Source: Oligoflexia bacterium (GTDB taxonomy: Bacteria; Bdellovibrionota; UBA1018). Taken from it: a DNA stretch of 64,000 nucleotides. A program made the position numbers and the translations under genes. The DNA lies in contig JARLHE010000006.1 of assembly GCA_031292385.1 (NCBI GenBank), positions 1 through 64,000 of the forward strand, written 5' to 3'. A model generated the notes under the pieces. The model searched no databases. It was not told the DNA's origin and saw only the letters and a program-made list of their open reading frames with translations. This document shows, piece after piece, positions 1 through 64,000 of this stretch; position 1 is the stretch's first letter; the number at the start of each line of letters is the position of its first letter.

Positions 1-249
1 GAGCCTGCGTTGGGATAATCCCGAATTATAGAGCTGATCGAGCTTAAAGTTGATGCGCCTTTTTTTCTGATACCGATCGGATCGAAAAGTCGCGCGCGAG
101 AAGTAAGTCTTACAGTTTCCGCACAAATAGCGGCTGATTCGCCTGGAATCTGAGCGTCTTAAGTAGGTGCCGTTCCGGACGATGTGTCCGGGATTAAGAC
201 CGGGGAATGAGTGAGAGCTACAATCAGAGCGTGGGCAGTTGATTTTCAT
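1..249 (-). CDS. Transposase N-terminal part (zinc ribbon + HTH), cut by the window edge
   Basis: From the ATG at 249 the minus-strand frame stays open for 83 codons to the left edge, so the gene continues outside the window. Two cysteine pairs (C5-x4-C10 and C43-x2-C46) form a zinc ribbon, followed by basic residues (SDRYQKKRRI) and a helix-turn-helix-like end (SGLSQRRL). Zinc ribbon then HTH is the layout of the DNA-binding N-terminus of IS1-type and related insertion-sequence transposases. The DDE catalytic domain is out of view, so family and intactness are unknown. The 94 noncoding bases to the right, with GGGGACAG at 326-333, may include the end of the insertion sequence, but no inverted-repeat partner can be checked here. 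Confidence 0.6.
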   Translation of the reverse strand, partial: MKINCPRSDCSSHSFPGLNPGHIVRNGTYLRRSDSRRISRYLCGNCKTYFSRATFRSDRYQKKRRINFKLDQLYNSGLSQRRL

Positions 250-343
250 GCCCCGGACAGTGAAAGGATCAGGCCAGAATCACTGAATATTCAAAGCTCG
301 CCACTTTGCGGGATCAGCAGTTAAAGGGGACAGTTAGTAGGCG

Positions 344-799
344 TTACTGGACAACAATGCTGCCGGTCATCGCGGGATTGATGGCGTCTTTGAACTCGTA
401 GGTTCCCGGCACCATGAACTGATAAGCAAAAGTCGAATTGGTGGTGGTGCTGTTCGAGGGATCCCAAAGGGGACTTGAAACAAAGAACGGGGTTCCGACC
501 GATAAAATCTGATGGCTAAGTTCCGATCCGGCAAAGAGGAAAAAGACCGTCGTGCTGCTCGAAATCGTGCAAGTGAGGGGCTGAGGCTGGTTGTAAACCA
601 CGGCATCCCCCTCGGCGCAGCCGCAAAGGTCCTCAAGAAAACCATCCTGAACCAGAATTTCAGCCTGCCCGGCGCTACAGCTGGTCACCGGAGGGGCAAT
701 GGTTTGAGTATTGAGCGTATTGTCGCCTTCACAGGCCGAAACTCCCAAAACCAGTCCTATCGCAGAAGTGAAGGTCGCAAACGGAAAGCGGCTCGCCAT
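344..799 (-). CDS. Small lipoprotein with degenerate cupredoxin-like C-terminus
   Basis: 151 residues. The N-terminus is a lipoprotein signal peptide with lipobox V-S-A-C23, so the mature protein should be lipid-anchored at an envelope membrane. Four cysteines in residues 41-61 (CSAG, CGC) may form disulfides. The C-terminal third ends GTYEFKDAINPAMTGSIVV, which has the shape of the last strands of a blue-copper (cupredoxin) domain, where the family normally shows a Cys, then a His, then Met as copper ligands. Here those places hold D138, N141 and M144; H96 sits where the first His ligand could be. It therefore keeps the fold signature but probably not a type 1 copper site. It could also be an unrelated beta-sandwich lipoprotein. 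No operon partner is visible. Confidence 0.7.
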   Translation of the reverse strand: MASRFPFATFTSAIGLVLGVSACEGDNTLNTQTIAPPVTSCSAGQAEILVQDGFLEDLCGCAEGDAVVYNQPQPLTCTISSSTTVFFLFAGSELSHQILSVGTPFFVSSPLWDPSNSTTTNSTFAYQFMVPGTYEFKDAINPAMTGSIVVQ

Positions 800-860
800 T
801 CAGCCCCATCCTACCCCAGAACTGGCCGATAATACTTAATAATTTTAGTCCACGAGACAC

Positions 861-889
861 TTGCGCACTGCGCCCCGATCGTGTATCAG
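861..889 (+). promoter_or_regulatory. Candidate promoter of tRNA-Arg
   Basis: TTGCGC (861-866) and TATCAG (884-889) are separated by 17 bases and lie about 30 bases upstream of the tRNA. Each hexamer matches four of six sigma-70 consensus positions. Spacing and place are right, sequence match is only fair. Confidence 0.4.
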
Positions 890-918
890 AGGATCTCCAA
901 ATTTGAAGTGTTGAACGG

Positions 919-996
919 GGACCCGTAGCTCAGTTGGATTAGAGCGTCGCACTACGGATGCGAAGGTCAGAGGTTCGAACCCTCTCGGGTCCGCCA
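919..996 (+). tRNA. tRNA-Arg (anticodon ACG)
   Basis: The acceptor strand GGACCCG (919-925) pairs with CGGGTCC (986-992), followed by G and an encoded CCA (994-996). The anticodon arm is TCGCA-CTACGGA-TGCGA, giving anticodon ACG, and the T-arm contains the standard GGTTCGAAC. Length is 78 bases with CCA. All stems close, so the gene looks functional. It is the integration target of the element to its right: the recombinase gene reads antisense into it to position 939, and the last 21 bases of the gene are repeated at 21,024-21,044. Confidence 0.95.
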
Positions 997-2744
997 TATA
1001 ATAAGTTTGAGAACCTACCCTGTCCTCCCACGAGGACAGTTCCTTCTATCTTCCATAAATTCTCGTTAGGATTGCACTTTCTGCCCTTCGTTCGAGGGAT
1101 AGGTGTGCATTTCAACCCGTCCCTTAGGAGGACACGGAGAGCAGCGTTCGCTTTCACCGGGTCCTTATCAAACGACTCAGCCAATTTCTCATAGCGAGCT
1201 TTCAGCGCAAACGGCGTTACTAGCAGTTTATCCACCTTCGCAACGCGCAGCTCGTTCAGCCTAGTCGTTACGCCGTTCAAATCCCTTTCAATATCCATCA
1301 GCTCAGCATTGATCGCTTCCGATGCATCACCAAACTTCGCGATGTGTTTCACCAGATTGGTTTGCCGAGTTTTCAGCTCGCCTTGTCTCGCTTCAAGCCC
1401 TGCGATTTCATCAGGCGCATTCTTCAATCGCGCTTTGATCATGTCGTTAAGGATCTTGGCCGCGACTTCAAGCTGTGCCGGATCAAGCAGCACTTGCTTG
1501 ATGACTTCAATAATCTTTGGCTCCAGCTTTCTACGGCTAAGCATCCGATTATTTTTACAAGCGTTGGGATCTTTACGATGATGCATCACACATCCATAGA
1601 AGCCGCCACGCGTGCCGGTGATTTGATGAAGCGTCGAACCGCACTCACCGCAATGAAGTAGGCCCGCCAACAGGGAGCTAACTGCGCCAGTGGGAACCTT
1701 ACACGCACGCATCGCCTGATTGCGATCTTTGTTCTCTTTGAAGTTCTGCTTATGTTGTTGGACGATCATCTGCACAGCATTCCACTTCTCAATCGACACG
1801 ATCACCAAGTCTTCTCTGATCTTGCCACCACCCAAATGCTCAACCCACGTTTCACGCGGCATATCCTTTTGCACCGACTTGAGCGTTTCAGGGTTGAGCA
1901 TCATCTTGCGCTTTCCCCATCGCCAAATACCGATGTACTTCTCATTACTCAAAATCTTTTGAACAGAAGTTGGGCTCCACTTAGGCGGATTCTTTCTTGC
2001 CAGCTTTTGACTGCGTGTTGAAGGAGCATAGCCATGCTTATTGAGGTACTTAGCGATTGACGGATGACCCATACCCTTCAACTTCAAATCAAAAATCAGG
2101 TTAATGACCCGTGCTTCCTGCTCGTCGATGATGATTTTGAAATGGGATTGAACGTCATGACCGTGGAGAAGTCTGGTTTCAGTAGCTTCGGAATCAAAAC
2201 CATAGCATGTATCGCCAACACTCAGCCCCTTCAGTACGCGTGCTTCCATGCCGCGCTTGGTGCGATTCGCGTGGTCGTCGTTACCGATCTCATTCATATA
2301 GCCCTTGATGAAGAAGTGGCTTTTTGAGTTCGGCGCTTCTGAGCTGGTTCCGTCACAGACGCTGAAAAGCTCAACACCGTAGAAACGAAGAATGTCGTAA
2401 AGACCGATTTGACTTCCCAAGCTTCGAGTCAGTCGAGACAGATCATCCACGATCAAAACATCGAATAAGTTCCTACGGATGCCATCAAGGATCTTTTCGT
2501 AACCTACACGGTCAGCAACCTTGCCGGTTTCGGCTTCGTCCTTCGTTACCCAATCCTCAATGATGACAAGATCCCACTGCTCCGACGGAAACTTGAGTAG
2601 CCGAATGAGGGATCTACCTACGAGGTAGCGAATACGAGCAATCTGATCGTTAGCCGATTGCGGGTTCTGCATGTCGCTTGAGAAGCGGGCATAGATGGCG
2701 ACACGACACTTCCGTTTATCGTTTGATTTAATCTGCGGCTGCAT
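939..2744 (-). CDS. Large serine recombinase (site-specific integrase), reading into the tRNA
   Basis: 601 residues. N-terminal resolvase domain with the nucleophile region YARFSSDMQ (Ser at 22) and the IVDDLSRLTR motif near residues 98-107; then a recombinase domain (about 165-330), a zinc ribbon (C365-x2-C368 with C385 and C396) and a coiled-coil segment around 430-500. This is the standard order of large serine integrases, which insert and excise elements at att sites. The last 18 residues (from GGPERVRTSDLR on) are the reverse translation of tRNA-Arg, so the C-terminus is supplied by the integration target and would differ in the excised circle. Its start overlaps the end of the upstream zinc-ribbon gene by 17 bases, suggesting joint translation. 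The most likely integrase of the island. Confidence 0.92.
   Translation of the reverse strand: MQPQIKSNDKRKCRVAIYARFSSDMQNPQSANDQIARIRYLVGRSLIRLLKFPSEQWDLVIIEDWVTKDEAETGKVADRVGYEKILDGIRRNLFDVLIVDDLSRLTRSLGSQIGLYDILRFYGVELFSVCDGTSSEAPNSKSHFFIKGYMNEIGNDDHANRTKRGMEARVLKGLSVGDTCYGFDSEATETRLLHGHDVQSHFKIIIDEQEARVINLIFDLKLKGMGHPSIAKYLNKHGYAPSTRSQKLARKNPPKWSPTSVQKILSNEKYIGIWRWGKRKMMLNPETLKSVQKDMPRETWVEHLGGGKIREDLVIVSIEKWNAVQMIVQQHKQNFKENKDRNQAMRACKVPTGAVSSLLAGLLHCGECGSTLHQITGTRGGFYGCVMHHRKDPNACKNNRMLSRRKLEPKIIEVIKQVLLDPAQLEVAAKILNDMIKARLKNAPDEIAGLEARQGELKTRQTNLVKHIAKFGDASEAINAELMDIERDLNGVTTRLNELRVAKVDKLLVTPFALKARYEKLAESFDKDPVKANAALRVLLRDGLKCTPIPRTKGRKCNPNENLWKIEGTVLVGGQGRFSNLLYGGPERVRTSDLRIRSATL
976..996 (+). 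repeat. attL-type repeat: 3' end of tRNA-Arg
   Basis: These 21 bases are identical to 21,024-21,044. Together they bracket the A+T-richer island and mark its probable borders. The first 11 bases belong to the T-arm, the rest to the acceptor arm and CCA. Confidence 0.8.
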
Positions 2745-3054
2745 CTTGGATTCCTGCTTCCAAAATATCGGTGCAGATGAGCTCCAAAATTACTTGAAGT
2801 CCGATGACAAAATCATTTGATGTCACAGATTTTATAAATAACTCAGAGCTAGGCCGTTGGAAACCGGGGTCTAGCGTCTTCATACCATCTGAAGTACTTT
2901 TCAATTTCGACCGACGACGAGACTCTCGCTTCTTCTCGGCAGAACAGAGTTTACAGATGGTTTCATGGCGCCCAACGCCCTTACTGTAAAAGTGCGATAG
3001 CGGAAGTGATTGCTGACACTTATTACATGCTGATTGGGCTGGTACTGCTCCCAA
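2728..3054 (-). CDS. Small zinc-ribbon protein, coupled to the integrase
   Basis: 108 residues starting at a TTG (3054); an AAGGAG Shine-Dalgarno sits seven bases upstream, which decides this start over any later codon. Two CxxC pairs (C10/C13 and C34/C37) frame a short linker and are followed by a very basic stretch (EKKRESRRRSK), a layout expected of a nucleic-acid-binding zinc ribbon of the kind common in phages and plasmids. The C-terminal half has no recognisable motif. The stop lies inside the first codons of the serine recombinase, so the two are probably translated together; an accessory role in integration or excision (directionality factor) is plausible but not shown by sequence. 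Confidence 0.75.
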   Translation of the reverse strand: MGAVPAQSACNKCQQSLPLSHFYSKGVGRHETICKLCSAEKKRESRRRSKLKSTSDGMKTLDPGFQRPSSELFIKSVTSNDFVIGLQVILELICTDILEAGIQDAAAD

Positions 3055-3126
3055 GGTGAAACTCCTTGGGTGCCTTCATGGCAAAAAATCATAGCAAGTA
3101 GATGGTCAGTTACTGGACATCAGTCG

Positions 3127-3549
3127 CTATGAATTCTTTTTAGACTTCTTCTTCTTTGGCTTAAGTAACTCTACCGAAACAGCCTTCCCATACATGGATT
3201 CACATGCAGAAATCATCTTTTCCACGGAAGCAATGCCAGGAAACTTAATTTCAGGATAGCTTTTGCTTTTCTTTTTATTTACGAATTCATACAGCTTTTC
3301 AAAGGAAGTGATTTCCTTCTGCGCAGCTTTCCCTCCAATTCCGTACCATTCCGTGTAAAAATTGGTAACCATCCACGCTTTGATGCCGGGCACGACTTCC
3401 GCGGCAATATCAGCCGGCACTCTTTTATCGGTAATTTTTCTCCAATAGAGCCAGAGAGCAATATCTTCTGGTAGCCCGGCTATTTTTCTCGGCCCAGACT
3501 CCATCAATTTTTCAGCCGCTTTTATATCTACAACAATATGCTTTGCCAT
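3127..3549 (-). CDS. Hypothetical protein, lysine-rich tail
   Basis: 140 residues, start supported by TGGAGGAAC just before the ATG. I do not recognise the family. The protein is soluble, contains an aromatic central part (ALWLYWRKI, NFYTEWYGIGG) and ends in a lysine run (KPKKKKSKKNS) that could bind nucleic acid. It lies 72 bases upstream of the zinc-ribbon gene in the same direction, so it may be the first gene of an operon with that gene and the integrase. Confidence 0.65.
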   Translation of the reverse strand: MAKHIVVDIKAAEKLMESGPRKIAGLPEDIALWLYWRKITDKRVPADIAAEVVPGIKAWMVTNFYTEWYGIGGKAAQKEITSFEKLYEFVNKKKSKSYPEIKFPGIASVEKMISACESMYGKAVSVELLKPKKKKSKKNS

Positions 3550-3666
3550 GTTCCTCCAGAACTCATGCGATATGTCCGACTTGACACAGATATAACTACC
3601 TAAACATAATGAACATATTGAAGCATAATTTTAAATAGAAAAAATTCTTTACAATAACGCGCATTG

Positions 3667-3678
3667 CAATCATGATTG
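3667..3678. promoter_or_regulatory. 12-bp perfect palindrome in the divergent control region
   Basis: CAATCATGATTG is its own reverse complement. It lies 38 bases before the ATG at 3717, between two divergently transcribed gene groups (3549 leftward, 3717 rightward), an ordinary place for an operator. A 12-bp palindrome can occur by chance in A+T-rich DNA. Confidence 0.35.
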
Positions 3679-3716
3679 ATTAAGTCGGTTACTAATTCAA
3701 GAAACAAGGAGTCGTC

Positions 3717-4172
3717 ATGAAAAGAAGTAAAATTAAACTCGATATCTTCGGAAGTCGCAGAGCCAAAATCAAGCAAACAAGAAGAAGCCGAATATCGGCT
3801 AATCCTTCGACTAGTACATTCGGTCGGACGTTTTCCCCAGGGAGTCACAAACTGGTATTCGCAGATATCGAACATAAGTGGGGATACGGTACTATGCTGA
3901 CAGTAGCAAATGACGGCATGCCCACCGAACTACAGTTCGAGAACGACCGAGATACGCCGCTGTATGAATTGCAGAAGATAAAGAAATTCGCCTGCACCCC
4001 TATTGGTTCCTCATTTCATTTCAACGAAATCAACGGCGGCAAAGATCAGATCATCTTCGACGGTAACTGGAGTTCCGGAGTATATATTGCAGAGGTAGGT
4101 GGTGTTCGTAAGGTCCAAGAAATTTGGGTTCGTTGGCATCTTACGAAAGCTTTGCCTAAGAAGGCGAGCTGA
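3717..4172 (+). CDS. Hypothetical protein, first gene of a plasmid-like block
   Basis: 151 residues; ACAAGGAGTCGTC directly before the ATG is a strong ribosome-binding site. The first 35 residues are strongly basic (KRSKIKLDIFGSRR, KIKQTRRSR), the remainder looks like a beta-rich globular domain (LVFADIEHKWGYG, IIFDGNWSSGVYIAEVGG). No family recognised. It is followed after two bases by the next gene, so both are certainly one transcript. The basic N-terminus suggests DNA or RNA contact; that is inference only. Confidence 0.7.
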   Translation: MKRSKIKLDIFGSRRAKIKQTRRSRISANPSTSTFGRTFSPGSHKLVFADIEHKWGYGTMLTVANDGMPTELQFENDRDTPLYELQKIKKFACTPIGSSFHFNEINGGKDQIIFDGNWSSGVYIAEVGGVRKVQEIWVRWHLTKALPKKAS

Positions 4173-4174
4173 CC

Positions 4175-4789
4175 ATGAGTACCGATCAGCTTGTACCTAG
4201 TGATCGCGCATACCGTGATATCTTAAATATTCCACTGCGGCCAACATACAGCTTGAGTTACATTGGTGTTCAACCGGATCAGGCTGAGCCAGTGCAGCTT
4301 ATTCAAAATGACCAGTATAGTTTGAATGAGTTAAGAGATTTCATTTGTGCTCAGGGAAAATCTCGATTGCTCATGCTTCAAGTTGAAGGAGGCAATGATC
4401 TTGGTGTGTTGCGGGCTATTAATGAAAATGGTCTGCTCTGCCTTCGTAAGCGCGGTACAGTCTGGCCCTTTGTCGGACTCAATCTAATCAATCATTTGTT
4501 CAAGCACGCAATTTACAAGTCGGATCTTGCGTCAGGTACGTTTGAACTCAAAATTCCAAGTCGGATGATAGAAAGCAACCAAGCGAGCTGGTCACTAACT
4601 CGTGCTGATAGAATCGTCAAAGACCTCTGCGGGGCCTCGATGTCAGACATCGGTCTGAAGCTCGCAAGAGTTGAGCGCGATGAATTCGGCAATCCAATTA
4701 GGATTTACTCTTATCGGCTGAACTGGAGTTTATGCCTGATCAGACCGTCGTCGCCAATCAACCCAGGTGACCATCGGCTGACCAAATAG
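4175..4789 (+). CDS. Hypothetical protein, second gene of the plasmid-like block
   Basis: 204 residues beginning two bases after the previous stop, which implies translational coupling. No signal peptide or membrane segment. I do not recognise it. Residues 95-115 (VWPFVGLNLINHLFKHAIY) form an amphipathic or partly buried helix. Codon use is that of the A+T-richer island. A 129-base gap separates it from the ParB-like gene. Confidence 0.7.
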   Translation: MSTDQLVPSDRAYRDILNIPLRPTYSLSYIGVQPDQAEPVQLIQNDQYSLNELRDFICAQGKSRLLMLQVEGGNDLGVLRAINENGLLCLRKRGTVWPFVGLNLINHLFKHAIYKSDLASGTFELKIPSRMIESNQASWSLTRADRIVKDLCGASMSDIGLKLARVERDEFGNPIRIYSYRLNWSLCLIRPSSPINPGDHRLTK

Positions 4790-4918
4790 TTGGGGTAGAG
4801 TCGGCTGCGCTCTTTAATTTGAAAATCGGCACTCAAATCTAACCAAGTCACAGCCATCCTCAGTCCAAACCGCAAGTGCATTGTCCTTCTCGCGCAAAGC
4901 GCAGAAAGAAGGATTGAT

Positions 4919-5995
4919 ATGGCAAGTGAAGTAAAACAGTTTTGGGAAGAGGCCGCTCACGGTGAGATTCTTGAGGTCAGTTGGAAAGCATTAAGACCTG
5001 CTCGTGAAGGTTGGAGCATTAGAAAATCAGAAGACACTGAAAGCGATAACGCACTTGTCGAAAGTATCAGGCTCTGTGGTGTCAGCACGCCTGTTAAGGT
5101 AAGTGCAATTGATGGTGCGATCATCTCTGGCAACCGACGCTACCAAGCGGCAAAATCAGCCGGTGTTGAGCGGCTGCTTGCAATGGTTATCAAGGTTCCA
5201 TCCGAGCAGCACGAACGCTATCAGTATTTGAACGATAATCTTGGGCAGCGAACGCTAACCCAAAGTGAAATGTTACTTGCGACCAACGAGCGCAAGAAGC
5301 TTCATGAGCAACTATTCCCTGAGACGAAGGCGCATGTTGCTGGCGGGCTTAAGCGCGCTCTTGATACCACAAACGACAAATTGTCGCTTGTTTCGATGAA
5401 GGCGTTCACAGAGCAGGAAAGCATCCGTGTCGGAAAATCACGTCGGACCATAGAAAGAGAACTCTCAATTGCTGCAAAAGCACATGAGACAATTCTTAAA
5501 GCATTGGATGATGAAACGATTGATGCAACCAAAGCCTATGATCTGTCACGGTTGGACCCGTCACTTCAGATTGAAGCCTTTGAACTCGTGAAGTCTAAAG
5601 AAATTTCCTCCACCAAGTCAAAAAACTTGATTGAGAAATTTAAGAAGGAAAAGAAGGGCGAGAGACAAATCTACGTCATCGACGATAAAGCTGGTCCGGT
5701 TGAAATTAATAACTGGATCGAGTCGATTACGAGCAAGTGTAAGTCTACAGCAGAAGTGCTCAAGAAATTCTCCAAAGAAAGCGTAGCCAGCATTTCAGTC
5801 GATCCAGACAAATGGGGCGATCTAACTAAAGCAGTGAAAGCTCTAAATAGTGAAGCTGAAGTGGTTAACGGCGCAATCAATCCAAAGGTAATCGCTGGCA
5901 AGGCTAGGGTCTTCAGGACCCAGAAGACGCTGAACGTCGAAGATTCCGATGTCCAGTCGGATGAAACCAACGCCACGCTGCACCCGGAACTCTAA
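4919..5995 (+). CDS. ParB-like DNA-binding protein (copy 1)
   Basis: 358 residues, ATG preceded by AGAAGGATTGAT. Residues 15-100 match the ParB N-terminal fold, including the signature stretch around GNRRYQAAKSAG (G71-N72-R73-R74), which in the family forms the CTP- or nuclease-type pocket. A helical region with HTH character follows (about 105-225), then a lysine-rich linker and a C-terminal domain of unknown kind. ParB proteins bind centromere-like sites for plasmid or chromosome partition; relatives also serve as transcription or replication factors. No ParA ATPase is encoded nearby, so simple plasmid partition is not complete here. The stop precedes the next start by 22 bases. Confidence 0.82.
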   Translation: MASEVKQFWEEAAHGEILEVSWKALRPAREGWSIRKSEDTESDNALVESIRLCGVSTPVKVSAIDGAIISGNRRYQAAKSAGVERLLAMVIKVPSEQHERYQYLNDNLGQRTLTQSEMLLATNERKKLHEQLFPETKAHVAGGLKRALDTTNDKLSLVSMKAFTEQESIRVGKSRRTIERELSIAAKAHETILKALDDETIDATKAYDLSRLDPSLQIEAFELVKSKEISSTKSKNLIEKFKKEKKGERQIYVIDDKAGPVEINNWIESITSKCKSTAEVLKKFSKESVASISVDPDKWGDLTKAVKALNSEAEVVNGAINPKVIAGKARVFRTQKTLNVEDSDVQSDETNATLHPEL

Positions 5996-6017
5996 CCAAG
6001 CAATAAAGGCGCATTCT

Positions 6018-7439
6018 ATGATTAATAACAATGACGATCTATTTTCAAACCCAACTTCGCATAGAGCGGTTGCGAATTCCGGAGAAACCATAGCGGGCTC
6101 CTTTGGTAAACACGATGTCTTATATAATAAGCAATATTATTATCCAAAGGCCGGGCCACTCTCTGATCCATCTGGTGAAGCCGTAGGAGATCCCTTTGGT
6201 AAACCGAAGGTTCCATATAATAAGCAATATTTCTATCCAACCGATCCAACCTTGCTAGCCCCGTTTGATGTTCTATGGTTGACAGTAAATGAACCCGTTG
6301 ATGTGAGCTGGATTGAACCTTGCTTGGTTGATGAGCAGAGAAGAAAGCATAAATCCAAACGATGCTTTTCTTCCCAGAGCTCAGGCACATACCGACTTCC
6401 TAATGGGGCGGATGTTCGAATTTATCAAAACGTAGTATCCACTCAAATTCAAATCATCCCATACGAATGGAGTTATAATGGATTGATTGGATTTCTTGAA
6501 AAGCTTCTAAAGAAAAACTTCAAGGAAGCATACGTGACGAAGATTCACCAGCATGTAGATATTCCATTCACGCTAGAAGTAATTCTTAAGAGCGCGCTCG
6601 TGCGCAGACGAAGAACCTCCACGAGCTACGACGCCATGAACGCAAAAACGATGAAAAGGACCGCGGGTAGAATTCGTGAAGTTAAATTCTCACGTAGCTT
6701 TGGAAGTGAGAAGAGTCGTAGCATTGCCTTCTATGACTCGGCAAGGAAGCATGGCTTCAATGCGCCGATGACGCGCATTGAGATTAGGGATAATCATCCA
6801 AACTGCGCAAGCGTTAGGCACCCGCTAGATATTCCTTCGTTGCTCGAAACGTCAATCATGAGTGACGAAGTTCGATTGGCTGACGTGACTCCCTTACCAA
6901 ACCTGAGCGTCAAACACCAAGAGAGGTGGATGCTATTTGAAAGACTGGTAAATGAGCTGGGTTATCATGATGCGGTTTCAGAGATGCGCAGTATGGATAG
7001 AAACTTTCCTGCGCTGTTGACTCAAATCAGTCAAGTGAAACCGCTGCCGGTTGATTTGGACCACGAGTTTCGCCAGAGGTTGTTACTGTTCATTTGTATG
7101 CCGACAACGGCTAAAGAGTTGGAAATCATCAACTCTGACGATCTATCTAAAGTGAAACATCAATTTGTTCTGAACGGTGGGGCTCGGCCCGTTAACACCG
7201 ATAGCCAGTGGCGCCTGAATTACGATTCGCAACTCAGGTACTTCAAACAAATCGTTTTCTATCTCGATGAACTCAAAAGCCTCTTGATTGAAGCTGAGTA
7301 TCTTGCGCGGACGGATGGTTTTGGAAACGACTTTGATCTAACACAGCTTGACCCCGTTGAGTCCCTAAAGAAGCAAGTCATCGCTTACGGTATTCAGCGT
7401 GGTTGGTTAGGCGAAGTAAACGGGCAGGTGCTCCAATGA
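6018..7439 (+). CDS. Possible replication initiator-like protein with a repeated N-terminus
   Basis: 473 residues from the ATG at 6018; an ATG at 5949 in frame would overlap the upstream gene by 47 bases and is less likely. The N-terminus holds two copies of a 31-residue unit, with FGK..V.YNKQY.YP at about 29-43 and 60-74. The middle region has features like those of rolling-circle/phage replication initiators: KIHQHVDIPFTL and, later, IAFYDSARKHGFNAPMTRIE, which resembles the tyrosine-bearing and 'RiEir' stretch of those families. This resemblance is by eye and weak. Position between ParB-like genes suits a replication or maintenance role. Its stop overlaps the next start (ATGA). Confidence 0.65.
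   Translation: MINNNDDLFSNPTSHRAVANSGETIAGSFGKHDVLYNKQYYYPKAGPLSDPSGEAVGDPFGKPKVPYNKQYFYPTDPTLLAPFDVLWLTVNEPVDVSWIEPCLVDEQRRKHKSKRCFSSQSSGTYRLPNGADVRIYQNVVSTQIQIIPYEWSYNGLIGFLEKLLKKNFKEAYVTKIHQHVDIPFTLEVILKSALVRRRRTSTSYDAMNAKTMKRTAGRIREVKFSRSFGSEKSRSIAFYDSARKHGFNAPMTRIEIRDNHPNCASVRHPLDIPSLLETSIMSDEVRLADVTPLPNLSVKHQERWMLFERLVNELGYHDAVSEMRSMDRNFPALLTQISQVKPLPVDLDHEFRQRLLLFICMPTTAKELEIINSDDLSKVKHQFVLNGGARPVNTDSQWRLNYDSQLRYFKQIVFYLDELKSLLIEAEYLARTDGFGNDFDLTQLDPVESLKKQVIAYGIQRGWLGEVNGQVLQ
6100..6231 (+). repeat. 93-bp-period direct repeat inside the putative initiator gene
   Basis: CCTTTGGTAAAC occurs at 6100-6111 and 6193-6204, and ATATAATAAGCAATATT at 6122-6138 and 6215-6231, both with a 93-base offset. 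The period is 31 codons, so the repeat is also in the protein. The A+T-rich core is unusual for coding sequence and could double as a DNA site. Confidence 0.75.
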
Positions 7440-7873
7440 GCGAGTATCGAATTAACTGCACAGGCGATGTCGTTAAAGGTGACATCATCCAATTCAAAGA
7501 AACGGTTTTTGAGCGCCATAACGGGCTGATACAGGATGTTGGCGAAAGAACAATTCAGGCGCAGGTGTTGAGTGATAGCTACGGAAGCAAAAAGCAACAG
7601 CACACCTTCACTCTGGAAGTAATTGGAAGCTATGGAAAAGAGCCACTTGCCGCAGGAAAAAAGATACACCGCAAGGGTCGAAATATCTATCGGCATGGAA
7701 CCTGGCGGCAAGCGTGGTCAGACGAAGCGCAAAGAAAGCTTGCTCTTGATGAGAAGCATACGCGTGGGGAAAAGGCGCGATTTGATCGGGCTGCTAGGAA
7801 ATCAAAGCCAACTCTGCCCGCTGGATTTCGTAGCCTCTTCTCCAAGGAAAAAATCAAAGAATGGCTGAAGTAA
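7436..7873 (+). CDS. Hypothetical basic protein
   Basis: 145 residues starting at the ATG that overlaps the previous stop (ATGA), so it is translationally coupled. The first half is beta-rich (GDVVKGDIIQFKETVFERHNG, then TFTLEVIGSYGK), similar in feel to a small OB- or SH3-like domain; the second half is basic and helical (RKGRNIYRHGTWRQAW, KARFDRAARKSK). I do not recognise the family. The tight operon with ParB-like genes suggests a DNA- or RNA-related accessory role. Confidence 0.7.
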   Translation: MSEYRINCTGDVVKGDIIQFKETVFERHNGLIQDVGERTIQAQVLSDSYGSKKQQHTFTLEVIGSYGKEPLAAGKKIHRKGRNIYRHGTWRQAWSDEAQRKLALDEKHTRGEKARFDRAARKSKPTLPAGFRSLFSKEKIKEWLK

Positions 7874-7874
7874 T

Positions 7875-8981
7875 ATGATTGCCCATACTCTCATTGATCT
7901 TGACGAAATCGTAGTGCGTGAGGACCGTTTTGCTACGAAGCGAATGAGCATGACCGACTTCATGCGCGTACAAAATGGCATTAATCAAGTCGGCCACATT
8001 ATTCAACCGATTGGCGTTACGCCTAAAGGTCCCGATGGTAAGCATACTTTGATATTTGGTTTAGCCCGGTACCTGGCTTATTGTCAGAATCGCGAAAAGC
8101 TTCAAGGAAGCGTCGATCCTGCTGGAACTTGGAATTACGTAGATAAAAGCCTCATCCCATTTTCTGGCACCCCGGTCATGATTTCGTATGAGCACATTCG
8201 TAACTTTTCCAAAATACCCGCAATCATATTGACGCTTGATACGTCAGATACATTGCAAATCGAGTGGGTTTCCTTGCTCGAAAACTTTTCTAGGAGAGAT
8301 CTGCACCCGCTTGAACTTTCAGAGATTCTTTGTGAGTTCAAGAGACGTTACGAAGAGGAGCATCCAGAGGCCAGACTTGGGGCAACAGGCGGGGGTCGTA
8401 ATGGGGAAGGTACTCGTACGAAAACTCAGATTGCGGATTCCGCAAACCCAGTCGAATCATTCGTAGACTACTTTTCAGGGATCTTGCCGATCAAGAAGCG
8501 CACAATTTACGAACTAATATTTCTCGGCTACCTGGACAATATTCAACAGCGTGCCCGGTTCAGAGAAAATAAGATGACTAAGTCTACTGCGATTCAGTTG
8601 GCGAGGAAGTCACGGGCTACCATGAAGGGGCGTACACCTACTTCATCCCAGGAACGTCGACGAGATGCGGAACGGGCAAGGATGTCGAAAACGTATAAAG
8701 ACGCAGTTGATTTGCATGGATCGCCTCGTATCCAGCACCCAAACTCAGAGTTCAGCCAAGCCTCGGAGGATCAGGTGTCACGACTTATAGCTTTAACGGA
8801 TGAGCTACGGCGAGAACTCAAGAAGGCGTTCTATTGCACTGATCTCATTCAGTGCACTGATTCCAGTAAGCGACGGTTTCTACGGAGAATGAAGATGGTA
8901 GTATATAGGTCTGAGAGAATGATGGGGATTGAGCGCCATTTGGCAAGCTTAAGGGCTGGTGGTTTACGACGGGGCAAATAG
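7875..8981 (+). CDS. ParB-like protein (copy 2)
   Basis: 368 residues, starting one base after the previous stop. The N-terminal 140 residues fit a ParB/sulfiredoxin-type fold: GHIIQPIGVTP, then the pocket motif FGLARYLAY (61-69, with G62 and R65), then a helix with LLENFSRRDLHPLEL, the usual ParB stretch after the core domain. A KorB/HTH-like helical region follows (about 195-240, KKRTIYELIFLGYL) and a basic C-terminus. It differs strongly from copy 1, so this is not a recent duplication. Again no ParA partner is present. It may control replication, partition or transcription of the element. Confidence 0.8.
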   Translation: MIAHTLIDLDEIVVREDRFATKRMSMTDFMRVQNGINQVGHIIQPIGVTPKGPDGKHTLIFGLARYLAYCQNREKLQGSVDPAGTWNYVDKSLIPFSGTPVMISYEHIRNFSKIPAIILTLDTSDTLQIEWVSLLENFSRRDLHPLELSEILCEFKRRYEEEHPEARLGATGGGRNGEGTRTKTQIADSANPVESFVDYFSGILPIKKRTIYELIFLGYLDNIQQRARFRENKMTKSTAIQLARKSRATMKGRTPTSSQERRRDAERARMSKTYKDAVDLHGSPRIQHPNSEFSQASEDQVSRLIALTDELRRELKKAFYCTDLIQCTDSSKRRFLRRMKMVVYRSERMMGIERHLASLRAGGLRRGK

Positions 8982-8984
8982 CTG

Positions 8985-9116
8985 ATGGCCGAGCGCAGGA
9001 GCAAGAAGAGAGACGGCAGCGCGATGAAATGGCCCGTTGAAGAGTGGCATCTCGATCCGGTAAAGTCCAGATCGCCAAAGGTGGCGTTATATCCGCTTAG
9101 GATCGGTCAGGTTTAG
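8985..9116 (+). CDS. Candidate small protein of 43 residues
   Basis: An ATG three bases after the ParB-like stop opens a 43-codon frame with basic N-terminus (MAERRSKKRDGSAMKW). There is no clear Shine-Dalgarno, but translational coupling to the gene before it would not need one. Too short to assign; it may be a chance frame. Confidence 0.3.
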   Translation: MAERRSKKRDGSAMKWPVEEWHLDPVKSRSPKVALYPLRIGQV

Positions 9117-9193
9117 TGACCTTAGACGAACGCTGAGCTGCTCCGTAAGGGTTTCTTTCTGGACACCAACGTGAATCAGTTTTAAATTTGGCC

Positions 9194-9946
9194 ATGGCCG
9201 AACTTAGCCTCCATCAAAAACGACAACTCTTAGAAAAAGGTTGGGTTGTTATCCCCCAAGTCGTTCCTGCCGAAATGGCACGGGCGGCGCTACATACGAT
9301 TAACTCGACAATCGAAAGCTATCTCGACTCCATCCAGATTCGCGCGCACGAATTGAAAACTGACGAGCGCCTTACAAGTTTGTTGATGCAAACCGATGCT
9401 TTTTCCTTGGTTGAATCAGCTCTAGGCAACGGAAAAGTCATTCCTTCAACTAATGTTCAGTGCGCATTACGTTTTCCCGATGATGAAAACGAAGACCTTA
9501 AGAGAACACCTCATATTGATGGTTTCCATCCGACAGTAGATGGAAATCCAGGAAGCGTAAAGCCGTTCATTGCCATTGCTGGTTTTTTTCTAAACGACAT
9601 TGAACAGGATAACGCCGGGAATTTTATGGCTTGGCCGGGAACGCATGGTCAATTTGCCAAGTATTTTGAAAAACATGGAGCTGACCCCGAGTTGAAACTT
9701 GGTATTCCACCGGTTGATCTTCCTCAGCCTGTGCAAATCAAGGCCAAGGCCGGAGATATGATCTTTGCGCACTATCAACTAGCCCATGCCGTTGCACCAA
9801 ATCTAAGTCACGCGATTCGATACGCGGTCTATATTCGTATGCATCATGCAGACAGACCTAAAGATTCCCTCGATGTCCTTACCGACATTTGGAAGTACTG
9901 GTATGGAATGTCGGAAGTCGTCGGCAAAGACCAATGGAAAAAATAG
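9194..9946 (+). CDS. Phytanoyl-CoA dioxygenase (PhyH)-family oxygenase
   Basis: 250 residues from ATG 9194 (a TTG two codons earlier is the alternative; neither has a good Shine-Dalgarno). The Fe(II)/2-oxoglutarate oxygenase core is visible: the metal-binding H107-x-D109 in PHIDGFHP, and the distal histidine H198 in AHAVAPNLSHAIRY with R209 for 2-oxoglutarate. The family hydroxylates small molecules such as acyl-CoAs and natural-product intermediates; the substrate cannot be read here. The next gene starts inside its last codons (9934), so they form a unit. It is cargo: nothing else in the island is metabolic. Confidence 0.87.
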   Translation: MAELSLHQKRQLLEKGWVVIPQVVPAEMARAALHTINSTIESYLDSIQIRAHELKTDERLTSLLMQTDAFSLVESALGNGKVIPSTNVQCALRFPDDENEDLKRTPHIDGFHPTVDGNPGSVKPFIAIAGFFLNDIEQDNAGNFMAWPGTHGQFAKYFEKHGADPELKLGIPPVDLPQPVQIKAKAGDMIFAHYQLAHAVAPNLSHAIRYAVYIRMHHADRPKDSLDVLTDIWKYWYGMSEVVGKDQWKK

Positions 9947-10659
9947 AAAGAGAACTACGTTTTCTAAAACTGTACGCGGTCGTTTTGACACTCATCTGCG
10001 CTGTCCTCTTTGGATTGGTCATAAAGATCACGAACAATAAAAGATTTGGCGAAATTGACGTTGAGAGGATCAACATCATCGAAGCCGATGGCAAATTGAG
10101 AATGGTTCTGTCCAATAAAGTACGTCAGCATCCCGGCACCATGGATGGAATCACTTATGATGAGCGTCGAGGTCAAAGGCCTCCGGGCCTCATGTTCTTC
10201 AACGAAAAGGGAGATGAGGCCGGAGGTTTAGTTTTTGATGGAAATACAGGAAAAGGCCAAGGGGGCTCACTCACCTTCGACAAATTTCGTGGAGATCAAA
10301 CGATTCAGTTCATCCATGAGGAGGGACCGGATGGAAGCTACTTTGCCGGATTGAAAATGAATGATCAAAACATGCCATTGAATGACCTGGTCAATAGGCA
10401 GAAGGAAATCGCTAAGCTCCCGACAAAAGAAGATCAGAACGCAGCCTACCGAGCGTTAAGAGACCAGGGCCTACATATGACCGAGCGCCTGAGGATTGGC
10501 AAAGATTTCGATAAGTCGTCAATCATCAAAATGAGGGACTCTATGGGAAAAACGCGAATAGAGTTGAAGGTTGAAACGAATGGCAATGCAAAACTGAACT
10601 TCCTCGATGAACGCGGCAAGGTCATTTATAGCCTTCCCCCAGATCTCATAAGCAAGTAG
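9934..10659 (+). CDS. Single-pass membrane protein with repeated beta-strand domain
   Basis: 241 residues from the ATG at 9934, which overlaps the end of the PhyH gene by 13 bases. A short N-terminal cytoplasmic helix is followed by one membrane segment (about 13-33, LYAVVLTLICAVLFGLVI) and an outside domain of short glycine- and aspartate-rich strands (ERINIIEADGKLRMVLSNK, GGLVFDG, GSLTFDKF, RIELKVETNGNAKLNFLDERGK). Such 'DG-K-R-M-V-SN' repeats occur in conserved membrane-anchored proteins of unknown function. Function here is not known; coupling to PhyH suggests they act together. Confidence 0.8.
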   Translation: MEKIERELRFLKLYAVVLTLICAVLFGLVIKITNNKRFGEIDVERINIIEADGKLRMVLSNKVRQHPGTMDGITYDERRGQRPPGLMFFNEKGDEAGGLVFDGNTGKGQGGSLTFDKFRGDQTIQFIHEEGPDGSYFAGLKMNDQNMPLNDLVNRQKEIAKLPTKEDQNAAYRALRDQGLHMTERLRIGKDFDKSSIIKMRDSMGKTRIELKVETNGNAKLNFLDERGKVIYSLPPDLISK

Positions 10660-10666
10660 TTTGCTC

Positions 10667-10694
10667 CGTTCAGAAAAGTAAAATATTCTGAACG
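10667..10694. repeat. 9-bp inverted repeat, possible resolvase site or terminator
   Basis: CGTTCAGAA (10,667-10,675) and TTCTGAACG (10,686-10,694) are exact inverted copies. TTCTGAACG recurs at 10,758-10,766 in the 3' end of the resolvase gene, and CCAGTTAG next to that copy appears inverted as CTAACTGG at 10,709-10,716. Several short copies beside a resolvase gene are what a res/crossover site looks like; the hairpin between convergent genes could also just be a terminator. Confidence 0.45.
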
Positions 10695-10750
10695 CAAAAT
10701 CCTGGCGGCTAACTGGTTGATTTTACTTACTCGCACTTGGGCGTTTTGGA

Positions 10751-11338
10751 TTAGGTTTTCTGAACGCCAGTTAGCGCGTGGATTGTTCCTGGCGATACGC
10801 CAAGCAGCTCTGCAATCTGCCTAAATGTCTTCCCTTGTTGGCGAAGAGACAATACTTGTTTTCGGTCTACCCCTTTAGATGGACGCCCCAACTGAATTCC
10901 CTTTGCCTTGGCCTCAGCAAGTCCTGCACGCACACGCTCTTGAATTAATGCGGCTTCAAATTCGGCCATCGCACCTATGATTTGCATAAGCAATCGTCCC
11001 GCTGGAGTAGTGAGATCAATCTGGTCCTTCAAGCTGACGAATTGAATTCCTAAACTTTCGATTTCCTCAAGCGTCAGAACAAGATCCCGAAGCGATCTGA
11101 AAAATCGATCCAATTTCCAAGCCACGATTATATCTATCTTCCTTGCGCGAGCATCTTGCATTAACCGTTTGAGCTGTGGGCGTTGAGCATTGGTGCCGGT
11201 GGCTTTATCTTCGTAGATGTCGACAACGTTCCAGCCGCGAAGCTTTGCAAATTCCTGAATGTCCGCAAGTTGCATATCGGTCGATTGATCTTGGGTGCTG
11301 ACCCTTAGGTAAATTCCTGCCCGTTTCGGTTTACTCAT
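10751..11338 (-). CDS. Small serine resolvase/invertase
   Basis: 195 residues. Complete resolvase domain: YLRVSTQDQ with the nucleophile S14, then AWKLDRFFRS near 75-84, then the dimer helix (LMQIIGAMAEFEAALIQERVRAGL) and a C-terminal Hin-type HTH (LRQQGKTFRQIAELLGVS). Such enzymes resolve cointegrates or multimers, or invert DNA. The ligase-like gene and an 88-residue gene lie just upstream in the same direction (11-base gap), so it is the last gene of a three-gene unit. Short repeats at 10,667-10,775 are candidate target sites. Confidence 0.92.
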   Translation of the reverse strand: MSKPKRAGIYLRVSTQDQSTDMQLADIQEFAKLRGWNVVDIYEDKATGTNAQRPQLKRLMQDARARKIDIIVAWKLDRFFRSLRDLVLTLEEIESLGIQFVSLKDQIDLTTPAGRLLMQIIGAMAEFEAALIQERVRAGLAEAKAKGIQLGRPSKGVDRKQVLSLRQQGKTFRQIAELLGVSPGTIHALTGVQKT

Positions 11339-11349
11339 TCGGTACTCCC

Positions 11350-11616
11350 TCAGAGAATCGGCTTCGAGAGATCCCAGCGTTCAAGATTCATCTCAAACAA
11401 TAATGCTGTCTCGCCTTCTGATTCGTTGTAATCAAGCTTGATGCGTCCCATGCGCGGATCAACCAAGGTCTTGCAGATGACGTGGTTCATGATGATCTGA
11501 TAATCTTCTTCGTCTATATTCTCGAGGTCTTTGCCCTCAGTCGCTTCCTTATAATGAGCGTTAAAGATTTCGCGTTCATGACGGCCTACCAACTCGGTCT
11601 TAAAGATGACTCTCAT
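11350..11616 (-). CDS. Hypothetical acidic protein, coupled to the ligase-like gene
   Basis: 88 residues, start overlapping the stop of the ligase-like gene (ATGA). Acidic in the middle (EGKDLENIDEEDYQIIMN). No known motif. The tight overlap says it is produced with the ligase-like protein and may be its partner. Confidence 0.7.
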   Translation of the reverse strand: MRVIFKTELVGRHEREIFNAHYKEATEGKDLENIDEEDYQIIMNHVICKTLVDPRMGRIKLDYNESEGETALLFEMNLERWDLSKPIL

Positions 11617-12677
11617 CGTTTGCTTCTCCTATTTTGCTTTTGATTAAAGTGTGTGGTCCACATCGCTGGCGTTGCCGCCGCCACGTAGGGCCCATCAAAA
11701 TCCTGAAAGCTTAAACCGACGTGGCCCATGTGCTCAGCATGGTAATAAGCTTGCGCAAGATCACGAGTGTTACGGACAACATGCATCCGACCCAAGCGCA
11801 GCGCCGTCTTTGGGTTCTTGCTTTTGATTCGATGACAGAACATTTCGAGGTTGATGCGACGGGTGCTGTAAAGTGTTTCGTCTTTGGCGATGCTGCCGTT
11901 AAAGATATCTATCGAGCATCGGTCATTGACGACGAACTTGAGTCGAGCAGCAAACTGCTTTAACTCTAACGCTGAAATGCTTTTCAGCTTCGAGTGCAAA
12001 AGACGTTCGCTATCGCCCCATTGCGGGGTGGTTAGGATTCCATCGAGCACGTAATCACCGGCATCAGACTGAACCAGCTCACGCCCTAACGCGTCCAAGA
12101 TAGGAACCTGCCGAAATCCATCGGTGTATGCGGTTGCGCATCCTTGATACACCACGAAAAGCACTCTTTGGCCGTCTATGAGAGGCATTGAAGCCAGCCG
12201 TTTTGGGACTTCCGTCAGTAGCGCGTGACCTTGAGCCGGTCGCATGTATCCAAACCGCAAGTTAAACTCAGGCCACACTCGGCTCAGGATGCGAAGAGAT
12301 ACCCCGCAATGCAGATCCCGCTGCAAACAGCGAAGATACCATTTAGTTTCTAGCGGCGACGTACACTCAAAGAAACTCCGTACAAACTGACGGGACTGAC
12401 TGCCGGTCAGACTTCGCTGCGATAAGATGACGATGATTTTCTCAAACTCTTGCCAGTTTTGATCGGGTGTTCGAACATGAGCATTCTTCTTTGCTTCGAT
12501 CACCGGTAGCGTTGGAAAGCCGAGTCGCCAGTCAAACGCATAACGAAAGATTTCCTTCAAAACCGGCATGGGCGTTGGTGGATTCAGTAGCTCAAGCCGC
12601 AGCTTTCGCTTACGACCTGGTGTCTTCTCCAACTTCTCTAGCGCCATCAGAGCATTCAAAATCAATGCGTCACTCAT
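11613..12677 (-). CDS. ATP-dependent DNA ligase-like protein lacking the catalytic lysine
   Basis: 354 residues. The order of parts fits ATP-dependent DNA ligases of the T4 type: an N-terminal helical DNA-binding region ending in WYLRCLQRDLHCGVSL and ILSRVWP (114-136), then the nucleotidyltransferase domain. At motif I, where ligases have K-x-D-G-x-R, this protein has L166-I-D-G-Q-R171: the lysine that takes the AMP is a leucine. At motif III, usually D-G-E, it has LDGILT (211-216), so the glutamate is also lost. The OB-like C-terminal part follows. It therefore cannot be a normal ligase; a DNA-binding or regulatory role is likely. The frame is intact over its whole length, which argues for a selected pseudoenzyme rather than decay. 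Two downstream genes overlap or nearly abut. Confidence 0.72.
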   Translation of the reverse strand: MSDALILNALMALEKLEKTPGRKRKLRLELLNPPTPMPVLKEIFRYAFDWRLGFPTLPVIEAKKNAHVRTPDQNWQEFEKIIVILSQRSLTGSQSRQFVRSFFECTSPLETKWYLRCLQRDLHCGVSLRILSRVWPEFNLRFGYMRPAQGHALLTEVPKRLASMPLIDGQRVLFVVYQGCATAYTDGFRQVPILDALGRELVQSDAGDYVLDGILTTPQWGDSERLLHSKLKSISALELKQFAARLKFVVNDRCSIDIFNGSIAKDETLYSTRRINLEMFCHRIKSKNPKTALRLGRMHVVRNTRDLAQAYYHAEHMGHVGLSFQDFDGPYVAAATPAMWTTHFNQKQNRRSKR

Positions 12678-12939
12678 GCGGTGGGCTCTCCTAAAACCGC
12701 CTTCTATGAGTATACGTCTACGGCATCCCGATTTGAACGAAAGTACGGTGAAAACAGGCTGAAAGTGGCCTATTTTAGCATGTTTTTAGAAGGCACAAAA
12801 ATACAGTGATTAACCCCTTGCGCCTCTAGCGGTTTTCGCAGGGGATAAGTTGAGATCGAAAATTAGGAGCCATATAATAACGGTATGACCTAATTATTGG
12901 TCAATTTAGTCTCATCTGAGGCCGGAAGGAGTTCTCGTC

Positions 12940-13662
12940 ATGGCCCAACCCAATCTAAAGCAGCGAATCATGCTGGTATCGCGTGATTTACAAAAGCCCG
13001 ATTTCACCCGCCACATTTCAGCCATTATGAAACGTGCCGATGAATCCAAATGCGACACTATTTCATTTGCGCTGTTTACGTTTACCGAGTCACCGACATG
13101 GGAAAAGTTCTTTGCTCATACTCGTCACGTTCAACGGGTGCTTGTCGAAGTGGGAGAAATGGAGAAGCACAGCGGTCAACTCATCATCCAACTTTGGCAA
13201 CGTGACCAGAAAGAGCCGCGGTTAATGACCCGTCAATTCGCAAGATCCAGCGAACCGTCAAGCCGAAAGCTCTCACTGATTCAGCAGTTCAAGAAGCGTG
13301 TGACTGGAAAGTTGATGACCCTGATCTGTGGTGAGCTTTCCATCATCAATATAGCAAGACCGTCGCAAGCAGTGAAAGATCCGTTTGGATTTAGAAAGCT
13401 TCTTGATCGTTCCAAGGTGCAAGTGATCTTATCCCCTGCCCATACATGGATGGTCAGACACGAGATGAATAAAAAGCGTGCCGCACTTTCAAAGCGGAAC
13501 CGGCTGCTAGTCAGCGTTTGGAACCGCGACAGCAAACGCAAAGCCGACTCCAAGCTTCCATGGATCGCCTACCGCAACGGACGAAAGAAGGTGATTCGGG
13601 AGATTGAAAGCCCGATCTCATCCAGACCAGACATTCGCTTGGGTCTGATTAGCAACGAGTAG
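12940..13662 (+). CDS. Hypothetical protein, possible nitrilase-fold relative
   Basis: 240 residues; GGAAGGAGTTCTCGTC before the ATG is a good ribosome-binding site. The segment GKLMTLICGELSIINI, followed by VQVILSPAHTWMVRHEM and then SKRNRLLVSVWNRD, follows the order of the last core strands of carbon-nitrogen hydrolases (glutamate/cysteine strand, 'ilspa', 'aRA.en..vv..N'). The catalytic cysteine position holds C-G-E rather than C-x-E in a typical context and no catalytic lysine could be placed, so enzymatic activity is doubtful. The assignment is by eye and weak. Confidence 0.55.
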   Translation: MAQPNLKQRIMLVSRDLQKPDFTRHISAIMKRADESKCDTISFALFTFTESPTWEKFFAHTRHVQRVLVEVGEMEKHSGQLIIQLWQRDQKEPRLMTRQFARSSEPSSRKLSLIQQFKKRVTGKLMTLICGELSIINIARPSQAVKDPFGFRKLLDRSKVQVILSPAHTWMVRHEMNKKRAALSKRNRLLVSVWNRDSKRKADSKLPWIAYRNGRKKVIREIESPISSRPDIRLGLISNE

Positions 13663-13674
13663 GCGAAGAAGTTC

Positions 13675-14031
13675 TCATTTGGCGCGAGTGCGTTGATAGA
13701 GCTGGTTGAACTTCTTCCAAATCTCCCCAAGAGCCGATTTGTCGGAGTCAGACAAGCTCAAACCGCTAGAGAACATCAACTGATGAAGATCTACGTCAAG
13801 AGCTTCGGCAATAGAGGCGATGGTACTGAGTCGAACGTCTTTGGCGACATTGTTTTCAAGCTCGTTGACCGTGCTCAAAGCAATCTTTGCGACCTTGGCA
13901 AGTTCGTTTTGGCTAAAGCTCTTTGACTCTCGAAAAGCCTTGAGCTGAGCGCCCAGGGTTTCCAGAGCGGGCTTAAGCTGTTTTGTTCCGTAGTGTTTTC
14001 GTATCCGCTTTGACTTTGATGCAGTGACCAT
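13675..14031 (-). CDS. Xre-family HTH regulator
   Basis: 118 residues from the ATG at 14,031, which has GAGG ten bases upstream; a TTG at 14,073 would add 14 residues but would put the operator inside the gene. The HTH (LKAFRESKSFSQNELAKVAK, then ALSTVNELENN) is classical Xre/Cro-C1 type. The C-terminal part is short and helical, with no effector domain. A perfect 11-bp inverted repeat covers the start codon, so the protein probably represses itself. The neighbouring gene 13,662 is convergent and ends 12 bases away; the likely regulated partner is the divergent gene at 14,199. Confidence 0.88.
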   Translation of the reverse strand: MVTASKSKRIRKHYGTKQLKPALETLGAQLKAFRESKSFSQNELAKVAKIALSTVNELENNVAKDVRLSTIASIAEALDVDLHQLMFSSGLSLSDSDKSALGEIWKKFNQLYQRTRAK

Positions 14032-14061
14032 AAGCTTAATCCTCGTGGGTTTAAGCTTATG
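14029..14061. promoter_or_regulatory. Perfect inverted repeat, candidate operator of the Xre regulator
   Basis: CATAAGCTTAA (14,029-14,039) and TTAAGCTTATG (14,051-14,061) are exact inverted copies separated by 11 bases, so the two half-site centres lie 22 bases (two turns) apart. The left arm includes the regulator's start codon. Position, symmetry and spacing fit an autoregulatory operator. Confidence 0.7.
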
Positions 14062-14198
14062 GAAAGTGAGCAAAATCAGTGATTTCGGTATTTCAGTTGA
14101 TTCGTTCTTTTTAGACTAATTGTTTAGAGCCTTAAGAATCGCCGCCTAAGACCGATGAGTAGATTAGTCGGCTATATCTAGGGCAGATGGAGGAGAAA

Positions 14199-15032
14199 AT
14201 GAGTTCAGCGCAAAGAAAGCCAAATTCTGGAAGTCTAGCAAGGGATCTGATCGCCCTCAAGGCCGTCAATGACATCGCCCAAACTCGCGCCATGCAGGAA
14301 CAGGCGTTAGAGTTACAGCAGAAGCAGCTTCGTATTCAGGCGCTTGAGCAAGAGAAGGAAGATTTAGAGAAGTCTCGTGAACAGAAGCTTAGGAACCTTG
14401 AAACCGTCAAACAACACGGCCTCAAAATCCACTATGAGCATCTTCCAATCGTAGAGGATATAGCACTCAGTAAAAGTCTGTCGCTTGAGGAAGCCACCCA
14501 GGTATTTCGTGATCGGCTGGTAGAAAAGGGTCTTAGTCTTTTGCTGCTAGAAAATGAGTCCAATCGTGACCAAATGATCAGTGATCTTGCCAATGAATAT
14601 CAGCTCACTGAGGATGATGTTCAAAGAAAGATTAAATTTTGTTTTCGCTTTTTCGATAATCGCAGCTCTTTGTTAGATGATTTGAAGTTTCTAAAAGAAA
14701 GCACTGCCCGAGAGAAAGAAGGATCAAGACTAGCAAACGAATTTGCGGCTAAGCAACGACTTGCAAAGAAAGAAGCAGCAAAGCGGGGGTGGAAAAAGTT
14801 AGGAAGCTTAATCGTTTCAATTTGGGGCTTGATGCTCTTTGTGGCTGCCATTGCTCCCGAGCTTTCCTTGTTTCCAAGAATTTGCTTTGTCCTGGCGGGT
14901 GCTTTTTCCTTTTCGCCAACATTCAAATTGATCTCAAAGCTCATACCTTGGAAAATCCATCCCGGGGTACGATTCATCCTTTGCTGTACCTTGTTCTTTA
15001 TCGCTGTACCTTTTATTCCCAGTCAAAGCTAA
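14199..15032 (+). CDS. Membrane protein with N-terminal coiled coil
   Basis: 277 residues from the ATG at 14,199, chosen because GGAGGAG lies just before it (an ATG four codons upstream is the alternative). Residues 30-75 are a glutamine- and glutamate-rich coiled coil (QALELQQKQLRIQALEQEKE). A soluble helical domain follows (about 75-190), then two or three membrane segments at the C-terminus (LIVSIWGLMLFVAAIAPELS, FPRICFVLAGAFSF, FILCCTLFFIAVPFI). No family recognised. It is divergent from the Xre gene and may be its target. Confidence 0.78.
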   Translation: MSSAQRKPNSGSLARDLIALKAVNDIAQTRAMQEQALELQQKQLRIQALEQEKEDLEKSREQKLRNLETVKQHGLKIHYEHLPIVEDIALSKSLSLEEATQVFRDRLVEKGLSLLLLENESNRDQMISDLANEYQLTEDDVQRKIKFCFRFFDNRSSLLDDLKFLKESTAREKEGSRLANEFAAKQRLAKKEAAKRGWKKLGSLIVSIWGLMLFVAAIAPELSLFPRICFVLAGAFSFSPTFKLISKLIPWKIHPGVRFILCCTLFFIAVPFIPSQS

Positions 15033-15169
15033 AAGAACGTTTTTTAGGCTATACCGAACAGTAACATACGGGTCTTATTGAGCTTTTATATTGAAATATC
15101 CCTAGAGGATGGGGCAAAAGCGCGTTATAATATTAATATAGTCAACTATTGATTTAGAAAGTAGGACGT

Positions 15170-16075
15170 ATGAAAAAGCTCTCCACTCTTTCCGTTATGA
15201 TCCTGATTGGAACCACCACACTCACGGGCTGCGGTAGTTCAGCAACCACTGCTAGCAACTCGTCTCTTAACTTCCCGACTGCAGGTTTGAATGCTGGCAC
15301 ATCGGATAGCCCGCTGACGGAAGGTAGCGTGACTTTCGGTGCAGTGGTCGGTGCGACGATCATTGCGCATGAAACTAAATCTACAGGTGACTACGATGAC
15401 TACGGAAACACGAGTAAAGAATGTGGTACCGCAACTACAGACTCGAACGGTTTGTTCGCTTTGAACCTCGATGGTACGAATTGCCACACGGGTTCGAATG
15501 CTCAAGCTGGAAGACCTGAAATCTTGACCTTCACCATGACGGGAGGATCATATGTAGAAGAATCAACTGGCGCTACGGTGCAGGTCACGCAAACTTTCCA
15601 CTCCGTGATGGTGATTGCTGATCCGGTGAATGCTCCGACTACGTTGACGGTAGCAATCGGTCCTGTAACTGAGATCGCTTGGAGAGCGTTCATTTACACG
15701 ATGACTCCGGGTGTGCTTAGTGGAACGGATGGCCACTTCGATACTGGTGCTACTAGCTATACCGCTTGTGATAGTGATAGTTACTCGGGTATCGCGGTTT
15801 GCGCTAACTCGGCTAACCAGCAGATTGAAACTGCTTTGGGAGTCACCGACATTGTCGGTGTATTACCTCAGCAAGACTCTAACTACAATCAGGTCATCCT
15901 CAATATCAGTAACGCGGCGAAGGCGCTCAGTACTGATTCAGTTGCTGTGACCAACGCGTACACGACTCTTTGGGGTGACAACGGAAACCTCAATTCAGTG
16001 AGCCAGGTAAGCGTGCTTAACGGTGCGGGCGCTACCGTGAGCATCACGCCTCCTGCATTCAGTAGCTTGCAATAA
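15170..16075 (+). CDS. Lipoprotein of unknown function
   Basis: 301 residues; AAAGTAGGACGT before the ATG. Signal peptide with lipobox LTGC (Cys21). The mature protein is rich in Thr, Ser, Gly and Asn with several cysteines (for example ECGTATTDSNGLFALNLDG, CDSDSYSGIAVC), typical of an exported beta-rich domain; the TTDSNGLFAL stretch is like the carboxypeptidase-regulatory type repeats used in surface proteins. Codon use is biased differently from its island neighbours (many GCT, ACT, TCG). Function is unknown; it could be a surface component of the element's host interaction. Confidence 0.78.
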   Translation: MKKLSTLSVMILIGTTTLTGCGSSATTASNSSLNFPTAGLNAGTSDSPLTEGSVTFGAVVGATIIAHETKSTGDYDDYGNTSKECGTATTDSNGLFALNLDGTNCHTGSNAQAGRPEILTFTMTGGSYVEESTGATVQVTQTFHSVMVIADPVNAPTTLTVAIGPVTEIAWRAFIYTMTPGVLSGTDGHFDTGATSYTACDSDSYSGIAVCANSANQQIETALGVTDIVGVLPQQDSNYNQVILNISNAAKALSTDSVAVTNAYTTLWGDNGNLNSVSQVSVLNGAGATVSITPPAFSSLQ

Positions 16076-16087
16076 CTAGTCAAGCGG

Positions 16088-16732
16088 TCAATCATTAGGG
16101 CTTTTACCATTATGCTTCTTCAGGAGTAGTTCGGTCAGAGCGTTTTGATAGCTCTTAAGCCTGTTTTGCTCTCGTTCATAGTCGACTTGAGTGCCGACTT
16201 TGCTCTTCAAGTTATCGGAAGCGATTTCTACGGCCTTTAATTGCGTTTCGATAAGCTTTTGGATCTGAGCAATTTCTTTATCAGTTTCAGACTCTTCTTT
16301 AGCTTCACTGAGGAGACTTGAAACTGCCTCTAGCGTCGCTTTGACTTTCAAAGATCCAGAGGAGCGTTCTACGATCTTTAGACTACGCATAGATTTCCTT
16401 AATAAGTTGAAGGTCGAATGAATTTCTTCAAGCTGGTGTCGTGTGGCGGGATCTTTACGGAGCAATCCGATCTTATCCAAGATGCGGATGAAATTTCTGA
16501 AGTTGATATCCGCTTGCACCAGAACTTGAATGTGGTCGATCGGCTTTCTCTGTATATTTCGGCAGAGTGAGTTGTCCGATGTAACCACTTCATGGAGCGT
16601 AGTAAGATCTGACGTCGAAAGCTTCTCGATCTTGTCAGCGAGAATAGTTCCGAGCTTTAGGTTTTTGAGTTCATCCCTCTGGTGGATCATCAGAGTGGAG
16701 AGGCCATGAGTAATGTTTTTCAGGTCGGCCAT
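16088..16732 (-). CDS. Coiled-coil protein, coupled to winged-helix gene
   Basis: 214 residues, all helical. It starts one base after the stop of the upstream winged-helix gene (16,734), so they form one unit. Long heptad-like stretches lie at about 120-200 (SLLSEAKEESETDKEIAQIQ, LIETQLKAVEIASDNL). No known family and no membrane segment. A structural or partner role for the winged-helix protein is likely. Confidence 0.75.
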   Translation of the reverse strand: MADLKNITHGLSTLMIHQRDELKNLKLGTILADKIEKLSTSDLTTLHEVVTSDNSLCRNIQRKPIDHIQVLVQADINFRNFIRILDKIGLLRKDPATRHQLEEIHSTFNLLRKSMRSLKIVERSSGSLKVKATLEAVSSLLSEAKEESETDKEIAQIQKLIETQLKAVEIASDNLKSKVGTQVDYEREQNRLKSYQNALTELLLKKHNGKSPND

Positions 16733-16733
16733 C

Positions 16734-17309
16734 TTACAGCCGCCCCTCGCCTTTAAGGAGATGATAAGTCTCCAAGACTTCCTGATCTGAGAGCGCGATA
16801 TGAGGAAAGACGTTCTTTGTGAAATACTGTCGCATTAAGTCGTATGAGAGTGAGACGCCAAGTTCCTCTTTGATTTTAGGAATGTCGGCAGTAGCGTGCC
16901 ACGTCTTGAAATGATCATCTTCGAGGTCGAACCTGATAACATTCATTTGATCCTGCGTCAGATTGAGTGATGAGAGCACGGCAGCCGCGTTCTGTGCTGC
17001 TACCGGGTCTGTTTGATCGTCGACGACGTTCAACGTATTTCCGGAAACTACCTTGAATCGCTGCTCGGTATGGAAAGAGCGATACGGCAGTTTGGCTATC
17101 GCTTTCAGTTTGACGAGTTCTTGAAGTGCTTTGATGACCGTAGGTGGCGATAGATCGCAGTGATAGGTGATGTCGCTTTGAGGTAGCTCCACCACACCAT
17201 CAGCACTTTTCTCTGCGTGTCGAAGAAGGCGACAAAAGACTTTAAACTCTGTTGGTGTTGCCTTGCTTAGGTAGTAGTCGAAAACAAAATCGTCGAGATT
17301 GAATTTCAT
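16734..17309 (-). CDS. Winged-helix protein, possible plasmid replication factor
   Basis: 191 residues; AGGAGGAATATTTT before the ATG is a strong ribosome-binding site. Residues 1-85 fit a winged helix: KATPTEFKVFCRLLRHA, a Gln/Ser recognition part (LPQSDITYHCDLSPPTVIKA) and LVKLKAI with a wing after it. This resembles both replication proteins of small plasmids and MarR/GntR-like regulators. The C-terminal half is unassigned. Since it leads the minus-strand pair and faces the defence genes across a 344-base gap, it could be a regulator or a second replication gene. Confidence 0.7.
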   Translation of the reverse strand: MKFNLDDFVFDYYLSKATPTEFKVFCRLLRHAEKSADGVVELPQSDITYHCDLSPPTVIKALQELVKLKAIAKLPYRSFHTEQRFKVVSGNTLNVVDDQTDPVAAQNAAAVLSSLNLTQDQMNVIRFDLEDDHFKTWHATADIPKIKEELGVSLSYDLMRQYFTKNVFPHIALSDQEVLETYHLLKGEGRL

Positions 17310-17653
17310 AAAATATTCCTCCTACTCCTAAATAACTTGCGGATTAATTCTTTTATTAAAGGGGTTATGAGCGGCGTTTAGGTTGGTGAGAAGAGTCTTT
17401 TAAAGGAATTTAAGTTTGAACGAAAATATAGTCATCCAAGAGGACCAAAGAGCAGGGGGTAGGGGTTGCTTCTTGTGGGTCAGCAATCAGTGGACGAAGA
17501 CGTGCTGACATAAGGATGCTTATCGGACTGGGCAAATTTTCCCCAGTGAATCGAGTTGCGATACTTATATAACTAGACCTTTTGCAGTCCGGAACTCCAC
17601 CAATATTTTATATAATGGGGTTTTTCTTATGATAATCTTTCAGATATATAAAT
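17310..17653. promoter_or_regulatory. Divergent 344-base control region, no gene
   Basis: It lies between the winged-helix gene (leftward) and the defence nuclease gene (rightward). A perfect TATAAT at 17,611-17,616 lies 38 bases before the nuclease ATG, but no convincing -35 was found at 17 bases. The nuclease ATG lacks a Shine-Dalgarno (TATATAAAT directly upstream), so expression is probably low or controlled. GGACTGGGCAAATTTTCCCCAGT (17,527-17,549) has short mirrored elements. No open frame of note. Confidence 0.45.
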
Positions 17654-18757
17654 ATGTCATTAAAACGAGCCTTAACCAAAACGGCAGTTCGCGAAAAAGG
17701 CGGAGCAAGAGCCTCGGCTCGCCTCGACTTTCAAAAAGACTGGGCTCTTTGGGAAATGTTTCGGCGCCATTATAATAAAGAGGAATATCTCTTCTTCTTC
17801 GATTTTCACGACGATGTCGTCATTGCGGACTCAGAGGATAGCCCCACGCGATTAGAGTTTTTTCAGGTCAAAACAGACGCTAAAAAACAGTGGACGCTAG
17901 CAGCCCTGCTTCGTGTAAAGGCACTTAGTAAAAAGAAAAAGAATAAACAATCAATTCTTGGAAAGCTTTTTTCAAATAAAATAAAATTTCCGACCCACAT
18001 AACATCTCTTAACTTAGTCTCAAACCAAGCCTTTGATATCACGCTAAAAAGTACTGATAAAAAAAGTACCGACTTCAACAGGATTTGCCTCAAGGACACT
18101 TCACAGGATGCGCAAGATAAAGTTGATGCCGCTCTAAAAAAAGAACACAAACTAAGCTCAAATCCTTCTGCACATCATTTGATGCACCTATACGTAACCG
18201 ACCTCAGTCTGAATGACAGCTCAACGCACGCTAAGGGTAAGATAGGTGAAATCCTTGAGCGCGAACATCCCGGAAAGAAGTTTCCGATAGGTGTTATATA
18301 TAAGACTATTTTTGATGAAGTAAGAATCAAGTCGAACTCGGATAAAGACGCCTCATCGTTTTCCGAATTACTTTTACTTAAATCCTTAGGTAAACGATTT
18401 ATCGAAAAGGTTCTTCAAAGAAGTGGCGTCGGCACTGACTACGAAAAGCTTTGGCTAACCGTATTACAAACACTGTCGAATGAGAATTACACAGCCATGG
18501 AAATTGCTACGCTAAGCAAGGCGTGGAGGACATACGAAATCCACAAAATGGATCCTACCAACGACGTAATAAAACAACTCACCGAGATTATTTCCAAGTA
18601 TATAGATCAAATCGAAGCAAAGCATTCAAAAGGTGAGTCTTCGACACTGCGTGAAATACTGAAAAATGGCATAGAGACAGTGCGTGAAACCATAACGAAA
18701 CTCCCCTACGGAAACGATCTTATTAGTGCCGCCTTATTAATGAGGATTTATGAGTAG
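17654..18757 (+). CDS. lmuA: Lamassu-like LmuA: DUF4297/Cap4-type nuclease effector
   Basis: 367 residues. The N-terminal part (about 16-115) has the layout of DUF4297 nucleases: GGARASARLDFQKDWALW, then FHDD (51-54), then E68-FF-Q71-V-K73, the D-E-QxK core of a PD-(D/E)XK nuclease as found in Cap4. The C-terminal 200 residues are helical and would be the part that contacts the ATPase. In Lamassu and other ABC-three-component systems this protein is the effector, which cuts DNA once the SMC-like partner senses invading DNA. The start has no Shine-Dalgarno. The next gene begins 47 bases later. The two-gene arrangement matches the nuclease types of Lamassu; DUF4297 is also found in other defence operons. 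Confidence 0.75.
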   Translation: MSLKRALTKTAVREKGGARASARLDFQKDWALWEMFRRHYNKEEYLFFFDFHDDVVIADSEDSPTRLEFFQVKTDAKKQWTLAALLRVKALSKKKKNKQSILGKLFSNKIKFPTHITSLNLVSNQAFDITLKSTDKKSTDFNRICLKDTSQDAQDKVDAALKKEHKLSSNPSAHHLMHLYVTDLSLNDSSTHAKGKIGEILEREHPGKKFPIGVIYKTIFDEVRIKSNSDKDASSFSELLLLKSLGKRFIEKVLQRSGVGTDYEKLWLTVLQTLSNENYTAMEIATLSKAWRTYEIHKMDPTNDVIKQLTEIISKYIDQIEAKHSKGESSTLREILKNGIETVRETITKLPYGNDLISAALLMRIYE

Positions 18758-18804
18758 TACCGAACGATACAAGCGCCTGGTCAGGAACTTGAGAAAGAAA
18801 AATA

Positions 18805-20511
18805 ATGCCCAACTTAAAGATCGACCAAATCCAACTCCTGTCCCTAAAAGACAAGAGGGCCAAGAAAGTTCAATTCGATCCAAAGACGACAGTAATCCTA
18901 GGAGATAACGACGTCGGAAAGTCCTCTCTAATTAAAAGTATTTACTGGGGCTTCGGAGCGACACCCGGGAAAGTTAGCAAGTTGCATGGTGAGGCGGAGC
19001 CAATTTCTTTGATCAGTTTTCGGATTGATCAAAAACCCTACAGCATTCTTCGCCATTCTGACTTTTATTCAGTCTTTGACTCGGATAACAATCTTTTAAA
19101 AACGTTTAACAAAGTGACGACTGGATTGGGCCCCTATTTAGCTAGTCTACTAAACTTCAATCTTAAGCTTGTTAAGAACGATAAAGTGCATACGCCACCG
19201 CCAGCATTTCTATTTCTTCCGTTTTACATCGACCAAGATACTGGCTGGTCCGACAACTGGTGCAGTTTTTCAAATCTAAAACAATTTCCAAAATATCGTG
19301 GCCCGGTAGTCGAATATCATACCGGCATTAGACCTAATGAATATTACAACCTTCGCGGCGATATCGAACTCCATAAAGAGTCAATCTTGAGGGCCGAAGC
19401 GGAATATCAAATTTTAGTTGATATTCATCGTCGACAACGCGAACAGCTTGGTGAGCTCAACTTCAATGTTGATATCTCTGCCTTTGAAACCGAAGTGAAA
19501 GAACTTCTCGAAGAATGTAAACACATAAGCGAACTTGAGTCGGCGATTCAAGAAGAGCTGGTTTCTGCGGCTAACGCCAGACTAGCTCTCGAATCTCAGA
19601 TCTCTATCGTTAAAAAGGCACTTAACGAAATTCGATCAGACTATGAGTTCGCCACCGAACTTGCCACAGATCCGACTGTTGCCTGCCCGACCTGTGGAGC
19701 TGAATACGAAAATGATTTCGAATCTAGATTTGAAATAGCGAAAGATGAAGGACGATGCTTTGAACTCCTTGAGTCTCTTTCTAGTGAGCTACAGACAGTA
19801 AATAGTACGGCGGTTGCTCAACGAAAGGAGCATCATTCAGCTTTAGAAAGACTAGAAAAAATTAATGAGATTCTCAAAAGAAAAAGAAATGAGATTCAAC
19901 TTGAAGACGTGATTAAGAGTGAGGGTAGAAAAGCGCTCCGCGAATCATTGAAAAAGGATATCGACGATAAAGCCGTCGCTATTAGCGATGCGAAGACCAA
20001 AATTGACGGGCTTAAAGAAGAGATTAAGAAATTTGAAAACAAAGAGCGGAAGAAAGAGATTCATGCTTTATATCTCACTAAGATGAGGGAGTATCTGCAT
20101 GAACTCAGTGTTCAAAAAATAAAAGTAGAAGAATACACAAAGATCTCGTCAAAGATAAAACAAACAGGAAGTGATCTTCCTCGAGCTTTACTCGCTTATT
20201 ATTACAGTATTCTGCATGTAACGAAAAAGTACTCAACAGCCGCGTTTTGTCCAATAGTGATAGACTCGCCCCTTCAACAAGACCCTGATGAAACCATGAC
20301 TCAAAAAATGATTAAGCTGATTCTGAGTAATGCGCCAACAGACAGCCAGCTCATTCTTGGCCTAGTTAGTCTTCACGGCGTGGAGACGGCCGGAAAGGTG
20401 ATCGAATTTAAGGATAAATGGAATCTACTATCTCAAGCCGAATATGACGACGTCTTTGCGCAGGTAAATCCCTACTTAGAGAAGAGTATCAACAGCGCCG
20501 TGGTGACCTGA
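18805..20511 (+). CDS. lmuB: Lamassu-like LmuB: SMC/Rad50-type ATPase with zinc hook
   Basis: 568 residues. Walker A at G33-DNDVGKSS41; a first coiled coil (about 185-270); a zinc hook C294-P-T-C297; a second coiled coil (about 310-450); a signature-like stretch LPRALLAYYYSIL (458-470); and Walker B at VIDSPLQQDPDE (485-496). This is the complete order of a short SMC/Rad50 ATPase, the size typical for LmuB. Such proteins dimerise through the hook, bind DNA ends or unusual DNA and control the nuclease. GAGAAAG upstream serves as a weak ribosome-binding site. No third gene (LmuC) is found. A hairpin (CCCCTC/GAGGGG at 20,513-20,529) directly follows the stop. Confidence 0.85.
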   Translation: MPNLKIDQIQLLSLKDKRAKKVQFDPKTTVILGDNDVGKSSLIKSIYWGFGATPGKVSKLHGEAEPISLISFRIDQKPYSILRHSDFYSVFDSDNNLLKTFNKVTTGLGPYLASLLNFNLKLVKNDKVHTPPPAFLFLPFYIDQDTGWSDNWCSFSNLKQFPKYRGPVVEYHTGIRPNEYYNLRGDIELHKESILRAEAEYQILVDIHRRQREQLGELNFNVDISAFETEVKELLEECKHISELESAIQEELVSAANARLALESQISIVKKALNEIRSDYEFATELATDPTVACPTCGAEYENDFESRFEIAKDEGRCFELLESLSSELQTVNSTAVAQRKEHHSALERLEKINEILKRKRNEIQLEDVIKSEGRKALRESLKKDIDDKAVAISDAKTKIDGLKEEIKKFENKERKKEIHALYLTKMREYLHELSVQKIKVEEYTKISSKIKQTGSDLPRALLAYYYSILHVTKKYSTAAFCPIVIDSPLQQDPDETMTQKMIKLILSNAPTDSQLILGLVSLHGVETAGKVIEFKDKWNLLSQAEYDDVFAQVNPYLEKSINSAVVT

Positions 20512-20810
20512 CCCCCTCACTACCGAGGGGATATACTCCTTTATGTTTCGGCTGGGTCTTTATGTGGCTGGATTAAAACCCCTATGCGCCGTCCGTAGGA
20601 ATTAGACTCCTAATGGATTATGAGACTCCGCGAACCTTATTAAAAACTAATATTTAAACGTCTGCGGATACAGGCAGACCCCCGGCCGGTCACCGGCCAG
20701 TCGATGGAGGACACGCGATCAAGAAAAGATCCTCATGATTTCAAGCTATTATGGAGATTTGGTGGAGGACAGGTTCGAATAGCGATTTATCGGGTCCGCC
20801 ATTAGAAAAT

Positions 20811-20846
20811 AAAAAAGCCGCGAAGCGAAAGCTAAGCGGCTTTTTT
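20811..20846. terminator. Rho-independent terminator (both directions possible)
   Basis: AAAAAAGCCGC (20,811-20,821) and GCGGCTTTTTT (20,836-20,846) pair perfectly around a 14-base loop. It directly follows the partial tRNA copy and may be the original terminator of a tRNA gene carried along. Confidence 0.85.
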
Positions 20847-21023
20847 ATTTCTATGGCGGACATTCTAAAGAAGAAACGCGGAGCGTTTCGTACCTCACGA
20901 GAGGGTTCGAATGGCGCAGGCGAGCGGGTACCCGCTGCCCCGCAGGACCGCTAGGTCTGAGGAGCGCGGGTGCGAGCCGAGCCCGGGCTGCAGGTCGAGC
21001 GCGAAAGCGCGAGAACCGGAAGC

Positions 21024-21044
21024 CGAACCCTCTCGGGTCCGCCA
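21024..21044 (+). repeat. attR-type repeat: exact copy of the tRNA-Arg 3' end
   Basis: Identical over 21 bases to 976-996. It lies two bases from the stop codon of the histidine kinase gene, whose composition is that of the core chromosome, so the island ends here. Confidence 0.8.
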
Positions 21045-21046
21045 CT

Positions 21047-22150
21047 TCAAGTCGGAAATTCAATCGTAAACGTCGTCCCGATCTCATCGCCGCTCATCAC
21101 GGTCACATGACCGTTCAAGGCCTGCGCGACCGCTTTGACCACGGTTAATCCGAGCCCCCACCCCACGACCCCGCTCTCTTCCGTGCCTTTCGCGCGTTTA
21201 AAGGATTCAAAAAGATGTTGCTGCATTTCGGGCGGAATCGGAGCCCCCTCGTTTTTAACCGACATCAAAACATGACCGGCCTCTTTCTTAAGAACAATAC
21301 AAATCGGTTTTTTGGGGTCACCGTATTTAACCGCGTTCATAACGAGGTTCTCGACGGCGCGGCGGATTCCGGCACAAAACCACTGTCCCTGAAAATCGCC
21401 GGAAGTTTCCAGATTGAACCGATCACCGTATTGGACCGAAAAATCTTTAAGCGTGTCTTCGATCAAAGCTTTAAGATTTCCCTGGCTCATGAGGATCGGG
21501 ATGGCGCCGCCCGCGCGGATCCTGCTTGAATCGAGCAGATCTTGGACAATCCGATCCACACGCGCGATGCTCATCACGACACGGTCCAGAATCAGGTTTC
21601 TGTCGCTGATTCTGTCGGGAAAGCGCTCGACCAATTCGACGTTAGCCCGTGCGGCAGCCAGTGGATTCCGGATGTCATGGGTCAAGGTGGCGATGAGCTG
21701 ATTTCGCTCGTCTTCGATCTCTTTTCTGTCGGTGATATCCGACAGCACCCCGGTAATGCGAATGACCCGGCTATCGGCATCCCGGATGACCTTGCCCCAG
21801 GACTTATGCCAATGAATGTATCCGTTTTCGGCGAAACACCGGTATTCGGCACCGAAATCTTCCGCTTCGCCCGCGATTGCCGCATCCATGGTCCTTCGCG
21901 CTGATTCGCGATCAGGAGAATAGATTCGTCCCAGCCACATCTCCCGCGTCCAGCGATCACCAGGATTCAGCTTCCAAAGCTCACGATATTTTTCGGTATA
22001 AAAGATTTCCTGGAAATTCGACTCGATTCCCGAGGACCAGGCGCCAAGGCCCGCCGACTTGACGGCGAGATCGAGCCATTCCCGCGTGAAGACTTGCTCG
22101 TGCTGCGAACGACTCGACGAGCACTCTGAACGCCCGGGTTTCGAGATCAT
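21047..22150 (-). CDS. PAS-domain sensor histidine kinase
   Basis: 367 residues, no membrane segment, so cytoplasmic. A PAS_3-type domain (about 25-142, ending in RITGVLSDITDRKEIE) is followed by a HisKA dimerisation helix with the phospho-acceptor H158 (LTHDIRNPL) and an HATPase domain (N-box NLVMNAVKYGD; G boxes GWGLGLTVVKA). It receives its signal by the PAS domain; ligand unknown. Its start overlaps the stop of the response-regulator gene (ATGA), so the two are one unit and the regulator is its likely partner. The stop is only two bases from the island border: an insertion into the tRNA without harm to this gene. Confidence 0.92.
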   Translation of the reverse strand: MISKPGRSECSSSRSQHEQVFTREWLDLAVKSAGLGAWSSGIESNFQEIFYTEKYRELWKLNPGDRWTREMWLGRIYSPDRESARRTMDAAIAGEAEDFGAEYRCFAENGYIHWHKSWGKVIRDADSRVIRITGVLSDITDRKEIEDERNQLIATLTHDIRNPLAAARANVELVERFPDRISDRNLILDRVVMSIARVDRIVQDLLDSSRIRAGGAIPILMSQGNLKALIEDTLKDFSVQYGDRFNLETSGDFQGQWFCAGIRRAVENLVMNAVKYGDPKKPICIVLKKEAGHVLMSVKNEGAPIPPEMQQHLFESFKRAKGTEESGVVGWGLGLTVVKAVAQALNGHVTVMSGDEIGTTFTIEFPT

Positions 22151-22554
22151 TGCACGGCCTCGCCCAAAATTCCGGCGGGACGAGGGGGAATGCGCTCGCG
22201 CAAAACTTTCTCGAAGACCGCTTCCAAATCATCCAAGCTGTACGGCTTGGCGAGAAGATAGGGCGTGCCGACCTTCTTCGCGACGGTGCTGAGATCAGCG
22301 ACACCGGACAGCAGGATGATGGGAATCTTCTCCCGCCCGCTATCTTCAACGAGCAGGCGATAAGCCATTTCCGGCCCGGTCAGCTGCGGCATCTCGACAT
22401 CCAAAACAATGACATCGGGAAATGACTTGGCCACCGCCCGAAGGCCAGATTCGCCGTTGTCCGCGTAACGGACTTTGTGCCCTCGGAACTCGAAATACAT
22501 GATTAACGGACTCGCGACTGAGTGGTCGTCGTCCACGACAAGGATATTAGCCAT
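22147..22554 (-). CDS. Single-domain response regulator
   Basis: 135 residues from ATG 22,554 (alternatives at 22,566 and 22,641 lack a better ribosome-binding site, and the domain starts exactly at MANILVVDDD). Receiver domain only: acidic pocket D8-D10, phospho-acceptor D52 (VLDVEMPQLTG), Thr/Ser switch in ILLSG and conserved Lys in LLAKPYS. There is no output domain, so it acts by protein contact or as a phosphate relay. It is translationally coupled to the kinase downstream. Confidence 0.9.
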   Translation of the reverse strand: MANILVVDDDHSVASPLIMYFEFRGHKVRYADNGESGLRAVAKSFPDVIVLDVEMPQLTGPEMAYRLLVEDSGREKIPIILLSGVADLSTVAKKVGTPYLLAKPYSLDDLEAVFEKVLRERIPPRPAGILGEAVQ

Positions 22555-22639
22555 TAAGAACGCCATGCTGCAAAAGTAATACCCCGACGGCCGCCCGCCC
22601 GGAGCGCGGCCGCCTAATTGCATCCGAAATGACGAGGGC

Positions 22640-24511
22640 ATGCTCTATTTTCGGCGTTTAAATTCATCACGCCTGTTGATGCGCTTCGCAAGGCGCCGGC
22701 GGCGTCCCGCGACCCATGATCCGAGCCATCTCGCGCTGCTATTTCAAGAGCGCGTCGACCGTTATGGAAACAGGACAGCTATGCGATACCGGGCGGACGG
22801 CCGCTGGCGCGACATCTCTTGGAAGAACTTCGGCGAAAGTATCCAATCCGTCGCCAAGGGCCTGCTCGGGCTCGGCGTGCAGGAAGGGGAAAAGATCGGC
22901 ATCTATTCGCCCAACCGGCCTGAATGGAGCATCGTGGATCTGGCGGCAATGCGCGTTCGCGCCGTTTCGGTCCCCATCTTCGCGACAAGCACCGCGAAGC
23001 AAGTGGAGTACATCATCAATGACGCGGAAATTCGCGTGCTTTTCGTGGGCGGCCAGGAGCAATACATAAAAGCGCGTTCGCTCTTTTCGGACCCCGGCCG
23101 GAAGCTGAAAATCGTGATTTTCGACCGGGGGGTCCTGCGCGATGCAAGCGACCAATCGGTCTATTTTCAGGAGTTTCGGGAGACGGGCCGAAAGGCGGCG
23201 CGGGATGACGACGTAGCCAAGCGCCTTCTTCAGGCCCGACCCGACGACCTGGCCACGTTGATCTACACTTCGGGAACTACCGGGGAGCCGAAAGGGGTCA
23301 TGCTCGATCATATGAACGTGACTGAAATTCTTCCGCCGCACGATGGACGCCTCCTCGACCTCGACGAAAACGACGAATCGCTCTGCTTTCTGCCCTTAAG
23401 CCATGTTTACGAAAGATGCTGGACGTTTTACGCCCTATCTCGAGGCATCATCCAACACTACCTCGAAGATCCGACCCAGGTGCTTGAAGCCATGAAGCAG
23501 GTCAGACCGACCGTCATGTGCGCGGTTCCGCGGCTCTACGAAAAAATCTATGCCTCGGTGAAGCAGCGAAACGAAGGGGCTTCACCCGTTCGGCAACGGC
23601 TATTTCATTGGGCGATCACGGTAGGCGCGGAATACGCGCGCCGGCGGCGCAAGGAGCTGCGGATCCCGCTTCGCCTCCGGTTGAAACACTTGCTAGCCGA
23701 TGCGCTGGTTTTGAGGAGAATCAGGGCGATCATGGGAGGTCGCGCCAAGTTCTTCCCTTGCGCGGGCGCACCGCTCTCGCACGAAGTCGAGGAGTTCTTC
23801 CTGGCCGCCGGATTTTTCATCCTTCAGGGCTACGGACTGACCGAGACTTGCGCTACCGTCAGCTGTTACGAACCCCGGCACTTCAAGCCCGGAACCGTGG
23901 GCAAGCCGTTGTCCGGTACCCAGGTGAAAATCGCCGAAAACGGAGAGATCCTCGTCAAAGGTCCTGGCGTCATGAGGGGGTATTACAAAAAACCATCCGC
24001 GACCGCCGCGGCGTTCGCGGATGGTTGGTTGAGAACCGGGGACGCGGGCACGTTGGACGAAGAAGGCAATCTTACGATCACCGATCGAATCAAGGATCTG
24101 ATAAAGACGTCCGGAGGCAAATACGTCGCTCCCCAACAGATCGAATCGGATCTGGGAAGCGATCTCCTCATCGAACAGGCGGCGGTCATCGGTGACCAGC
24201 GCAAATTCGTCTCGGCGCTGATCGTCCCCTCTTTCATCGCCCTGGAAGTTTGGGCCCATGCCCGAGATCTTCCGTTCTCATCGCGCCGCGAGCTGATCGA
24301 ACGTCCCGAGGTCCTGCGCCTTTACCAGGAACGAATCGACGACCACAACACCCGGCTCGCCCGCCATGAGCAAATCAAGAAGTTTGCCCTGCTTTCGAAG
24401 GAATTCACCGTCGAAGGCGGCGAGATTACGCCGACGATGAAAACGCGGCGCAACCAAATTATCGCCACCTATCACGATGTAATCGAAAAAATGTACACCG
24501 AGGCGGCATAG
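22640..24511 (+). CDS. Long-chain acyl-CoA synthetase (AMP-forming)
   Basis: 623 residues. The AMP-binding P-loop is IYTSGTTGEPKGVM (about 208-221); further core motifs are GYGLTETCA (about 395-403), the GWLRTGDAG hinge region and the A10-type lysine region near DLIKTSGGKYVAPQQIE. The overall size and the C-terminal insertion type fit the FAA1/FadD15 group, which activates free fatty acids to acyl-CoA for membrane lipid synthesis or degradation. The N-terminus is arginine-rich (RFARRRRRP), which may help membrane contact. It is divergent from the response regulator with an 85-base gap, and no operon partner follows. Confidence 0.92.
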   Translation: MLYFRRLNSSRLLMRFARRRRRPATHDPSHLALLFQERVDRYGNRTAMRYRADGRWRDISWKNFGESIQSVAKGLLGLGVQEGEKIGIYSPNRPEWSIVDLAAMRVRAVSVPIFATSTAKQVEYIINDAEIRVLFVGGQEQYIKARSLFSDPGRKLKIVIFDRGVLRDASDQSVYFQEFRETGRKAARDDDVAKRLLQARPDDLATLIYTSGTTGEPKGVMLDHMNVTEILPPHDGRLLDLDENDESLCFLPLSHVYERCWTFYALSRGIIQHYLEDPTQVLEAMKQVRPTVMCAVPRLYEKIYASVKQRNEGASPVRQRLFHWAITVGAEYARRRRKELRIPLRLRLKHLLADALVLRRIRAIMGGRAKFFPCAGAPLSHEVEEFFLAAGFFILQGYGLTETCATVSCYEPRHFKPGTVGKPLSGTQVKIAENGEILVKGPGVMRGYYKKPSATAAAFADGWLRTGDAGTLDEEGNLTITDRIKDLIKTSGGKYVAPQQIESDLGSDLLIEQAAVIGDQRKFVSALIVPSFIALEVWAHARDLPFSSRRELIERPEVLRLYQERIDDHNTRLARHEQIKKFALLSKEFTVEGGEITPTMKTRRNQIIATYHDVIEKMYTEAA

Positions 24512-24529
24512 CCACGGTGTTTTTCGTTC

Positions 24530-25414
24530 TTATTTCAGCCGGCGAATCTCGATCTCACGGTCTCCCCAAAACAGCTCGGCCATGAGCGTTCGCGCCGCGT
24601 AGGCTTGGCCTTTGGCCAGGAAGACGGCGATATGCTTGAACGCCTTTGCCGAAAGCATCAGAATACCCAAGGGCGGGGCGAACTTCTTGTAGAAGCGGAT
24701 CCGGTTTCTCAGGCCGAAGACATGCTTCCAGTTATCCGAATTTTTTTGAAAAATCTGGTCTTTGTGAAAAATCACGGCGTCGGAAACAAAAACGCCGGGT
24801 TTGAAAAATCGGCTGATCCGGTAGGTGTAATCCGCGTCGTCGAACCAGATGAAATAGCTTGGATCGGGCAAGCCCACTTTCGCGACGGCCTTTGTGTTGA
24901 TCAACACGCCCACGAATGCATTGGCTTCAAGCGAGGTGGCCATGAGACCTGCCGGCTTTTGGATCTCTTTGATGCGAAAAAGATCCATTTTGATTTTTTG
25001 ATGATAGGCCTCTTCGCGCCCGCTCTCTTTATGGATGATTCGCGGAGCGAGGAAGCCGTATTGCTCAAGCCCCGGCGCGGCCAGGAGTTTTTCGAGACAG
25101 GTGGGTGAGGGTTCGGCATCATCGTCCATCAGCCAGAGCCAGTCCGAGAATTCGCCCGCCAGAGTCGCGCGCTTAACCCCCTCATAAAATCCGCCGGCGC
25201 CGCCGGTATTCACAGCGAGCCGCTGATAGATCAATTTGAAGGGGTAGCGGGACGAAGCAAGCACCGCCTGGATTGCCTGGGCAGTGCCGTCCGTTGAGGC
25301 GTTGTCGATCAAAACCACCTGCTTCACCGGAACGGTCTGCCGAGCGAGGGCGTCGAGGCACTCCAAAAGCAGCTTTTCCCGATTGTAGGTGACGATCACC
25401 GCACAAACTTTCAT
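24530..25414 (-). CDS. Glycosyltransferase family 2, galactofuranosyltransferase-like
   Basis: 294 residues. GT-A fold: N-terminal VIVTYNREKLLLECLDAL, nucleotide-binding VLIDNASTDGT, metal site WLWLMDDDAEPSP, and the acceptor/base region ISWFDDADYTYR-like segment (FIWFDDADYTYRISR). The 'YNR' start and 'WLMDDD' are typical of the GlfT/rhamnosyl-type subgroup. It lies divergent from a UDP-galactopyranose mutase gene, so transfer of galactofuranose to a surface glycan is the best guess. There is no membrane segment; C-terminal part is hydrophobic/amphipathic and may touch the membrane. Confidence 0.88.
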   Translation of the reverse strand: MKVCAVIVTYNREKLLLECLDALARQTVPVKQVVLIDNASTDGTAQAIQAVLASSRYPFKLIYQRLAVNTGGAGGFYEGVKRATLAGEFSDWLWLMDDDAEPSPTCLEKLLAAPGLEQYGFLAPRIIHKESGREEAYHQKIKMDLFRIKEIQKPAGLMATSLEANAFVGVLINTKAVAKVGLPDPSYFIWFDDADYTYRISRFFKPGVFVSDAVIFHKDQIFQKNSDNWKHVFGLRNRIRFYKKFAPPLGILMLSAKAFKHIAVFLAKGQAYAARTLMAELFWGDREIEIRRLK

Positions 25415-25532
25415 GATACGGCCAAGCTAACGGGACAGTGCAGCAAAATCAACCGGATACGAGAGCGCGGACTCGCTTGGCGGCGAATAATCCCCTTTGC
25501 GGAGTGGCCGAAACACCATAAAACAAAGAAAT

Positions 25533-27861
<2,329 letters not shown>

Positions 27862-27894
27862 TAGCCTGAAACTTCCCGACAATCGGAAGTTTTG

Positions 27895-28974
27895 TCAAGG
27901 CGTTGCCTTTTGTTCCCGCTCCCAGCTCCTGACCTTCTTGCGGGCCTGGTCGAAAAGTCGTTCATAATTTCTCATTTTGACCTTCTCGCCGGCCTCGGCG
28001 GTCAAAAGCTTCCAGAGCGGCCCGTATTGCTCGTCGATTTTGAGGTATTCCTTCTGATTTTTCGGCGCGACCTCGTCGGTGCCGAAGAGAAATCGATCAG
28101 GATACCGATTGATCAGATCCGCCGAAATCCGAGCCGCTTCCGGACTGGAAACCAGATACTTCGCCACTTCGCTCCAGGAGATATCGAAGTAAACGTTTTT
28201 GTGCGCGGAGTCCTTGAGGATCTCCTCGATCATCGCCGCGTAGTCTTTCACCGGGCGGACGACGCGTCCCAGCCCCAGGTGAGCCCAAATGATCGTCGTT
28301 TTCTTATGTCTTAGAAAAAGCGCCTTCATCTGCTCGAGATACGCGGGTTTCGCGGAGACCTTGAGGGAAGAGTCCGATACGTCGCTCTGCTCTTTCGGGA
28401 ACGGAATGTCCATATCGTTGTGGAGAATCACGATCAAACCGACTTCACCCGCGAAATCCAGAATGCGATCGAGCGCGGGATCGTTGAGGCTAGCGACCTC
28501 GCCCGCGACCTTGCCGGAAACAAACTCCTTGTGGATCGAGAACTCGCCGATCCCCGAGAAAACTCCCGGAAAGGTCTCGAGCACCCGGCGAATATGATCG
28601 GCCGCGTACATATCGGTCGGGTTGAAACCCGTGATCATCGGGTCGAAACGGGCTTGCTCGGTCTTGGAAAGAGATTTGTAAGCCATCGCGATGAACGCGT
28701 CCGTAAAGGAATAATAGTAAAGCGGGGCATCCGAATCCAAATAGTATTTGGGTGCCTTCATTCCCGCATCGCGGTACGACCATTGCTGCTGCAAAGGAAT
28801 CCCGAAAAGGGCGACCCGACCGACCCGACCGCCCATGATCTTGAGGAACTCATGAATATCCGTTCCCTCCTGAACATAATTCGTCAGATGAAAGTGACTG
28901 TCATTGAGCTCATAGGCATGAGCCGAGCTCCAGAAAAGAAGAGCGAAAATCGCCAAGCCGAACCATCGCCGCAT
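27895..28974 (-). CDS. Exported amidohydrolase (amidohydrolase-2 / TIM-barrel type)
   Basis: 359 residues from ATG 28,974. Sec signal peptide (MRRWFGLAIFALLFWSSAHA). The mature protein begins with NDSHFHLTNY, the metal-binding H-x-H of the amidohydrolase superfamily; further expected ligands lie in VILHNDMDIPF, TIIWAHLGLG and RFLFGTDEVAP. These are the elements of amidohydrolase-2 enzymes, which cleave or decarboxylate small cyclic or amide compounds. Exported members are unusual. It is the third gene of a tight set with an outer-membrane barrel (11-base gap) and glutaminase; substrates are unknown. Confidence 0.85.
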   Translation of the reverse strand: MRRWFGLAIFALLFWSSAHAYELNDSHFHLTNYVQEGTDIHEFLKIMGGRVGRVALFGIPLQQQWSYRDAGMKAPKYYLDSDAPLYYYSFTDAFIAMAYKSLSKTEQARFDPMITGFNPTDMYAADHIRRVLETFPGVFSGIGEFSIHKEFVSGKVAGEVASLNDPALDRILDFAGEVGLIVILHNDMDIPFPKEQSDVSDSSLKVSAKPAYLEQMKALFLRHKKTTIIWAHLGLGRVVRPVKDYAAMIEEILKDSAHKNVYFDISWSEVAKYLVSSPEAARISADLINRYPDRFLFGTDEVAPKNQKEYLKIDEQYGPLWKLLTAEAGEKVKMRNYERLFDQARKKVRSWEREQKATP

Positions 28975-28985
28975 ATGGAATTTCC

Positions 28986-30305
28986 TTAAAAGAAAATATC
29001 GGTCGCCAAGGAAAGAATGGGGCCCCGCTCCCCTGCGGCGTAATAACCGAAAAGACTGCCTTGAGACGACTTGTAGACATAAAGGCCCTCCGCGTTGAGG
29101 CGCCAATTCCGCGTACTGGCAACCGGATAGAAATTCGCTCCCGCGCCGCCTTCATAGGAGTTGCTGAATTGCCCGCTGATGACCGAACCCACTCCGTAAA
29201 CGCCGAGCCGCTTGGGCAAAAGCTCGTAGCCAGCCTGCGTGGTAAAGCCCTTGTCGTAAATCAACGATTCCGGAATCGGCCCGGTCGCATCGATATTGCT
29301 CAACCATCGGAAATAGTATTCGGCATTAAAGCTGATGCCGCGATACTTGAATCCCGCCGCGAGCGCGGTCATGTAATAATCCGCGTTGTTCACCGTCACT
29401 CCGTCGGCCAAAGCGCCCGTCGAAAAAAAGAGGACGCCGTCTGAATCGCGGATCTGCGTGTTATCCGGCGCGCTGATGCTCGGCTGGCTGTACCGGTTCT
29501 CGCGGCTATGGGTGAAGCCGACCCCGAACCGGGTCGCGAACTTTTCGTGATATTCGTAATCGCTGAATCCCTCTTTGACACCGAACTCGCCGGTCGTCGG
29601 CATGACCCAGATCTGCGCGCTGGTCGCCAGCTCCCGGGTGAGTTTCGCCGCGTTGATCCCGATCAAGCTGAGGTTATCGCCCACCATGACCGCATAGGCG
29701 AGGCCCTTGACGGGTTCTCCCCTGGCCCAAACTCCGCTCGTGAACCCCGGCCGAAAAAACTCATCCGCCATCTGGCGATCCGTTCCGTAAAAGTACGGAA
29801 AACTGCCCAAAAGCGATCGCGAGCCCGGCAAAGCACCGATACCGCCGAATAGGATGAACGCTTTGCTGAACGTGTAATTCAGATTGCCGGCGACGGCGAC
29901 CTGGTTCGTTGAGTTCACCGTCCAGATCAGCGACTGGTATCGGAGCTTCGGGTCATAAATCCAGCCACTGAGAAACAGCATCTCTCTTTGAAGCTGGATA
30001 TCGTTACGCGGATTCACGTCGTAAGGAACCCCCAAATGGCTGTACGCGGTTTGCGAGGCCGGCAACTGATTGAGGTAGCGAAGCAGCAGATAAAGACTGA
30101 TGTCGAGATCACCGTAAGGGGTTTTCGCGACCTTGAAGCCCCGCCCCGGGTTGATATTCCCCCACTCGCTCGCCTCCTCTTCTTCTTCCACACCGAGCTG
30201 CTGGGGCTCGGTCGATTCGGCGAATCCCTTAAGCGGGAGGGCACAAAGCAAGAGAAAGAACAGAAGAGCGAACCGAGATGCCGCTTGCGGTTTGAATCGC
30301 ATCAT
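28986..30305 (-). CDS. Outer-membrane beta-barrel (porin-like)
   Basis: 439 residues. Signal peptide (RFALLFFLLLCALPLKGFAE), then an acidic linker (EEEEEASEW) and many alternating amphipathic strands with aromatic girdles; the last residue is phenylalanine (LATDIFF), the sorting signal of outer-membrane barrels. Alignments by eye do not point to one porin family. Its ATG overlaps the glutaminase stop, so both are translated together. It may let the substrates or products of the two exported enzymes pass. Confidence 0.85.
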   Translation of the reverse strand: MMRFKPQAASRFALLFFLLLCALPLKGFAESTEPQQLGVEEEEEASEWGNINPGRGFKVAKTPYGDLDISLYLLLRYLNQLPASQTAYSHLGVPYDVNPRNDIQLQREMLFLSGWIYDPKLRYQSLIWTVNSTNQVAVAGNLNYTFSKAFILFGGIGALPGSRSLLGSFPYFYGTDRQMADEFFRPGFTSGVWARGEPVKGLAYAVMVGDNLSLIGINAAKLTRELATSAQIWVMPTTGEFGVKEGFSDYEYHEKFATRFGVGFTHSRENRYSQPSISAPDNTQIRDSDGVLFFSTGALADGVTVNNADYYMTALAAGFKYRGISFNAEYYFRWLSNIDATGPIPESLIYDKGFTTQAGYELLPKRLGVYGVGSVISGQFSNSYEGGAGANFYPVASTRNWRLNAEGLYVYKSSQGSLFGYYAAGERGPILSLATDIFF

Positions 30306-31378
30306 TCTTGATCCGCAACACCAGCCATTTGAGACTTGAGCTGAGGCTGGATGTCGTACGGATTCGCGCCCAAAGACGCGACGATCTCCTGGATCGCCCT
30401 TTGCGCGCGGATGCTGTTCCCGGCCTTATCGAGACGCGGTGAAAACGCGGCAATCCCGAACTTCCCGGGCGCGACGGCAAGCAAACCCCCGCCGACGCCG
30501 CTTTTTGCAGGAAGACCCGATGCAAAAAGCCACTTGCCCGAGTCGTCATAAAGCCCGGCCGTCGCCATGACGGCAAGAACCCCCTTGACGTGCTTCTGGT
30601 CGATAACCTGCTTGCGCGTGACGGGATTGTAACCGCCGTTCGCCAAAGTCGCCGCCATGACGGCGAGATCCTTCGCGTTAACGCTGATCGAGCACTGACG
30701 CGTGTAAAGGTCCGTCGCTTCGAGGGGTTCGCCCCGAAGCCGACCATAAGCGTCCATCAGCATCGCGATCGCGCGATTGCGTTGATTGGTGTCCGATTCC
30801 GATTTGTAGACTTCCTGGTTGACCGCCAGCTCGCGTCCCGCGAATGCGTTTTCGATGCCGATGATCTTTGCCCATTTCTCGGCTTCGCTTCCCCCTTTGA
30901 CCATCGAGGCGGTCGCGATCGCGCCCGGATTGACGAGGGAGTTGATCTCTTGTCCCTTGTATTGCTCGACTGCCACGATCGAGTTGAACACGTCGCCGGT
31001 CGCGTCAACGCCGATATTGTCTGCGACCGCCTTTTCTCCGCTTTCCTGAAACACCTCGGCCATCGTGAATACTTTTGAAATGGACTGGATCGAGAACTCC
31101 TGTTTGACATCGCCTTCGGTGTAAACCTTTCCATCGGGCGTCACGAGAGCGATCCCGAACAAATCCGAAGGAACCTTGGCGAGAGCCGGGATGTAATCGG
31201 CGTTCTTTCCTTCTTTCAGCCCTCGGTAATTGTTATACGCCGTTTTCAGCGCGGACTTGATCCTGACTTCGAGCGCCGCTTCGGGATTCGTCTCCCGCGC
31301 GCTGGCCGTGGAAATGCCCGCCAACATCGCTGCACAAAAGGCGATCCGGATAAAATTTCTATTTTCATATATCGACAT
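30302..31378 (-). CDS. glsA: Exported glutaminase
   Basis: 358 residues from the ATG at 31,378, preceded by AAGGGGATTTTT. The first 27 residues form a Sec signal peptide (FIRIAFCAAMLAGISTASA). The rest is a glutaminase of the serine beta-lactamase-like fold: SIQSISK with S99 and K102 as the S-x-x-K pair, NSLVNPGAIAT, the tyrosine region LYTRQCSISVN and the KSGVGGG motif. It hydrolyses L-glutamine to glutamate and ammonia. The family is normally cytosolic in E. coli; here a periplasmic place is predicted. It leads a three-gene set with an outer-membrane barrel and an amidohydrolase. Upstream 157 bases hold the divergent promoter to 31,536. Confidence 0.9.
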   Translation of the reverse strand: MSIYENRNFIRIAFCAAMLAGISTASARETNPEAALEVRIKSALKTAYNNYRGLKEGKNADYIPALAKVPSDLFGIALVTPDGKVYTEGDVKQEFSIQSISKVFTMAEVFQESGEKAVADNIGVDATGDVFNSIVAVEQYKGQEINSLVNPGAIATASMVKGGSEAEKWAKIIGIENAFAGRELAVNQEVYKSESDTNQRNRAIAMLMDAYGRLRGEPLEATDLYTRQCSISVNAKDLAVMAATLANGGYNPVTRKQVIDQKHVKGVLAVMATAGLYDDSGKWLFASGLPAKSGVGGGLLAVAPGKFGIAAFSPRLDKAGNSIRAQRAIQEIVASLGANPYDIQPQLKSQMAGVADQE

Positions 31379-31535
31379 AAAAATCCCCTTCACGTGCCGC
31401 CTCAACCACCCGCCCGCCCGGCGGAGCCGTCCATGCAATTCGAAGCCCAGACTCGGAACGCCAAGCGAAACGCGATGCTCCATCGCTGATGGCACCCACC
31501 TTGCTCATCGGGAAGTAAAAACCAGGAGAAAACGA

Positions 31536-32222
31536 ATGAAAAATAACACACGTCTACTTTGGCCCGCTGCTAGCGTGCTTATTGTCAGTCAGCTTGCTCC
31601 CATCAGTTACGCGCTCGCGCAGGATGAGTCGACTCAAAGTGCGGCACCGACAAGCGAAGCCCAGGCTCAGGCGCCAGAGCAAGCCACTGGCCTTACCGCG
31701 AGCGATTTGACGTTTCGGCCTCAAGCGGGCGCGATCCTCTTCGAAGGCAATCAAAGACTTTCGTCGGGGCTGCTCGCGGATATCGATTTTTTCAAAAGCC
31801 CCTACGCTAATGTCGGCATCAGCGCCGGCGGCCTCTACTCCGGCCTGAACAATAATCTCAACGGTGCCTCTGGCTTTTCCTCGGGTATTTCCAGAGGGAA
31901 CAACACCTACATGGTCCAGGTCCCCATGGACGTGAAGTTCGACCTTTTTCCTGGGCGCTTTGAAAGATGGACCTTTGGGCCTCATCTCGGCGCGAACGTG
32001 ATTTATTCGTCCTCAGGCGTGGGTAACGCCTTCGGCACGAACTCGTCGCTCGTGACTCCCGGCAACGGAAAAGGCTCGACTTGGAATGCCTGGTTTGATG
32101 CCGGACCGGAAGTGAATTATGCCCTGACGAGCGTGATCGATCTCGGCGTGCGCTACGATGCCACATTCGCAAGCGCGTTCAAAGTGCACACTCTGACTCT
32201 CGGAGTTGGTTTCAAAGTCTGA
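31536..32222 (+). CDS. Outer-membrane beta-barrel protein (OmpW/OmpA-barrel type)
   Basis: 228 residues from the ATG at 31,536 with CCAGGAGAAAACGA upstream. Signal peptide ending near SYALAQ, an Ala/Gln/Ser-rich linker (about 28-50), then eight or so amphipathic strands (SSGLLADIDFF, VGISAGGLYSGL, MVQVPMDVKFDLF, GPHLGANVIY, DAGPEVNYAL, IDLGVRYDATF, HTLTLGVGFKV). This is a small barrel of the type often annotated as 'outer membrane beta-barrel domain'. A terminator follows. It is divergent from the exported enzyme set and may share control. Confidence 0.85.
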   Translation: MKNNTRLLWPAASVLIVSQLAPISYALAQDESTQSAAPTSEAQAQAPEQATGLTASDLTFRPQAGAILFEGNQRLSSGLLADIDFFKSPYANVGISAGGLYSGLNNNLNGASGFSSGISRGNNTYMVQVPMDVKFDLFPGRFERWTFGPHLGANVIYSSSGVGNAFGTNSSLVTPGNGKGSTWNAWFDAGPEVNYALTSVIDLGVRYDATFASAFKVHTLTLGVGFKV

Positions 32223-32236
32223 TTTCCAATTCCAAT

Positions 32237-32292
32237 GGACCGCTCCATTAGCCTGACCAGCTCGCGGTGGGGTTAATGGAGCGGCCCTTTTT
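32237..32292 (+). terminator. Rho-independent terminator after the barrel gene
   Basis: CCGCTCCATTA (32,240-32,250) pairs with TAATGGAGCGG (32,274-32,284), with extra G-C pairs at the base, a 23-base loop and then CCCTTTTT. Confidence 0.8.
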
Positions 32293-32298
32293 AAAAAC

Positions 32299-32802
32299 AT
32301 GAAAAAAACCCTCGATTGGATCGAACGCGAAATCCTCGACCTGATTCCGATCTGGCTTTTCTTTCTTTTCGCCTTCGCGCTGCTTTCGCTCACTCAGTCG
32401 GTCATTTTGGCGGATTACGGCCTGCGTCGGTCCGGCCCCCCCATGGTCATCATCGGATCGCTCATCGTCGCCAAAGCCTTCCTCGTTGCGGACCATCTCC
32501 GCCTCATTAATTGGTTTAAAGAACGGCCTTTGATTTACGGCGTTTTATGGAAAACGTGGATCTATGCCGCCGGGGTATCGGTCGTCTGGTATCTGGAGCA
32601 ATTTGTCGATTTGCTGCTCAAGCATCACGCTTTCGTCGAGGCCAATATCGAGTTGATTCATCGCATCGGCACGACCCGTACGCTGATTCTCGTGGTGTGG
32701 GTCACCCTTTTGCTGTTCGCCTTCTCCGGCACGAGGGAGTTTATCCGTCTCTTCGGGAAGGCGCGATTCACCGAGTCGTTTTTTGGAATCCGCCGCCCAT
32801 GA
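32299..32802 (+). CDS. Integral membrane protein, four helices
   Basis: 167 residues with four predicted membrane segments (IPIWLFFLFAFALLSLTQSV, PPMVIIGSLIVAKAFLVA, LWKTWIYAAGVSVVWYLE, TRTLILVVWVTLLLFAFSG). I do not recognise a named family. The stop overlaps the start of the next membrane protein (ATGA), and a third gene encodes a histidine kinase, so it is likely part of a sensing unit. Confidence 0.8.
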   Translation: MKKTLDWIEREILDLIPIWLFFLFAFALLSLTQSVILADYGLRRSGPPMVIIGSLIVAKAFLVADHLRLINWFKERPLIYGVLWKTWIYAAGVSVVWYLEQFVDLLLKHHAFVEANIELIHRIGTTRTLILVVWVTLLLFAFSGTREFIRLFGKARFTESFFGIRRP

Positions 32803-33581
32803 AGCTCATCGAGGTCTTCTTCAATCGCGACGTATTCATACTGGTTCCAGCAGCCTTTTTCATCATCTTCGCGGTTACGGAGATTTTTTTCCGGATCGGG
32901 CGCCTTATCAGGTCGAAGGCGATCCCCGAACAAGAAATCATGCTCGAATTCATGCCCGGCGCGCTGATCAGTATGCTCGCTCTTCTTCTCGCGTTCACAG
33001 TGTCCATGGCGGAAGCTCGCTACGACTCACGGCAAAAGATCGCGATAAACGAAACGAATGCGATCGGAACCGCCTATCTGCGCGCCGGATTGCTGGAGTG
33101 CCCGGCGCGCTCCGAAATCGATAAGCTCTTGAGAAAATATGTGGACCTCCGTTTGGAGTTCTACCGGATGAATTCGAAGCCGAGCTTGCAATCGCTCCAA
33201 AGCGATATATGGCGGCTGGCGGCCGAATCGGGCCGGAAGCATCCGGGCGACGTCACGATCGGTCTTTTCTTGAATTCCTTGAACGAAATGATCGATCAGG
33301 CCGAAACGCAATCGGCCGCTTTCGAGAATCAGATCCCGGCGATCATCATCGCCCTGCTCTTCGCCTCCTCGATCCTGGTGATGGCGGCAGTCGGCTATGC
33401 GAGCGGATTAGAGAAGGGCCGCCGCCTGCTCTTCACGTCGATCCTGTCGATCATCATCGCGATGACGCTTTTCGTGATCCTCGATCTCGACCGCCCGAGA
33501 CGTGGAACGGTTCATCCGAGCCAGGAGGGCATGAATCGTTTGAAGATGAGTATGCTGGGAGCCAGCGCACCATGCCCTTAG
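32799..33581 (+). CDS. Membrane protein of DUF4239 (bestrophin-like) type
   Basis: 260 residues from ATG 32,799. Two helices in the N-terminal part (FILVPAAFFIIFAVTEIFF; LISMLALLLAFTVSMAEARY), a soluble helical middle domain with RYDSRQKIAINETNAIGTAYLR, and two helices at the end (IPAIIIALLFASSILVMAAVG; LLFTSILSIIIAMTLFVI) followed by DLDRPRRG. The 'FTVSMAEARYDSRQ...NETNAIGTAYLRA' and 'DLDRPRRG' stretches are those of DUF4239 proteins, unknown in function. It overlaps both neighbours. Confidence 0.82.
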   Translation: MKLIEVFFNRDVFILVPAAFFIIFAVTEIFFRIGRLIRSKAIPEQEIMLEFMPGALISMLALLLAFTVSMAEARYDSRQKIAINETNAIGTAYLRAGLLECPARSEIDKLLRKYVDLRLEFYRMNSKPSLQSLQSDIWRLAAESGRKHPGDVTIGLFLNSLNEMIDQAETQSAAFENQIPAIIIALLFASSILVMAAVGYASGLEKGRRLLFTSILSIIIAMTLFVILDLDRPRRGTVHPSQEGMNRLKMSMLGASAPCP

Positions 33582-35407
33582 ACGGCTTAAGAAAGCATCT
33601 TGCGCTCAGATGCCTTTTCACGGTCGGACTGACTGGGGCCGCGCTCGGGTTAAGATTATTTTTGACGCGCTGGACGGGCGCCGGAGCGCCTTTTCTTCTG
33701 CTGTTTCTGTCGGTCGTCGTGAGCAGCTTCCTATGGGGCGCCCGACCCGGCCTGCTAGCCGGGATCATGGCCACTCCAATTGCGATTCTTTTGACCTACG
33801 ATCAGGCGATTTACACCCGCGCCCAAGCTCTGGCGCAAGGTATTCTGTTCCTGATCGAGATCTCGGTTATCGCGGCCGTAGCCGACCGCTTCTCGAAAGC
33901 CAAAAGCCGCGCCGAACGAAATGAGCTCGCGCTGCGAAAGGCGCTCGATGAGCGCCTCATTTTTTCGGCGCTGATCGAATACTCCTCCGACTTCGTCGGT
34001 ATCGCCGACAAGAGCGGCGTGCTCACTTACGTTAATCCGGCCGGCCGGAAAATGATCGGCCTGGCTCCCGACTTCCCAATCGAAAAGACTCAGATACCCG
34101 AGTATTATCCGCCCGAGCAGCGCGCCTTCGCGAAAGAGGTCATTCTCAAATCCATAATGGAAACGGGTTACTGGAAGGGCGAAACGTCCTTTCGACACTG
34201 GCAAACCGAAAGGCCGATCCCGGTATCCGACACTCATTTCATGATCCGCGACCCGGAGACTAAGCGGCTCATCGGCAGGGCCACCATCACGCGCGATATT
34301 TCGGAAATCAAGCGCGTCGAGAACGAACTGCGGACCAGGGAAACCGAACTCAAGGAAGCCCAGAGGGTGGCGCATGTCGGCAGCTGGGTCCGGGACGCGA
34401 AGGGCGATGTCCTTTTTTGGTCGGAAGAGCTCTACCGAATTTATGGCCGGGATCCCAACGTTTCCGTGGTGGGCTTTAGCGGGCTTCCGAAAATATATAC
34501 TCCCGAGAGCATGGCCAGGCTCGCTCCGGCTCTTAACGAGATCCTGAAAAACGGCACCCCTTACGCGATGGACTTAGAGGTGGTCCGCCCGGATGGCTCA
34601 ACCCGTTGGGTCTCGACTCGAGCCGAAGCGGTCCGGGACGCCGCCGGCCGCATCGTAGGCTTTCGCGGAATACTGCAAGACATCACGGAGCTTAAACAGC
34701 TGCAGAGAATGCGCGACGAATGGACCTCCGTGATCGCCCACGATCTCAGGCAGCCGATCGGCGTGATCAAGATGTGTGTCGGCCTTTTGCAGAGAACGCA
34801 CGCCTGCGGCGGCAATGAAAAGGCCCAGATCAGCTGCACGCGAATCAACGCGGCGGCCTCCACTCTTTCCCGGATGGTCAACGACCTGCTCGATGTTTCG
34901 CAGCTCGAGGCGCACCGCCTTTCACTCGATCAAAAATGGGTGGATCCGGCCTTGATCGTGCACGAAACGGTCGACCGGCTCGCCCACCTGACTCGAGGCT
35001 TCCGGGTGAATATCGTCGAAGAAAACGAGCTATTCCCGATATTCGCCGATCCGGTCCGAATTGAGCAAGTTCTCGGAAATCTCGTATCGAACGCGGCGAA
35101 GTACGGAGACAAAGGCAGTGAAATCCTCGTTCAGCTGGAACAGCGCGCCGATCACTTGGAAATCTCGATTACAAATCACGGCGCTGGAATTTCCACGGAG
35201 GAACTTCCGAGGATCTTCAATCTTTTCTCCCGCTCCGTCATGGCACGGGGAGCGGGCGTGCCCGGCCTGGGCCTCGGTCTATACATCTCAAAAGGACTCG
35301 TCGAAGCGCATGGCGGTCGCATCTGGGTCGAAAGCACTCCGGGCAAAACCACCTCGTTTCGTTTCACGCTTCCTTGCCGGCTCATCCCGAGCCTGAAAGT
35401 CGCCTGA
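33572..35407 (+). CDS. Membrane histidine kinase: DUF4118-PAS-PAS-HisKA-HATPase
   Basis: 611 residues from ATG 33,572, ten bases inside the previous gene. Four N-terminal membrane helices (about 10-106) fit the KdpD-type DUF4118 domain. Two PAS domains follow (about 130-250 and 265-375, each ending in a DIxExK-type stretch), then HisKA with H390 (VIAHDLRQPIG) and HATPase (NLVSNAAKYGD; GLGLGLYISKGLVEAHGG). It should phosphorylate a response regulator encoded elsewhere, since none is adjacent. The last 26 bases overlap the convergent sorbosone dehydrogenase gene. Confidence 0.9.
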   Translation: MPLDGLRKHLALRCLFTVGLTGAALGLRLFLTRWTGAGAPFLLLFLSVVVSSFLWGARPGLLAGIMATPIAILLTYDQAIYTRAQALAQGILFLIEISVIAAVADRFSKAKSRAERNELALRKALDERLIFSALIEYSSDFVGIADKSGVLTYVNPAGRKMIGLAPDFPIEKTQIPEYYPPEQRAFAKEVILKSIMETGYWKGETSFRHWQTERPIPVSDTHFMIRDPETKRLIGRATITRDISEIKRVENELRTRETELKEAQRVAHVGSWVRDAKGDVLFWSEELYRIYGRDPNVSVVGFSGLPKIYTPESMARLAPALNEILKNGTPYAMDLEVVRPDGSTRWVSTRAEAVRDAAGRIVGFRGILQDITELKQLQRMRDEWTSVIAHDLRQPIGVIKMCVGLLQRTHACGGNEKAQISCTRINAAASTLSRMVNDLLDVSQLEAHRLSLDQKWVDPALIVHETVDRLAHLTRGFRVNIVEENELFPIFADPVRIEQVLGNLVSNAAKYGDKGSEILVQLEQRADHLEISITNHGAGISTEELPRIFNLFSRSVMARGAGVPGLGLGLYISKGLVEAHGGRIWVESTPGKTTSFRFTLPCRLIPSLKVA

Positions 35408-37043
35408 TCCGCCAAATCGAATTCGACGCATCGTCGGTAACCAGTAACGAGCCATCGGGCGCGACGGTCACGCCCACAGGGCGCCCCCAAACCCGGGCAT
35501 CGTCTACGACGAAGCCGGTCATGAAGTCTTCGTAATCACCGCTTGCTTTCTGGCCCTGATGAAGAGGTACACGAATCAATTCATAGCCCGTGCGAACCGA
35601 GCGGTTCCAAGACCCGTGTTGAGCCGCGAAAATATCGCCACGATATTCGGCTGGGAACTGCTTGCCCTCGTAGAAAATCATTTCGAGCGAGGCGTTATGG
35701 GGCTGTAAAAGAACATCGGGCTCGATCAGCTTGTCCTTCAGCTCGGGGTGCTTTCCCGGATGGCGGGGATCTTGGTGACCGCCGATATACCACCACGGCC
35801 AGCCGTAAAATCCGCCCTCGCGCACGCGGGTGATGTAATCAGGGACGAGATTGTCACCCAAGGCATCGCGCTCGTTCACGGAAGCCCAGAGCTCCCCGGT
35901 GACGGGATTCACGGCCAACCCTCCGCCGGCGTTTCGGATACCGTAGGCATAGACCCGCGTATCCGAACCGTCTTCCGGGTTCATGACTAAAATATCCGCG
36001 CGGTTCTTTTCCCGGGGGGTCGTATCCGGATCATCGATGTTGGAGGCCGACCCCACGGCGACAAACAGCTTCTTTCCGTCGAGACTGAACTGAAGATCAC
36101 GGGTCCAATGACCGCGCGAGGAACTGGGAAGGTCCGCGATCTTCTGCGCGCGTCCGCTCGCATGAAGATCCCCGTTCCGGTAAGGAATACGAATGACCGC
36201 GTCCGTGTTCCCGACGTAAACCCACTTCGGATCTTTTCCGACCGGATAGAACGCAATTCCATAAGGGCGGTTCATGCCGGCGACAAACACTTCCGCCTGC
36301 CTGGGCTTTCCGTCCGCGGTCAGTCCGCGAAACACGCGGATTTTTCCCGAGCTGCTTTCCGCGAGGAAAACATCGCCATTCGGCGCGCTGCGAATCAATC
36401 GCGGATTATCAAGACCGGTAGCATAGAGCTGAACCTGAAAACCCTCCGGAACTTTCGGCCAAGCGCCGGCCGGCCGAGGCACGATCTCCGGACCGTTACC
36501 GACGGAGGTCTCCATGGCCGGGTCCGGCAGATCTTTCGCCCGAATTTTATGAAATTCACCCGGTTTCTCGAAACGATAATCGGTGAAAGGCGCGGAAGGA
36601 GGAGGCGCCTGGATTTCGCTTTGCGCATGAGACCGCGGCGCGACCTGGCCACTTTTCGGCGAGATCGGAGCGGCTCCGAGAGATTTCACAAACGTCACGA
36701 CCTGCCAGCGCTGCCGTGCCGGAAGATGACTCGGAGGCATCCCGTTTTGGACCGCCCCCTTTCCGATGAACCAGTACAACTCGCCGTCCGAGACGGATTG
36801 AACCGGCCCGCGAGCGAGCGTGGGAACATTGCCCATACCCATTGCGTCTTCTCCGTGGCACGAAGCGCAGTTTTTCGCGTAGAGCGCGGCACCGGCCCGA
36901 ATGGCGGAGGCATCATCCGGCCTAAAGGGATTCTCCAATCCGAGTGCCGATCGCGGAGCCGCATGAAAATGAGCAAAAGCGGATCCTTTGAGGATCAGGA
37001 GAAAAAAGGCGCCGACCCAATAACTGGCAAATAGGTTTTTCAT
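35382..37043 (-). CDS. Cytochrome c fused to sorbosone/PQQ-type sugar dehydrogenase beta-propeller
   Basis: 553 residues. Signal peptide (residues 1-24), then a class I cytochrome c domain with C59-AS-C62-H63 and a likely axial Met in NGMPPSHLP; after a proline-rich linker (about 135-160) follows a six-bladed propeller of the sorbosone/glucose dehydrogenase family (PEGFQVQLYATGLDNPR, NGDVFLAESSSGKIRV, NRPYGIAFYP, GYELIRVPL, PVGVTVAPDGSLLVTDD). These enzymes oxidise aldoses or aldehydes in the periplasm with PQQ and pass electrons to cytochrome c; here the acceptor is on the same chain. Confidence 0.9.
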   Translation of the reverse strand: MKNLFASYWVGAFFLLILKGSAFAHFHAAPRSALGLENPFRPDDASAIRAGAALYAKNCASCHGEDAMGMGNVPTLARGPVQSVSDGELYWFIGKGAVQNGMPPSHLPARQRWQVVTFVKSLGAAPISPKSGQVAPRSHAQSEIQAPPPSAPFTDYRFEKPGEFHKIRAKDLPDPAMETSVGNGPEIVPRPAGAWPKVPEGFQVQLYATGLDNPRLIRSAPNGDVFLAESSSGKIRVFRGLTADGKPRQAEVFVAGMNRPYGIAFYPVGKDPKWVYVGNTDAVIRIPYRNGDLHASGRAQKIADLPSSSRGHWTRDLQFSLDGKKLFVAVGSASNIDDPDTTPREKNRADILVMNPEDGSDTRVYAYGIRNAGGGLAVNPVTGELWASVNERDALGDNLVPDYITRVREGGFYGWPWWYIGGHQDPRHPGKHPELKDKLIEPDVLLQPHNASLEMIFYEGKQFPAEYRGDIFAAQHGSWNRSVRTGYELIRVPLHQGQKASGDYEDFMTGFVVDDARVWGRPVGVTVAPDGSLLVTDDASNSIWRIRRLSGSG

Positions 37044-37078
37044 GCTCGAACAAGTACAACGCTTGCAATAAAAACACT

Positions 37079-37528
37079 ATGATCCACAAGCTCATCAAAA
37101 CGACGGATGACATCATCCCCGCCGTCGCGCGCATCGTCGCGGGCTTTGTCATACTGCCGCATGGCCTACAGAAAACCATCGGACTGTTCGGTGGCCATGG
37201 TTTTTCCGGTACCATGGGTTTTTTCACCCATACTATGGGAATCCCGGCGCCGCTTGCCTTCTTGGCGATCATGGCGGAATCCGCCGGCGCCCTCGGGCTT
37301 ATTGTCGGTCTTTTGTCGCGCGTAGCTGCGTTTGGCGTCGCGTCAAACATGACGGTCGCTCTTTTCTTATCCTTACCCAACGGATTTTTCATGAATTGGT
37401 CCAGCAATCAGAAGGGAGAAGGTATCGAGTATCATCTCTTGATGCTCTGCCTCACCTTAATCGTCATGATTCGAGGCGGGGGCGCATTTTCCTTGGATCG
37501 GAAAATCAGTCAAGCGGGCGACCCCTGA
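37079..37528 (+). CDS. DoxX-family membrane protein
   Basis: 149 residues with four membrane segments; the N-terminal ARIVAGFVILPHGLQKTIGLFGGHG and PLAFLAIMAESAGALGLIVGL are characteristic of DoxX/YphA proteins. The family includes thiosulfate:quinone oxidoreductase subunits and redox-linked membrane proteins; the exact role here is open. It is divergent from the cytochrome c-dehydrogenase gene 35 bases away, so both may answer to the same signal. Confidence 0.9.
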   Translation: MIHKLIKTTDDIIPAVARIVAGFVILPHGLQKTIGLFGGHGFSGTMGFFTHTMGIPAPLAFLAIMAESAGALGLIVGLLSRVAAFGVASNMTVALFLSLPNGFFMNWSSNQKGEGIEYHLLMLCLTLIVMIRGGGAFSLDRKISQAGDP

Positions 37529-37657
37529 TCATCTCAGACTGATCTAAAAGGGAATGTTTTTTTAACCTCTGATAATGTCTTCCCTATGAGGAAAGACAGG
37601 CGAAAATATCTAAATTCATTTACTTTACGAAAACAATCCATACAATCGTACTTGTAG

Positions 37658-38917
37658 ATGATTGACGGACAATACTACACAAAAAAAGAGTTTCTAGCGA
37701 AGCTCACGCAAACTTTGTCTCAGTCGCTGAAATATGAGCAGACCCTGAGCGACCTTGCTCATCTCGTCGTACCGGACCTTTCCGACTGGTGCGCCATCGA
37801 TCTGATCAGCGAAAAGGAAGAAATCCAACGCTTCACGGTGGTGCACTCCGACCCTTCCAAATCCGAACTGGCCCGCGACCTGAAATCCAAGTTCACGCCT
37901 TCGATTTTCAAGATCGATCAGAACTTGGCGGACGTCATGTCGGGGAGATCGATTCTCGTCACCGCCGATGACTGGAAAAATGTGAATCCAAGCACCGCGC
38001 CCCGTCAAATGAAACTCATTCAAGCCCTCGGCGTCTCTTCCTACGCGGTGATCCCGCTTCGTGCGAGAGGCCAGACTTTCGGGGCCATCAGCCTTTTTAC
38101 CGCGAATCGCAGCCTGACCCCGGAAGATCTCGCCTTTTTCGAGGAAGTGGGGCGCACCGCCGCCCTGGCGGTCGATAATGCCCGGCTCTTTGAAAACGCG
38201 CAGCGGGCCCTGCAAACCCGCGAAGACACGCTCGCGATCGTATGCCACGATTTGAAGAATCCGCTCACCGCCATCCAGCTGGGAGTGGAGCTGCTGCGGG
38301 TGACGCTCTCCTCGAAGGCACCTCCGGAAATTCTTCAAGGCCAGTTCAAAAAAATCGCGGACAATATCGAAAAATCGGCGAAGCAAGCCAACCAGCTGGT
38401 CAAAAGCCTGCTCGATCTCGCCACGATCGAGTCCGGGAATTTCCAGATCGAAACGTCGCCCATGCCGGTCCGGGAAGTGATTCAAGAAGCGCTCGCGCTC
38501 ATCGGCGTATTGGCAGCGCAAAAAGAGATCCAACTCAAGGACGAATTCTCGGATTCGCCTTGCATCGCCCTGGTGGATCACATCCGGATTCTTCAAGTCA
38601 TGTCGAATCTCCTCGGAAACGCCGTCAAATTCACTCCTCCGGGAGGAGCGATCTGCGTTCGCTCCGAATGCGAATCAAACGAAGTCCGGATCTCCGTAAT
38701 CGACAGCGGCACCGGGATCGCCGCCGATTTTTTGCCCCACCTCTTCGACCGCTATTACCAACCCAAATCCTCCAGACGGCAAGGTACCGGCCTTGGCCTT
38801 TTCATCGCACAGGGCATCGTCGAGGCGCACGGCGGGACGATTTCCGTGAGAAGCGAAGTCGGCAAGGGAAGCTGCTTCACCTTCACTCTCCGGGCGGCCT
38901 CGGAGCTTGTCAATTGA
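37658..38917 (+). CDS. GAF-domain sensor histidine kinase
   Basis: 419 residues, cytoplasmic. A GAF domain (about 25-178: DWCAIDLIS, LGVSSYAVIPLRARGQTFGAISLF) is followed by HisKA with H197 (IVCHDLKNPL) and HATPase (NLLGNAVKFTPPGG; GTGLGLFIAQGIVEAHGG). GAF domains bind small ligands or redox signals. No response regulator is adjacent. The stop overlaps the TTG start of rlmC, so the kinase and the rRNA enzyme may be co-translated, though this is probably only compact packing. Confidence 0.92.
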   Translation: MIDGQYYTKKEFLAKLTQTLSQSLKYEQTLSDLAHLVVPDLSDWCAIDLISEKEEIQRFTVVHSDPSKSELARDLKSKFTPSIFKIDQNLADVMSGRSILVTADDWKNVNPSTAPRQMKLIQALGVSSYAVIPLRARGQTFGAISLFTANRSLTPEDLAFFEEVGRTAALAVDNARLFENAQRALQTREDTLAIVCHDLKNPLTAIQLGVELLRVTLSSKAPPEILQGQFKKIADNIEKSAKQANQLVKSLLDLATIESGNFQIETSPMPVREVIQEALALIGVLAAQKEIQLKDEFSDSPCIALVDHIRILQVMSNLLGNAVKFTPPGGAICVRSECESNEVRISVIDSGTGIAADFLPHLFDRYYQPKSSRRQGTGLGLFIAQGIVEAHGGTISVRSEVGKGSCFTFTLRAASELVN

Positions 38918-40065
38918 TCCCTGCTTTTTGTGAGTACTTCGCCCGGGGCGAATGCGGCTCTTGCTCTTGGATCGAAAAAGAATACGAAGCCCAGCTCCGG
39001 GAAAAGGAGCGCATCTTGCGCGAGCGCTTGCGCGCGTTTTCTCCCTTGGCTCTCGAAGACCTTTTTCCGTCACCGGAGCGAGGCTTCAGAAATCGCGCGA
39101 AGATGGTGGTCACCGGGAGCGTCGATAGCCCGATAATCGGCATCGCCGGAGACCCCAAGAGCCTCGATGAAGGGCGCGAGCTTCTTCACTGCCCCATTCA
39201 TCACCCCAAACTGAACGAGCTCATCGCCGCCATGCCCGGCCTGATACGCCGCCATGAATTGACCCCTTACCGAATCCAGGCCCGCAGCGGCGAGCTCAAA
39301 GCGCTGATCGCCTTCTACTCGCCGCTCAGCGACCAGATGTATCTCCGGTTCGTCCTTCGCTCACGGGCTTTCGTCACGCGGATCACGAAACTGATCCCTG
39401 AGCTGCAGCGGGACTTTCCGTCACTTCGCTGCATTTCCGCCAATATTCAGCCTATTCCCCATGCGATTTTGGAAGGCCCGGAGGAGATTCCACTGACCCG
39501 TCCCGATTGGATCCTCCATCAAATCGGCTCGCTCCAAATGCGGCTGGCTCCGCAGGCTTTCGTGCAGACCAATTTCGTCGTCGCCGCGGAACTTTACGAA
39601 ACCGCCGCGCGCTGGGTGGGCGAGATCTCGCCGCCCAAGATGATCGAGTTGTTCTGCGGCCAAGGCGCCTTCAGCTTTTTTTGCGCCAAAAGCGCCGCGA
39701 CGATCCTGGGTATCGAAATCAATCCGGAGGCGGTTGAAACGGCGAACCGGACGGCGACCGAACAAAACCTTCCGCATCTGCGCTTTAAAGCCGCCGACTC
39801 GGCGAAAGTCGGGTCGGAAATAGGCTCATTCGCTCCCGATCTGATACTCGCAAACCCTCCGCGGAAAGGGCTCGGCGAATCGCTTCGGCTGATAAGCGAA
39901 TTTCAGCCGGCTCACTTCATCTACTCGAGCTGCGCGATCGAGACACTTGCATCGGATCTTGAGCGATTGGCGCCGCTCTACCGGATCCGGAAGGCGCGCC
40001 TTTTCGACATGTTTCCCCATACCGAACACTTTGAGACCTTGGTCTGGCTTGAAAAAACAGCTTAA
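38914..40065 (+). CDS. rlmC: 23S rRNA (uracil-5-)-methyltransferase RlmC-like
   Basis: 383 residues from a TTG (38,914) that overlaps the previous stop (TTGA); the domain begins right here (IPAFCEYFARGECGSC), so no other start is possible without losing it. C6, C14 and C17 plus a later Cys in LLHCPIH bind the 4Fe-4S cluster. The SAM motif is MIELFCGQGAFSFF, the catalytic part DLILANPPRKGLG and the nucleophile Cys in YSSCAIETL. RlmC methylates U747 of 23S rRNA; RlmD and TrmA are relatives, but the short N-terminus without TRAM domain favours RlmC. Confidence 0.9.
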   Translation: MIPAFCEYFARGECGSCSWIEKEYEAQLREKERILRERLRAFSPLALEDLFPSPERGFRNRAKMVVTGSVDSPIIGIAGDPKSLDEGRELLHCPIHHPKLNELIAAMPGLIRRHELTPYRIQARSGELKALIAFYSPLSDQMYLRFVLRSRAFVTRITKLIPELQRDFPSLRCISANIQPIPHAILEGPEEIPLTRPDWILHQIGSLQMRLAPQAFVQTNFVVAAELYETAARWVGEISPPKMIELFCGQGAFSFFCAKSAATILGIEINPEAVETANRTATEQNLPHLRFKAADSAKVGSEIGSFAPDLILANPPRKGLGESLRLISEFQPAHFIYSSCAIETLASDLERLAPLYRIRKARLFDMFPHTEHFETLVWLEKTA

Positions 40066-41282
40066 GCGGCGTTGCCCTGGCCGGAACCCGTCCCCGAGCT
40101 CGAAGAACGTGGAGGCGTCGCCGGCGCCGCTGCGGCAGGCGTGGCGGCTCCGGGCTTCGCGGCCGCGGCTGTTTGAGCACCCGGCACGGCCGGGCGCGCG
40201 AACTTCATGCGCGGGAAAACGTAGCCGTTCACTTCGATTTCAGGCATGAAAGTCGGCAGGACTCCGCAAGGTTCCATCGCGCCGAGAACCTTCCCCTCCG
40301 CCGTCTTGCCCTTTTGCACGAAGCGGAACAAATCCTGACAACGGTAATTTCCGTGTTCATCCACGCCAAGCGTTTGCGAAATATGTGAAATCTTCCTGGA
40401 GCCGTCCGAGTAGCGCTTCGCTTGGATCACCAGATGAACCGCCGAAGAAATCTGCCGACGAAGCGCGGTCACCGGAAGGGGCGTCTCCGACATCATGGCC
40501 AGGCACTCCAGGCGCACCAGCGCGTCCGACGGACTGTTGGCGTGGGTAGTGCCCATGCTGCCGCCATGACCCGTATTCATCACCGCGATCAGATCCACGG
40601 CCTCCGGGCCGCGCACTTCGCCCACGATGATCCGATCCGGGCGTAATCGCATCGCCGACCTCAACAGGTCGCGAATCGTCAGCGCCCCGACCCTCTCGAA
40701 GTTTCCCGCCGTCGTCTCGAAGCAAACGACATGATCGGCTTTAACCTGCAATTCGCTGGCGTCTTCGACGATCAAAAGCCGTTCATGCGAGGGAATCAGG
40801 CGCCCCAAAGTGTTCAAAAGCGTCGTTTTACCCGAGCCCGTGCCGCCCGAAACGATCATGTTTTTACCCAAGGCGACGCAAATCTGAAGAAACTTGGCGG
40901 CGTCCGCGGAAATGCTGCCGAAGCTCACCAGCTTTTCGAGAGTCACTTCCTCGGCTTTGGAGAACTTTCGAATCGCAACCGTCGTTCCGGCCCGTGCCGC
41001 GGGCGGAATCACGACGTGAATACGCGACCCATCAGGCAGGCGGGCGTCCAACGTCGGGTTTTCAGCGTCAATTTTCCGACCCACCGATTGAGCGATATTC
41101 CTCATAGCGGCCTGGAGCGCCGACTCGCTGTTAAAACGGGCCTCCGTGCGCATCAGCTTGCCCTTACGCTCGATCCAGATCTGATCCGGACCGTTCATCA
41201 GGATTTCCGAGACGGTTTCGTCCCTTAGAAATTCGGCAATCGGAGTCAGAAATACATCAATGCTATCTTCAAAGACACCCAT
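40062..41282 (-). CDS. cpaF: CpaF/TadA-type secretion ATPase
   Basis: 406 residues. N-terminal domain, then the hexameric ATPase core: Walker A GGTGSGKTT (146-154), Asp box LLIVEDASELQ, Walker B RIIVGEVRGPEA, His box GHGGSMGTTHANSP. These are all CpaF/VirB11 motifs. The C-terminal 50 residues are Ala/Pro/Ser-rich and probably disordered. CpaF drives Flp pilus assembly, but no other tad/cpa gene is in view, so it may serve a locus elsewhere. Overlap of four bases with convergent rlmC. Confidence 0.9.
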   Translation of the reverse strand: MGVFEDSIDVFLTPIAEFLRDETVSEILMNGPDQIWIERKGKLMRTEARFNSESALQAAMRNIAQSVGRKIDAENPTLDARLPDGSRIHVVIPPAARAGTTVAIRKFSKAEEVTLEKLVSFGSISADAAKFLQICVALGKNMIVSGGTGSGKTTLLNTLGRLIPSHERLLIVEDASELQVKADHVVCFETTAGNFERVGALTIRDLLRSAMRLRPDRIIVGEVRGPEAVDLIAVMNTGHGGSMGTTHANSPSDALVRLECLAMMSETPLPVTALRRQISSAVHLVIQAKRYSDGSRKISHISQTLGVDEHGNYRCQDLFRFVQKGKTAEGKVLGAMEPCGVLPTFMPEIEVNGYVFPRMKFARPAVPGAQTAAAAKPGAATPAAAAPATPPRSSSSGTGSGQGNAA

Positions 41283-41317
41283 CGCCTACTTATCGGCGAA
41301 AAACAGGGCTTCTTGAA

Positions 41318-43537
41318 CTACTCGATCCTGAAACTTCTCGACAAGGGCCCGGCGGTCACCTTGAACTCGCCTGGCTCGATCACCCTGCGGTTCTTCCGGT
41401 TTATAAAGGAAAAATCGCGCGGCTTCAGCGTGAACTCCACCGTTTTGGTCTCGCCGGGAGAGAGCGCTATCTTATCGAATCCGCGCAGCTGCTTCACCGG
41501 GCGCGCGATCGACGCGACTTGATCGGTGAGATACAGGAGCACCGACTCCTGCCCATAAAGTTTTCGCGTATTCGTCACTTTCACCGAGACCTTGAGCCCC
41601 TGGCCTTTGGTGATCGCCTCATGATCAACCGCGAGGTCCGAATATTCGAACGTCGTGTAGCTTAAACCGGCGCCGAAAGGAAATTCCGGATTGTAGACGT
41701 TCCCCTCCGATTCCTCCATCGCGGTATGGTCGTAGAGAGTAAGCGCATTGGGCGCGCGCGGATAGGTGATCGGCAATTTTCCGCTCGGATTCTTGTCGCC
41801 GAAAAGAACATCGGCGATCGCGCGGCCCCCTTCCATTCCCGGCAAATAGGCCATCAGGATCGCTTTCGCCCCGTCGACGATCGGACGGATCACCCGGGGG
41901 CGCCCCTCGATCATCACCAAAATCACGGGCTTGCCGGTTTGCTCCAGCCGGGCAGCCATGGCGAGCTGCGAGGGATCGAGCGTCAGATCGTCGATATTGC
42001 CCGGAGTTTCGGTGTAAGGTTTTTCGCCCAGACAAAGAATGATCGCGTCGACCCGGGACGCGCGCTGCAAGGCGAAATCCAGGTCATTCGCATAGACGAC
42101 GTTTCCATCCCCCACCGTTTCGCGAATCGCCGCGAGCACCGTTTTTTTGTCTTTCGGATAGAGCTGCTCTTGGTTGCCTTGCCAGGTAATCGTCCATCCG
42201 CCGTTCAATGCCGAGAGCAGGTCCGCATTGGGTCCCATGACCAAGACCTTCGATTTCCTCGAAAGCGGCAACGTTTTATTGTCATTTTTGAGCAAGGTCA
42301 ACGCTTCCTGCGCGGCATTCAGGTTATCGGTGGCGGAGGCTTGAGTGCCGACTTCCTTTTTCGCGGAAGCCAAGCGCGAGTCACCATAGGGATGGTCGAA
42401 AAGGCCGATCTCGTATTTCACGCGCAAAATCCTCCCCACGGCTTCGTCGATGCGCGACATCGGGACGGCGCGCTCTTTCACCAGCTCGATCAACAAGTCG
42501 TAGAAGGAGTAATCGGACGGAACCATGCTCATGTCGATGCCGGCCATGACCGCGATGCGAACGGCGTCTTTAGGTGTAGCGGCTACCCGATCCCGGGTGT
42601 AGAGGCGCTCGATGTCTTCCCAATCCGATACCGTGAACCCTTTGAATCCAAGCTCCCCGCGCAAAATATCGGTCAGGAGATGGTGATTGGCATGCCCCGG
42701 GATGCCGTCGATCTCGCTCGAATTCACCATGACCGTCGGCGCTCCCGCCCGAACCCCTGCCTCGAAGGTGGGCAAAAAAGTTTCACGCAAAAGCCTTTCG
42801 GTAATGATGGCCGGAGTACGGTCTTTGCCGCTCCAAGGATCGCTGTAGCCGACATAATGCTTTAAGCACGGCGCAACACCTTGGTGGCCCTGGATGTAGG
42901 CTGAGCCAAGCTCGGTCGCAAGGTAGGTGTCCTCGCCGTAAGTTTCATACAAGCGCGGCCAAAGCGGTTGGCGCCCGACATCCATGACCGGATAGAAGTT
43001 CCACGGAATACCGGAAGCCTTCACCTCACGGGCAGTAATCTCTCCTTCCTTGCGGACCAGGTTGCGATTGAAGGTCGCGGCCATCGCCAGAGCTTGCGGA
43101 AACAGAGTGGCGCCTTGGGTGTAGGTCGCGCCGTGAATGGCGTCAATTCCGTAAAGGACCGGAATCTGAAGCCGTGTTTTATTCGTAGCCAAGTCTTGGA
43201 TGTGCTCGATGACTGCATGCCAGTGCTCCACGGAGAAGGCGGAGCCGGTCGACTGGACATTTAAAATCGATCCGACATGATGCTGGATCAGAGCGGCCTC
43301 AAGCTTAGCTTCATCGAACGACTGAGGCTCTTGGTTACCGTCCGCCCCGCTCGAGACCATGGAGAGGGTCAGCTGGGTCATTTGACCGACTTTTTCCTCG
43401 AGGGTCATTTTTCTCAAAAGATGCCGGACCTTCGCATCGATATCCGACTGATCGCCGGGCGAAGCCGAGCCCGCCCAAGCCAAATTAATAAATAAAACAA
43501 CCCCCGCCAACCCCAGATAACGAATCGATTTCTTCAC
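41318..43537 (-). CDS. bglX: Exported beta-glucosidase, glycoside hydrolase family 3
   Basis: 739 residues. Signal peptide (GLAGVVLFINLAWAGSA). GH3 N-terminal barrel with PVLYGIDAIHGATYTQGATLFP and the nucleophile D305 in GFTVSDWEDIE; then the GH3 C-terminal alpha/beta sandwich (VLVMGPNADLL, ILCLGEKPYTETPG) and a C-terminal fibronectin-III-like domain (VKVTNTRKLYGQESVLLYL). This is the full BglX architecture: periplasmic hydrolysis of beta-linked glucosides and oligosaccharides. Single-gene transcript; the region to 43,684 is the divergent promoter. Confidence 0.93.
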   Translation of the reverse strand: MKKSIRYLGLAGVVLFINLAWAGSASPGDQSDIDAKVRHLLRKMTLEEKVGQMTQLTLSMVSSGADGNQEPQSFDEAKLEAALIQHHVGSILNVQSTGSAFSVEHWHAVIEHIQDLATNKTRLQIPVLYGIDAIHGATYTQGATLFPQALAMAATFNRNLVRKEGEITAREVKASGIPWNFYPVMDVGRQPLWPRLYETYGEDTYLATELGSAYIQGHQGVAPCLKHYVGYSDPWSGKDRTPAIITERLLRETFLPTFEAGVRAGAPTVMVNSSEIDGIPGHANHHLLTDILRGELGFKGFTVSDWEDIERLYTRDRVAATPKDAVRIAVMAGIDMSMVPSDYSFYDLLIELVKERAVPMSRIDEAVGRILRVKYEIGLFDHPYGDSRLASAKKEVGTQASATDNLNAAQEALTLLKNDNKTLPLSRKSKVLVMGPNADLLSALNGGWTITWQGNQEQLYPKDKKTVLAAIRETVGDGNVVYANDLDFALQRASRVDAIILCLGEKPYTETPGNIDDLTLDPSQLAMAARLEQTGKPVILVMIEGRPRVIRPIVDGAKAILMAYLPGMEGGRAIADVLFGDKNPSGKLPITYPRAPNALTLYDHTAMEESEGNVYNPEFPFGAGLSYTTFEYSDLAVDHEAITKGQGLKVSVKVTNTRKLYGQESVLLYLTDQVASIARPVKQLRGFDKIALSPGETKTVEFTLKPRDFSFINRKNRRVIEPGEFKVTAGPLSRSFRIE

Positions 43538-43683
43538 AACTCCAAGCTAATTGACCCGCAGCGAGTGGCAAGTAGATTATGTTAAAAAATTGACGCATTG
43601 CTCTAAAATTGATTATTCGCAGCATCATATACAACTTAACTTGCTTCTCTGCTAAGATCAGAATCACAGAAAGAGCAAACACC

Positions 43684-44571
43684 ATGAATCTCACAACATC
43701 AGAAAAAAGCCTCAGAACAAAATCATCGCGCATTATGCGGGCCGTCCGAAAAAAGGCCGGCCTGACCCAAACCGACATCGCGCAAAAACTCGAAACCAGC
43801 CAATCAGCAGTATCCAAAATCGAAGCCGGCAGCCTCGCTCCGCCGCTGATGATTTGGATGCAATTCTGCAAGGAAATGGGCATCAACCCCGTCGAAACTC
43901 TCGAAACGGGATACGTGGATTTCAACCGTGTCCAAAAAGCGGGAAAATTGGACGAGATCGGCAAGTTCAAAGTTCCGTCGCGTTATCTCACCGATTGCGG
44001 GACCTCGGTGCGATGGGTGCTGCCGATTCTCAAATTTTACGAATCACGCCATGGCGAAGAAGCGCTCGAAAAGATGCTGTCAAAAACCATGAAGATCGAT
44101 CCCGATTTTTTCGTGATTCTCGATCATTCCATCAACATTCAATTCGGCTTGGATCTTATCCATCAGCTGATCAAGACCGGTGATCTGCACCCGGAAGACC
44201 TGATGACCATCGGCCATTTCGCCTCCGGCCCGGACCTTCTGGCATCGATGCGGCCCGTTTTCGATCGTGCGATCACTTCACGGGATAAGCTGCTGAGCCT
44301 GATTTCCAATTTCAATCGATACGAAGCCAACTTCATTCACCAAGTCGAATCGCAACCGGATAAGAATCTCCTGATTTCGGTCTCGCCTCAGGAGCACCTC
44401 AAGCATTTCGACTATCGCAATTCGGAACTGGGCAGCTTTCTTTGCGAATACAAGAAGACCTTTTTGAAGTCCGTAGGCGTTCGCTCCGACGACCAACTGC
44501 TCAAGATCGACGAGCACCAATGTATTTTCAAAGGCGCCGATCGCTGCGTTTACGAAATCCAGACGCCCTAG
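43684..44571 (+). CDS. Xre-type regulator with C-terminal V4R-like domain
   Basis: 295 residues from ATG 43,684. N-terminal Xre HTH (VRKKAGLTQTDIAQKLETSQSAVSKIEAGS, residues about 21-50). The middle and C-terminal domain is alpha/beta with a final QCIFKGADRCVYEIQ, the shape of V4R (4-vinyl reductase) domains, which bind small hydrophobic molecules or metal. A ligand-controlled transcription factor is the likely role. It is divergent from bglX with 146 bases between, so bglX is a candidate target. Confidence 0.8.
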   Translation: MNLTTSEKSLRTKSSRIMRAVRKKAGLTQTDIAQKLETSQSAVSKIEAGSLAPPLMIWMQFCKEMGINPVETLETGYVDFNRVQKAGKLDEIGKFKVPSRYLTDCGTSVRWVLPILKFYESRHGEEALEKMLSKTMKIDPDFFVILDHSINIQFGLDLIHQLIKTGDLHPEDLMTIGHFASGPDLLASMRPVFDRAITSRDKLLSLISNFNRYEANFIHQVESQPDKNLLISVSPQEHLKHFDYRNSELGSFLCEYKKTFLKSVGVRSDDQLLKIDEHQCIFKGADRCVYEIQTP

Positions 44572-44580
44572 CGTCCTAAG

Positions 44581-45633
44581 TCACAGCGTTTTCATATCGA
44601 TCACGAAACGGTAACGGACGTCTCCCTTGATCGTCCGCTCATACGCTTCGTTGATTTTTTGAACTGGGATGACTTCGACGTCCGACGTGATGTTCTTCGC
44701 GGCGCAGAAGTCGAGCATTTCCTGCGTCTCGGCGATGCCGCCGATCAACGATCCGGCAAGGCTGTGCCTGCCGAAAATCAGCGAAAACGGCTGGAGCTCC
44801 ACCGCCTTCGGAGGAACGCCCAGCATGACCATCGTGCCGTTCGTCGCCAACGTGGCGAGGTACGGGTTCAGATCGATCGAGGCCGATACCGAATTGATGA
44901 TCAGGTCGAAATGCCCTTCGAGACGGGCAAGCGCTCCGTCCTGCGAGGTGAGACAAAATGCGTGAGCGCCGAGACGGCGAGCGTCGGCCTCCTTCGCTTT
45001 CGAAGTGCTCAGCATCGTGACTTCGGCTCCCATCGCGGCGGCGAGCTTGACGGCCATATGACCCAACCCTCCCAGTCCCATGACCGCCACGCGCGAACCC
45101 TTGCCCACTTTCCAATGGCGCAGCGGGGAATAAGTCGTGATGCCGGCGCAAAGAAGCGGGGCCACGTTTTGAATCGGCAACTTATCGGAAACTCGCAGCA
45201 CGTAATTTTCATCCACCACGATCTGGGACGAATAGCCCCCGAAAGTCGGCGTCTTTTTATCGCGCTCAACCGAGTTATAAGTGCCGACCATGCCTTCGGT
45301 GCAAAACTGTTCCAGCCCCTGCTTGCAGCTCGAGCAGGTCCGGCACGAATCGACGAAACAGCCCACGCCGGCAAGATCGCCCGACTTGAATCGCGTCACC
45401 GCTTTGCCGACTCGAGTGATCTTTCCCACGATTTCATGGCCGGGAACCATCGGAAACACCGACCCGCCCCACTCATCGCGCGCTTGATGGATGTCGGAAT
45501 GGCAAATCCCGCAATAGAGAATCTCGATCAAAACATCGTGATCGCGCGGCTCGCGCCTTTCGAATGAAAACGGTTCAAGCGACGAATGCGCTCTGAGCGC
45601 GGCATAACCTTTGGTCTTGAGAGTATTAGGCAT
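44581..45633 (-). CDS. Zinc-dependent alcohol dehydrogenase (YahK/cinnamyl alcohol type)
   Basis: 350 residues. Catalytic zinc: GICHSDIH and GHEIVG; structural zinc: CRTCSSCKQGLEQFC (four cysteines). The nucleotide-binding motif VMGLGGLGHMAVK shows a GxGGxG fold and next to it STSKAKE, typical for NADP(H) use as in YahK and CAD enzymes. It reduces broad aldehydes. It is monocistronic and convergent with the regulator gene. Confidence 0.93.
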   Translation of the reverse strand: MPNTLKTKGYAALRAHSSLEPFSFERREPRDHDVLIEILYCGICHSDIHQARDEWGGSVFPMVPGHEIVGKITRVGKAVTRFKSGDLAGVGCFVDSCRTCSSCKQGLEQFCTEGMVGTYNSVERDKKTPTFGGYSSQIVVDENYVLRVSDKLPIQNVAPLLCAGITTYSPLRHWKVGKGSRVAVMGLGGLGHMAVKLAAAMGAEVTMLSTSKAKEADARRLGAHAFCLTSQDGALARLEGHFDLIINSVSASIDLNPYLATLATNGTMVMLGVPPKAVELQPFSLIFGRHSLAGSLIGGIAETQEMLDFCAAKNITSDVEVIPVQKINEAYERTIKGDVRYRFVIDMKTL

Positions 45634-45698
45634 CGGGATGAGTCTCCTTACCTCGACTTATAGCATGAAGGGCAAAACCGTTATATACTCAGTTAGAA

Positions 45699-46562
45699 GT
45701 GAAGAAGATTCCTGGCCTCTACTACAATCGTTTTTTTGTTTCGGCGGCCGATCGCCGCGAAATTCTTGAATGGCTATCGGGGATTTATCCGATCTGGGAG
45801 TATCGCTACTCCGAAAATAACCCTCCGCATCCCGGTGAAACGCAGCGACAACTGCTCCGCCCCGTCTATTGGCTCGGCAACTGGCAGTTCGCCTGCCTGA
45901 ATTATTATCATCCCCCGAAGGGCATTCATAACCGCTGTGTTCGCGCGGAGCCGTTTCCCGCCCCGCTGTTGAAATTAGTGAAGAAAATAGAAGGCATCGC
46001 GCGCAAGATGTACTCGGGCCGCGACATGCCGGAGAAATGGCATCTGAATACCTGCCTGCTCAATTTCTACGGCAGCAGGGTCATTCAAGACGAAGACGGA
46101 GAAAAGCGCATCGACACCGCCCGCGTGGGCGAGCACAAGGATTTCGAGCCGGGACCGGTCGCGTCCATCTCCCTGGGAGAGCGCGCCATGTTTCAGTTCG
46201 TCTCAAGCCAGCAGCGCGGAGAGCGTGACGGCGTCGTGCTGCAGCAATGGCTCGATGACGGCTCGCTGCAGATTTTCGGAAGCCACCGCTGGAAGAACCA
46301 GCTGTTTCACCGCGTCCAGCGCGTCGATCGGCGCGAGGGGATCTTGTTTCCCGTCAACGTCGAAGGCTTTGAAACAAGGCGACTTAATTTCACTTTTCGT
46401 TATGTGCCGGATGAGCACATCGTTCCCTATTCTTCGCTGCCGGCCAAGGCGCGAGACGATGTTCGCGGCTATATGCAAGCGCTCGCTAAAAATTCGGAAT
46501 TCTTCGAACAAGAACTTAAAAAAACCGAGTCAAAGAAGTCTGGACAACCACGCCCGAAATAG
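45699..46562 (+). CDS. AlkB-fold 2-oxoglutarate/Fe(II) oxygenase
   Basis: 287 residues from a GTG (45,699); no later ATG keeps the N-terminal domain. Core residues: H146-x-D148 in VGEHKDFEPG, distal H204 in NQLFHRVQRV, arginines R228/R229 in ETRRLNFTFRYVP, and NTCLLNFYGS before them. This order is AlkB-like. AlkB relatives remove alkyl groups from nucleic acids or modify tRNA or proteins; the substrate cannot be told. The next gene starts after 31 bases in the same direction. Confidence 0.82.
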   Translation: MKKIPGLYYNRFFVSAADRREILEWLSGIYPIWEYRYSENNPPHPGETQRQLLRPVYWLGNWQFACLNYYHPPKGIHNRCVRAEPFPAPLLKLVKKIEGIARKMYSGRDMPEKWHLNTCLLNFYGSRVIQDEDGEKRIDTARVGEHKDFEPGPVASISLGERAMFQFVSSQQRGERDGVVLQQWLDDGSLQIFGSHRWKNQLFHRVQRVDRREGILFPVNVEGFETRRLNFTFRYVPDEHIVPYSSLPAKARDDVRGYMQALAKNSEFFEQELKKTESKKSGQPRPK

Positions 46563-46593
46563 CCCAAAATCACGACGAGGAGCAACCCCTGTC

Positions 46594-47118
46594 GTGAATT
46601 CATCCCATCCGGTCCGAGTGCTCGTCACCGGCGGCACCTTCGACAAAGAATATAACGAGATCAACGGCACTCTTTTTTTCAAAGACACGCACGTTCCCGA
46701 AATGCTGCGCCTGGGGCGCTGCAAGGTGGGGGTCGAGATCGAGACCTTGATGATGGTCGACAGCCTCGAGATGACGGACGGCGACCGTCGCTCGATCTTA
46801 GGCCACTGCGAAAGGGCATCGGAAAGCCGAATCATCATCACCCACGGCACCGACACGATGGAGCAGACCGCGAAGCTTCTCGGTACCGCGGCGTCGGCGG
46901 CGAACTCCCCAATCCGCTCGAAGACGATCGTCCTTACCGGCGCGATGGTTCCCTACAAATTCGGCAGCTCGGACGGCCTTTTCAACCTAGGCAGCGCGCT
47001 CGCCTTCGCGCAAACGCTGCCTGCCGGCGTTTATGTCGCCATGAACGGAAAGTACTTTCCATGGTCAAATGTCACTAAAGACCGGAAGAACGGCGAGTTT
47101 CACGAACTTAAGCCATGA
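46594..47118 (+). CDS. Short asparaginase-domain protein
   Basis: 174 residues from GTG 46,594, with GACGAGGAGCAACCCCT upstream. It contains only the N-terminal asparaginase domain: VLVTGGTFDKEYNE (first catalytic Thr), then IIITHGTDTMEQTA (second Thr with TD), IVLTGAMVP and SDGLFNLGSALA. The C-terminal domain of normal asparaginases (about 330 residues) is missing. Stand-alone short forms exist as a conserved group, so it may be a real small enzyme. The stop overlaps the next start. Confidence 0.85.
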   Translation: MNSSHPVRVLVTGGTFDKEYNEINGTLFFKDTHVPEMLRLGRCKVGVEIETLMMVDSLEMTDGDRRSILGHCERASESRIIITHGTDTMEQTAKLLGTAASAANSPIRSKTIVLTGAMVPYKFGSSDGLFNLGSALAFAQTLPAGVYVAMNGKYFPWSNVTKDRKNGEFHELKP

Positions 47119-48026
47119 AGCTTAAAGTTTGCGCGTTCATCGGCGCATTCAGTTTTTTCCTTCTCAGCGCGGCAGCCTGGCGCGGGTACGGCGATGACCG
47201 CGACGCCTGCATCCTGGCGAAGTTCAGGGATAAACTGATCCAGTCTTACGATAAGGACGAGAACGCGAAGCTGCCGGCCCAGGTGCGCGTCGATTTCGGA
47301 AACGAAACCCCGGAATCCCTCTTCAAGTACTTTCTGAAAATCTGGAAAAACGGAACCGCCGATTTCCTCGCTCAAAAAAAACTGCTCCAGAAGATCGCGC
47401 AAGACGAAGCCCCCACCAAGGAAGAGCTGGCGTCGTTCAAGCTGGCCCGGGCGCGATTCAAGCAGCTGCGCTTCGCGTTCGCGTCTTTCGACAAGACCCA
47501 CGAATATCCCGAGCACCTCGACGAGTTCACGACGAGCATGGGAAAGATCCAGGACGCGTTGTCAAATCATTCCCCGGATACCGCGGCGAAGCTTGCCGGG
47601 AGAATCCTGCCGAAATGGAATGCCGAAGGTCTGAGAAAAATCGAGAAGGAGACCGGACAGTTCGACCCCTCCTCCAAAAAGTCATTTTATCGCTGGATCG
47701 GCAACGAGCTGAATGACCTGGAGGGTCTATTGAACAGGCCGACTCTGTCGTCGAAAGGAATTCACGACGCCCGAAAAATTTTGGCCCGGCAAAACGCGGT
47801 GTTTTTTATTCTCGACGCCGTCGACTCGACTCCGGAGACCGCGGCGACGCTCAATTACCTGAGCACGTGGAACGCCCAGCTCGGCGATTTTCACGACGAC
47901 CTGGTCCGGCGCGTGACACGCGGAGAGCTCGACGAGAAGAAAGATCCCATCGTGTTTCCGCCCGGACTCAAAGCGCAGGCGCTTGAATATATCGAAAAAA
48001 TGCGAGCTTTCCTCGACAAGAATTAA
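47115..48026 (+). CDS. Exported CHAD-like protein
   Basis: 303 residues, ATG overlapping the previous stop (ATGA). A signal peptide or anchor at 1-22 (VCAFIGAFSFFLLSAAAW). The helical body resembles CHAD domains: FKLARARFKQLRFAFASF and GIHDARKILARQNAVFFILD, then LSTWNAQLGDFHDDLVRRV, which match the 'R-h-l-R-l-r' and 'LG..HD' patterns that bind polyphosphate. CHAD proteins are usually cytoplasmic. Role unknown; the four-base overlap ties it to the asparaginase-domain gene. Confidence 0.75.
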   Translation: MKLKVCAFIGAFSFFLLSAAAWRGYGDDRDACILAKFRDKLIQSYDKDENAKLPAQVRVDFGNETPESLFKYFLKIWKNGTADFLAQKKLLQKIAQDEAPTKEELASFKLARARFKQLRFAFASFDKTHEYPEHLDEFTTSMGKIQDALSNHSPDTAAKLAGRILPKWNAEGLRKIEKETGQFDPSSKKSFYRWIGNELNDLEGLLNRPTLSSKGIHDARKILARQNAVFFILDAVDSTPETAATLNYLSTWNAQLGDFHDDLVRRVTRGELDEKKDPIVFPPGLKAQALEYIEKMRAFLDKN

Positions 48027-51000
48027 CGTGCCGGCGCGGTGCCGCTGGCATTCGCGGCAGCTTGACGTTCCGCGGTCGCCAGCGGATCCGGCCTTTCAAA
48101 GCGGGTAAACAGGCTGTAAACGCAGGGAACGACGAAAAGGGTAAGAATCGTCGAAGCAATCACGCCACCGATGATCGAGATCGCCATGGGGATCGTCGTT
48201 TCCGCGCCGGGACCGATCGAAAGAGCCTCGGGGAGCGCGCCGGCGACGGTCGCCACCGAAGTCATCAAAATCGGGCGTAGCCGGACGGGACAGGCCTTCA
48301 GAAGAGCGGTTCTGACATCGTTCCCCTCCGCGCGCATCTGATTGGTGAAATCCACCAACAGAATCGAATTCTTTTTCACGATGCCCATCAACAGGATGAA
48401 GCCGATCAAGCTGTACATATTGATCGACTGATGAGCGATGTAAAGCCCCATGAAGGCGCCGGAAATACTGAAAGGAAGCGCCATCAAGACGGTAACCGGG
48501 TGAATGAAGCTGTCGAATTGGGAGGCGAGGACCATGTAAGAAACCAAAAGCCCCAGGAGTAAAGCGTAAATCAGGCTTTGAAACGACTCCTTGAAGCTTT
48601 GCGAGCTACCCGTGAGCTTGATGAAATAGCCGGGAGGCAGATACTTTGTCGCGATCTCCTGCGCCTTATTCATCGCTTCCTGCTGCGAATGCCCGGGTGC
48701 CGGGTTCGCGTAAACGGTGATCGCCCGCGCGCGATTGAGACGGGAAATGAGCATCAAGCTCGGCGTGACCTTCTGCTCGACGACTTCCGAGAGCGGAACC
48801 GTTTCGCCGCGATTATTGCGAAGCTGGATGTGACTGAGGTCCGGCAACTTATCGCGCTGGGAGGCGACCAGGCGCACTTCGATTTCATAGCGGTGGCGGC
48901 CTTTGGTGTATTCGGTGGTCCCGGTGAGGATGTTACCGCCGACAAGCGTGTTAAGCGCCTGGGTCACCGTACTGAGGGACACGGCATGGGCCGCAAGCTT
49001 CGCCCGGTTAGGCACGATCTGTACCTCCGGCATATTGGCCTGAACGTCGGTGTTCACGTCGACCATGAAATGACTCGCTTTCATGTCGTCCATGATCTTG
49101 CTCGTGACCGAAGTCAGCTTGTCCCAATCCGGCCCTTGGATAATGAACTCGACCGGAAATCCACGTGAAGCCGCGAAACCGCGGAGCGAAAGATCCTGAA
49201 AGACGATTTCCATTCCCTTGTTCGCCTTCTTCAGTTCGCTGCGGAATTTCTTGATGAGTTCCGACTGAGTGGCTTTCCGTTTCGAGGCGTCAACGAGCGT
49301 CACGAAGGCCATTCCTTGATTGACGGCATCCCCGCCAAAGCCCCCAACGGCGCTGAAAACGCCGAATACCTCGGGTTGTTTGAGCAGAAAATTTTCGACG
49401 GCTTTCATCTTGTCGTTGGTGACCGGCAAGGACGTCCCGACCGGCAACTTCAACCTCATCATGATCTGAGACTGGTCTTGCGCGGGCATCATCTCGCCGG
49501 GAAGCTGCCGGGCGATCAGCAAGCTCGCAAAAAAGAAGATCAGCGCGCCGGCAATGGTTGCGGCCTTGGTGAATTTATCGCGAAGAAGGACTTTTAGAAG
49601 GCGCTCGTACATGCCCGACAGTCCCCGGAAGACACGATCGATAAAACCTGCGAAGCCCTTGCCCGTATGATTCACGCTCAAAAAGCTCGCGCAACGCATC
49701 GGAGTCAGCGTCAGTGCCTCGAGCAGCGAAAGCAAAACCGCGACCGTTACGGTGATCCCGTATTGAAAGAAATACCGCCCGATAATTCCTTTCATGAACA
49801 CGACCGGCACGAAAATAGCGACCACCGCGACCGTCGCCGCGAGCGCGGCGAAAGTGATCTCCTCGGCGCCCTTGAGGGCCGCTGCCTTCTTCTTTTCGCC
49901 CAATTCGCGATGACGGACGATGTTCTCCAGCATCATGATCGAATCGTCGACGACGATTCCGATCGCGAGGCTGAGGCCAAGCAGGGTGAAGGTGTTCAGC
50001 GTGAAATTGAAAAAGTAAAACGCGATGAACGTGCCGACAATCGACGTCGGAATCGACAGGAGCACGTTGATCGTGGAAGTGATCGACCCCAGGAACAAAT
50101 AGCAGACCACCGAGGTGAGAATCGCCGAGAGCAGGAGCGTGAATTCCAGCTCGCTGACCGATTGGCGGATAAAGCGCGTATTGTCCGATCGCACATTCAG
50201 GTTGAATTGCGGCGGGATCGTCGGCTGCAGCTCGGCGGCTTTCTTTTTGACCAGATCGGCAACCTCGACCGCATTCGAGCCGTGCTGCTTGACGATGCCC
50301 AAGCCGACGGCAATCTGGCCGTTGGAGCGCGAAATCCTCCGGACATCGGCGGTACCTTCTTCAATCGTCGCGATTTTGTTCAACTGCGTGGGCCGGTAAT
50401 TCGCGCCCAGGTTCGCTCGATTCTGGATCGTGATCTTTCCAAAGTCGGTCGGGTTTTGAGCCTCGCCCAAAACGCGGACAAAATACTCCTTTTTATCGTT
50501 CTCGATGCTTCCCGCCGGCCCTTCCTGATGCTCGGCCTGGATTGCCGAGACCACGTCACCCGACGTGAGATTGTACTTATAAAGCTTGTCGAGGTCGGTC
50601 CAAACCCGCAGAGCTGGGTCGACGTATCCGCCCAAGACGATGTTGCCGACCCCGGGCACGGTACTGAAAGCGTCATTCAGCGTATCGCGCGCATAAATCA
50701 TCAGATCGATGATCTTGGTGTTAGGATCGCTCGAAGTGAGCGTCATCCACAGGATCGGCTGGTCCTCCGGATTGCTCTTTCGCAGTACCGGCGGAAACAT
50801 GTCCGCGGGCAGGAGGTTCTTCACCTGGTTGATGCGATCCTGAATCTCCTGCATCGCAACGTCGACGTCGCGGTTGAGCTCGAACTCGACGGCAATGGAA
50901 CCCGAGCTTTGCTGGGCGCTCGAAGTGATCTGGCGGACCCCGTCGATCTGCATGATCGCGTCCTCGATCGGATCGAGGATCTGGCTTTCGATGACCTCGG

Positions 51001-51166
51001 GAGCCGAGCCGTTCTCCGTGACCGATATGCTGACGACCGGGAAATCGACATCCGGCAACTGGCTGATCCCAAGACGGGTGAACGAGATCGCCCCGAAGAC
51101 CAGAATGGCCGCCATCAGCATCCACGCGAAAACCGGTCTGCGAATAGAAAGCCCGGGTAAACTCAC
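48023..51166 (-). CDS. RND efflux permease (second of tandem pair)
   Basis: 1047 residues from a GTG that overlaps the stop of the gene before. HAE1/AcrB-like: N-terminal SIRRPVFAWMLMAAILVFG, two large periplasmic loops, helix 4 with the proton-relay aspartates GIVVDDSIMMLENIV, and RCASFLS/LTPMR and the helix-10/11 part PILMTSVATVAGALPEAL. It exports drugs, metals or lipophilic compounds with a periplasmic adaptor and outer-membrane channel. None of these is in the operon. The tandem layout recalls MdtB/MdtC heterotrimers. Confidence 0.93.
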   Translation of the reverse strand: MSLPGLSIRRPVFAWMLMAAILVFGAISFTRLGISQLPDVDFPVVSISVTENGSAPEVIESQILDPIEDAIMQIDGVRQITSSAQQSSGSIAVEFELNRDVDVAMQEIQDRINQVKNLLPADMFPPVLRKSNPEDQPILWMTLTSSDPNTKIIDLMIYARDTLNDAFSTVPGVGNIVLGGYVDPALRVWTDLDKLYKYNLTSGDVVSAIQAEHQEGPAGSIENDKKEYFVRVLGEAQNPTDFGKITIQNRANLGANYRPTQLNKIATIEEGTADVRRISRSNGQIAVGLGIVKQHGSNAVEVADLVKKKAAELQPTIPPQFNLNVRSDNTRFIRQSVSELEFTLLLSAILTSVVCYLFLGSITSTINVLLSIPTSIVGTFIAFYFFNFTLNTFTLLGLSLAIGIVVDDSIMMLENIVRHRELGEKKKAAALKGAEEITFAALAATVAVVAIFVPVVFMKGIIGRYFFQYGITVTVAVLLSLLEALTLTPMRCASFLSVNHTGKGFAGFIDRVFRGLSGMYERLLKVLLRDKFTKAATIAGALIFFFASLLIARQLPGEMMPAQDQSQIMMRLKLPVGTSLPVTNDKMKAVENFLLKQPEVFGVFSAVGGFGGDAVNQGMAFVTLVDASKRKATQSELIKKFRSELKKANKGMEIVFQDLSLRGFAASRGFPVEFIIQGPDWDKLTSVTSKIMDDMKASHFMVDVNTDVQANMPEVQIVPNRAKLAAHAVSLSTVTQALNTLVGGNILTGTTEYTKGRHRYEIEVRLVASQRDKLPDLSHIQLRNNRGETVPLSEVVEQKVTPSLMLISRLNRARAITVYANPAPGHSQQEAMNKAQEIATKYLPPGYFIKLTGSSQSFKESFQSLIYALLLGLLVSYMVLASQFDSFIHPVTVLMALPFSISGAFMGLYIAHQSINMYSLIGFILLMGIVKKNSILLVDFTNQMRAEGNDVRTALLKACPVRLRPILMTSVATVAGALPEALSIGPGAETTIPMAISIIGGVIASTILTLFVVPCVYSLFTRFERPDPLATAERQAAANASGTAPAR

Positions 51167-54100
51167 GCCGGCGCGGTTCCTTGTGAATTATGAGGGACGG
51201 ATGGTTCCTCGTCCCCTTTCTCATCCCTTTTCTCATCCCTTTTCTCAGGGCGCTCGAGCTTAGTGAAAAGGCTGTAAACGCAGGGAACGACGAAGAGGGT
51301 AAGAAACGTCGATAGCGATACGCCGCCGATAATGGAAATGGCCATCGGCACGCGCGTTTCGGCGCCGGCGCCGAAGTTCAGCGCCTCCGGAATCGCGCCA
51401 GCGATGGTGGCGATCGAAGTCATGAGAATCGGACGCAAGCGAACCGGGCAAGCCTCAAGCAGCGCTTGATCGGGCGGCGAGCCTTGCTCTCGGCGCTGAT
51501 TGGTGAAATCGACGAGCAGAATCGAATTCTTCTTCACGATACCCATGAGCAAGATCAAGCCGATCATGCTGAACAGGCTCAAGGACTGATTGGCCATGTA
51601 AAGAGCCGCCAGCGCCCCGGAAACGCTGAAAGGCAACGCCATCAGAACCGTGACCGGGTGGATGAAACTGTTGAATTGCGAAGCCAGCACCATATACGCG
51701 ACCGCTACACCCAAAATCAGGGCGAAGAGCAAGCTCTCGAACGCGTCACGGAACGCCGATGCGCTACCGGTCATCGTCGCCCGGTACCCGGGCGGAAGGG
51801 TTTCTTTCGCGATCTTTTCCACCGCCTCAAGCGCGGTTTGCTGCGACTTGCTGTTCGCGACGTTGGCGTAGATCGGGATGGCCCGCGCCCGGTTGTGGCG
51901 TGAGATCAGCTGCGGTCCCGTCACTTGCTTGATCGAAGCGACTTCGCTGACCGGGATTAGGTCGCCGGTGCCGCGATTGTTTCTCAATCGGACCTTTCCG
52001 ACGTCTTCCGGCTGCGAGTGCTGATCCTCTTGCGACTTGATGCGGATATCGTAACGGTGGCCCGCCAGCGGATACTGGGTATTCGCCGTATACCGCTGGC
52101 CGCCGATGAGAATGCCGACCTCCTGATCGATGGTCGAAACGCTCACGCCTCGGTCCGCCGCGCGATCGCGGTCCGGAACCACGTAAACTTCCGGCATCCC
52201 GCTTTGGTAATCGGCGTTGATGTCTTCGAGAAGCCCGGTCTGATTGAGCTTCGCGATGATCGCGTCCGAATACCCCATGAGCTTATCCCAATCGGGCCCC
52301 TCGAGCGTGAACTCGATCGGATAGCCGCGCGAGGCGCTGAATCCGGTGAGAGAGAGATCCTGTCCGAAAACGGTCGTACCGGGAAGCAGCTTCCGCAGAT
52401 CGGCGCGCGCGCGATCCATCATCTCGCGCTGGCTCGCCTTTCTTTCCTTCGCATCTTTCAGAATGACGTAAATCACGCCCGCATTGACCACGTTGTTGTT
52501 CTCGTAGTTCCCCACCGTCGTGTAATAATCTTTCACCTCGGGCTGCTGCAAAAGATAAGCTTCGGCGCGCCTGAAGACCTCGTCGGTGGCCTTAATGGAC
52601 GTTCCCACCGGCGTCTTCAGGGTCAGGACGAATTCGGACTGGTCCTGCGCCGGGACCAGCTCCTCGCGAAGGGTCGTCAGGAAGAAAATCGAAGTGACGA
52701 AAACCATGACCGACACGAACACCACGCTCCAGCGGTGATTCAGGCACCAGCGAAGCATGCCCGTATAAACGGCGGAAAGCTTGTTCAAGAACGCATCCAT
52801 GACCCTCATGACGGCGCCCGGATTGTCGTGAGCCGAGGTCATGAAGCGGGCGCAACGCATCGGGGTCAGAGTCAAGGCTTCCAACAAGGACAAAAAGACC
52901 GCGACGGTCACGGTGATCCCGTACTGATAGAAAAACCGGCCGATCACCCCCTGCATGAAGATCACCGGGATGAAAATCGCCGCGATGGCGATCGTCGTGG
53001 CGAGCGCGGCGAAAGTGATTTCGTTCGAGCCCTCGATCGCCGCCTGGCGACGGTTCTTCCCCATCTCATAGTGGCGCACGATATTCTCGAGCATCATGAT
53101 AGCGTCGTCGACGACGATACCGATCGCGAGACTGAGGCCCAGGAGGGTGAAGGTGTTCAACGTGAACCCGAAGAAATAAAGCGCGGTGAACGCGCCGACG
53201 ATCGAAGTCGGGATCGCGAGCAGAACATTGAAGGTCGACGACCACGAACCCAGGAAAAGGTAACAAACGATCGAGGTCAATAAAGCGGCGTAAATCAAGC
53301 TCATATTGAGCTCGTGAACGGACTCGCTGATGAACTTGGTGGTATCGAGCTGAGCCTCCAGGTGGTAGCCGGGCAGGAGCGTCGGCTGGATCTGCTTGAT
53401 TTTTTCGCGCACCAGCCGGGCCACTTCCACCGCGTTCGAGCCGTGCTGCTTGACGATGCCCAGGCCCACCGCGGTCAAGCCGTTGAAGCGGGAAATGGCC
53501 CGCACATCGGCGACGCCCTCCTGAATGGAAGCCACGCGGTTCATTGGGATCGGGTTGTAGTTGGCCGTCCCGCCCCGGGTGTTGATGCGGATTTTTCCGA
53601 AGTCGGTCGTCGAGCTCGCTTCGCCGAGCACTCGCACGTTCATTTCGTTGAGAGGCGCCTCAATACGGCCGGCGGGCTGCTCGATCTGCTCGGCTTGGAC
53701 GGCGCTCCAAATGTCGGCGGAGGCCAGATCGAAGCCGTAAAGCTTGTTTTCGTCGATCCAAACGCGCAGATTCGGGTCCACATAACCGCCGAGCGTGATG
53801 TTGCCGACGCCCGAGATCGTCGAAAGCTGGTCTTTCAGCGTGTTTCGCGCGTAGATCATTTGCTTGTAAAGCGGGATGTCCTTGTCGGCCGTGACCATGG
53901 CCCAAAGGATGGGCTGGTCCTCCGGATTCGTCTTGGTGATCACCGGCGGATACAGCGCGGTCGGCAGCTTGTTCGCGGTCTGCGTGATGCGATTCTGCAC
54001 TTCCTGGAGCGCGACATCCACGTTGTGATTGAGCGCGAACTCACAAGTGATGTTTGCCGTCCCCTCGCTGACGCTCGATGAAACGCTCGTCAGGCCTTCG

Positions 54101-54321
54101 ATGCCCATCACGGCGTCTTCGATGACGTCGACCACGTCCATTTCCATGATCTCGGGAGCGGCGTTATCGAGCTCGAGCGAGATGTTGACCACGGGAAAAT
54201 TCACGTCGGGCATCTGGCTGATGCCCATGCGCTGAAACGAGATCGCGCCGAAGACGATCAGGGCGAACATCAACATCCAGGCGAAAACGGGACGGCGAAT
54301 CGAGACTTCTGAGATGCTCAT
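51163..54321 (-). CDS. RND efflux permease (first of tandem pair)
   Basis: 1052 residues. Same family as the next gene: SIRRPVFAWMLMFALIVFG start, helix 4 aspartates GIVVDDAIMMLENIV, PILMTSIATIAGAIPEAL near the end, and a short charged tail (EKRDEKRDEKGDEEP). The two proteins are clearly related but well diverged, as in MdtBC-type pairs. The PilZ gene precedes it by 51 bases in the same direction. Confidence 0.93.
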   Translation of the reverse strand: MSISEVSIRRPVFAWMLMFALIVFGAISFQRMGISQMPDVNFPVVNISLELDNAAPEIMEMDVVDVIEDAVMGIEGLTSVSSSVSEGTANITCEFALNHNVDVALQEVQNRITQTANKLPTALYPPVITKTNPEDQPILWAMVTADKDIPLYKQMIYARNTLKDQLSTISGVGNITLGGYVDPNLRVWIDENKLYGFDLASADIWSAVQAEQIEQPAGRIEAPLNEMNVRVLGEASSTTDFGKIRINTRGGTANYNPIPMNRVASIQEGVADVRAISRFNGLTAVGLGIVKQHGSNAVEVARLVREKIKQIQPTLLPGYHLEAQLDTTKFISESVHELNMSLIYAALLTSIVCYLFLGSWSSTFNVLLAIPTSIVGAFTALYFFGFTLNTFTLLGLSLAIGIVVDDAIMMLENIVRHYEMGKNRRQAAIEGSNEITFAALATTIAIAAIFIPVIFMQGVIGRFFYQYGITVTVAVFLSLLEALTLTPMRCARFMTSAHDNPGAVMRVMDAFLNKLSAVYTGMLRWCLNHRWSVVFVSVMVFVTSIFFLTTLREELVPAQDQSEFVLTLKTPVGTSIKATDEVFRRAEAYLLQQPEVKDYYTTVGNYENNNVVNAGVIYVILKDAKERKASQREMMDRARADLRKLLPGTTVFGQDLSLTGFSASRGYPIEFTLEGPDWDKLMGYSDAIIAKLNQTGLLEDINADYQSGMPEVYVVPDRDRAADRGVSVSTIDQEVGILIGGQRYTANTQYPLAGHRYDIRIKSQEDQHSQPEDVGKVRLRNNRGTGDLIPVSEVASIKQVTGPQLISRHNRARAIPIYANVANSKSQQTALEAVEKIAKETLPPGYRATMTGSASAFRDAFESLLFALILGVAVAYMVLASQFNSFIHPVTVLMALPFSVSGALAALYMANQSLSLFSMIGLILLMGIVKKNSILLVDFTNQRREQGSPPDQALLEACPVRLRPILMTSIATIAGAIPEALNFGAGAETRVPMAISIIGGVSLSTFLTLFVVPCVYSLFTKLERPEKRDEKRDEKGDEEPSVPHNSQGTAPA

Positions 54322-54372
54322 TTAGTTACCTATGCTAACTAATAACGAAGAGGCGGAACAAATGCAAACCGA

Positions 54373-55119
54373 TCAGGTGTACAGCACTGTCAGCCGGCGC
54401 GCCACCCAACCGGAAAGCGCGAGCGCGTCTTCCTTCTTGATCCGAAGAATCTTAAAGCCGATCTTGAATCCGGAAATTCCGCTCCGGGGATCCAGCGGAA
54501 CACTGTTGCGAACTTGCGCATCGACCTGGTATCGCCGGTCCTCAAGCTGAATCTGGATGTTCTTCATGATCAGGTCCCTTTTGAAAAGACCGGCCTCGCG
54601 ATGCGAGATCGCCTGCACCGCGAAGCCCGAAGCGCTGACATCCAATAATCGCTTGGTTACGCGCCGTCGGACTCCCTCAACCGAGTCGAGAGTGACCAAA
54701 AACTCATAAGCTTTCGGGATTTCGTAGCGAACTTCCTTCCGCCGCTGGATCGTGAAGATTGTCCAGGGCTCCGCAACAATCAGCTTATCCTTCTGGACCG
54801 AGACCTTTTTGCTGCTCAGGCAAGCGAGGGTCTGGCCCTTGAGAAAAATAATGATGTTGCACTCACCCTCGATCGGCGCTTCCAGTTTTTCGACGTTGGA
54901 AGGAATCTCGAATTCGAGGCCCTTTTTAGGCGCCCAATCCAGCTCGACCCGGCTGATGAATCGACGTCCCATCTTAGGCAACGCGATATCCGCGCGGGCT
55001 GCCGTCTCAGAGGCCGACGAGAGAAGCTTGCGGATCTCGATCGGATCCTCGACTTTAGTCGCGCCCGTGGTTAATTTCTTCTCTTTTACCGGAATGTTCC
55101 GGAATTCTGAATCAGCCAC
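54373..55119 (-). CDS. PilZ-domain protein
   Basis: 248 residues. N-terminal part (about 1-125) without known motif, like the flagellar-brake YcgR N-domain; C-terminal PilZ domain with the c-di-GMP motif RRKEVR (about 136-141) and DVSASG (about 169-174). It should bind cyclic di-GMP and change motility, polysaccharide or secretion. It stands between the SlyD-like gene and RND genes; a common transcript is likely. Confidence 0.88.
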   Translation of the reverse strand: MADSEFRNIPVKEKKLTTGATKVEDPIEIRKLLSSASETAARADIALPKMGRRFISRVELDWAPKKGLEFEIPSNVEKLEAPIEGECNIIIFLKGQTLACLSSKKVSVQKDKLIVAEPWTIFTIQRRKEVRYEIPKAYEFLVTLDSVEGVRRRVTKRLLDVSASGFAVQAISHREAGLFKRDLIMKNIQIQLEDRRYQVDAQVRNSVPLDPRSGISGFKIGFKILRIKKEDALALSGWVARRLTVLYT

Positions 55120-55125
55120 CTGCCT

Positions 55126-55647
55126 CTAGTGTAAGAGGCCCCACTTCGGATGAGCAAGGCTCATTTCGCCGGCTCGGCCCAGCTCCCGCGTGATTTCTTC
55201 GCTCGTTGCGTCACGAACCTCGGTTGCCTCGATATCGAAAATCAGATCCTGGCCGGCAAGTGGATGGTTCCCGTCGAGAGTCACTCGCTTTCCCGTCAGC
55301 CCGGTCACGCGAAAAGGCCGCTGCTCGCCGGATTGGGTTTCGACGATCACTTCCTGGCCGATTTCGAGACGTCCCTGATTGGCAAACTTGCTTCGGGAAA
55401 CCTCCAGCACCAGGCTTTTATCGTAAAGGCCGTAGGCTTGATCCGCCGGAACCGCGATACAACGCTTCTCACCGGTTTGCAGATTTCGAAGCCCTCGCGT
55501 CAAAGCCGGAAGGCGGCCCGTGTTTTGAGTCGGCTCGTCGCTCCAGACTTCCCGGTTAAACGAGGAGCAAATCAGCTCCCCGAGTTGCGTCTTTAAAATA
55601 CAACGAAAGGATATAACCTGAGCTTTGCTGTTCGGTAGAGCTGGCAT
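55126..55647 (-). CDS. FKBP-type peptidyl-prolyl isomerase, SlyD-like
   Basis: 173 residues, ATG with GGAGGATGTCCT upstream. FKBP part with an inserted flap: LPALTRGLRNLQTGEKRCIAVPADQAYG, then VTLDGNHPLAGQDLIFDIEATEVRDAT, which is the SlyD signature. There is no His-rich metal tail. It helps protein folding in the cytoplasm. The stop is six bases before the PilZ start, so they form one unit. Confidence 0.92.
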   Translation of the reverse strand: MPALPNSKAQVISFRCILKTQLGELICSSFNREVWSDEPTQNTGRLPALTRGLRNLQTGEKRCIAVPADQAYGLYDKSLVLEVSRSKFANQGRLEIGQEVIVETQSGEQRPFRVTGLTGKRVTLDGNHPLAGQDLIFDIEATEVRDATSEEITRELGRAGEMSLAHPKWGLLH

Positions 55648-55698
55648 AGGACATCCTCCATTTAAAGCTTATCAGAAGCCTTGCGACGTCATGCAGAG

Positions 55699-57768
55699 TT
55701 ATTTGGAGTCCTTTATATGCAGCATCTTGAAAAACGCTTTGGAGTCAGGCTCGCGTCCCAAAAACTGCCGCAACAGGTCCATCGCATCCTCGAGATTGCC
55801 GTTGGCCAAAACCGTTTCGCGATATTGCCCACCCACAACCGGACTCAACAACCCGCCCTTTTTGAATTTGGTGAACATGTCTTCCGCGTAAACCTTGGAC
55901 CAAAGGTAGCCGTAATAGCCGGCGTCATAGCCGCCCATCAAATGCCCGAACCCGGCTTGAAAATGCCCGCCGGGGATGGGGTCGAGCCCGATGACCTGCT
56001 TATAGAGCTCATCCTGGAGCCGGGTCGAATCGACCGCGCCCGACGTCGTGTGCAGCAGCATGTCGTAAATGCCCAAATATAACTGTCTTGTGTAGAAATA
56101 GCCTTGATTGAAATCCCTCGCGGCGATCATTCGCTTCAAGATCGCCGGAGGAAGCTTTTTCTTGTGGTTTTTATAGTACCCCGACAGAGAAGCGAGAATC
56201 TTGGGCGACCAGACCCAGTTCTCGAGCATTTGCGAGGGCGCCTCGACGAAATCCTGCGCCACCGCCGACCCCGAAAGGCTTCCGTACGGCACCTGAGTCA
56301 GCGTTTGATGCATGATATGGCCGAACTCGTGGAATACGGTTTCGACTTCCTCATGGTTCAAAAGCGACGGCTTATCGGCCGTCGGCGGGTTGAAATTGCC
56401 GACGATCGACGCCATCGGCCGGTCATACTTGCCCCCGCGGATCATGCGTCCGACGACGAGCGGAAAAGCCGCGAAATGGCCGTACTTTCCTTTGCGAGGA
56501 ATGAAATCGGTGCAGAAATACGCGATGAGATCGCCGCTCTTGGCATCGCGGATTTCGTATTCCTTGACGCCGTCGGCCCAAAGCTTGGCGCCTTGGACTT
56601 CGATGAAATTCACGCCAAGCAGCTCGGAATAAACCTTGAACATGCCGTCAACGACGACGTCCGCGGGAAAGTATTCGCGGATCTTGTCGTCGTCCAAGCT
56701 GTAATCGCGTTTCTTGAGCTGGTACTCGAGATAGGCGAGGTCCCACTGATTCAGATTTTTGGCCTTGGGTTCGAGCTTCTTCTTATAGGCCAGAAGCTTC
56801 GCGAGGTCGGCCTGATTGCGCTTGGCGAGCTTTCCTTTGAGTCCGTTCAGGAATTCAAGGACCGTCAGCGCGTTCTTGGCCATTCGGCGATCGCCCTGAA
56901 TGCGGTAATCCGCCCAGGTGTCGTAGCCCATGAGCTTCGCGATCCGCTGGCGAAGCGAAATCGCCTGCTCAAGCAGCTTCACGTTGCTGTCGGCCGCGCG
57001 GTTCATGTAAGCGAACTGCATGCGCCGCCGGGTTTCGCCGTCTTTCGCGTTCTCCATGACCTGCGTGTAATCCGTGTATTTCGTCGAAACGACATACTTC
57101 CCGTCCTTGTCTTTCGACAGACGGGCGAGAAACTGCGCGGACACCCCATCAAGCTCCTTTTCAGAAAAACTCACGGTAGTCGCATCGTTGTTGAGATTCG
57201 AGGAGAACTGCGCCTCGGTCTTGCTGAGGTCTTGCATCAGGCTCTTGAGCTGGGCCAAATCCTTGTCATTCAGCTTCATACCGGCGTTTTCGAAGCCCTT
57301 GAGGATTTCCGACTGCAAGCGACCCTCGCGCGCGTTCGCCGGCTTCGAGGCTTTCAGGACCTGATAAAGATCCCGGCGGGTAACGACTGAAACATTGAAT
57401 TGCCCGAGCAATTCCTCGCACTTCGAACCCTCATGATTGATTGCGTCGTCGGTCGAGACGTAACCCATGAAAGTAAGCGGCGTGGTCAAATCGCTCAAAT
57501 CGGATGAAATTTCGTCGAAGGAAATGACGGTATTGGCGAAGGTCCACTCCTGGTCCGAAATCCTGATTAAAGCATCGTAGCGGCTTGAGGCCTGATCGAT
57601 CGCGGCCTGACAAAGCTGGGTGATTTCGCCTGGTTTATATTCGAAACGGACTGGGTATTTTGAATTAATTTCAGGCACTTGAACCTCCAGCCTTCTCTGC
57701 CCGCTGGAACAAGCTGCGAGCGAAAAGCCAATGATGATAGCGAACCCTACGGATACGTTTTTAACCAT
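55699..57768 (-). CDS. M3-family oligopeptidase, lipoprotein
   Basis: 689 residues from ATG 57,768, chosen because a lipoprotein signal follows (VGFAIIIGFSLAACSSG; earlier in-frame starts only add residues before it). The zinc site is VFHEFGHIMH with H480 and H484 and the glutamate in SQMLENWVW (downstream ligand). Size and motifs fit thimet oligopeptidase/Dcp/PrlC (M3A). As a lipoprotein it would trim peptides in the periplasm; E. coli Dcp and PrlC are not lipoproteins. Divergent from ygiQ. Confidence 0.92.
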   Translation of the reverse strand: MVKNVSVGFAIIIGFSLAACSSGQRRLEVQVPEINSKYPVRFEYKPGEITQLCQAAIDQASSRYDALIRISDQEWTFANTVISFDEISSDLSDLTTPLTFMGYVSTDDAINHEGSKCEELLGQFNVSVVTRRDLYQVLKASKPANAREGRLQSEILKGFENAGMKLNDKDLAQLKSLMQDLSKTEAQFSSNLNNDATTVSFSEKELDGVSAQFLARLSKDKDGKYVVSTKYTDYTQVMENAKDGETRRRMQFAYMNRAADSNVKLLEQAISLRQRIAKLMGYDTWADYRIQGDRRMAKNALTVLEFLNGLKGKLAKRNQADLAKLLAYKKKLEPKAKNLNQWDLAYLEYQLKKRDYSLDDDKIREYFPADVVVDGMFKVYSELLGVNFIEVQGAKLWADGVKEYEIRDAKSGDLIAYFCTDFIPRKGKYGHFAAFPLVVGRMIRGGKYDRPMASIVGNFNPPTADKPSLLNHEEVETVFHEFGHIMHQTLTQVPYGSLSGSAVAQDFVEAPSQMLENWVWSPKILASLSGYYKNHKKKLPPAILKRMIAARDFNQGYFYTRQLYLGIYDMLLHTTSGAVDSTRLQDELYKQVIGLDPIPGGHFQAGFGHLMGGYDAGYYGYLWSKVYAEDMFTKFKKGGLLSPVVGGQYRETVLANGNLEDAMDLLRQFLGREPDSKAFFKMLHIKDSK

Positions 57769-57835
57769 ATAAAATGAGTTATAGACTGGGTAAGTCATTG
57801 ACGCACCACGCAAAAATCAGTAGAGTGCGCGTTTA

Positions 57836-59797
57836 ATGAAACCCCAAGCGCCCATCACCAATGCCGTCGTCTACCGCGAAGCCTGTAAACGTTTTCTTCC
57901 CACAACGCGCCAGGAAATGCAGTGGAAGGGATGGAACGAGCTCGATGTTCTGCTCATTAACGGGGACGCCTACGTGGATCACCCCACGTTCGGAATTCCC
58001 TGTCTCGGCCGTTGGCTGGAGCGGATAGGGCTTCGGGTCGGCATCATCCCGCAACCTCGCTGGGATTCGATTGACGATTTTCAGGCCCTCGGCCGTCCCC
58101 GGCTTTTTGTCGGCGTATCTTCCGGTACCGTCGATTCGATGATCAACAATTATACGGCGAACCGGAAGTCCCGCTCGGACGATATGTACTCCGAAGGCGG
58201 TCGCGGCGGAAAGCGCCCCGATTATGCGAGCGTTGTTTACTCCGAGCTCGCGCGAAAAGCGTTTCCCGGCGTGCCGTTGGTCGTAGGCGGCGTGGAAGCC
58301 AGCCTGCGCCGGCTCGCGCATTACGACTACTGGCAAAACAAAGTGCGCCCGTCGATCCTGACCGAGCTCGCTGCTGATTTCGCCGTTTTCGGGATGGGCG
58401 AACGCAGCACCCGCATGATCGTCGAGGAGCTGAAAAAAGCGGAAGCCTCCGTGAACGGCCCGCTCTCGACCGATCAGCCCGAAACGCGCGCGGCGCTCGA
58501 CGTGATCCGCTCCCAACGAGGCATCGCCTACCTCTCGACGAAAGACCACGCGAGAAACCTCGAAGCGCGCCTCACCATCCCTTCCTTCGAGGAAGTGCGA
58601 GACGATAAGAAAAAATTCGCGAAAGCCGCATATTTCATCGAATACGAAGCGAGCCCTTACAACGGTCGTCGCCTGGTCCAATACCACGGCAGCAAAGCGG
58701 TCGTCATCAATCCGCCGGCGCTTCCGCTGAACACGCAGGAGCTCGACTCGATTTACGAAATGCCTTTCACCAAGGAACAGCATCCCTCATATAAAGAGCG
58801 GATCCCCGCCGCCGACATGATTCGCTTCTCCGTCGCCTCGACCCGGGGCTGTTTCGGAGGCTGTTCGTTCTGCGCGATCACTTTGCACCAGGGGCGCATC
58901 GTGCAGTCACGCTCGGAAGAAAGCATCCTGAAAGAAGTGGCGGATCTGCCCAATAAACCCGGCTTCAAAGGGATCGTCAGCGATATCGGCGGGCCGACCG
59001 CCAATATGTACAAACTTCGCTGCAAGAGCCCCGACATCCAAAGCAAATGCCGCAAGCTTTCTTGCGTGCATCCGCGGGTCTGTCCGCACCTGCACACGGA
59101 CCACACGCCGCAGGTCGAGATGCTGGAAAAGGCCCGCAAGCTTCCAGGCATCCGGAAAATCCACATCGCCTCCGGCCTGCGCTACGACCTTTCGATCGCG
59201 GACAAGAAATCGGGCGAAAAGTACATGCGTGACCTGATCACTCACCACGTGGGCGGGCACCTGAAAGTCGCGCCCGAACATCTGGACGAGGAAGTTCTGC
59301 ACCTGATGAAAAAGCCCGGGCTGAAAAATTTCGACGAGTTCGTCAGTTACTTCGAGAAGGTCTCGGCCGAAGCGGGCAAAGAGCAATACGTCGTTCCGTA
59401 TTTCATCAGCGGCTTCCCCGGCACGACGCATGAGAAGATGGAAAGGGTGAACGATTACCTTCGCGAGAAGGGCTGGAGCCTGCAGCAAGTGCAAGCCTTC
59501 ATTCCCACACCGATGACGCTCGCGACGGCGATGTATTGGACCGGGATCGATCCCATGACCAAAAAGCAGCTCTTCGTCGCGAAGGAAACCAAGGACCGCA
59601 AGATCCAGCAAGCGCTGCTTCAACCGCACAAGCCCGGAAGCCGCGAAATCCTGCAGCGCTATCGCCGCGACAAGATGTTTCAAGCCGGTCACACCCGCAA
59701 ACCCGCGGTCTTAAATCACGATGGCGCCAAGAAGCGGTCCGTAGTGGACGTTCCGGCGAAGAAACTCGGGCCGAAATTGCTGCTCGATACCCGCTAA
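57836..59797 (+). CDS. ygiQ: YgiQ-family radical SAM protein
   Basis: 653 residues. UPF0313 N-terminal domain (DVLLINGDAYVDHPTFG, GVSSGTVDSMINNYT, VVGGVEASLRRLAHYDYW) followed by a radical SAM core with the cluster motif C339-FGG-C343-SF-C346 and the C-terminal YgiQ extension (HVGGHLKVAPEHLDEEVLHLM, FISGFPGTTHEKM, QAFIPTPMTLATAMYWTG). This is a conserved family of unknown reaction. Starts near the window's RNA start of a divergent promoter (57,769-57,835). Confidence 0.93.
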   Translation: MKPQAPITNAVVYREACKRFLPTTRQEMQWKGWNELDVLLINGDAYVDHPTFGIPCLGRWLERIGLRVGIIPQPRWDSIDDFQALGRPRLFVGVSSGTVDSMINNYTANRKSRSDDMYSEGGRGGKRPDYASVVYSELARKAFPGVPLVVGGVEASLRRLAHYDYWQNKVRPSILTELAADFAVFGMGERSTRMIVEELKKAEASVNGPLSTDQPETRAALDVIRSQRGIAYLSTKDHARNLEARLTIPSFEEVRDDKKKFAKAAYFIEYEASPYNGRRLVQYHGSKAVVINPPALPLNTQELDSIYEMPFTKEQHPSYKERIPAADMIRFSVASTRGCFGGCSFCAITLHQGRIVQSRSEESILKEVADLPNKPGFKGIVSDIGGPTANMYKLRCKSPDIQSKCRKLSCVHPRVCPHLHTDHTPQVEMLEKARKLPGIRKIHIASGLRYDLSIADKKSGEKYMRDLITHHVGGHLKVAPEHLDEEVLHLMKKPGLKNFDEFVSYFEKVSAEAGKEQYVVPYFISGFPGTTHEKMERVNDYLREKGWSLQQVQAFIPTPMTLATAMYWTGIDPMTKKQLFVAKETKDRKIQQALLQPHKPGSREILQRYRRDKMFQAGHTRKPAVLNHDGAKKRSVVDVPAKKLGPKLLLDTR

Positions 59798-60582
59798 CGC
59801 TTCTTAACGACCTTCCGCCGCGCGGCAAGTACGACCAGAACGATCCCCGCGACGACGAAGGGGACGCTGAGCAATTGCCCCAAATCCATCGGCAGCCTCG
59901 CTTCGGATGCGACCTGGAGCTCCTTGAGGAACTCGATGAAAAAGCGCGCGCCGAAAACCATGATGAAAAAGACGCCCAGAATGAGGCCCGGCCGGCCGCG
60001 GTGCCACTTCTTCTTGAAGATGAAGAAAATCGTCCCGAGCGTGACGAAGTACGCGAAGCTCTCGTAAAGCATGGACGGGTGCCGGGGCAGATGGTCGACG
60101 CGCTTGAAGATGACCGCCCACGGAACCGACGTGGGACGCCCGATGATCTCGGAGTTGAAGAAATTGCCGATGCGGATGAAGCCTGCCGTAAGCGCCGCGG
60201 GCATGCAAAGATAATCAAGAAGCTCGAGCAAGGAACCTTCGAAATGCTTCCGCTTCCAGAGCCAAACTCCGAGCATCACGCCGACGGATCCGCCATGGCT
60301 GGCGAGCCCGCCTTCCCAAACCTTGAAGATGCGAATCGGGTCGGCAAGATAAATCTCCGGTTCGTAAATCAAGGTATGCCCGAGGCGCGCGCCGGCAATC
60401 GTGCCGATAACCATGTAAATCAAAAGGCTGTCGAGAGAACCGATCTTGAGTTTCTCCGTCCTTGCTTCCCAGGCCATGATTTTCATGCCGAAATAAAATC
60501 CGAGCGCGAAAAGCAGGCCGTACCAGCGAATTGTAATGGGACCGATCGAAATCAGATCGGGCGATCCGTTCCATACGAACAC
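59794..60582 (-). CDS. lgt: Prolipoprotein diacylglyceryl transferase
   Basis: 262 residues from a GTG (60,582) that has AGGAGGAGAGAATCAC upstream; the ATG ten codons earlier has no such site. Lgt features: [16 protein letters not shown], the [10 protein letters not shown] signature (about 100-110), the conserved '[15 protein letters not shown]' and a late '[11 protein letters not shown]'. Seven membrane segments. Lgt attaches diacylglycerol to lipobox cysteines, and so serves the lipoproteins of this window. Overlaps the end of ygiQ by four bases. Confidence 0.95.
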
Positions 60583-60620
60583 GTGATTCTCTCCTCCTTT
60601 TCGTTGTAACATACAAACAT

Positions 60621-61865
60621 ATGACGCGTCTTTCGTTTCGAAGCTTATATCTCCAGGTGCTGATCGCGGTCATTCTCGGCATTGCCGCGGGATATACGTT
60701 TCCGGAACTCGGACAGGCGGCCAAGCCGTTAGGCGATGGGTTCGTCCGCCTGATCAAGATGCTGATCGGGCCGATTATTTTCTGCACGGTCGTCTCGGGC
60801 CTGGCGGGTGCGGGAAACCTGAGGCGCGCGGGACGAGTAGGAGTCAAGGCTCTGGTCTACTTCGAGCTTTTGACGACCGCGTCGCTCATCATCGGTATCA
60901 GCGTCGCTCATCTCTTTCAGCCCGGAGCTGCCTTTAAAGTGGATCCCTCCACTCTTGATGCCGGGTCCGTATCCGCTTACGCAAGCGAAGCGAAGGCACA
61001 TGGGATCGTCGATTTCCTGTTGAACATCATCCCCGTGAATCCGGTCGATGCTTTCGCCCGGGGCGATATTCTCCAAATCCTCTTCTTCTCCGTTTTGTTC
61101 GGAGCCGCGCTTTCCCAGATTGGCGAAAAAGCGAGGGCGATATCGACGTTGATCGAGCAGGTTTCCGGCGTCTTGTTCAAGATGATCGGCTATCTGATGC
61201 GGCTTGCGCCGATCGGCACGTTCGGCGCGATGGCCTTTACGGTCGGCAAATACGGAACCGCCAGCCTCGCGGACCTCGCAAAACTCATGGCGTGCTTCTA
61301 CCTGACCTGCGCGATTTTCGTCTTCGTGGTCCTGGGCGCGGTTTGTCGAACCATGGGCATTCGCATCACGCGGCTTCTTTTCTACATTCGAGAGGAGCTC
61401 GCGATCGTCCTCGGCACGAGCTCGTCCGAATCCGCATTGCCGCGCTTGATGGAACGGCTCGAGGAACTCGGATGCTCGAAATCGATCGTGGGCCTGGTCG
61501 TTCCGGCCGGATATTCTTTCAATCTCGACGGCACCTCGATCTACCTGACCCTGGCCGCGCTTTTCATCGCGCAAGCGACAGGCGTCCATCTTTCGTGGAC
61601 GCAAGAGCTTACGATTCTCGGAGTCTTGCTCCTCAGCTCCAAAGGCGCCGCCGGAGTGACAGGCAGCGGATTCATCACGCTAGCCGCTACGCTGGCGGCA
61701 GTGCCCGGAATTCCGGTCGCCGGCCTCGTGCTGATCCTGGGCGTGGATCGCTTCATGTCCGAGGCGCGCGCGATCACGAACATCATCGGAAACGCGGTAG
61801 CAACGCTTTACATCTCGCACTGGGAACGGGAGTGGGACTCCGGCAAGGCGCTCAAGATCCGTTGA
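60621..61865 (+). CDS. Dicarboxylate/amino acid:cation symporter (DAACS)
   Basis: 414 residues, eight or nine membrane segments. DctA/GltP signature: [20 protein letters not shown] (hairpin 1), [55 protein letters not shown], and [22 protein letters not shown]. It takes up C4-dicarboxylates or glutamate/aspartate with protons or sodium. OxyR follows after 62 bases in the same direction, but a proper OxyR box between them suggests a separate promoter. Confidence 0.93.
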
Positions 61866-61908
61866 TTGCCCTAGACCGATTGGAGACATGGATTGTTTAT
61901 AAGCTTCA

Positions 61909-61923
61909 ATAGTTGTATACTAT
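61909..61923 (+). promoter_or_regulatory. OxyR-type box before oxyR
   Basis: ATAGTTGTATACTAT has the ATAG-N7-CTAT form of OxyR sites, with the inner T of ATAGnT present. It ends four bases before the oxyR start codon, a place fit for repression of its own gene. Only one such unit was seen; full OxyR sites are usually two. Confidence 0.6.
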
Positions 61924-61927
61924 TAAT

Positions 61928-62881
61928 ATGCCGACCATCACCCAGCTCGAATATATCTTGGCGGTCGAGAAATATAGGCATTTTGGCAAGGCTGCCGCTG
62001 CCTGCCATATTTCGCAGCCAACGCTGAGCGTTCAGATCCAAAAGACGGAAGAAGAGCTCAACATAGTTATTTTCGATCGAGTCAAAAAACCGATTATACC
62101 GACCGAGGACGGAAAGCGTTTTCTCGAGCAGGCCCGCGCGGTGGTGCGCGAACATCAAAAACTGCTCCAGATCTCGAAAAAGGCGGAGGGAGAAGTGTCC
62201 GGCCAATTTCGTCTCGGCATCATCCCGACGGTCGGCAGCTCGCTGCTGCCGCTTCTCGTTCATGAGTTCGCCAGCCGCTTCCCCGAGGTCGAGCTGTACG
62301 TAGAGGAGGGAAAGACGGAGAGCCTGCTCGAAGACCTCAAAGAAGACCGGCTCGACGGGGCCATCCTGGTGACCCCGCTCCACGAAAACGGGCTCAAAGA
62401 GCACCCCCTCTACTACGAACCGTTTCTTTTGTACCTTGCCGCCGGCCATCCCTTGTTGAAAAAGGAAACCATAGCCGAAGCCGATCTCGATGGAGCCGAA
62501 ATGTGGCTTTTGCAGGACGGCCACTGTTTCAAGAACCAGGTGGTCAAATTCTGCTCCATCTCGCCCGATCAGGATGCGGTATTGAAAAGCGTGCACTTCC
62601 AAAGCGGTAGCCTGGAAACGCTGAAAAACGTCGTACGAAAAAGCCGCGGCTATACGATGATTCCGACCCTTTTCGCGCGGTCTTTGCCGGATTCGGAAAG
62701 CAAAGCGCACGTTCGGCGATTCAAAGCGCCGGTACCCACGCGCGAGGTCAGCCTGGTTTACCGACGTGATCGGTGGAAGACCGAAATTATTTCCGCGATC
62801 GAAAAGACCATCGCGGGAGTGATTCCATCCGACCTGCTCCGCGGCTCCCGCAAAGAGCAGGTCGTTCTGGAAATCCAGTAA
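61928..62881 (+). CDS. oxyR: Hydrogen-peroxide sensor OxyR (LysR family)
   Basis: 317 residues from ATG 61,928. LysR HTH (FGKAAAACHISQPTLSVQIQKTE, about 19-41), linker helix and a periplasmic-binding-like sensor domain. The two redox cysteines C200 and C209 in DGHCFKNQ..KFC are at the same spacing and almost the same numbers as C199 and C208 in E. coli. Oxidation by peroxide links them and turns on catalase and peroxidase genes. An ATG five codons earlier is possible but would overlap the box. Confidence 0.93.
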   Translation: MPTITQLEYILAVEKYRHFGKAAAACHISQPTLSVQIQKTEEELNIVIFDRVKKPIIPTEDGKRFLEQARAVVREHQKLLQISKKAEGEVSGQFRLGIIPTVGSSLLPLLVHEFASRFPEVELYVEEGKTESLLEDLKEDRLDGAILVTPLHENGLKEHPLYYEPFLLYLAAGHPLLKKETIAEADLDGAEMWLLQDGHCFKNQVVKFCSISPDQDAVLKSVHFQSGSLETLKNVVRKSRGYTMIPTLFARSLPDSESKAHVRRFKAPVPTREVSLVYRRDRWKTEIISAIEKTIAGVIPSDLLRGSRKEQVVLEIQ

Positions 62882-62889
62882 GTCGCCGT

Positions 62890-64000
62890 TTAAGGCATGA
62901 AGAGAATATGGGGAACGGAGCCGCCGGACGAGCCGTTATACATCTGCTTCAGCGCCTGACTCCAACCCGTGCGCCCCTCGAAGGCCATCGCTTCGTAGTT
63001 GGAGCTGTAGTCCGCGAATTCGCCCTGGTTTTTCGGCAGCCAGATCGAAACTCCGTTGGCTAATCCGTTGAAATTCGGCGTCACGTCGTTCGACACGACA
63101 TAGTTTTGAAAAGCGGTCAGGACGCCTTCGATATCCGTAGGCGCCACTCCCCTCGTCGACGCGGAACCGATCCGGGTCACGAAATCATGCAGGTCGCCGT
63201 AGTCTCGATAAGCGAAAGACTGAGTCGAGCTCGCCGCGGCCGTGACCTTCGCCAGATCCGAAGCGTCCAGCTTCAAGATGCTCGCTTTGAGGTTCGCGAT
63301 CGCGTTTTCGATTTGGTCCTGCTGGCTGAGATCGTAAACCGCCATCGTAGCGGACGAGCCGCCACTCGAACCGTCCGTGTATGATTTGCCGTATTCTTCA
63401 GCCAGAGCGGTCGCGATTTGGGCCGCCGTCAAGTCAGGCTGGGCGGTCCAACGGCGCAGAAATGCGTCATACGGCCATCCCGCGCCGGGCTCGACCTCCT
63501 GTGAGCCCAGGAAATACGAAACACTGTCACGCAATTCGCCGGCCACCTCGACCATCCCCATCAGGCAGGCATCGCTGCCATAGATGTCAATTTTTTGGCC
63601 GATCGCTTGCGAAGCCTGGGCAATCGCCTGACCAAGCTGCTGAGTGGTGATCGAATTTCCGCTGTTGTCGTCCCAGCTGATGTCGGTCGGATGGTAACGG
63701 TGGCCCGGGCGAACGGCTGAATTTTCGATCTGGATCGCATGCCAGCCGCTTCCGTGGTCCCAAACGTCGACGAAGTAATGTTTCGCCGGGAAGTTCTTCG
63801 CGCCCCACTCGATGAAGCTCTCGAGCGTGTGCCAATCGCCCATATCAACCACGCCCATGTCTTGCAAAACCGGTGACGTCACGCTGGACGGATTCGTGCT
63901 TTTTTGGACCAAAAGACGCTGTGTCTTGCCGTTTTGAAGGCTTGCCCACTGAACCACGATATTGAGGTGGTCAGTCGATCCCACCGTCTCCATCTGTTCA
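62890..64000 (-). CDS. Clostripain (C11)-family peptidase, N-terminus outside the window
   Basis: At least 367 residues are visible; the frame is open to the right edge (an ATG at 63,993 is internal, since family members continue upstream with the first strand of the fold). Counting from that Met, the catalytic pair is H80 in WDHGSGWH and C143 in SDACLMGMVEV. C11 peptidases are exported cysteine proteases that cut after Arg or Lys. The C-terminal part (GVSIWLPKNQGEFADYSSNYEAMAF) is typical. Stop is eight bases from oxyR (convergent). Confidence 0.9.
   Translation of the reverse strand, partial: EQMETVGSTDHLNIVVQWASLQNGKTQRLLVQKSTNPSSVTSPVLQDMGVVDMGDWHTLESFIEWGAKNFPAKHYFVDVWDHGSGWHAIQIENSAVRPGHRYHPTDISWDDNSGNSITTQQLGQAIAQASQAIGQKIDIYGSDACLMGMVEVAGELRDSVSYFLGSQEVEPGAGWPYDAFLRRWTAQPDLTAAQIATALAEEYGKSYTDGSSGGSSATMAVYDLSQQDQIENAIANLKASILKLDASDLAKVTAAASSTQSFAYRDYGDLHDFVTRIGSASTRGVAPTDIEGVLTAFQNYVVSNDVTPNFNGLANGVSIWLPKNQGEFADYSSNYEAMAFEGRTGWSQALKQMYNGSSGGSVPHILFMP

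Follow-up and report, generated by a model that had tools for sequence, protein, structure and literature searches.

What is the function of a group of tightly packed genes that brings together two ParB-like proteins and an initiator-like protein with no ParA among them? The question is raised by positions 3717–9116 of the window, i.e., the whole 64-kb stretch of DNA that was analyzed, in which an earlier note had seen a possible maintenance module of an integrated element.

The integrative element and its tRNA target

The block resides on an integrated element of 20.1 kb (976–21044). Its integration target is a tRNA-Arg(ACG) gene (919–996, forward strand; ARAGORN, Rfam RF00005), and 21 bp of the 3' end of that gene recur as a perfect repeat at both ends of the element. 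The left attachment repeat, CGAACCCTCTCGGGTCCGCCA, occupies positions 976–996 and its perfect direct copy, the right attachment repeat, positions 21024–21044; these are the only two copies within the 64-kb window, and the GC content rises from ∼46% to ∼57% just past the right one. A large serine integrase (939–2744, reverse strand) has Resolvase, Recombinase, and Zn_ribbon_recom domains and matches phrog_95 (1.7e-70), and its final ∼19 codons run antisense through the tRNA-Arg gene. Adjoining the integrase is an open reading frame for a small putative zinc-ribbon protein (2728–3054, reverse strand); a small zinc-ribbon protein that is similar by eye only lies between Rep and the integrase in a related locus, L049. 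The element also carries defense cargo, namely a Lamassu pair (17654–20511, forward strand) in which the nuclease LmuA and the SMC-like protein LmuB lie side by side (PADLOC, 3e-91 and 4e-202, respectively). An integrase and flanking direct repeats, as expected of an IME, are both present, and the scan of 20 element proteins recognized neither a coupling protein nor any type IV secretion gene.

Organization of the block

Five to six tightly packed genes had been described at this locus, and the open reading frames are present as described, with mostly abutting or overlapping starts and stops, all on the forward strand. The block opens with proteins A (151 aa, 3717–4172) and B (204 aa, 4175–4789), whose genes are 2 nt apart; neither has a significant match in the family searches, and protein B, among 153 relatives, occurs only here. 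They are followed by ParB1 (4919–5995), an orphan ParB-CTPase-fold protein, and by a Rep_trans-like initiator/relaxase candidate, referred to as Rep (6018–7439). The latter may alternatively start at 5949, but because an equally plausible in-frame ATG is found at 6018, 22 nt past the ParB1 stop, the overlap of the two genes may be only apparent. Then come a DUF7699 protein (7436–7873, in an ORF spanning 7403–7873; PF24766, 1.4e-22), whose likely ATG at 7436 overlaps the Rep stop, and the strongly diverged ParB-fold protein ParB2 (7875–8981), which starts 1 nt past the DUF7699 stop. A 43-aa basic ORF (8985–9116), a putative gene, starts 3 nt past ParB2 and closes the block.

The genes for Rep, DUF7699, and ParB2 follow one another on one strand with no gap or a minimal one, a layout that fits joint expression. 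A motif scan gives a possible sigma-70-like promoter for the block, with 11/12 matches, at 3581–3610 on the forward strand; shuffled sequence yields as many sites of this kind as the region does. No origin-like hairpin was found upstream of A, and none was outstanding otherwise, a stem-loop over the ribosome-binding region of ParB1 barely beating shuffles (z −1.9).

Recurrence of the Rep family and conservation of the block

The Rep family occurs in 19 of the 369 genomes of the phylum, this genome counted, and a serine recombinase lies near Rep in seven others; in six of these seven, the recombinase gene overlaps a tRNA gene (Glu, Asp in four cases, and Asn). As judged from these neighborhoods, the conserved association, one that the earlier note had not listed, is that of a Rep-like gene with a nearby, predicted tRNA-targeting serine integrase. 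The gene content around Rep varies among the relatives examined, and homologues of ParB1, ParB2, A, B, or DUF7699 were found in none of the Rep-family neighborhoods, each of which covers up to 20 kb, with several ended by contig ends. Searches of plasmids, phages, and viral contigs gave no copy of the block, no homologue of ParB2 was found in phages or viral contigs, and among the loci found only this one has the ParB pair. A conserved six-gene module is rejected within the sequence searched, where neither a Rep neighborhood nor a plasmid has it. The proposal of a maintenance module of an integrated element survives as regards the integrated element, and fails as regards a gene set conserved as a module, the order being conserved nowhere within the sequence searched, which is an outcome that the earlier note itself had named as a refutation.

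These results bear directly on the reading of ParB1 and ParB2 as unconnected cargo, that is, phage-type proteins that recombination brought in along with DUF7699 and that have no joint function with Rep. The unrepeated gene order and the changing surroundings of Rep speak for it, as do the best matches of the two ParBs, which are PHROG families of phage proteins, and the DUF7699 homologues found in three viral contigs (42–53% identity), contigs that contain neither ParB nor Rep. However, Rep lies in the middle of a same-strand series of genes that overlap or abut, which suggests that they are expressed jointly, and we regard unconnected cargo as unlikely, even if it is the most probable of the alternatives.

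The two ParB-fold proteins

ParB1 matches PF02195 at 2.5e-7, which is over the curated cut-off, and phrog_4715 at 6e-23, and it aligns with an orphan ParB family (hhalign, 97%). The GNRR of its P-motif is kept, DNxxR (DNLGQR) replaces ENxxR, and an HTH region is present. ParB2 has no Pfam ParB match, and its ParB N-terminal domain is seen through PHROGs only, with phrog_3264 at 7e-15 over residues 6–296 and phrog_4715 at 3e-12; ENxxR is kept (ENFSR), GxRR is degraded to GLAR, and the protein contains a long insertion. Its AlphaFold model, built from a single sequence with a pLDDT of 36.8, is too poor to test the fold.

The two had been presented as unrelated ParB-fold proteins. The fold stands for both; the lack of relationship does not, since they have PHROG families 4715 and 3264 in common and both align with one orphan-ParB family, even though their divergence is too great for BLASTP. 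By these profile matches, both ParB-fold assignments are real, beyond chance, and the pair is remotely related.

Several further matches were set aside. The top match of ParB2 in the phylum, L004, is spurious and by eye a trigger factor, and the other three are ordinary orphan ParBs. The "phage" match of ParB1, MT837279, is by its genes a bacterial chromosome with an adjacent ParA-ParB pair.

ParA and the question of partition

As the earlier note had stated, the block has no ParA, and none was found elsewhere on the element: the scan of 20 element proteins gave none, and in the six frames of the element the only Walker-A match is LmuB, at 18901. The ParA-binding motif [LFI]G[KR]G[LFI] is missing from both ParB1 and ParB2, and is present as LGKGL in the host's ParA-linked ParB on contig C60, which belongs to one of two ordinary ParA-ParB pairs in the host genome, the other being on contig C15. 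Such ParA-less ParBs had been considered unusual, a view that does not hold: the 15 closest relatives of ParB1 in the phylum are also orphans, with no ParA-like gene within ∼1.5 kb and no ParA-binding motif, and a 2025 survey describes orphan ParB-fold proteins as common on mobile elements (PMC12704722). As for parS-like sites, the element has no repeated exact 6-bp-arm palindrome, a criterion outside which degenerate or single sites would fall.

A true partition system could still be imagined if the excised circle had a centromere to which ParB1, ParB2, or both bound, and if they used a ParA of the host or hitch-hiked on the nucleoid without an NTPase. The two host pairs would offer a ParA to borrow, and the maintenance regions of plasmids likewise place ParBs next to the gene for an initiator, but the missing binding motif, the lack of a repeated palindromic site in the element, and the absence of ParA linkage in the nearest relatives of ParB1 make true partition improbable. 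The ParB pair is probably regulatory and not a true partition system.

The Rep-like protein

The Rep protein of the window has no direct Pfam match, PF02486 (Rep_trans) included. Two relatives, L026 and L030, match PF02486 at ∼2e-5 with 24.8 bits (cut-off 29.6), and one relative has a subthreshold match (0.011) to Phage_CRI (PF05144), a family said to share active-site motifs with PF02486 (PMC5714925). The motif definitions of the same source were applied to the family alignment A2, which comprises 16 sequences. The Asp of the N' motif, D107, is invariant in all 16, and also invariant in the family are Y262 of motif III (YxKxxE) and both R276 and E278 of the RxE in motif IV (W/LxRxE), whose leading W/L position is not conserved. 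At motif I, the window protein has K-x-H (KIH) against RxD in 13 of the 16 sequences, so that Asp is replaced by His, and in motif III its Lys is replaced by Ser; motif II (T/SxY/ExG), where the alignment is gapped, reads SRSFG, with S and G only kept. A 31-aa repeat at the N terminus and a long extension at the C terminus also set the protein apart, and its AlphaFold model (3 sequences, pLDDT 42.9) is too poor to test the fold. The suggestion of a possible initiator is borne out to the extent that motifs and subthreshold matches support a divergent, initiator-type Rep_trans-like protein.

Having K-x-H for R-x-D, and Ser where motif III calls for Lys, Rep may be inactive or may use a changed metal site. 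It could then be a degenerate relative that does not nick DNA here, and only binds it as a regulator, to which the L006/L015 relative, where the aligned position of motif I lacks both Asp and His, would also point. Against this stand the retained N' Asp, tyrosine, and RxE motif, together with D204, a neighbor of motif I that is Asp in 15 of the 16 aligned sequences, and we consider such a loss of nicking doubtful.

Proposed function and its significance

We cautiously favor the reading of the block as a maintenance or mobilization module of the tRNA-Arg integrative element, with a rolling-circle-type Rep and with the ParBs as clamp regulators or accessory factors. The element would excise as a circle, which the Rep-like protein would nick at an origin, leading to rolling-circle replication and/or conjugal mobilization by a helper; Rep_trans proteins of integrative elements can serve as relaxases (PMC7563843). 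ParB1 would load on the element DNA as a clamp, ParB2 might also load in a nucleotide-independent manner, and the clamps would control the operon or help Rep, in the manner of KorB and VirB on their own elements, rather than segregate DNA together with a ParA. Both KorB (PMC11790492) and VirB (PMC10770331) are published clamp-type ParB relatives that regulate transcription, and by analogy the ParBs of the block may regulate transcription or Rep. A more ambitious version, in which Rep, DUF7699, and both ParBs form one ParA-free replication/inheritance machine, with a His-metal-site nickase loaded by ParB clamps or its replicating circle held by them, is the least probable of all the readings.

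The locus suggests that Bdellovibrionota harbor a set of integrative elements that target tRNA genes, linked by a Rep_trans-like family that falls below Pfam's cut-off and can travel with defense genes, here Lamassu. One initiator with an orphan ParB-fold protein on either side is also a testable case: if the two ParBs load or regulate Rep, a replication-linked role would join the growing non-partition functions of ParB proteins, and if they do not, the pair would be ordinary mobile-element cargo.

Comparison with known systems

In ParABS plasmid partition, as in the block, ParB-fold proteins lie beside an initiator gene, whereas the block has neither ParA nor a ParA-binding motif, and no parS-like repeats were found. 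The likeness to IMEs consists of an integrase, att repeats at a tRNA gene, a Rep_trans-like protein, and no recognized transfer apparatus, the mobilization role being a candidate only; the difference is the large serine integrase with its C-terminus encoded by the tRNA gene. The window protein resembles Rep_trans initiators and relaxases, such as RepC of pT181, MobT of Tn916/ICEBs1, and the IME_oriT relaxases (PMC7563843), in that a single protein lies close to the integrase of an integrative element. The N' Asp, the conserved Tyr, and RxE are common to Rep_trans (PF02486) and the window family, two members of which are just under the cut-off, whereas the window protein is without the Asp of RxD and without the Lys of YxK, and has the repeat and the extension described above.

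KorB of RK2 and VirB of Shigella are CTP-dependent clamp regulators and ParB relatives on mobile DNA (PMC11790492, PMC10770331), and the likeness is one of proposed mode only. Finally, the orphan ParB-CTPase-fold proteins (PMC12704722; PHROGs 4715 and 3264) have the ParB N-terminal fold with neither ParA nor a ParA-binding motif, are found on mobile elements, and have the GxRR that ParB1 keeps; in contrast, two diverged copies here flank one Rep gene, and ParB2 has GLAR and a long insertion.

The integrated element

The block at 3717–9116 belongs to a mobile element of 20.1 kb, inserted at a tRNA-Arg(ACG) gene (919–996) whose last 21 bases (976–996) recur as a perfect match at 21024–21044. The GC content is ~41–50% across 1001–21000 and mostly 53–60% outside, in a Bdellovibrionota host genome of 62 contigs and 3.39 Mb. 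On the minus strand, positions 939–2744 encode a large serine integrase of 601 aa with Resolvase, Recombinase, and zinc-ribbon domains, which matches the phage integrase family phrog_95 (1.7e-70) and whose terminal codons run antisense across the tRNA-Arg. A degraded second att copy (AGGTTCGAA...CGGGTCCGCCAT) lies at 20771–20802, ~240 bp inside the right end of the element, and was perhaps left behind by a previous insertion or by a tandem one; a second recombinase, of the small serine resolvase/invertase type, is found at 10751–11338.

Regarding the cargo, a complete-looking Lamassu defense pair, LmuA and LmuB, occupies the far end of the element (17654–20511). The minus-strand protein at 11613–12677 matches phage ATP-dependent DNA ligases (phrog_114, 1e-20), and its catalytic lysine appears lost because it has LIDG at the motif I position where ligases read KxDG. 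Immediately after the block is a PhyH (phytanoyl-CoA dioxygenase-like) protein (9188–9946, match just above the cut-off), while 16088–17309 (minus) encodes a protein of unknown function and, adjoining it, a helix-turn-helix protein that matches the phage replication initiation family phrog_8102 very weakly (0.0097).

The observation of the block in the earlier note holds: its genes are all present, on the same strand and tightly packed. Proteins A and B gave no significant match in family searches, and homologues of B, sought in 153 genomes, are present only here. The DUF7699 protein (PF24766, 1.4e-22) has no counterpart at the family cut-off in any other genome of the phylum set. Its homologues occur in three viral contigs (42–53% identity), where the neighboring genes, judged by eye, resemble phage genes and include no homologues of the window ParBs or Rep beside DUF7699.

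The candidate Rep-like initiator and its recurring partner

The initiator-like protein is 496 aa long, or 473 aa if the ATG at 6018 is used, and near its start the gene carries an in-frame tandem repeat (6078–6240) with a 93-nt (31-aa) period, in which 10 of the 13 amino-acid-identical codons are also identical in DNA. Family searches with this protein yielded no significant match, and its predicted structure was of too poor quality to decide the fold. An alignment of the protein with two relatives, used as query, placed the family in 19 of the 369 phylum genomes, the window's included. Two members match Rep_trans (PF02486) at ~2e-5, slightly under the curated cut-off, and for Phage_CRI there is one matching member (0.011). 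The motifs reported for Rep_trans are an N' Asp, RxD, T/SxY/ExG, YxKxxE, and W/LxRxE, with similar ones in Phage_CRI (PMC5714925); the majority of the relatives have DK at N', RxD, IYDK, and TRIE. Across 16 aligned sequences D107, G240, Y262, R276, E278, and F353 are invariant, and the window protein retains D107, Y262, and RIE, with KIH in place of RxD and YDS in place of YDK. On this evidence, it is a divergent Rep_trans-like protein. Rep_trans membership is not claimed, since the protein, when checked, differs at motif I and does not reach the profile cut-off. The retained motifs and the subthreshold PF02486 matches of the relatives strengthen the earlier proposal of an initiator.

The strongest result of this analysis is the recurrence of a Rep-family gene with a tRNA-overlapping serine integrase. 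In seven other genomes the Rep-family gene is close to a serine recombinase gene, and in all of these except one (locus L038) the 3′ end of the recombinase overlaps an opposite-strand tRNA: tRNA-Glu at locus L008, tRNA-Asp at L010, L035, L036, and L037, and tRNA-Asn at L049. This layout is that of the window's integrase at tRNA-Arg. The Rep relative closest to the window type is at L039, near a tmRNA and beside genes that by eye are excisionase-like and tyrosine integrase-like. These Rep neighborhoods contain no homologues of ParB1, ParB2, A, B, or DUF7699, and the ParB pair on both sides of Rep remains a single-case observation. By eye, type I restriction-modification-like genes adjoin Rep and the integrase of the related element at L036 (11595–16554), and reverse-transcriptase-like proteins with a YIDD/YCDD motif lie near those of two further related elements, at L035 (28–1101) and L010 (368–1732).

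The ParB-fold proteins

ParB1 (4919–5995) scores above the Pfam ParB_N cut-off and matches PHROGs 4715 (6e-23) and 3264 (3e-11); ParB2 (7875–8981), with no Pfam match, hits the same ParB-like PHROGs, 3264 at 7e-15 and 4715 at 3e-12. The two are too diverged to match each other by direct BLASTP. Both align with an orphan ParB family (hhalign probability 97%, E 5e-11 for ParB1; 70%, E 4e-5 for ParB2), and because they share this family and the PHROGs they are best seen as diverged relatives, rather than unrelated as first described. ParB1 retains GNRR and has DNLGQR for ENxxR, whereas ParB2 retains ENFSR and has GLAR instead of the GNRR-type motif, which makes nucleotide binding by ParB2 doubtful.

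A scan of 20 proteins of the element revealed no ParA, and the sole Walker-A motif in the six frames of the element is that of LmuB. Other contigs of the host encode two ordinary ParA-ParB pairs. Neither window ParB contains the ParA-binding motif [LFI]G[KR]G[LFI] described in the literature (PMC12704722), which the host ParB of contig C60 has as LGKGL. Relatives of ParB1 occur in 13 other genomes of the 369 (E up to 1e-7); together with two weaker ones they make up 15 distinct loci, none with the ParA-binding motif or with a ParA-type Walker gene within ~1.5 kb. Orphan ParB-fold proteins are also frequent on prophages and plasmids, according to a 2025 survey (PMC12704722). Since the relatives of ParB1 are likewise orphans and the survey finds such proteins frequent, the lack of ParA is unremarkable, which weakens the idea of an unusual ParA-less partition module. 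Separately, a ParB-like protein with no adjacent ParA is widespread in one bacterial family of the phylum (loci L051–L053 and L068–L080).

Proposed mechanism

What the sequence shows is an integrative element that encodes a Rep_trans-like protein and two orphan ParB-fold proteins, and no ParA. The serine integrase would excise the element, and the Rep-like protein would nick it; it could then replicate as a rolling circle or be transferred with the aid of a helper, for which Rep_trans proteins of integrative elements provide the model (PMC7563843). The ParBs may act as DNA clamps, either regulating or assisting. A search of the element for repeated exact palindromes with 6-bp arms, as candidate ParB binding sites, found none, so it is family membership that points to this role, which is modeled on the CTP-dependent clamp regulators KorB of RK2 and VirB of Shigella (PMC11790492, PMC10770331).
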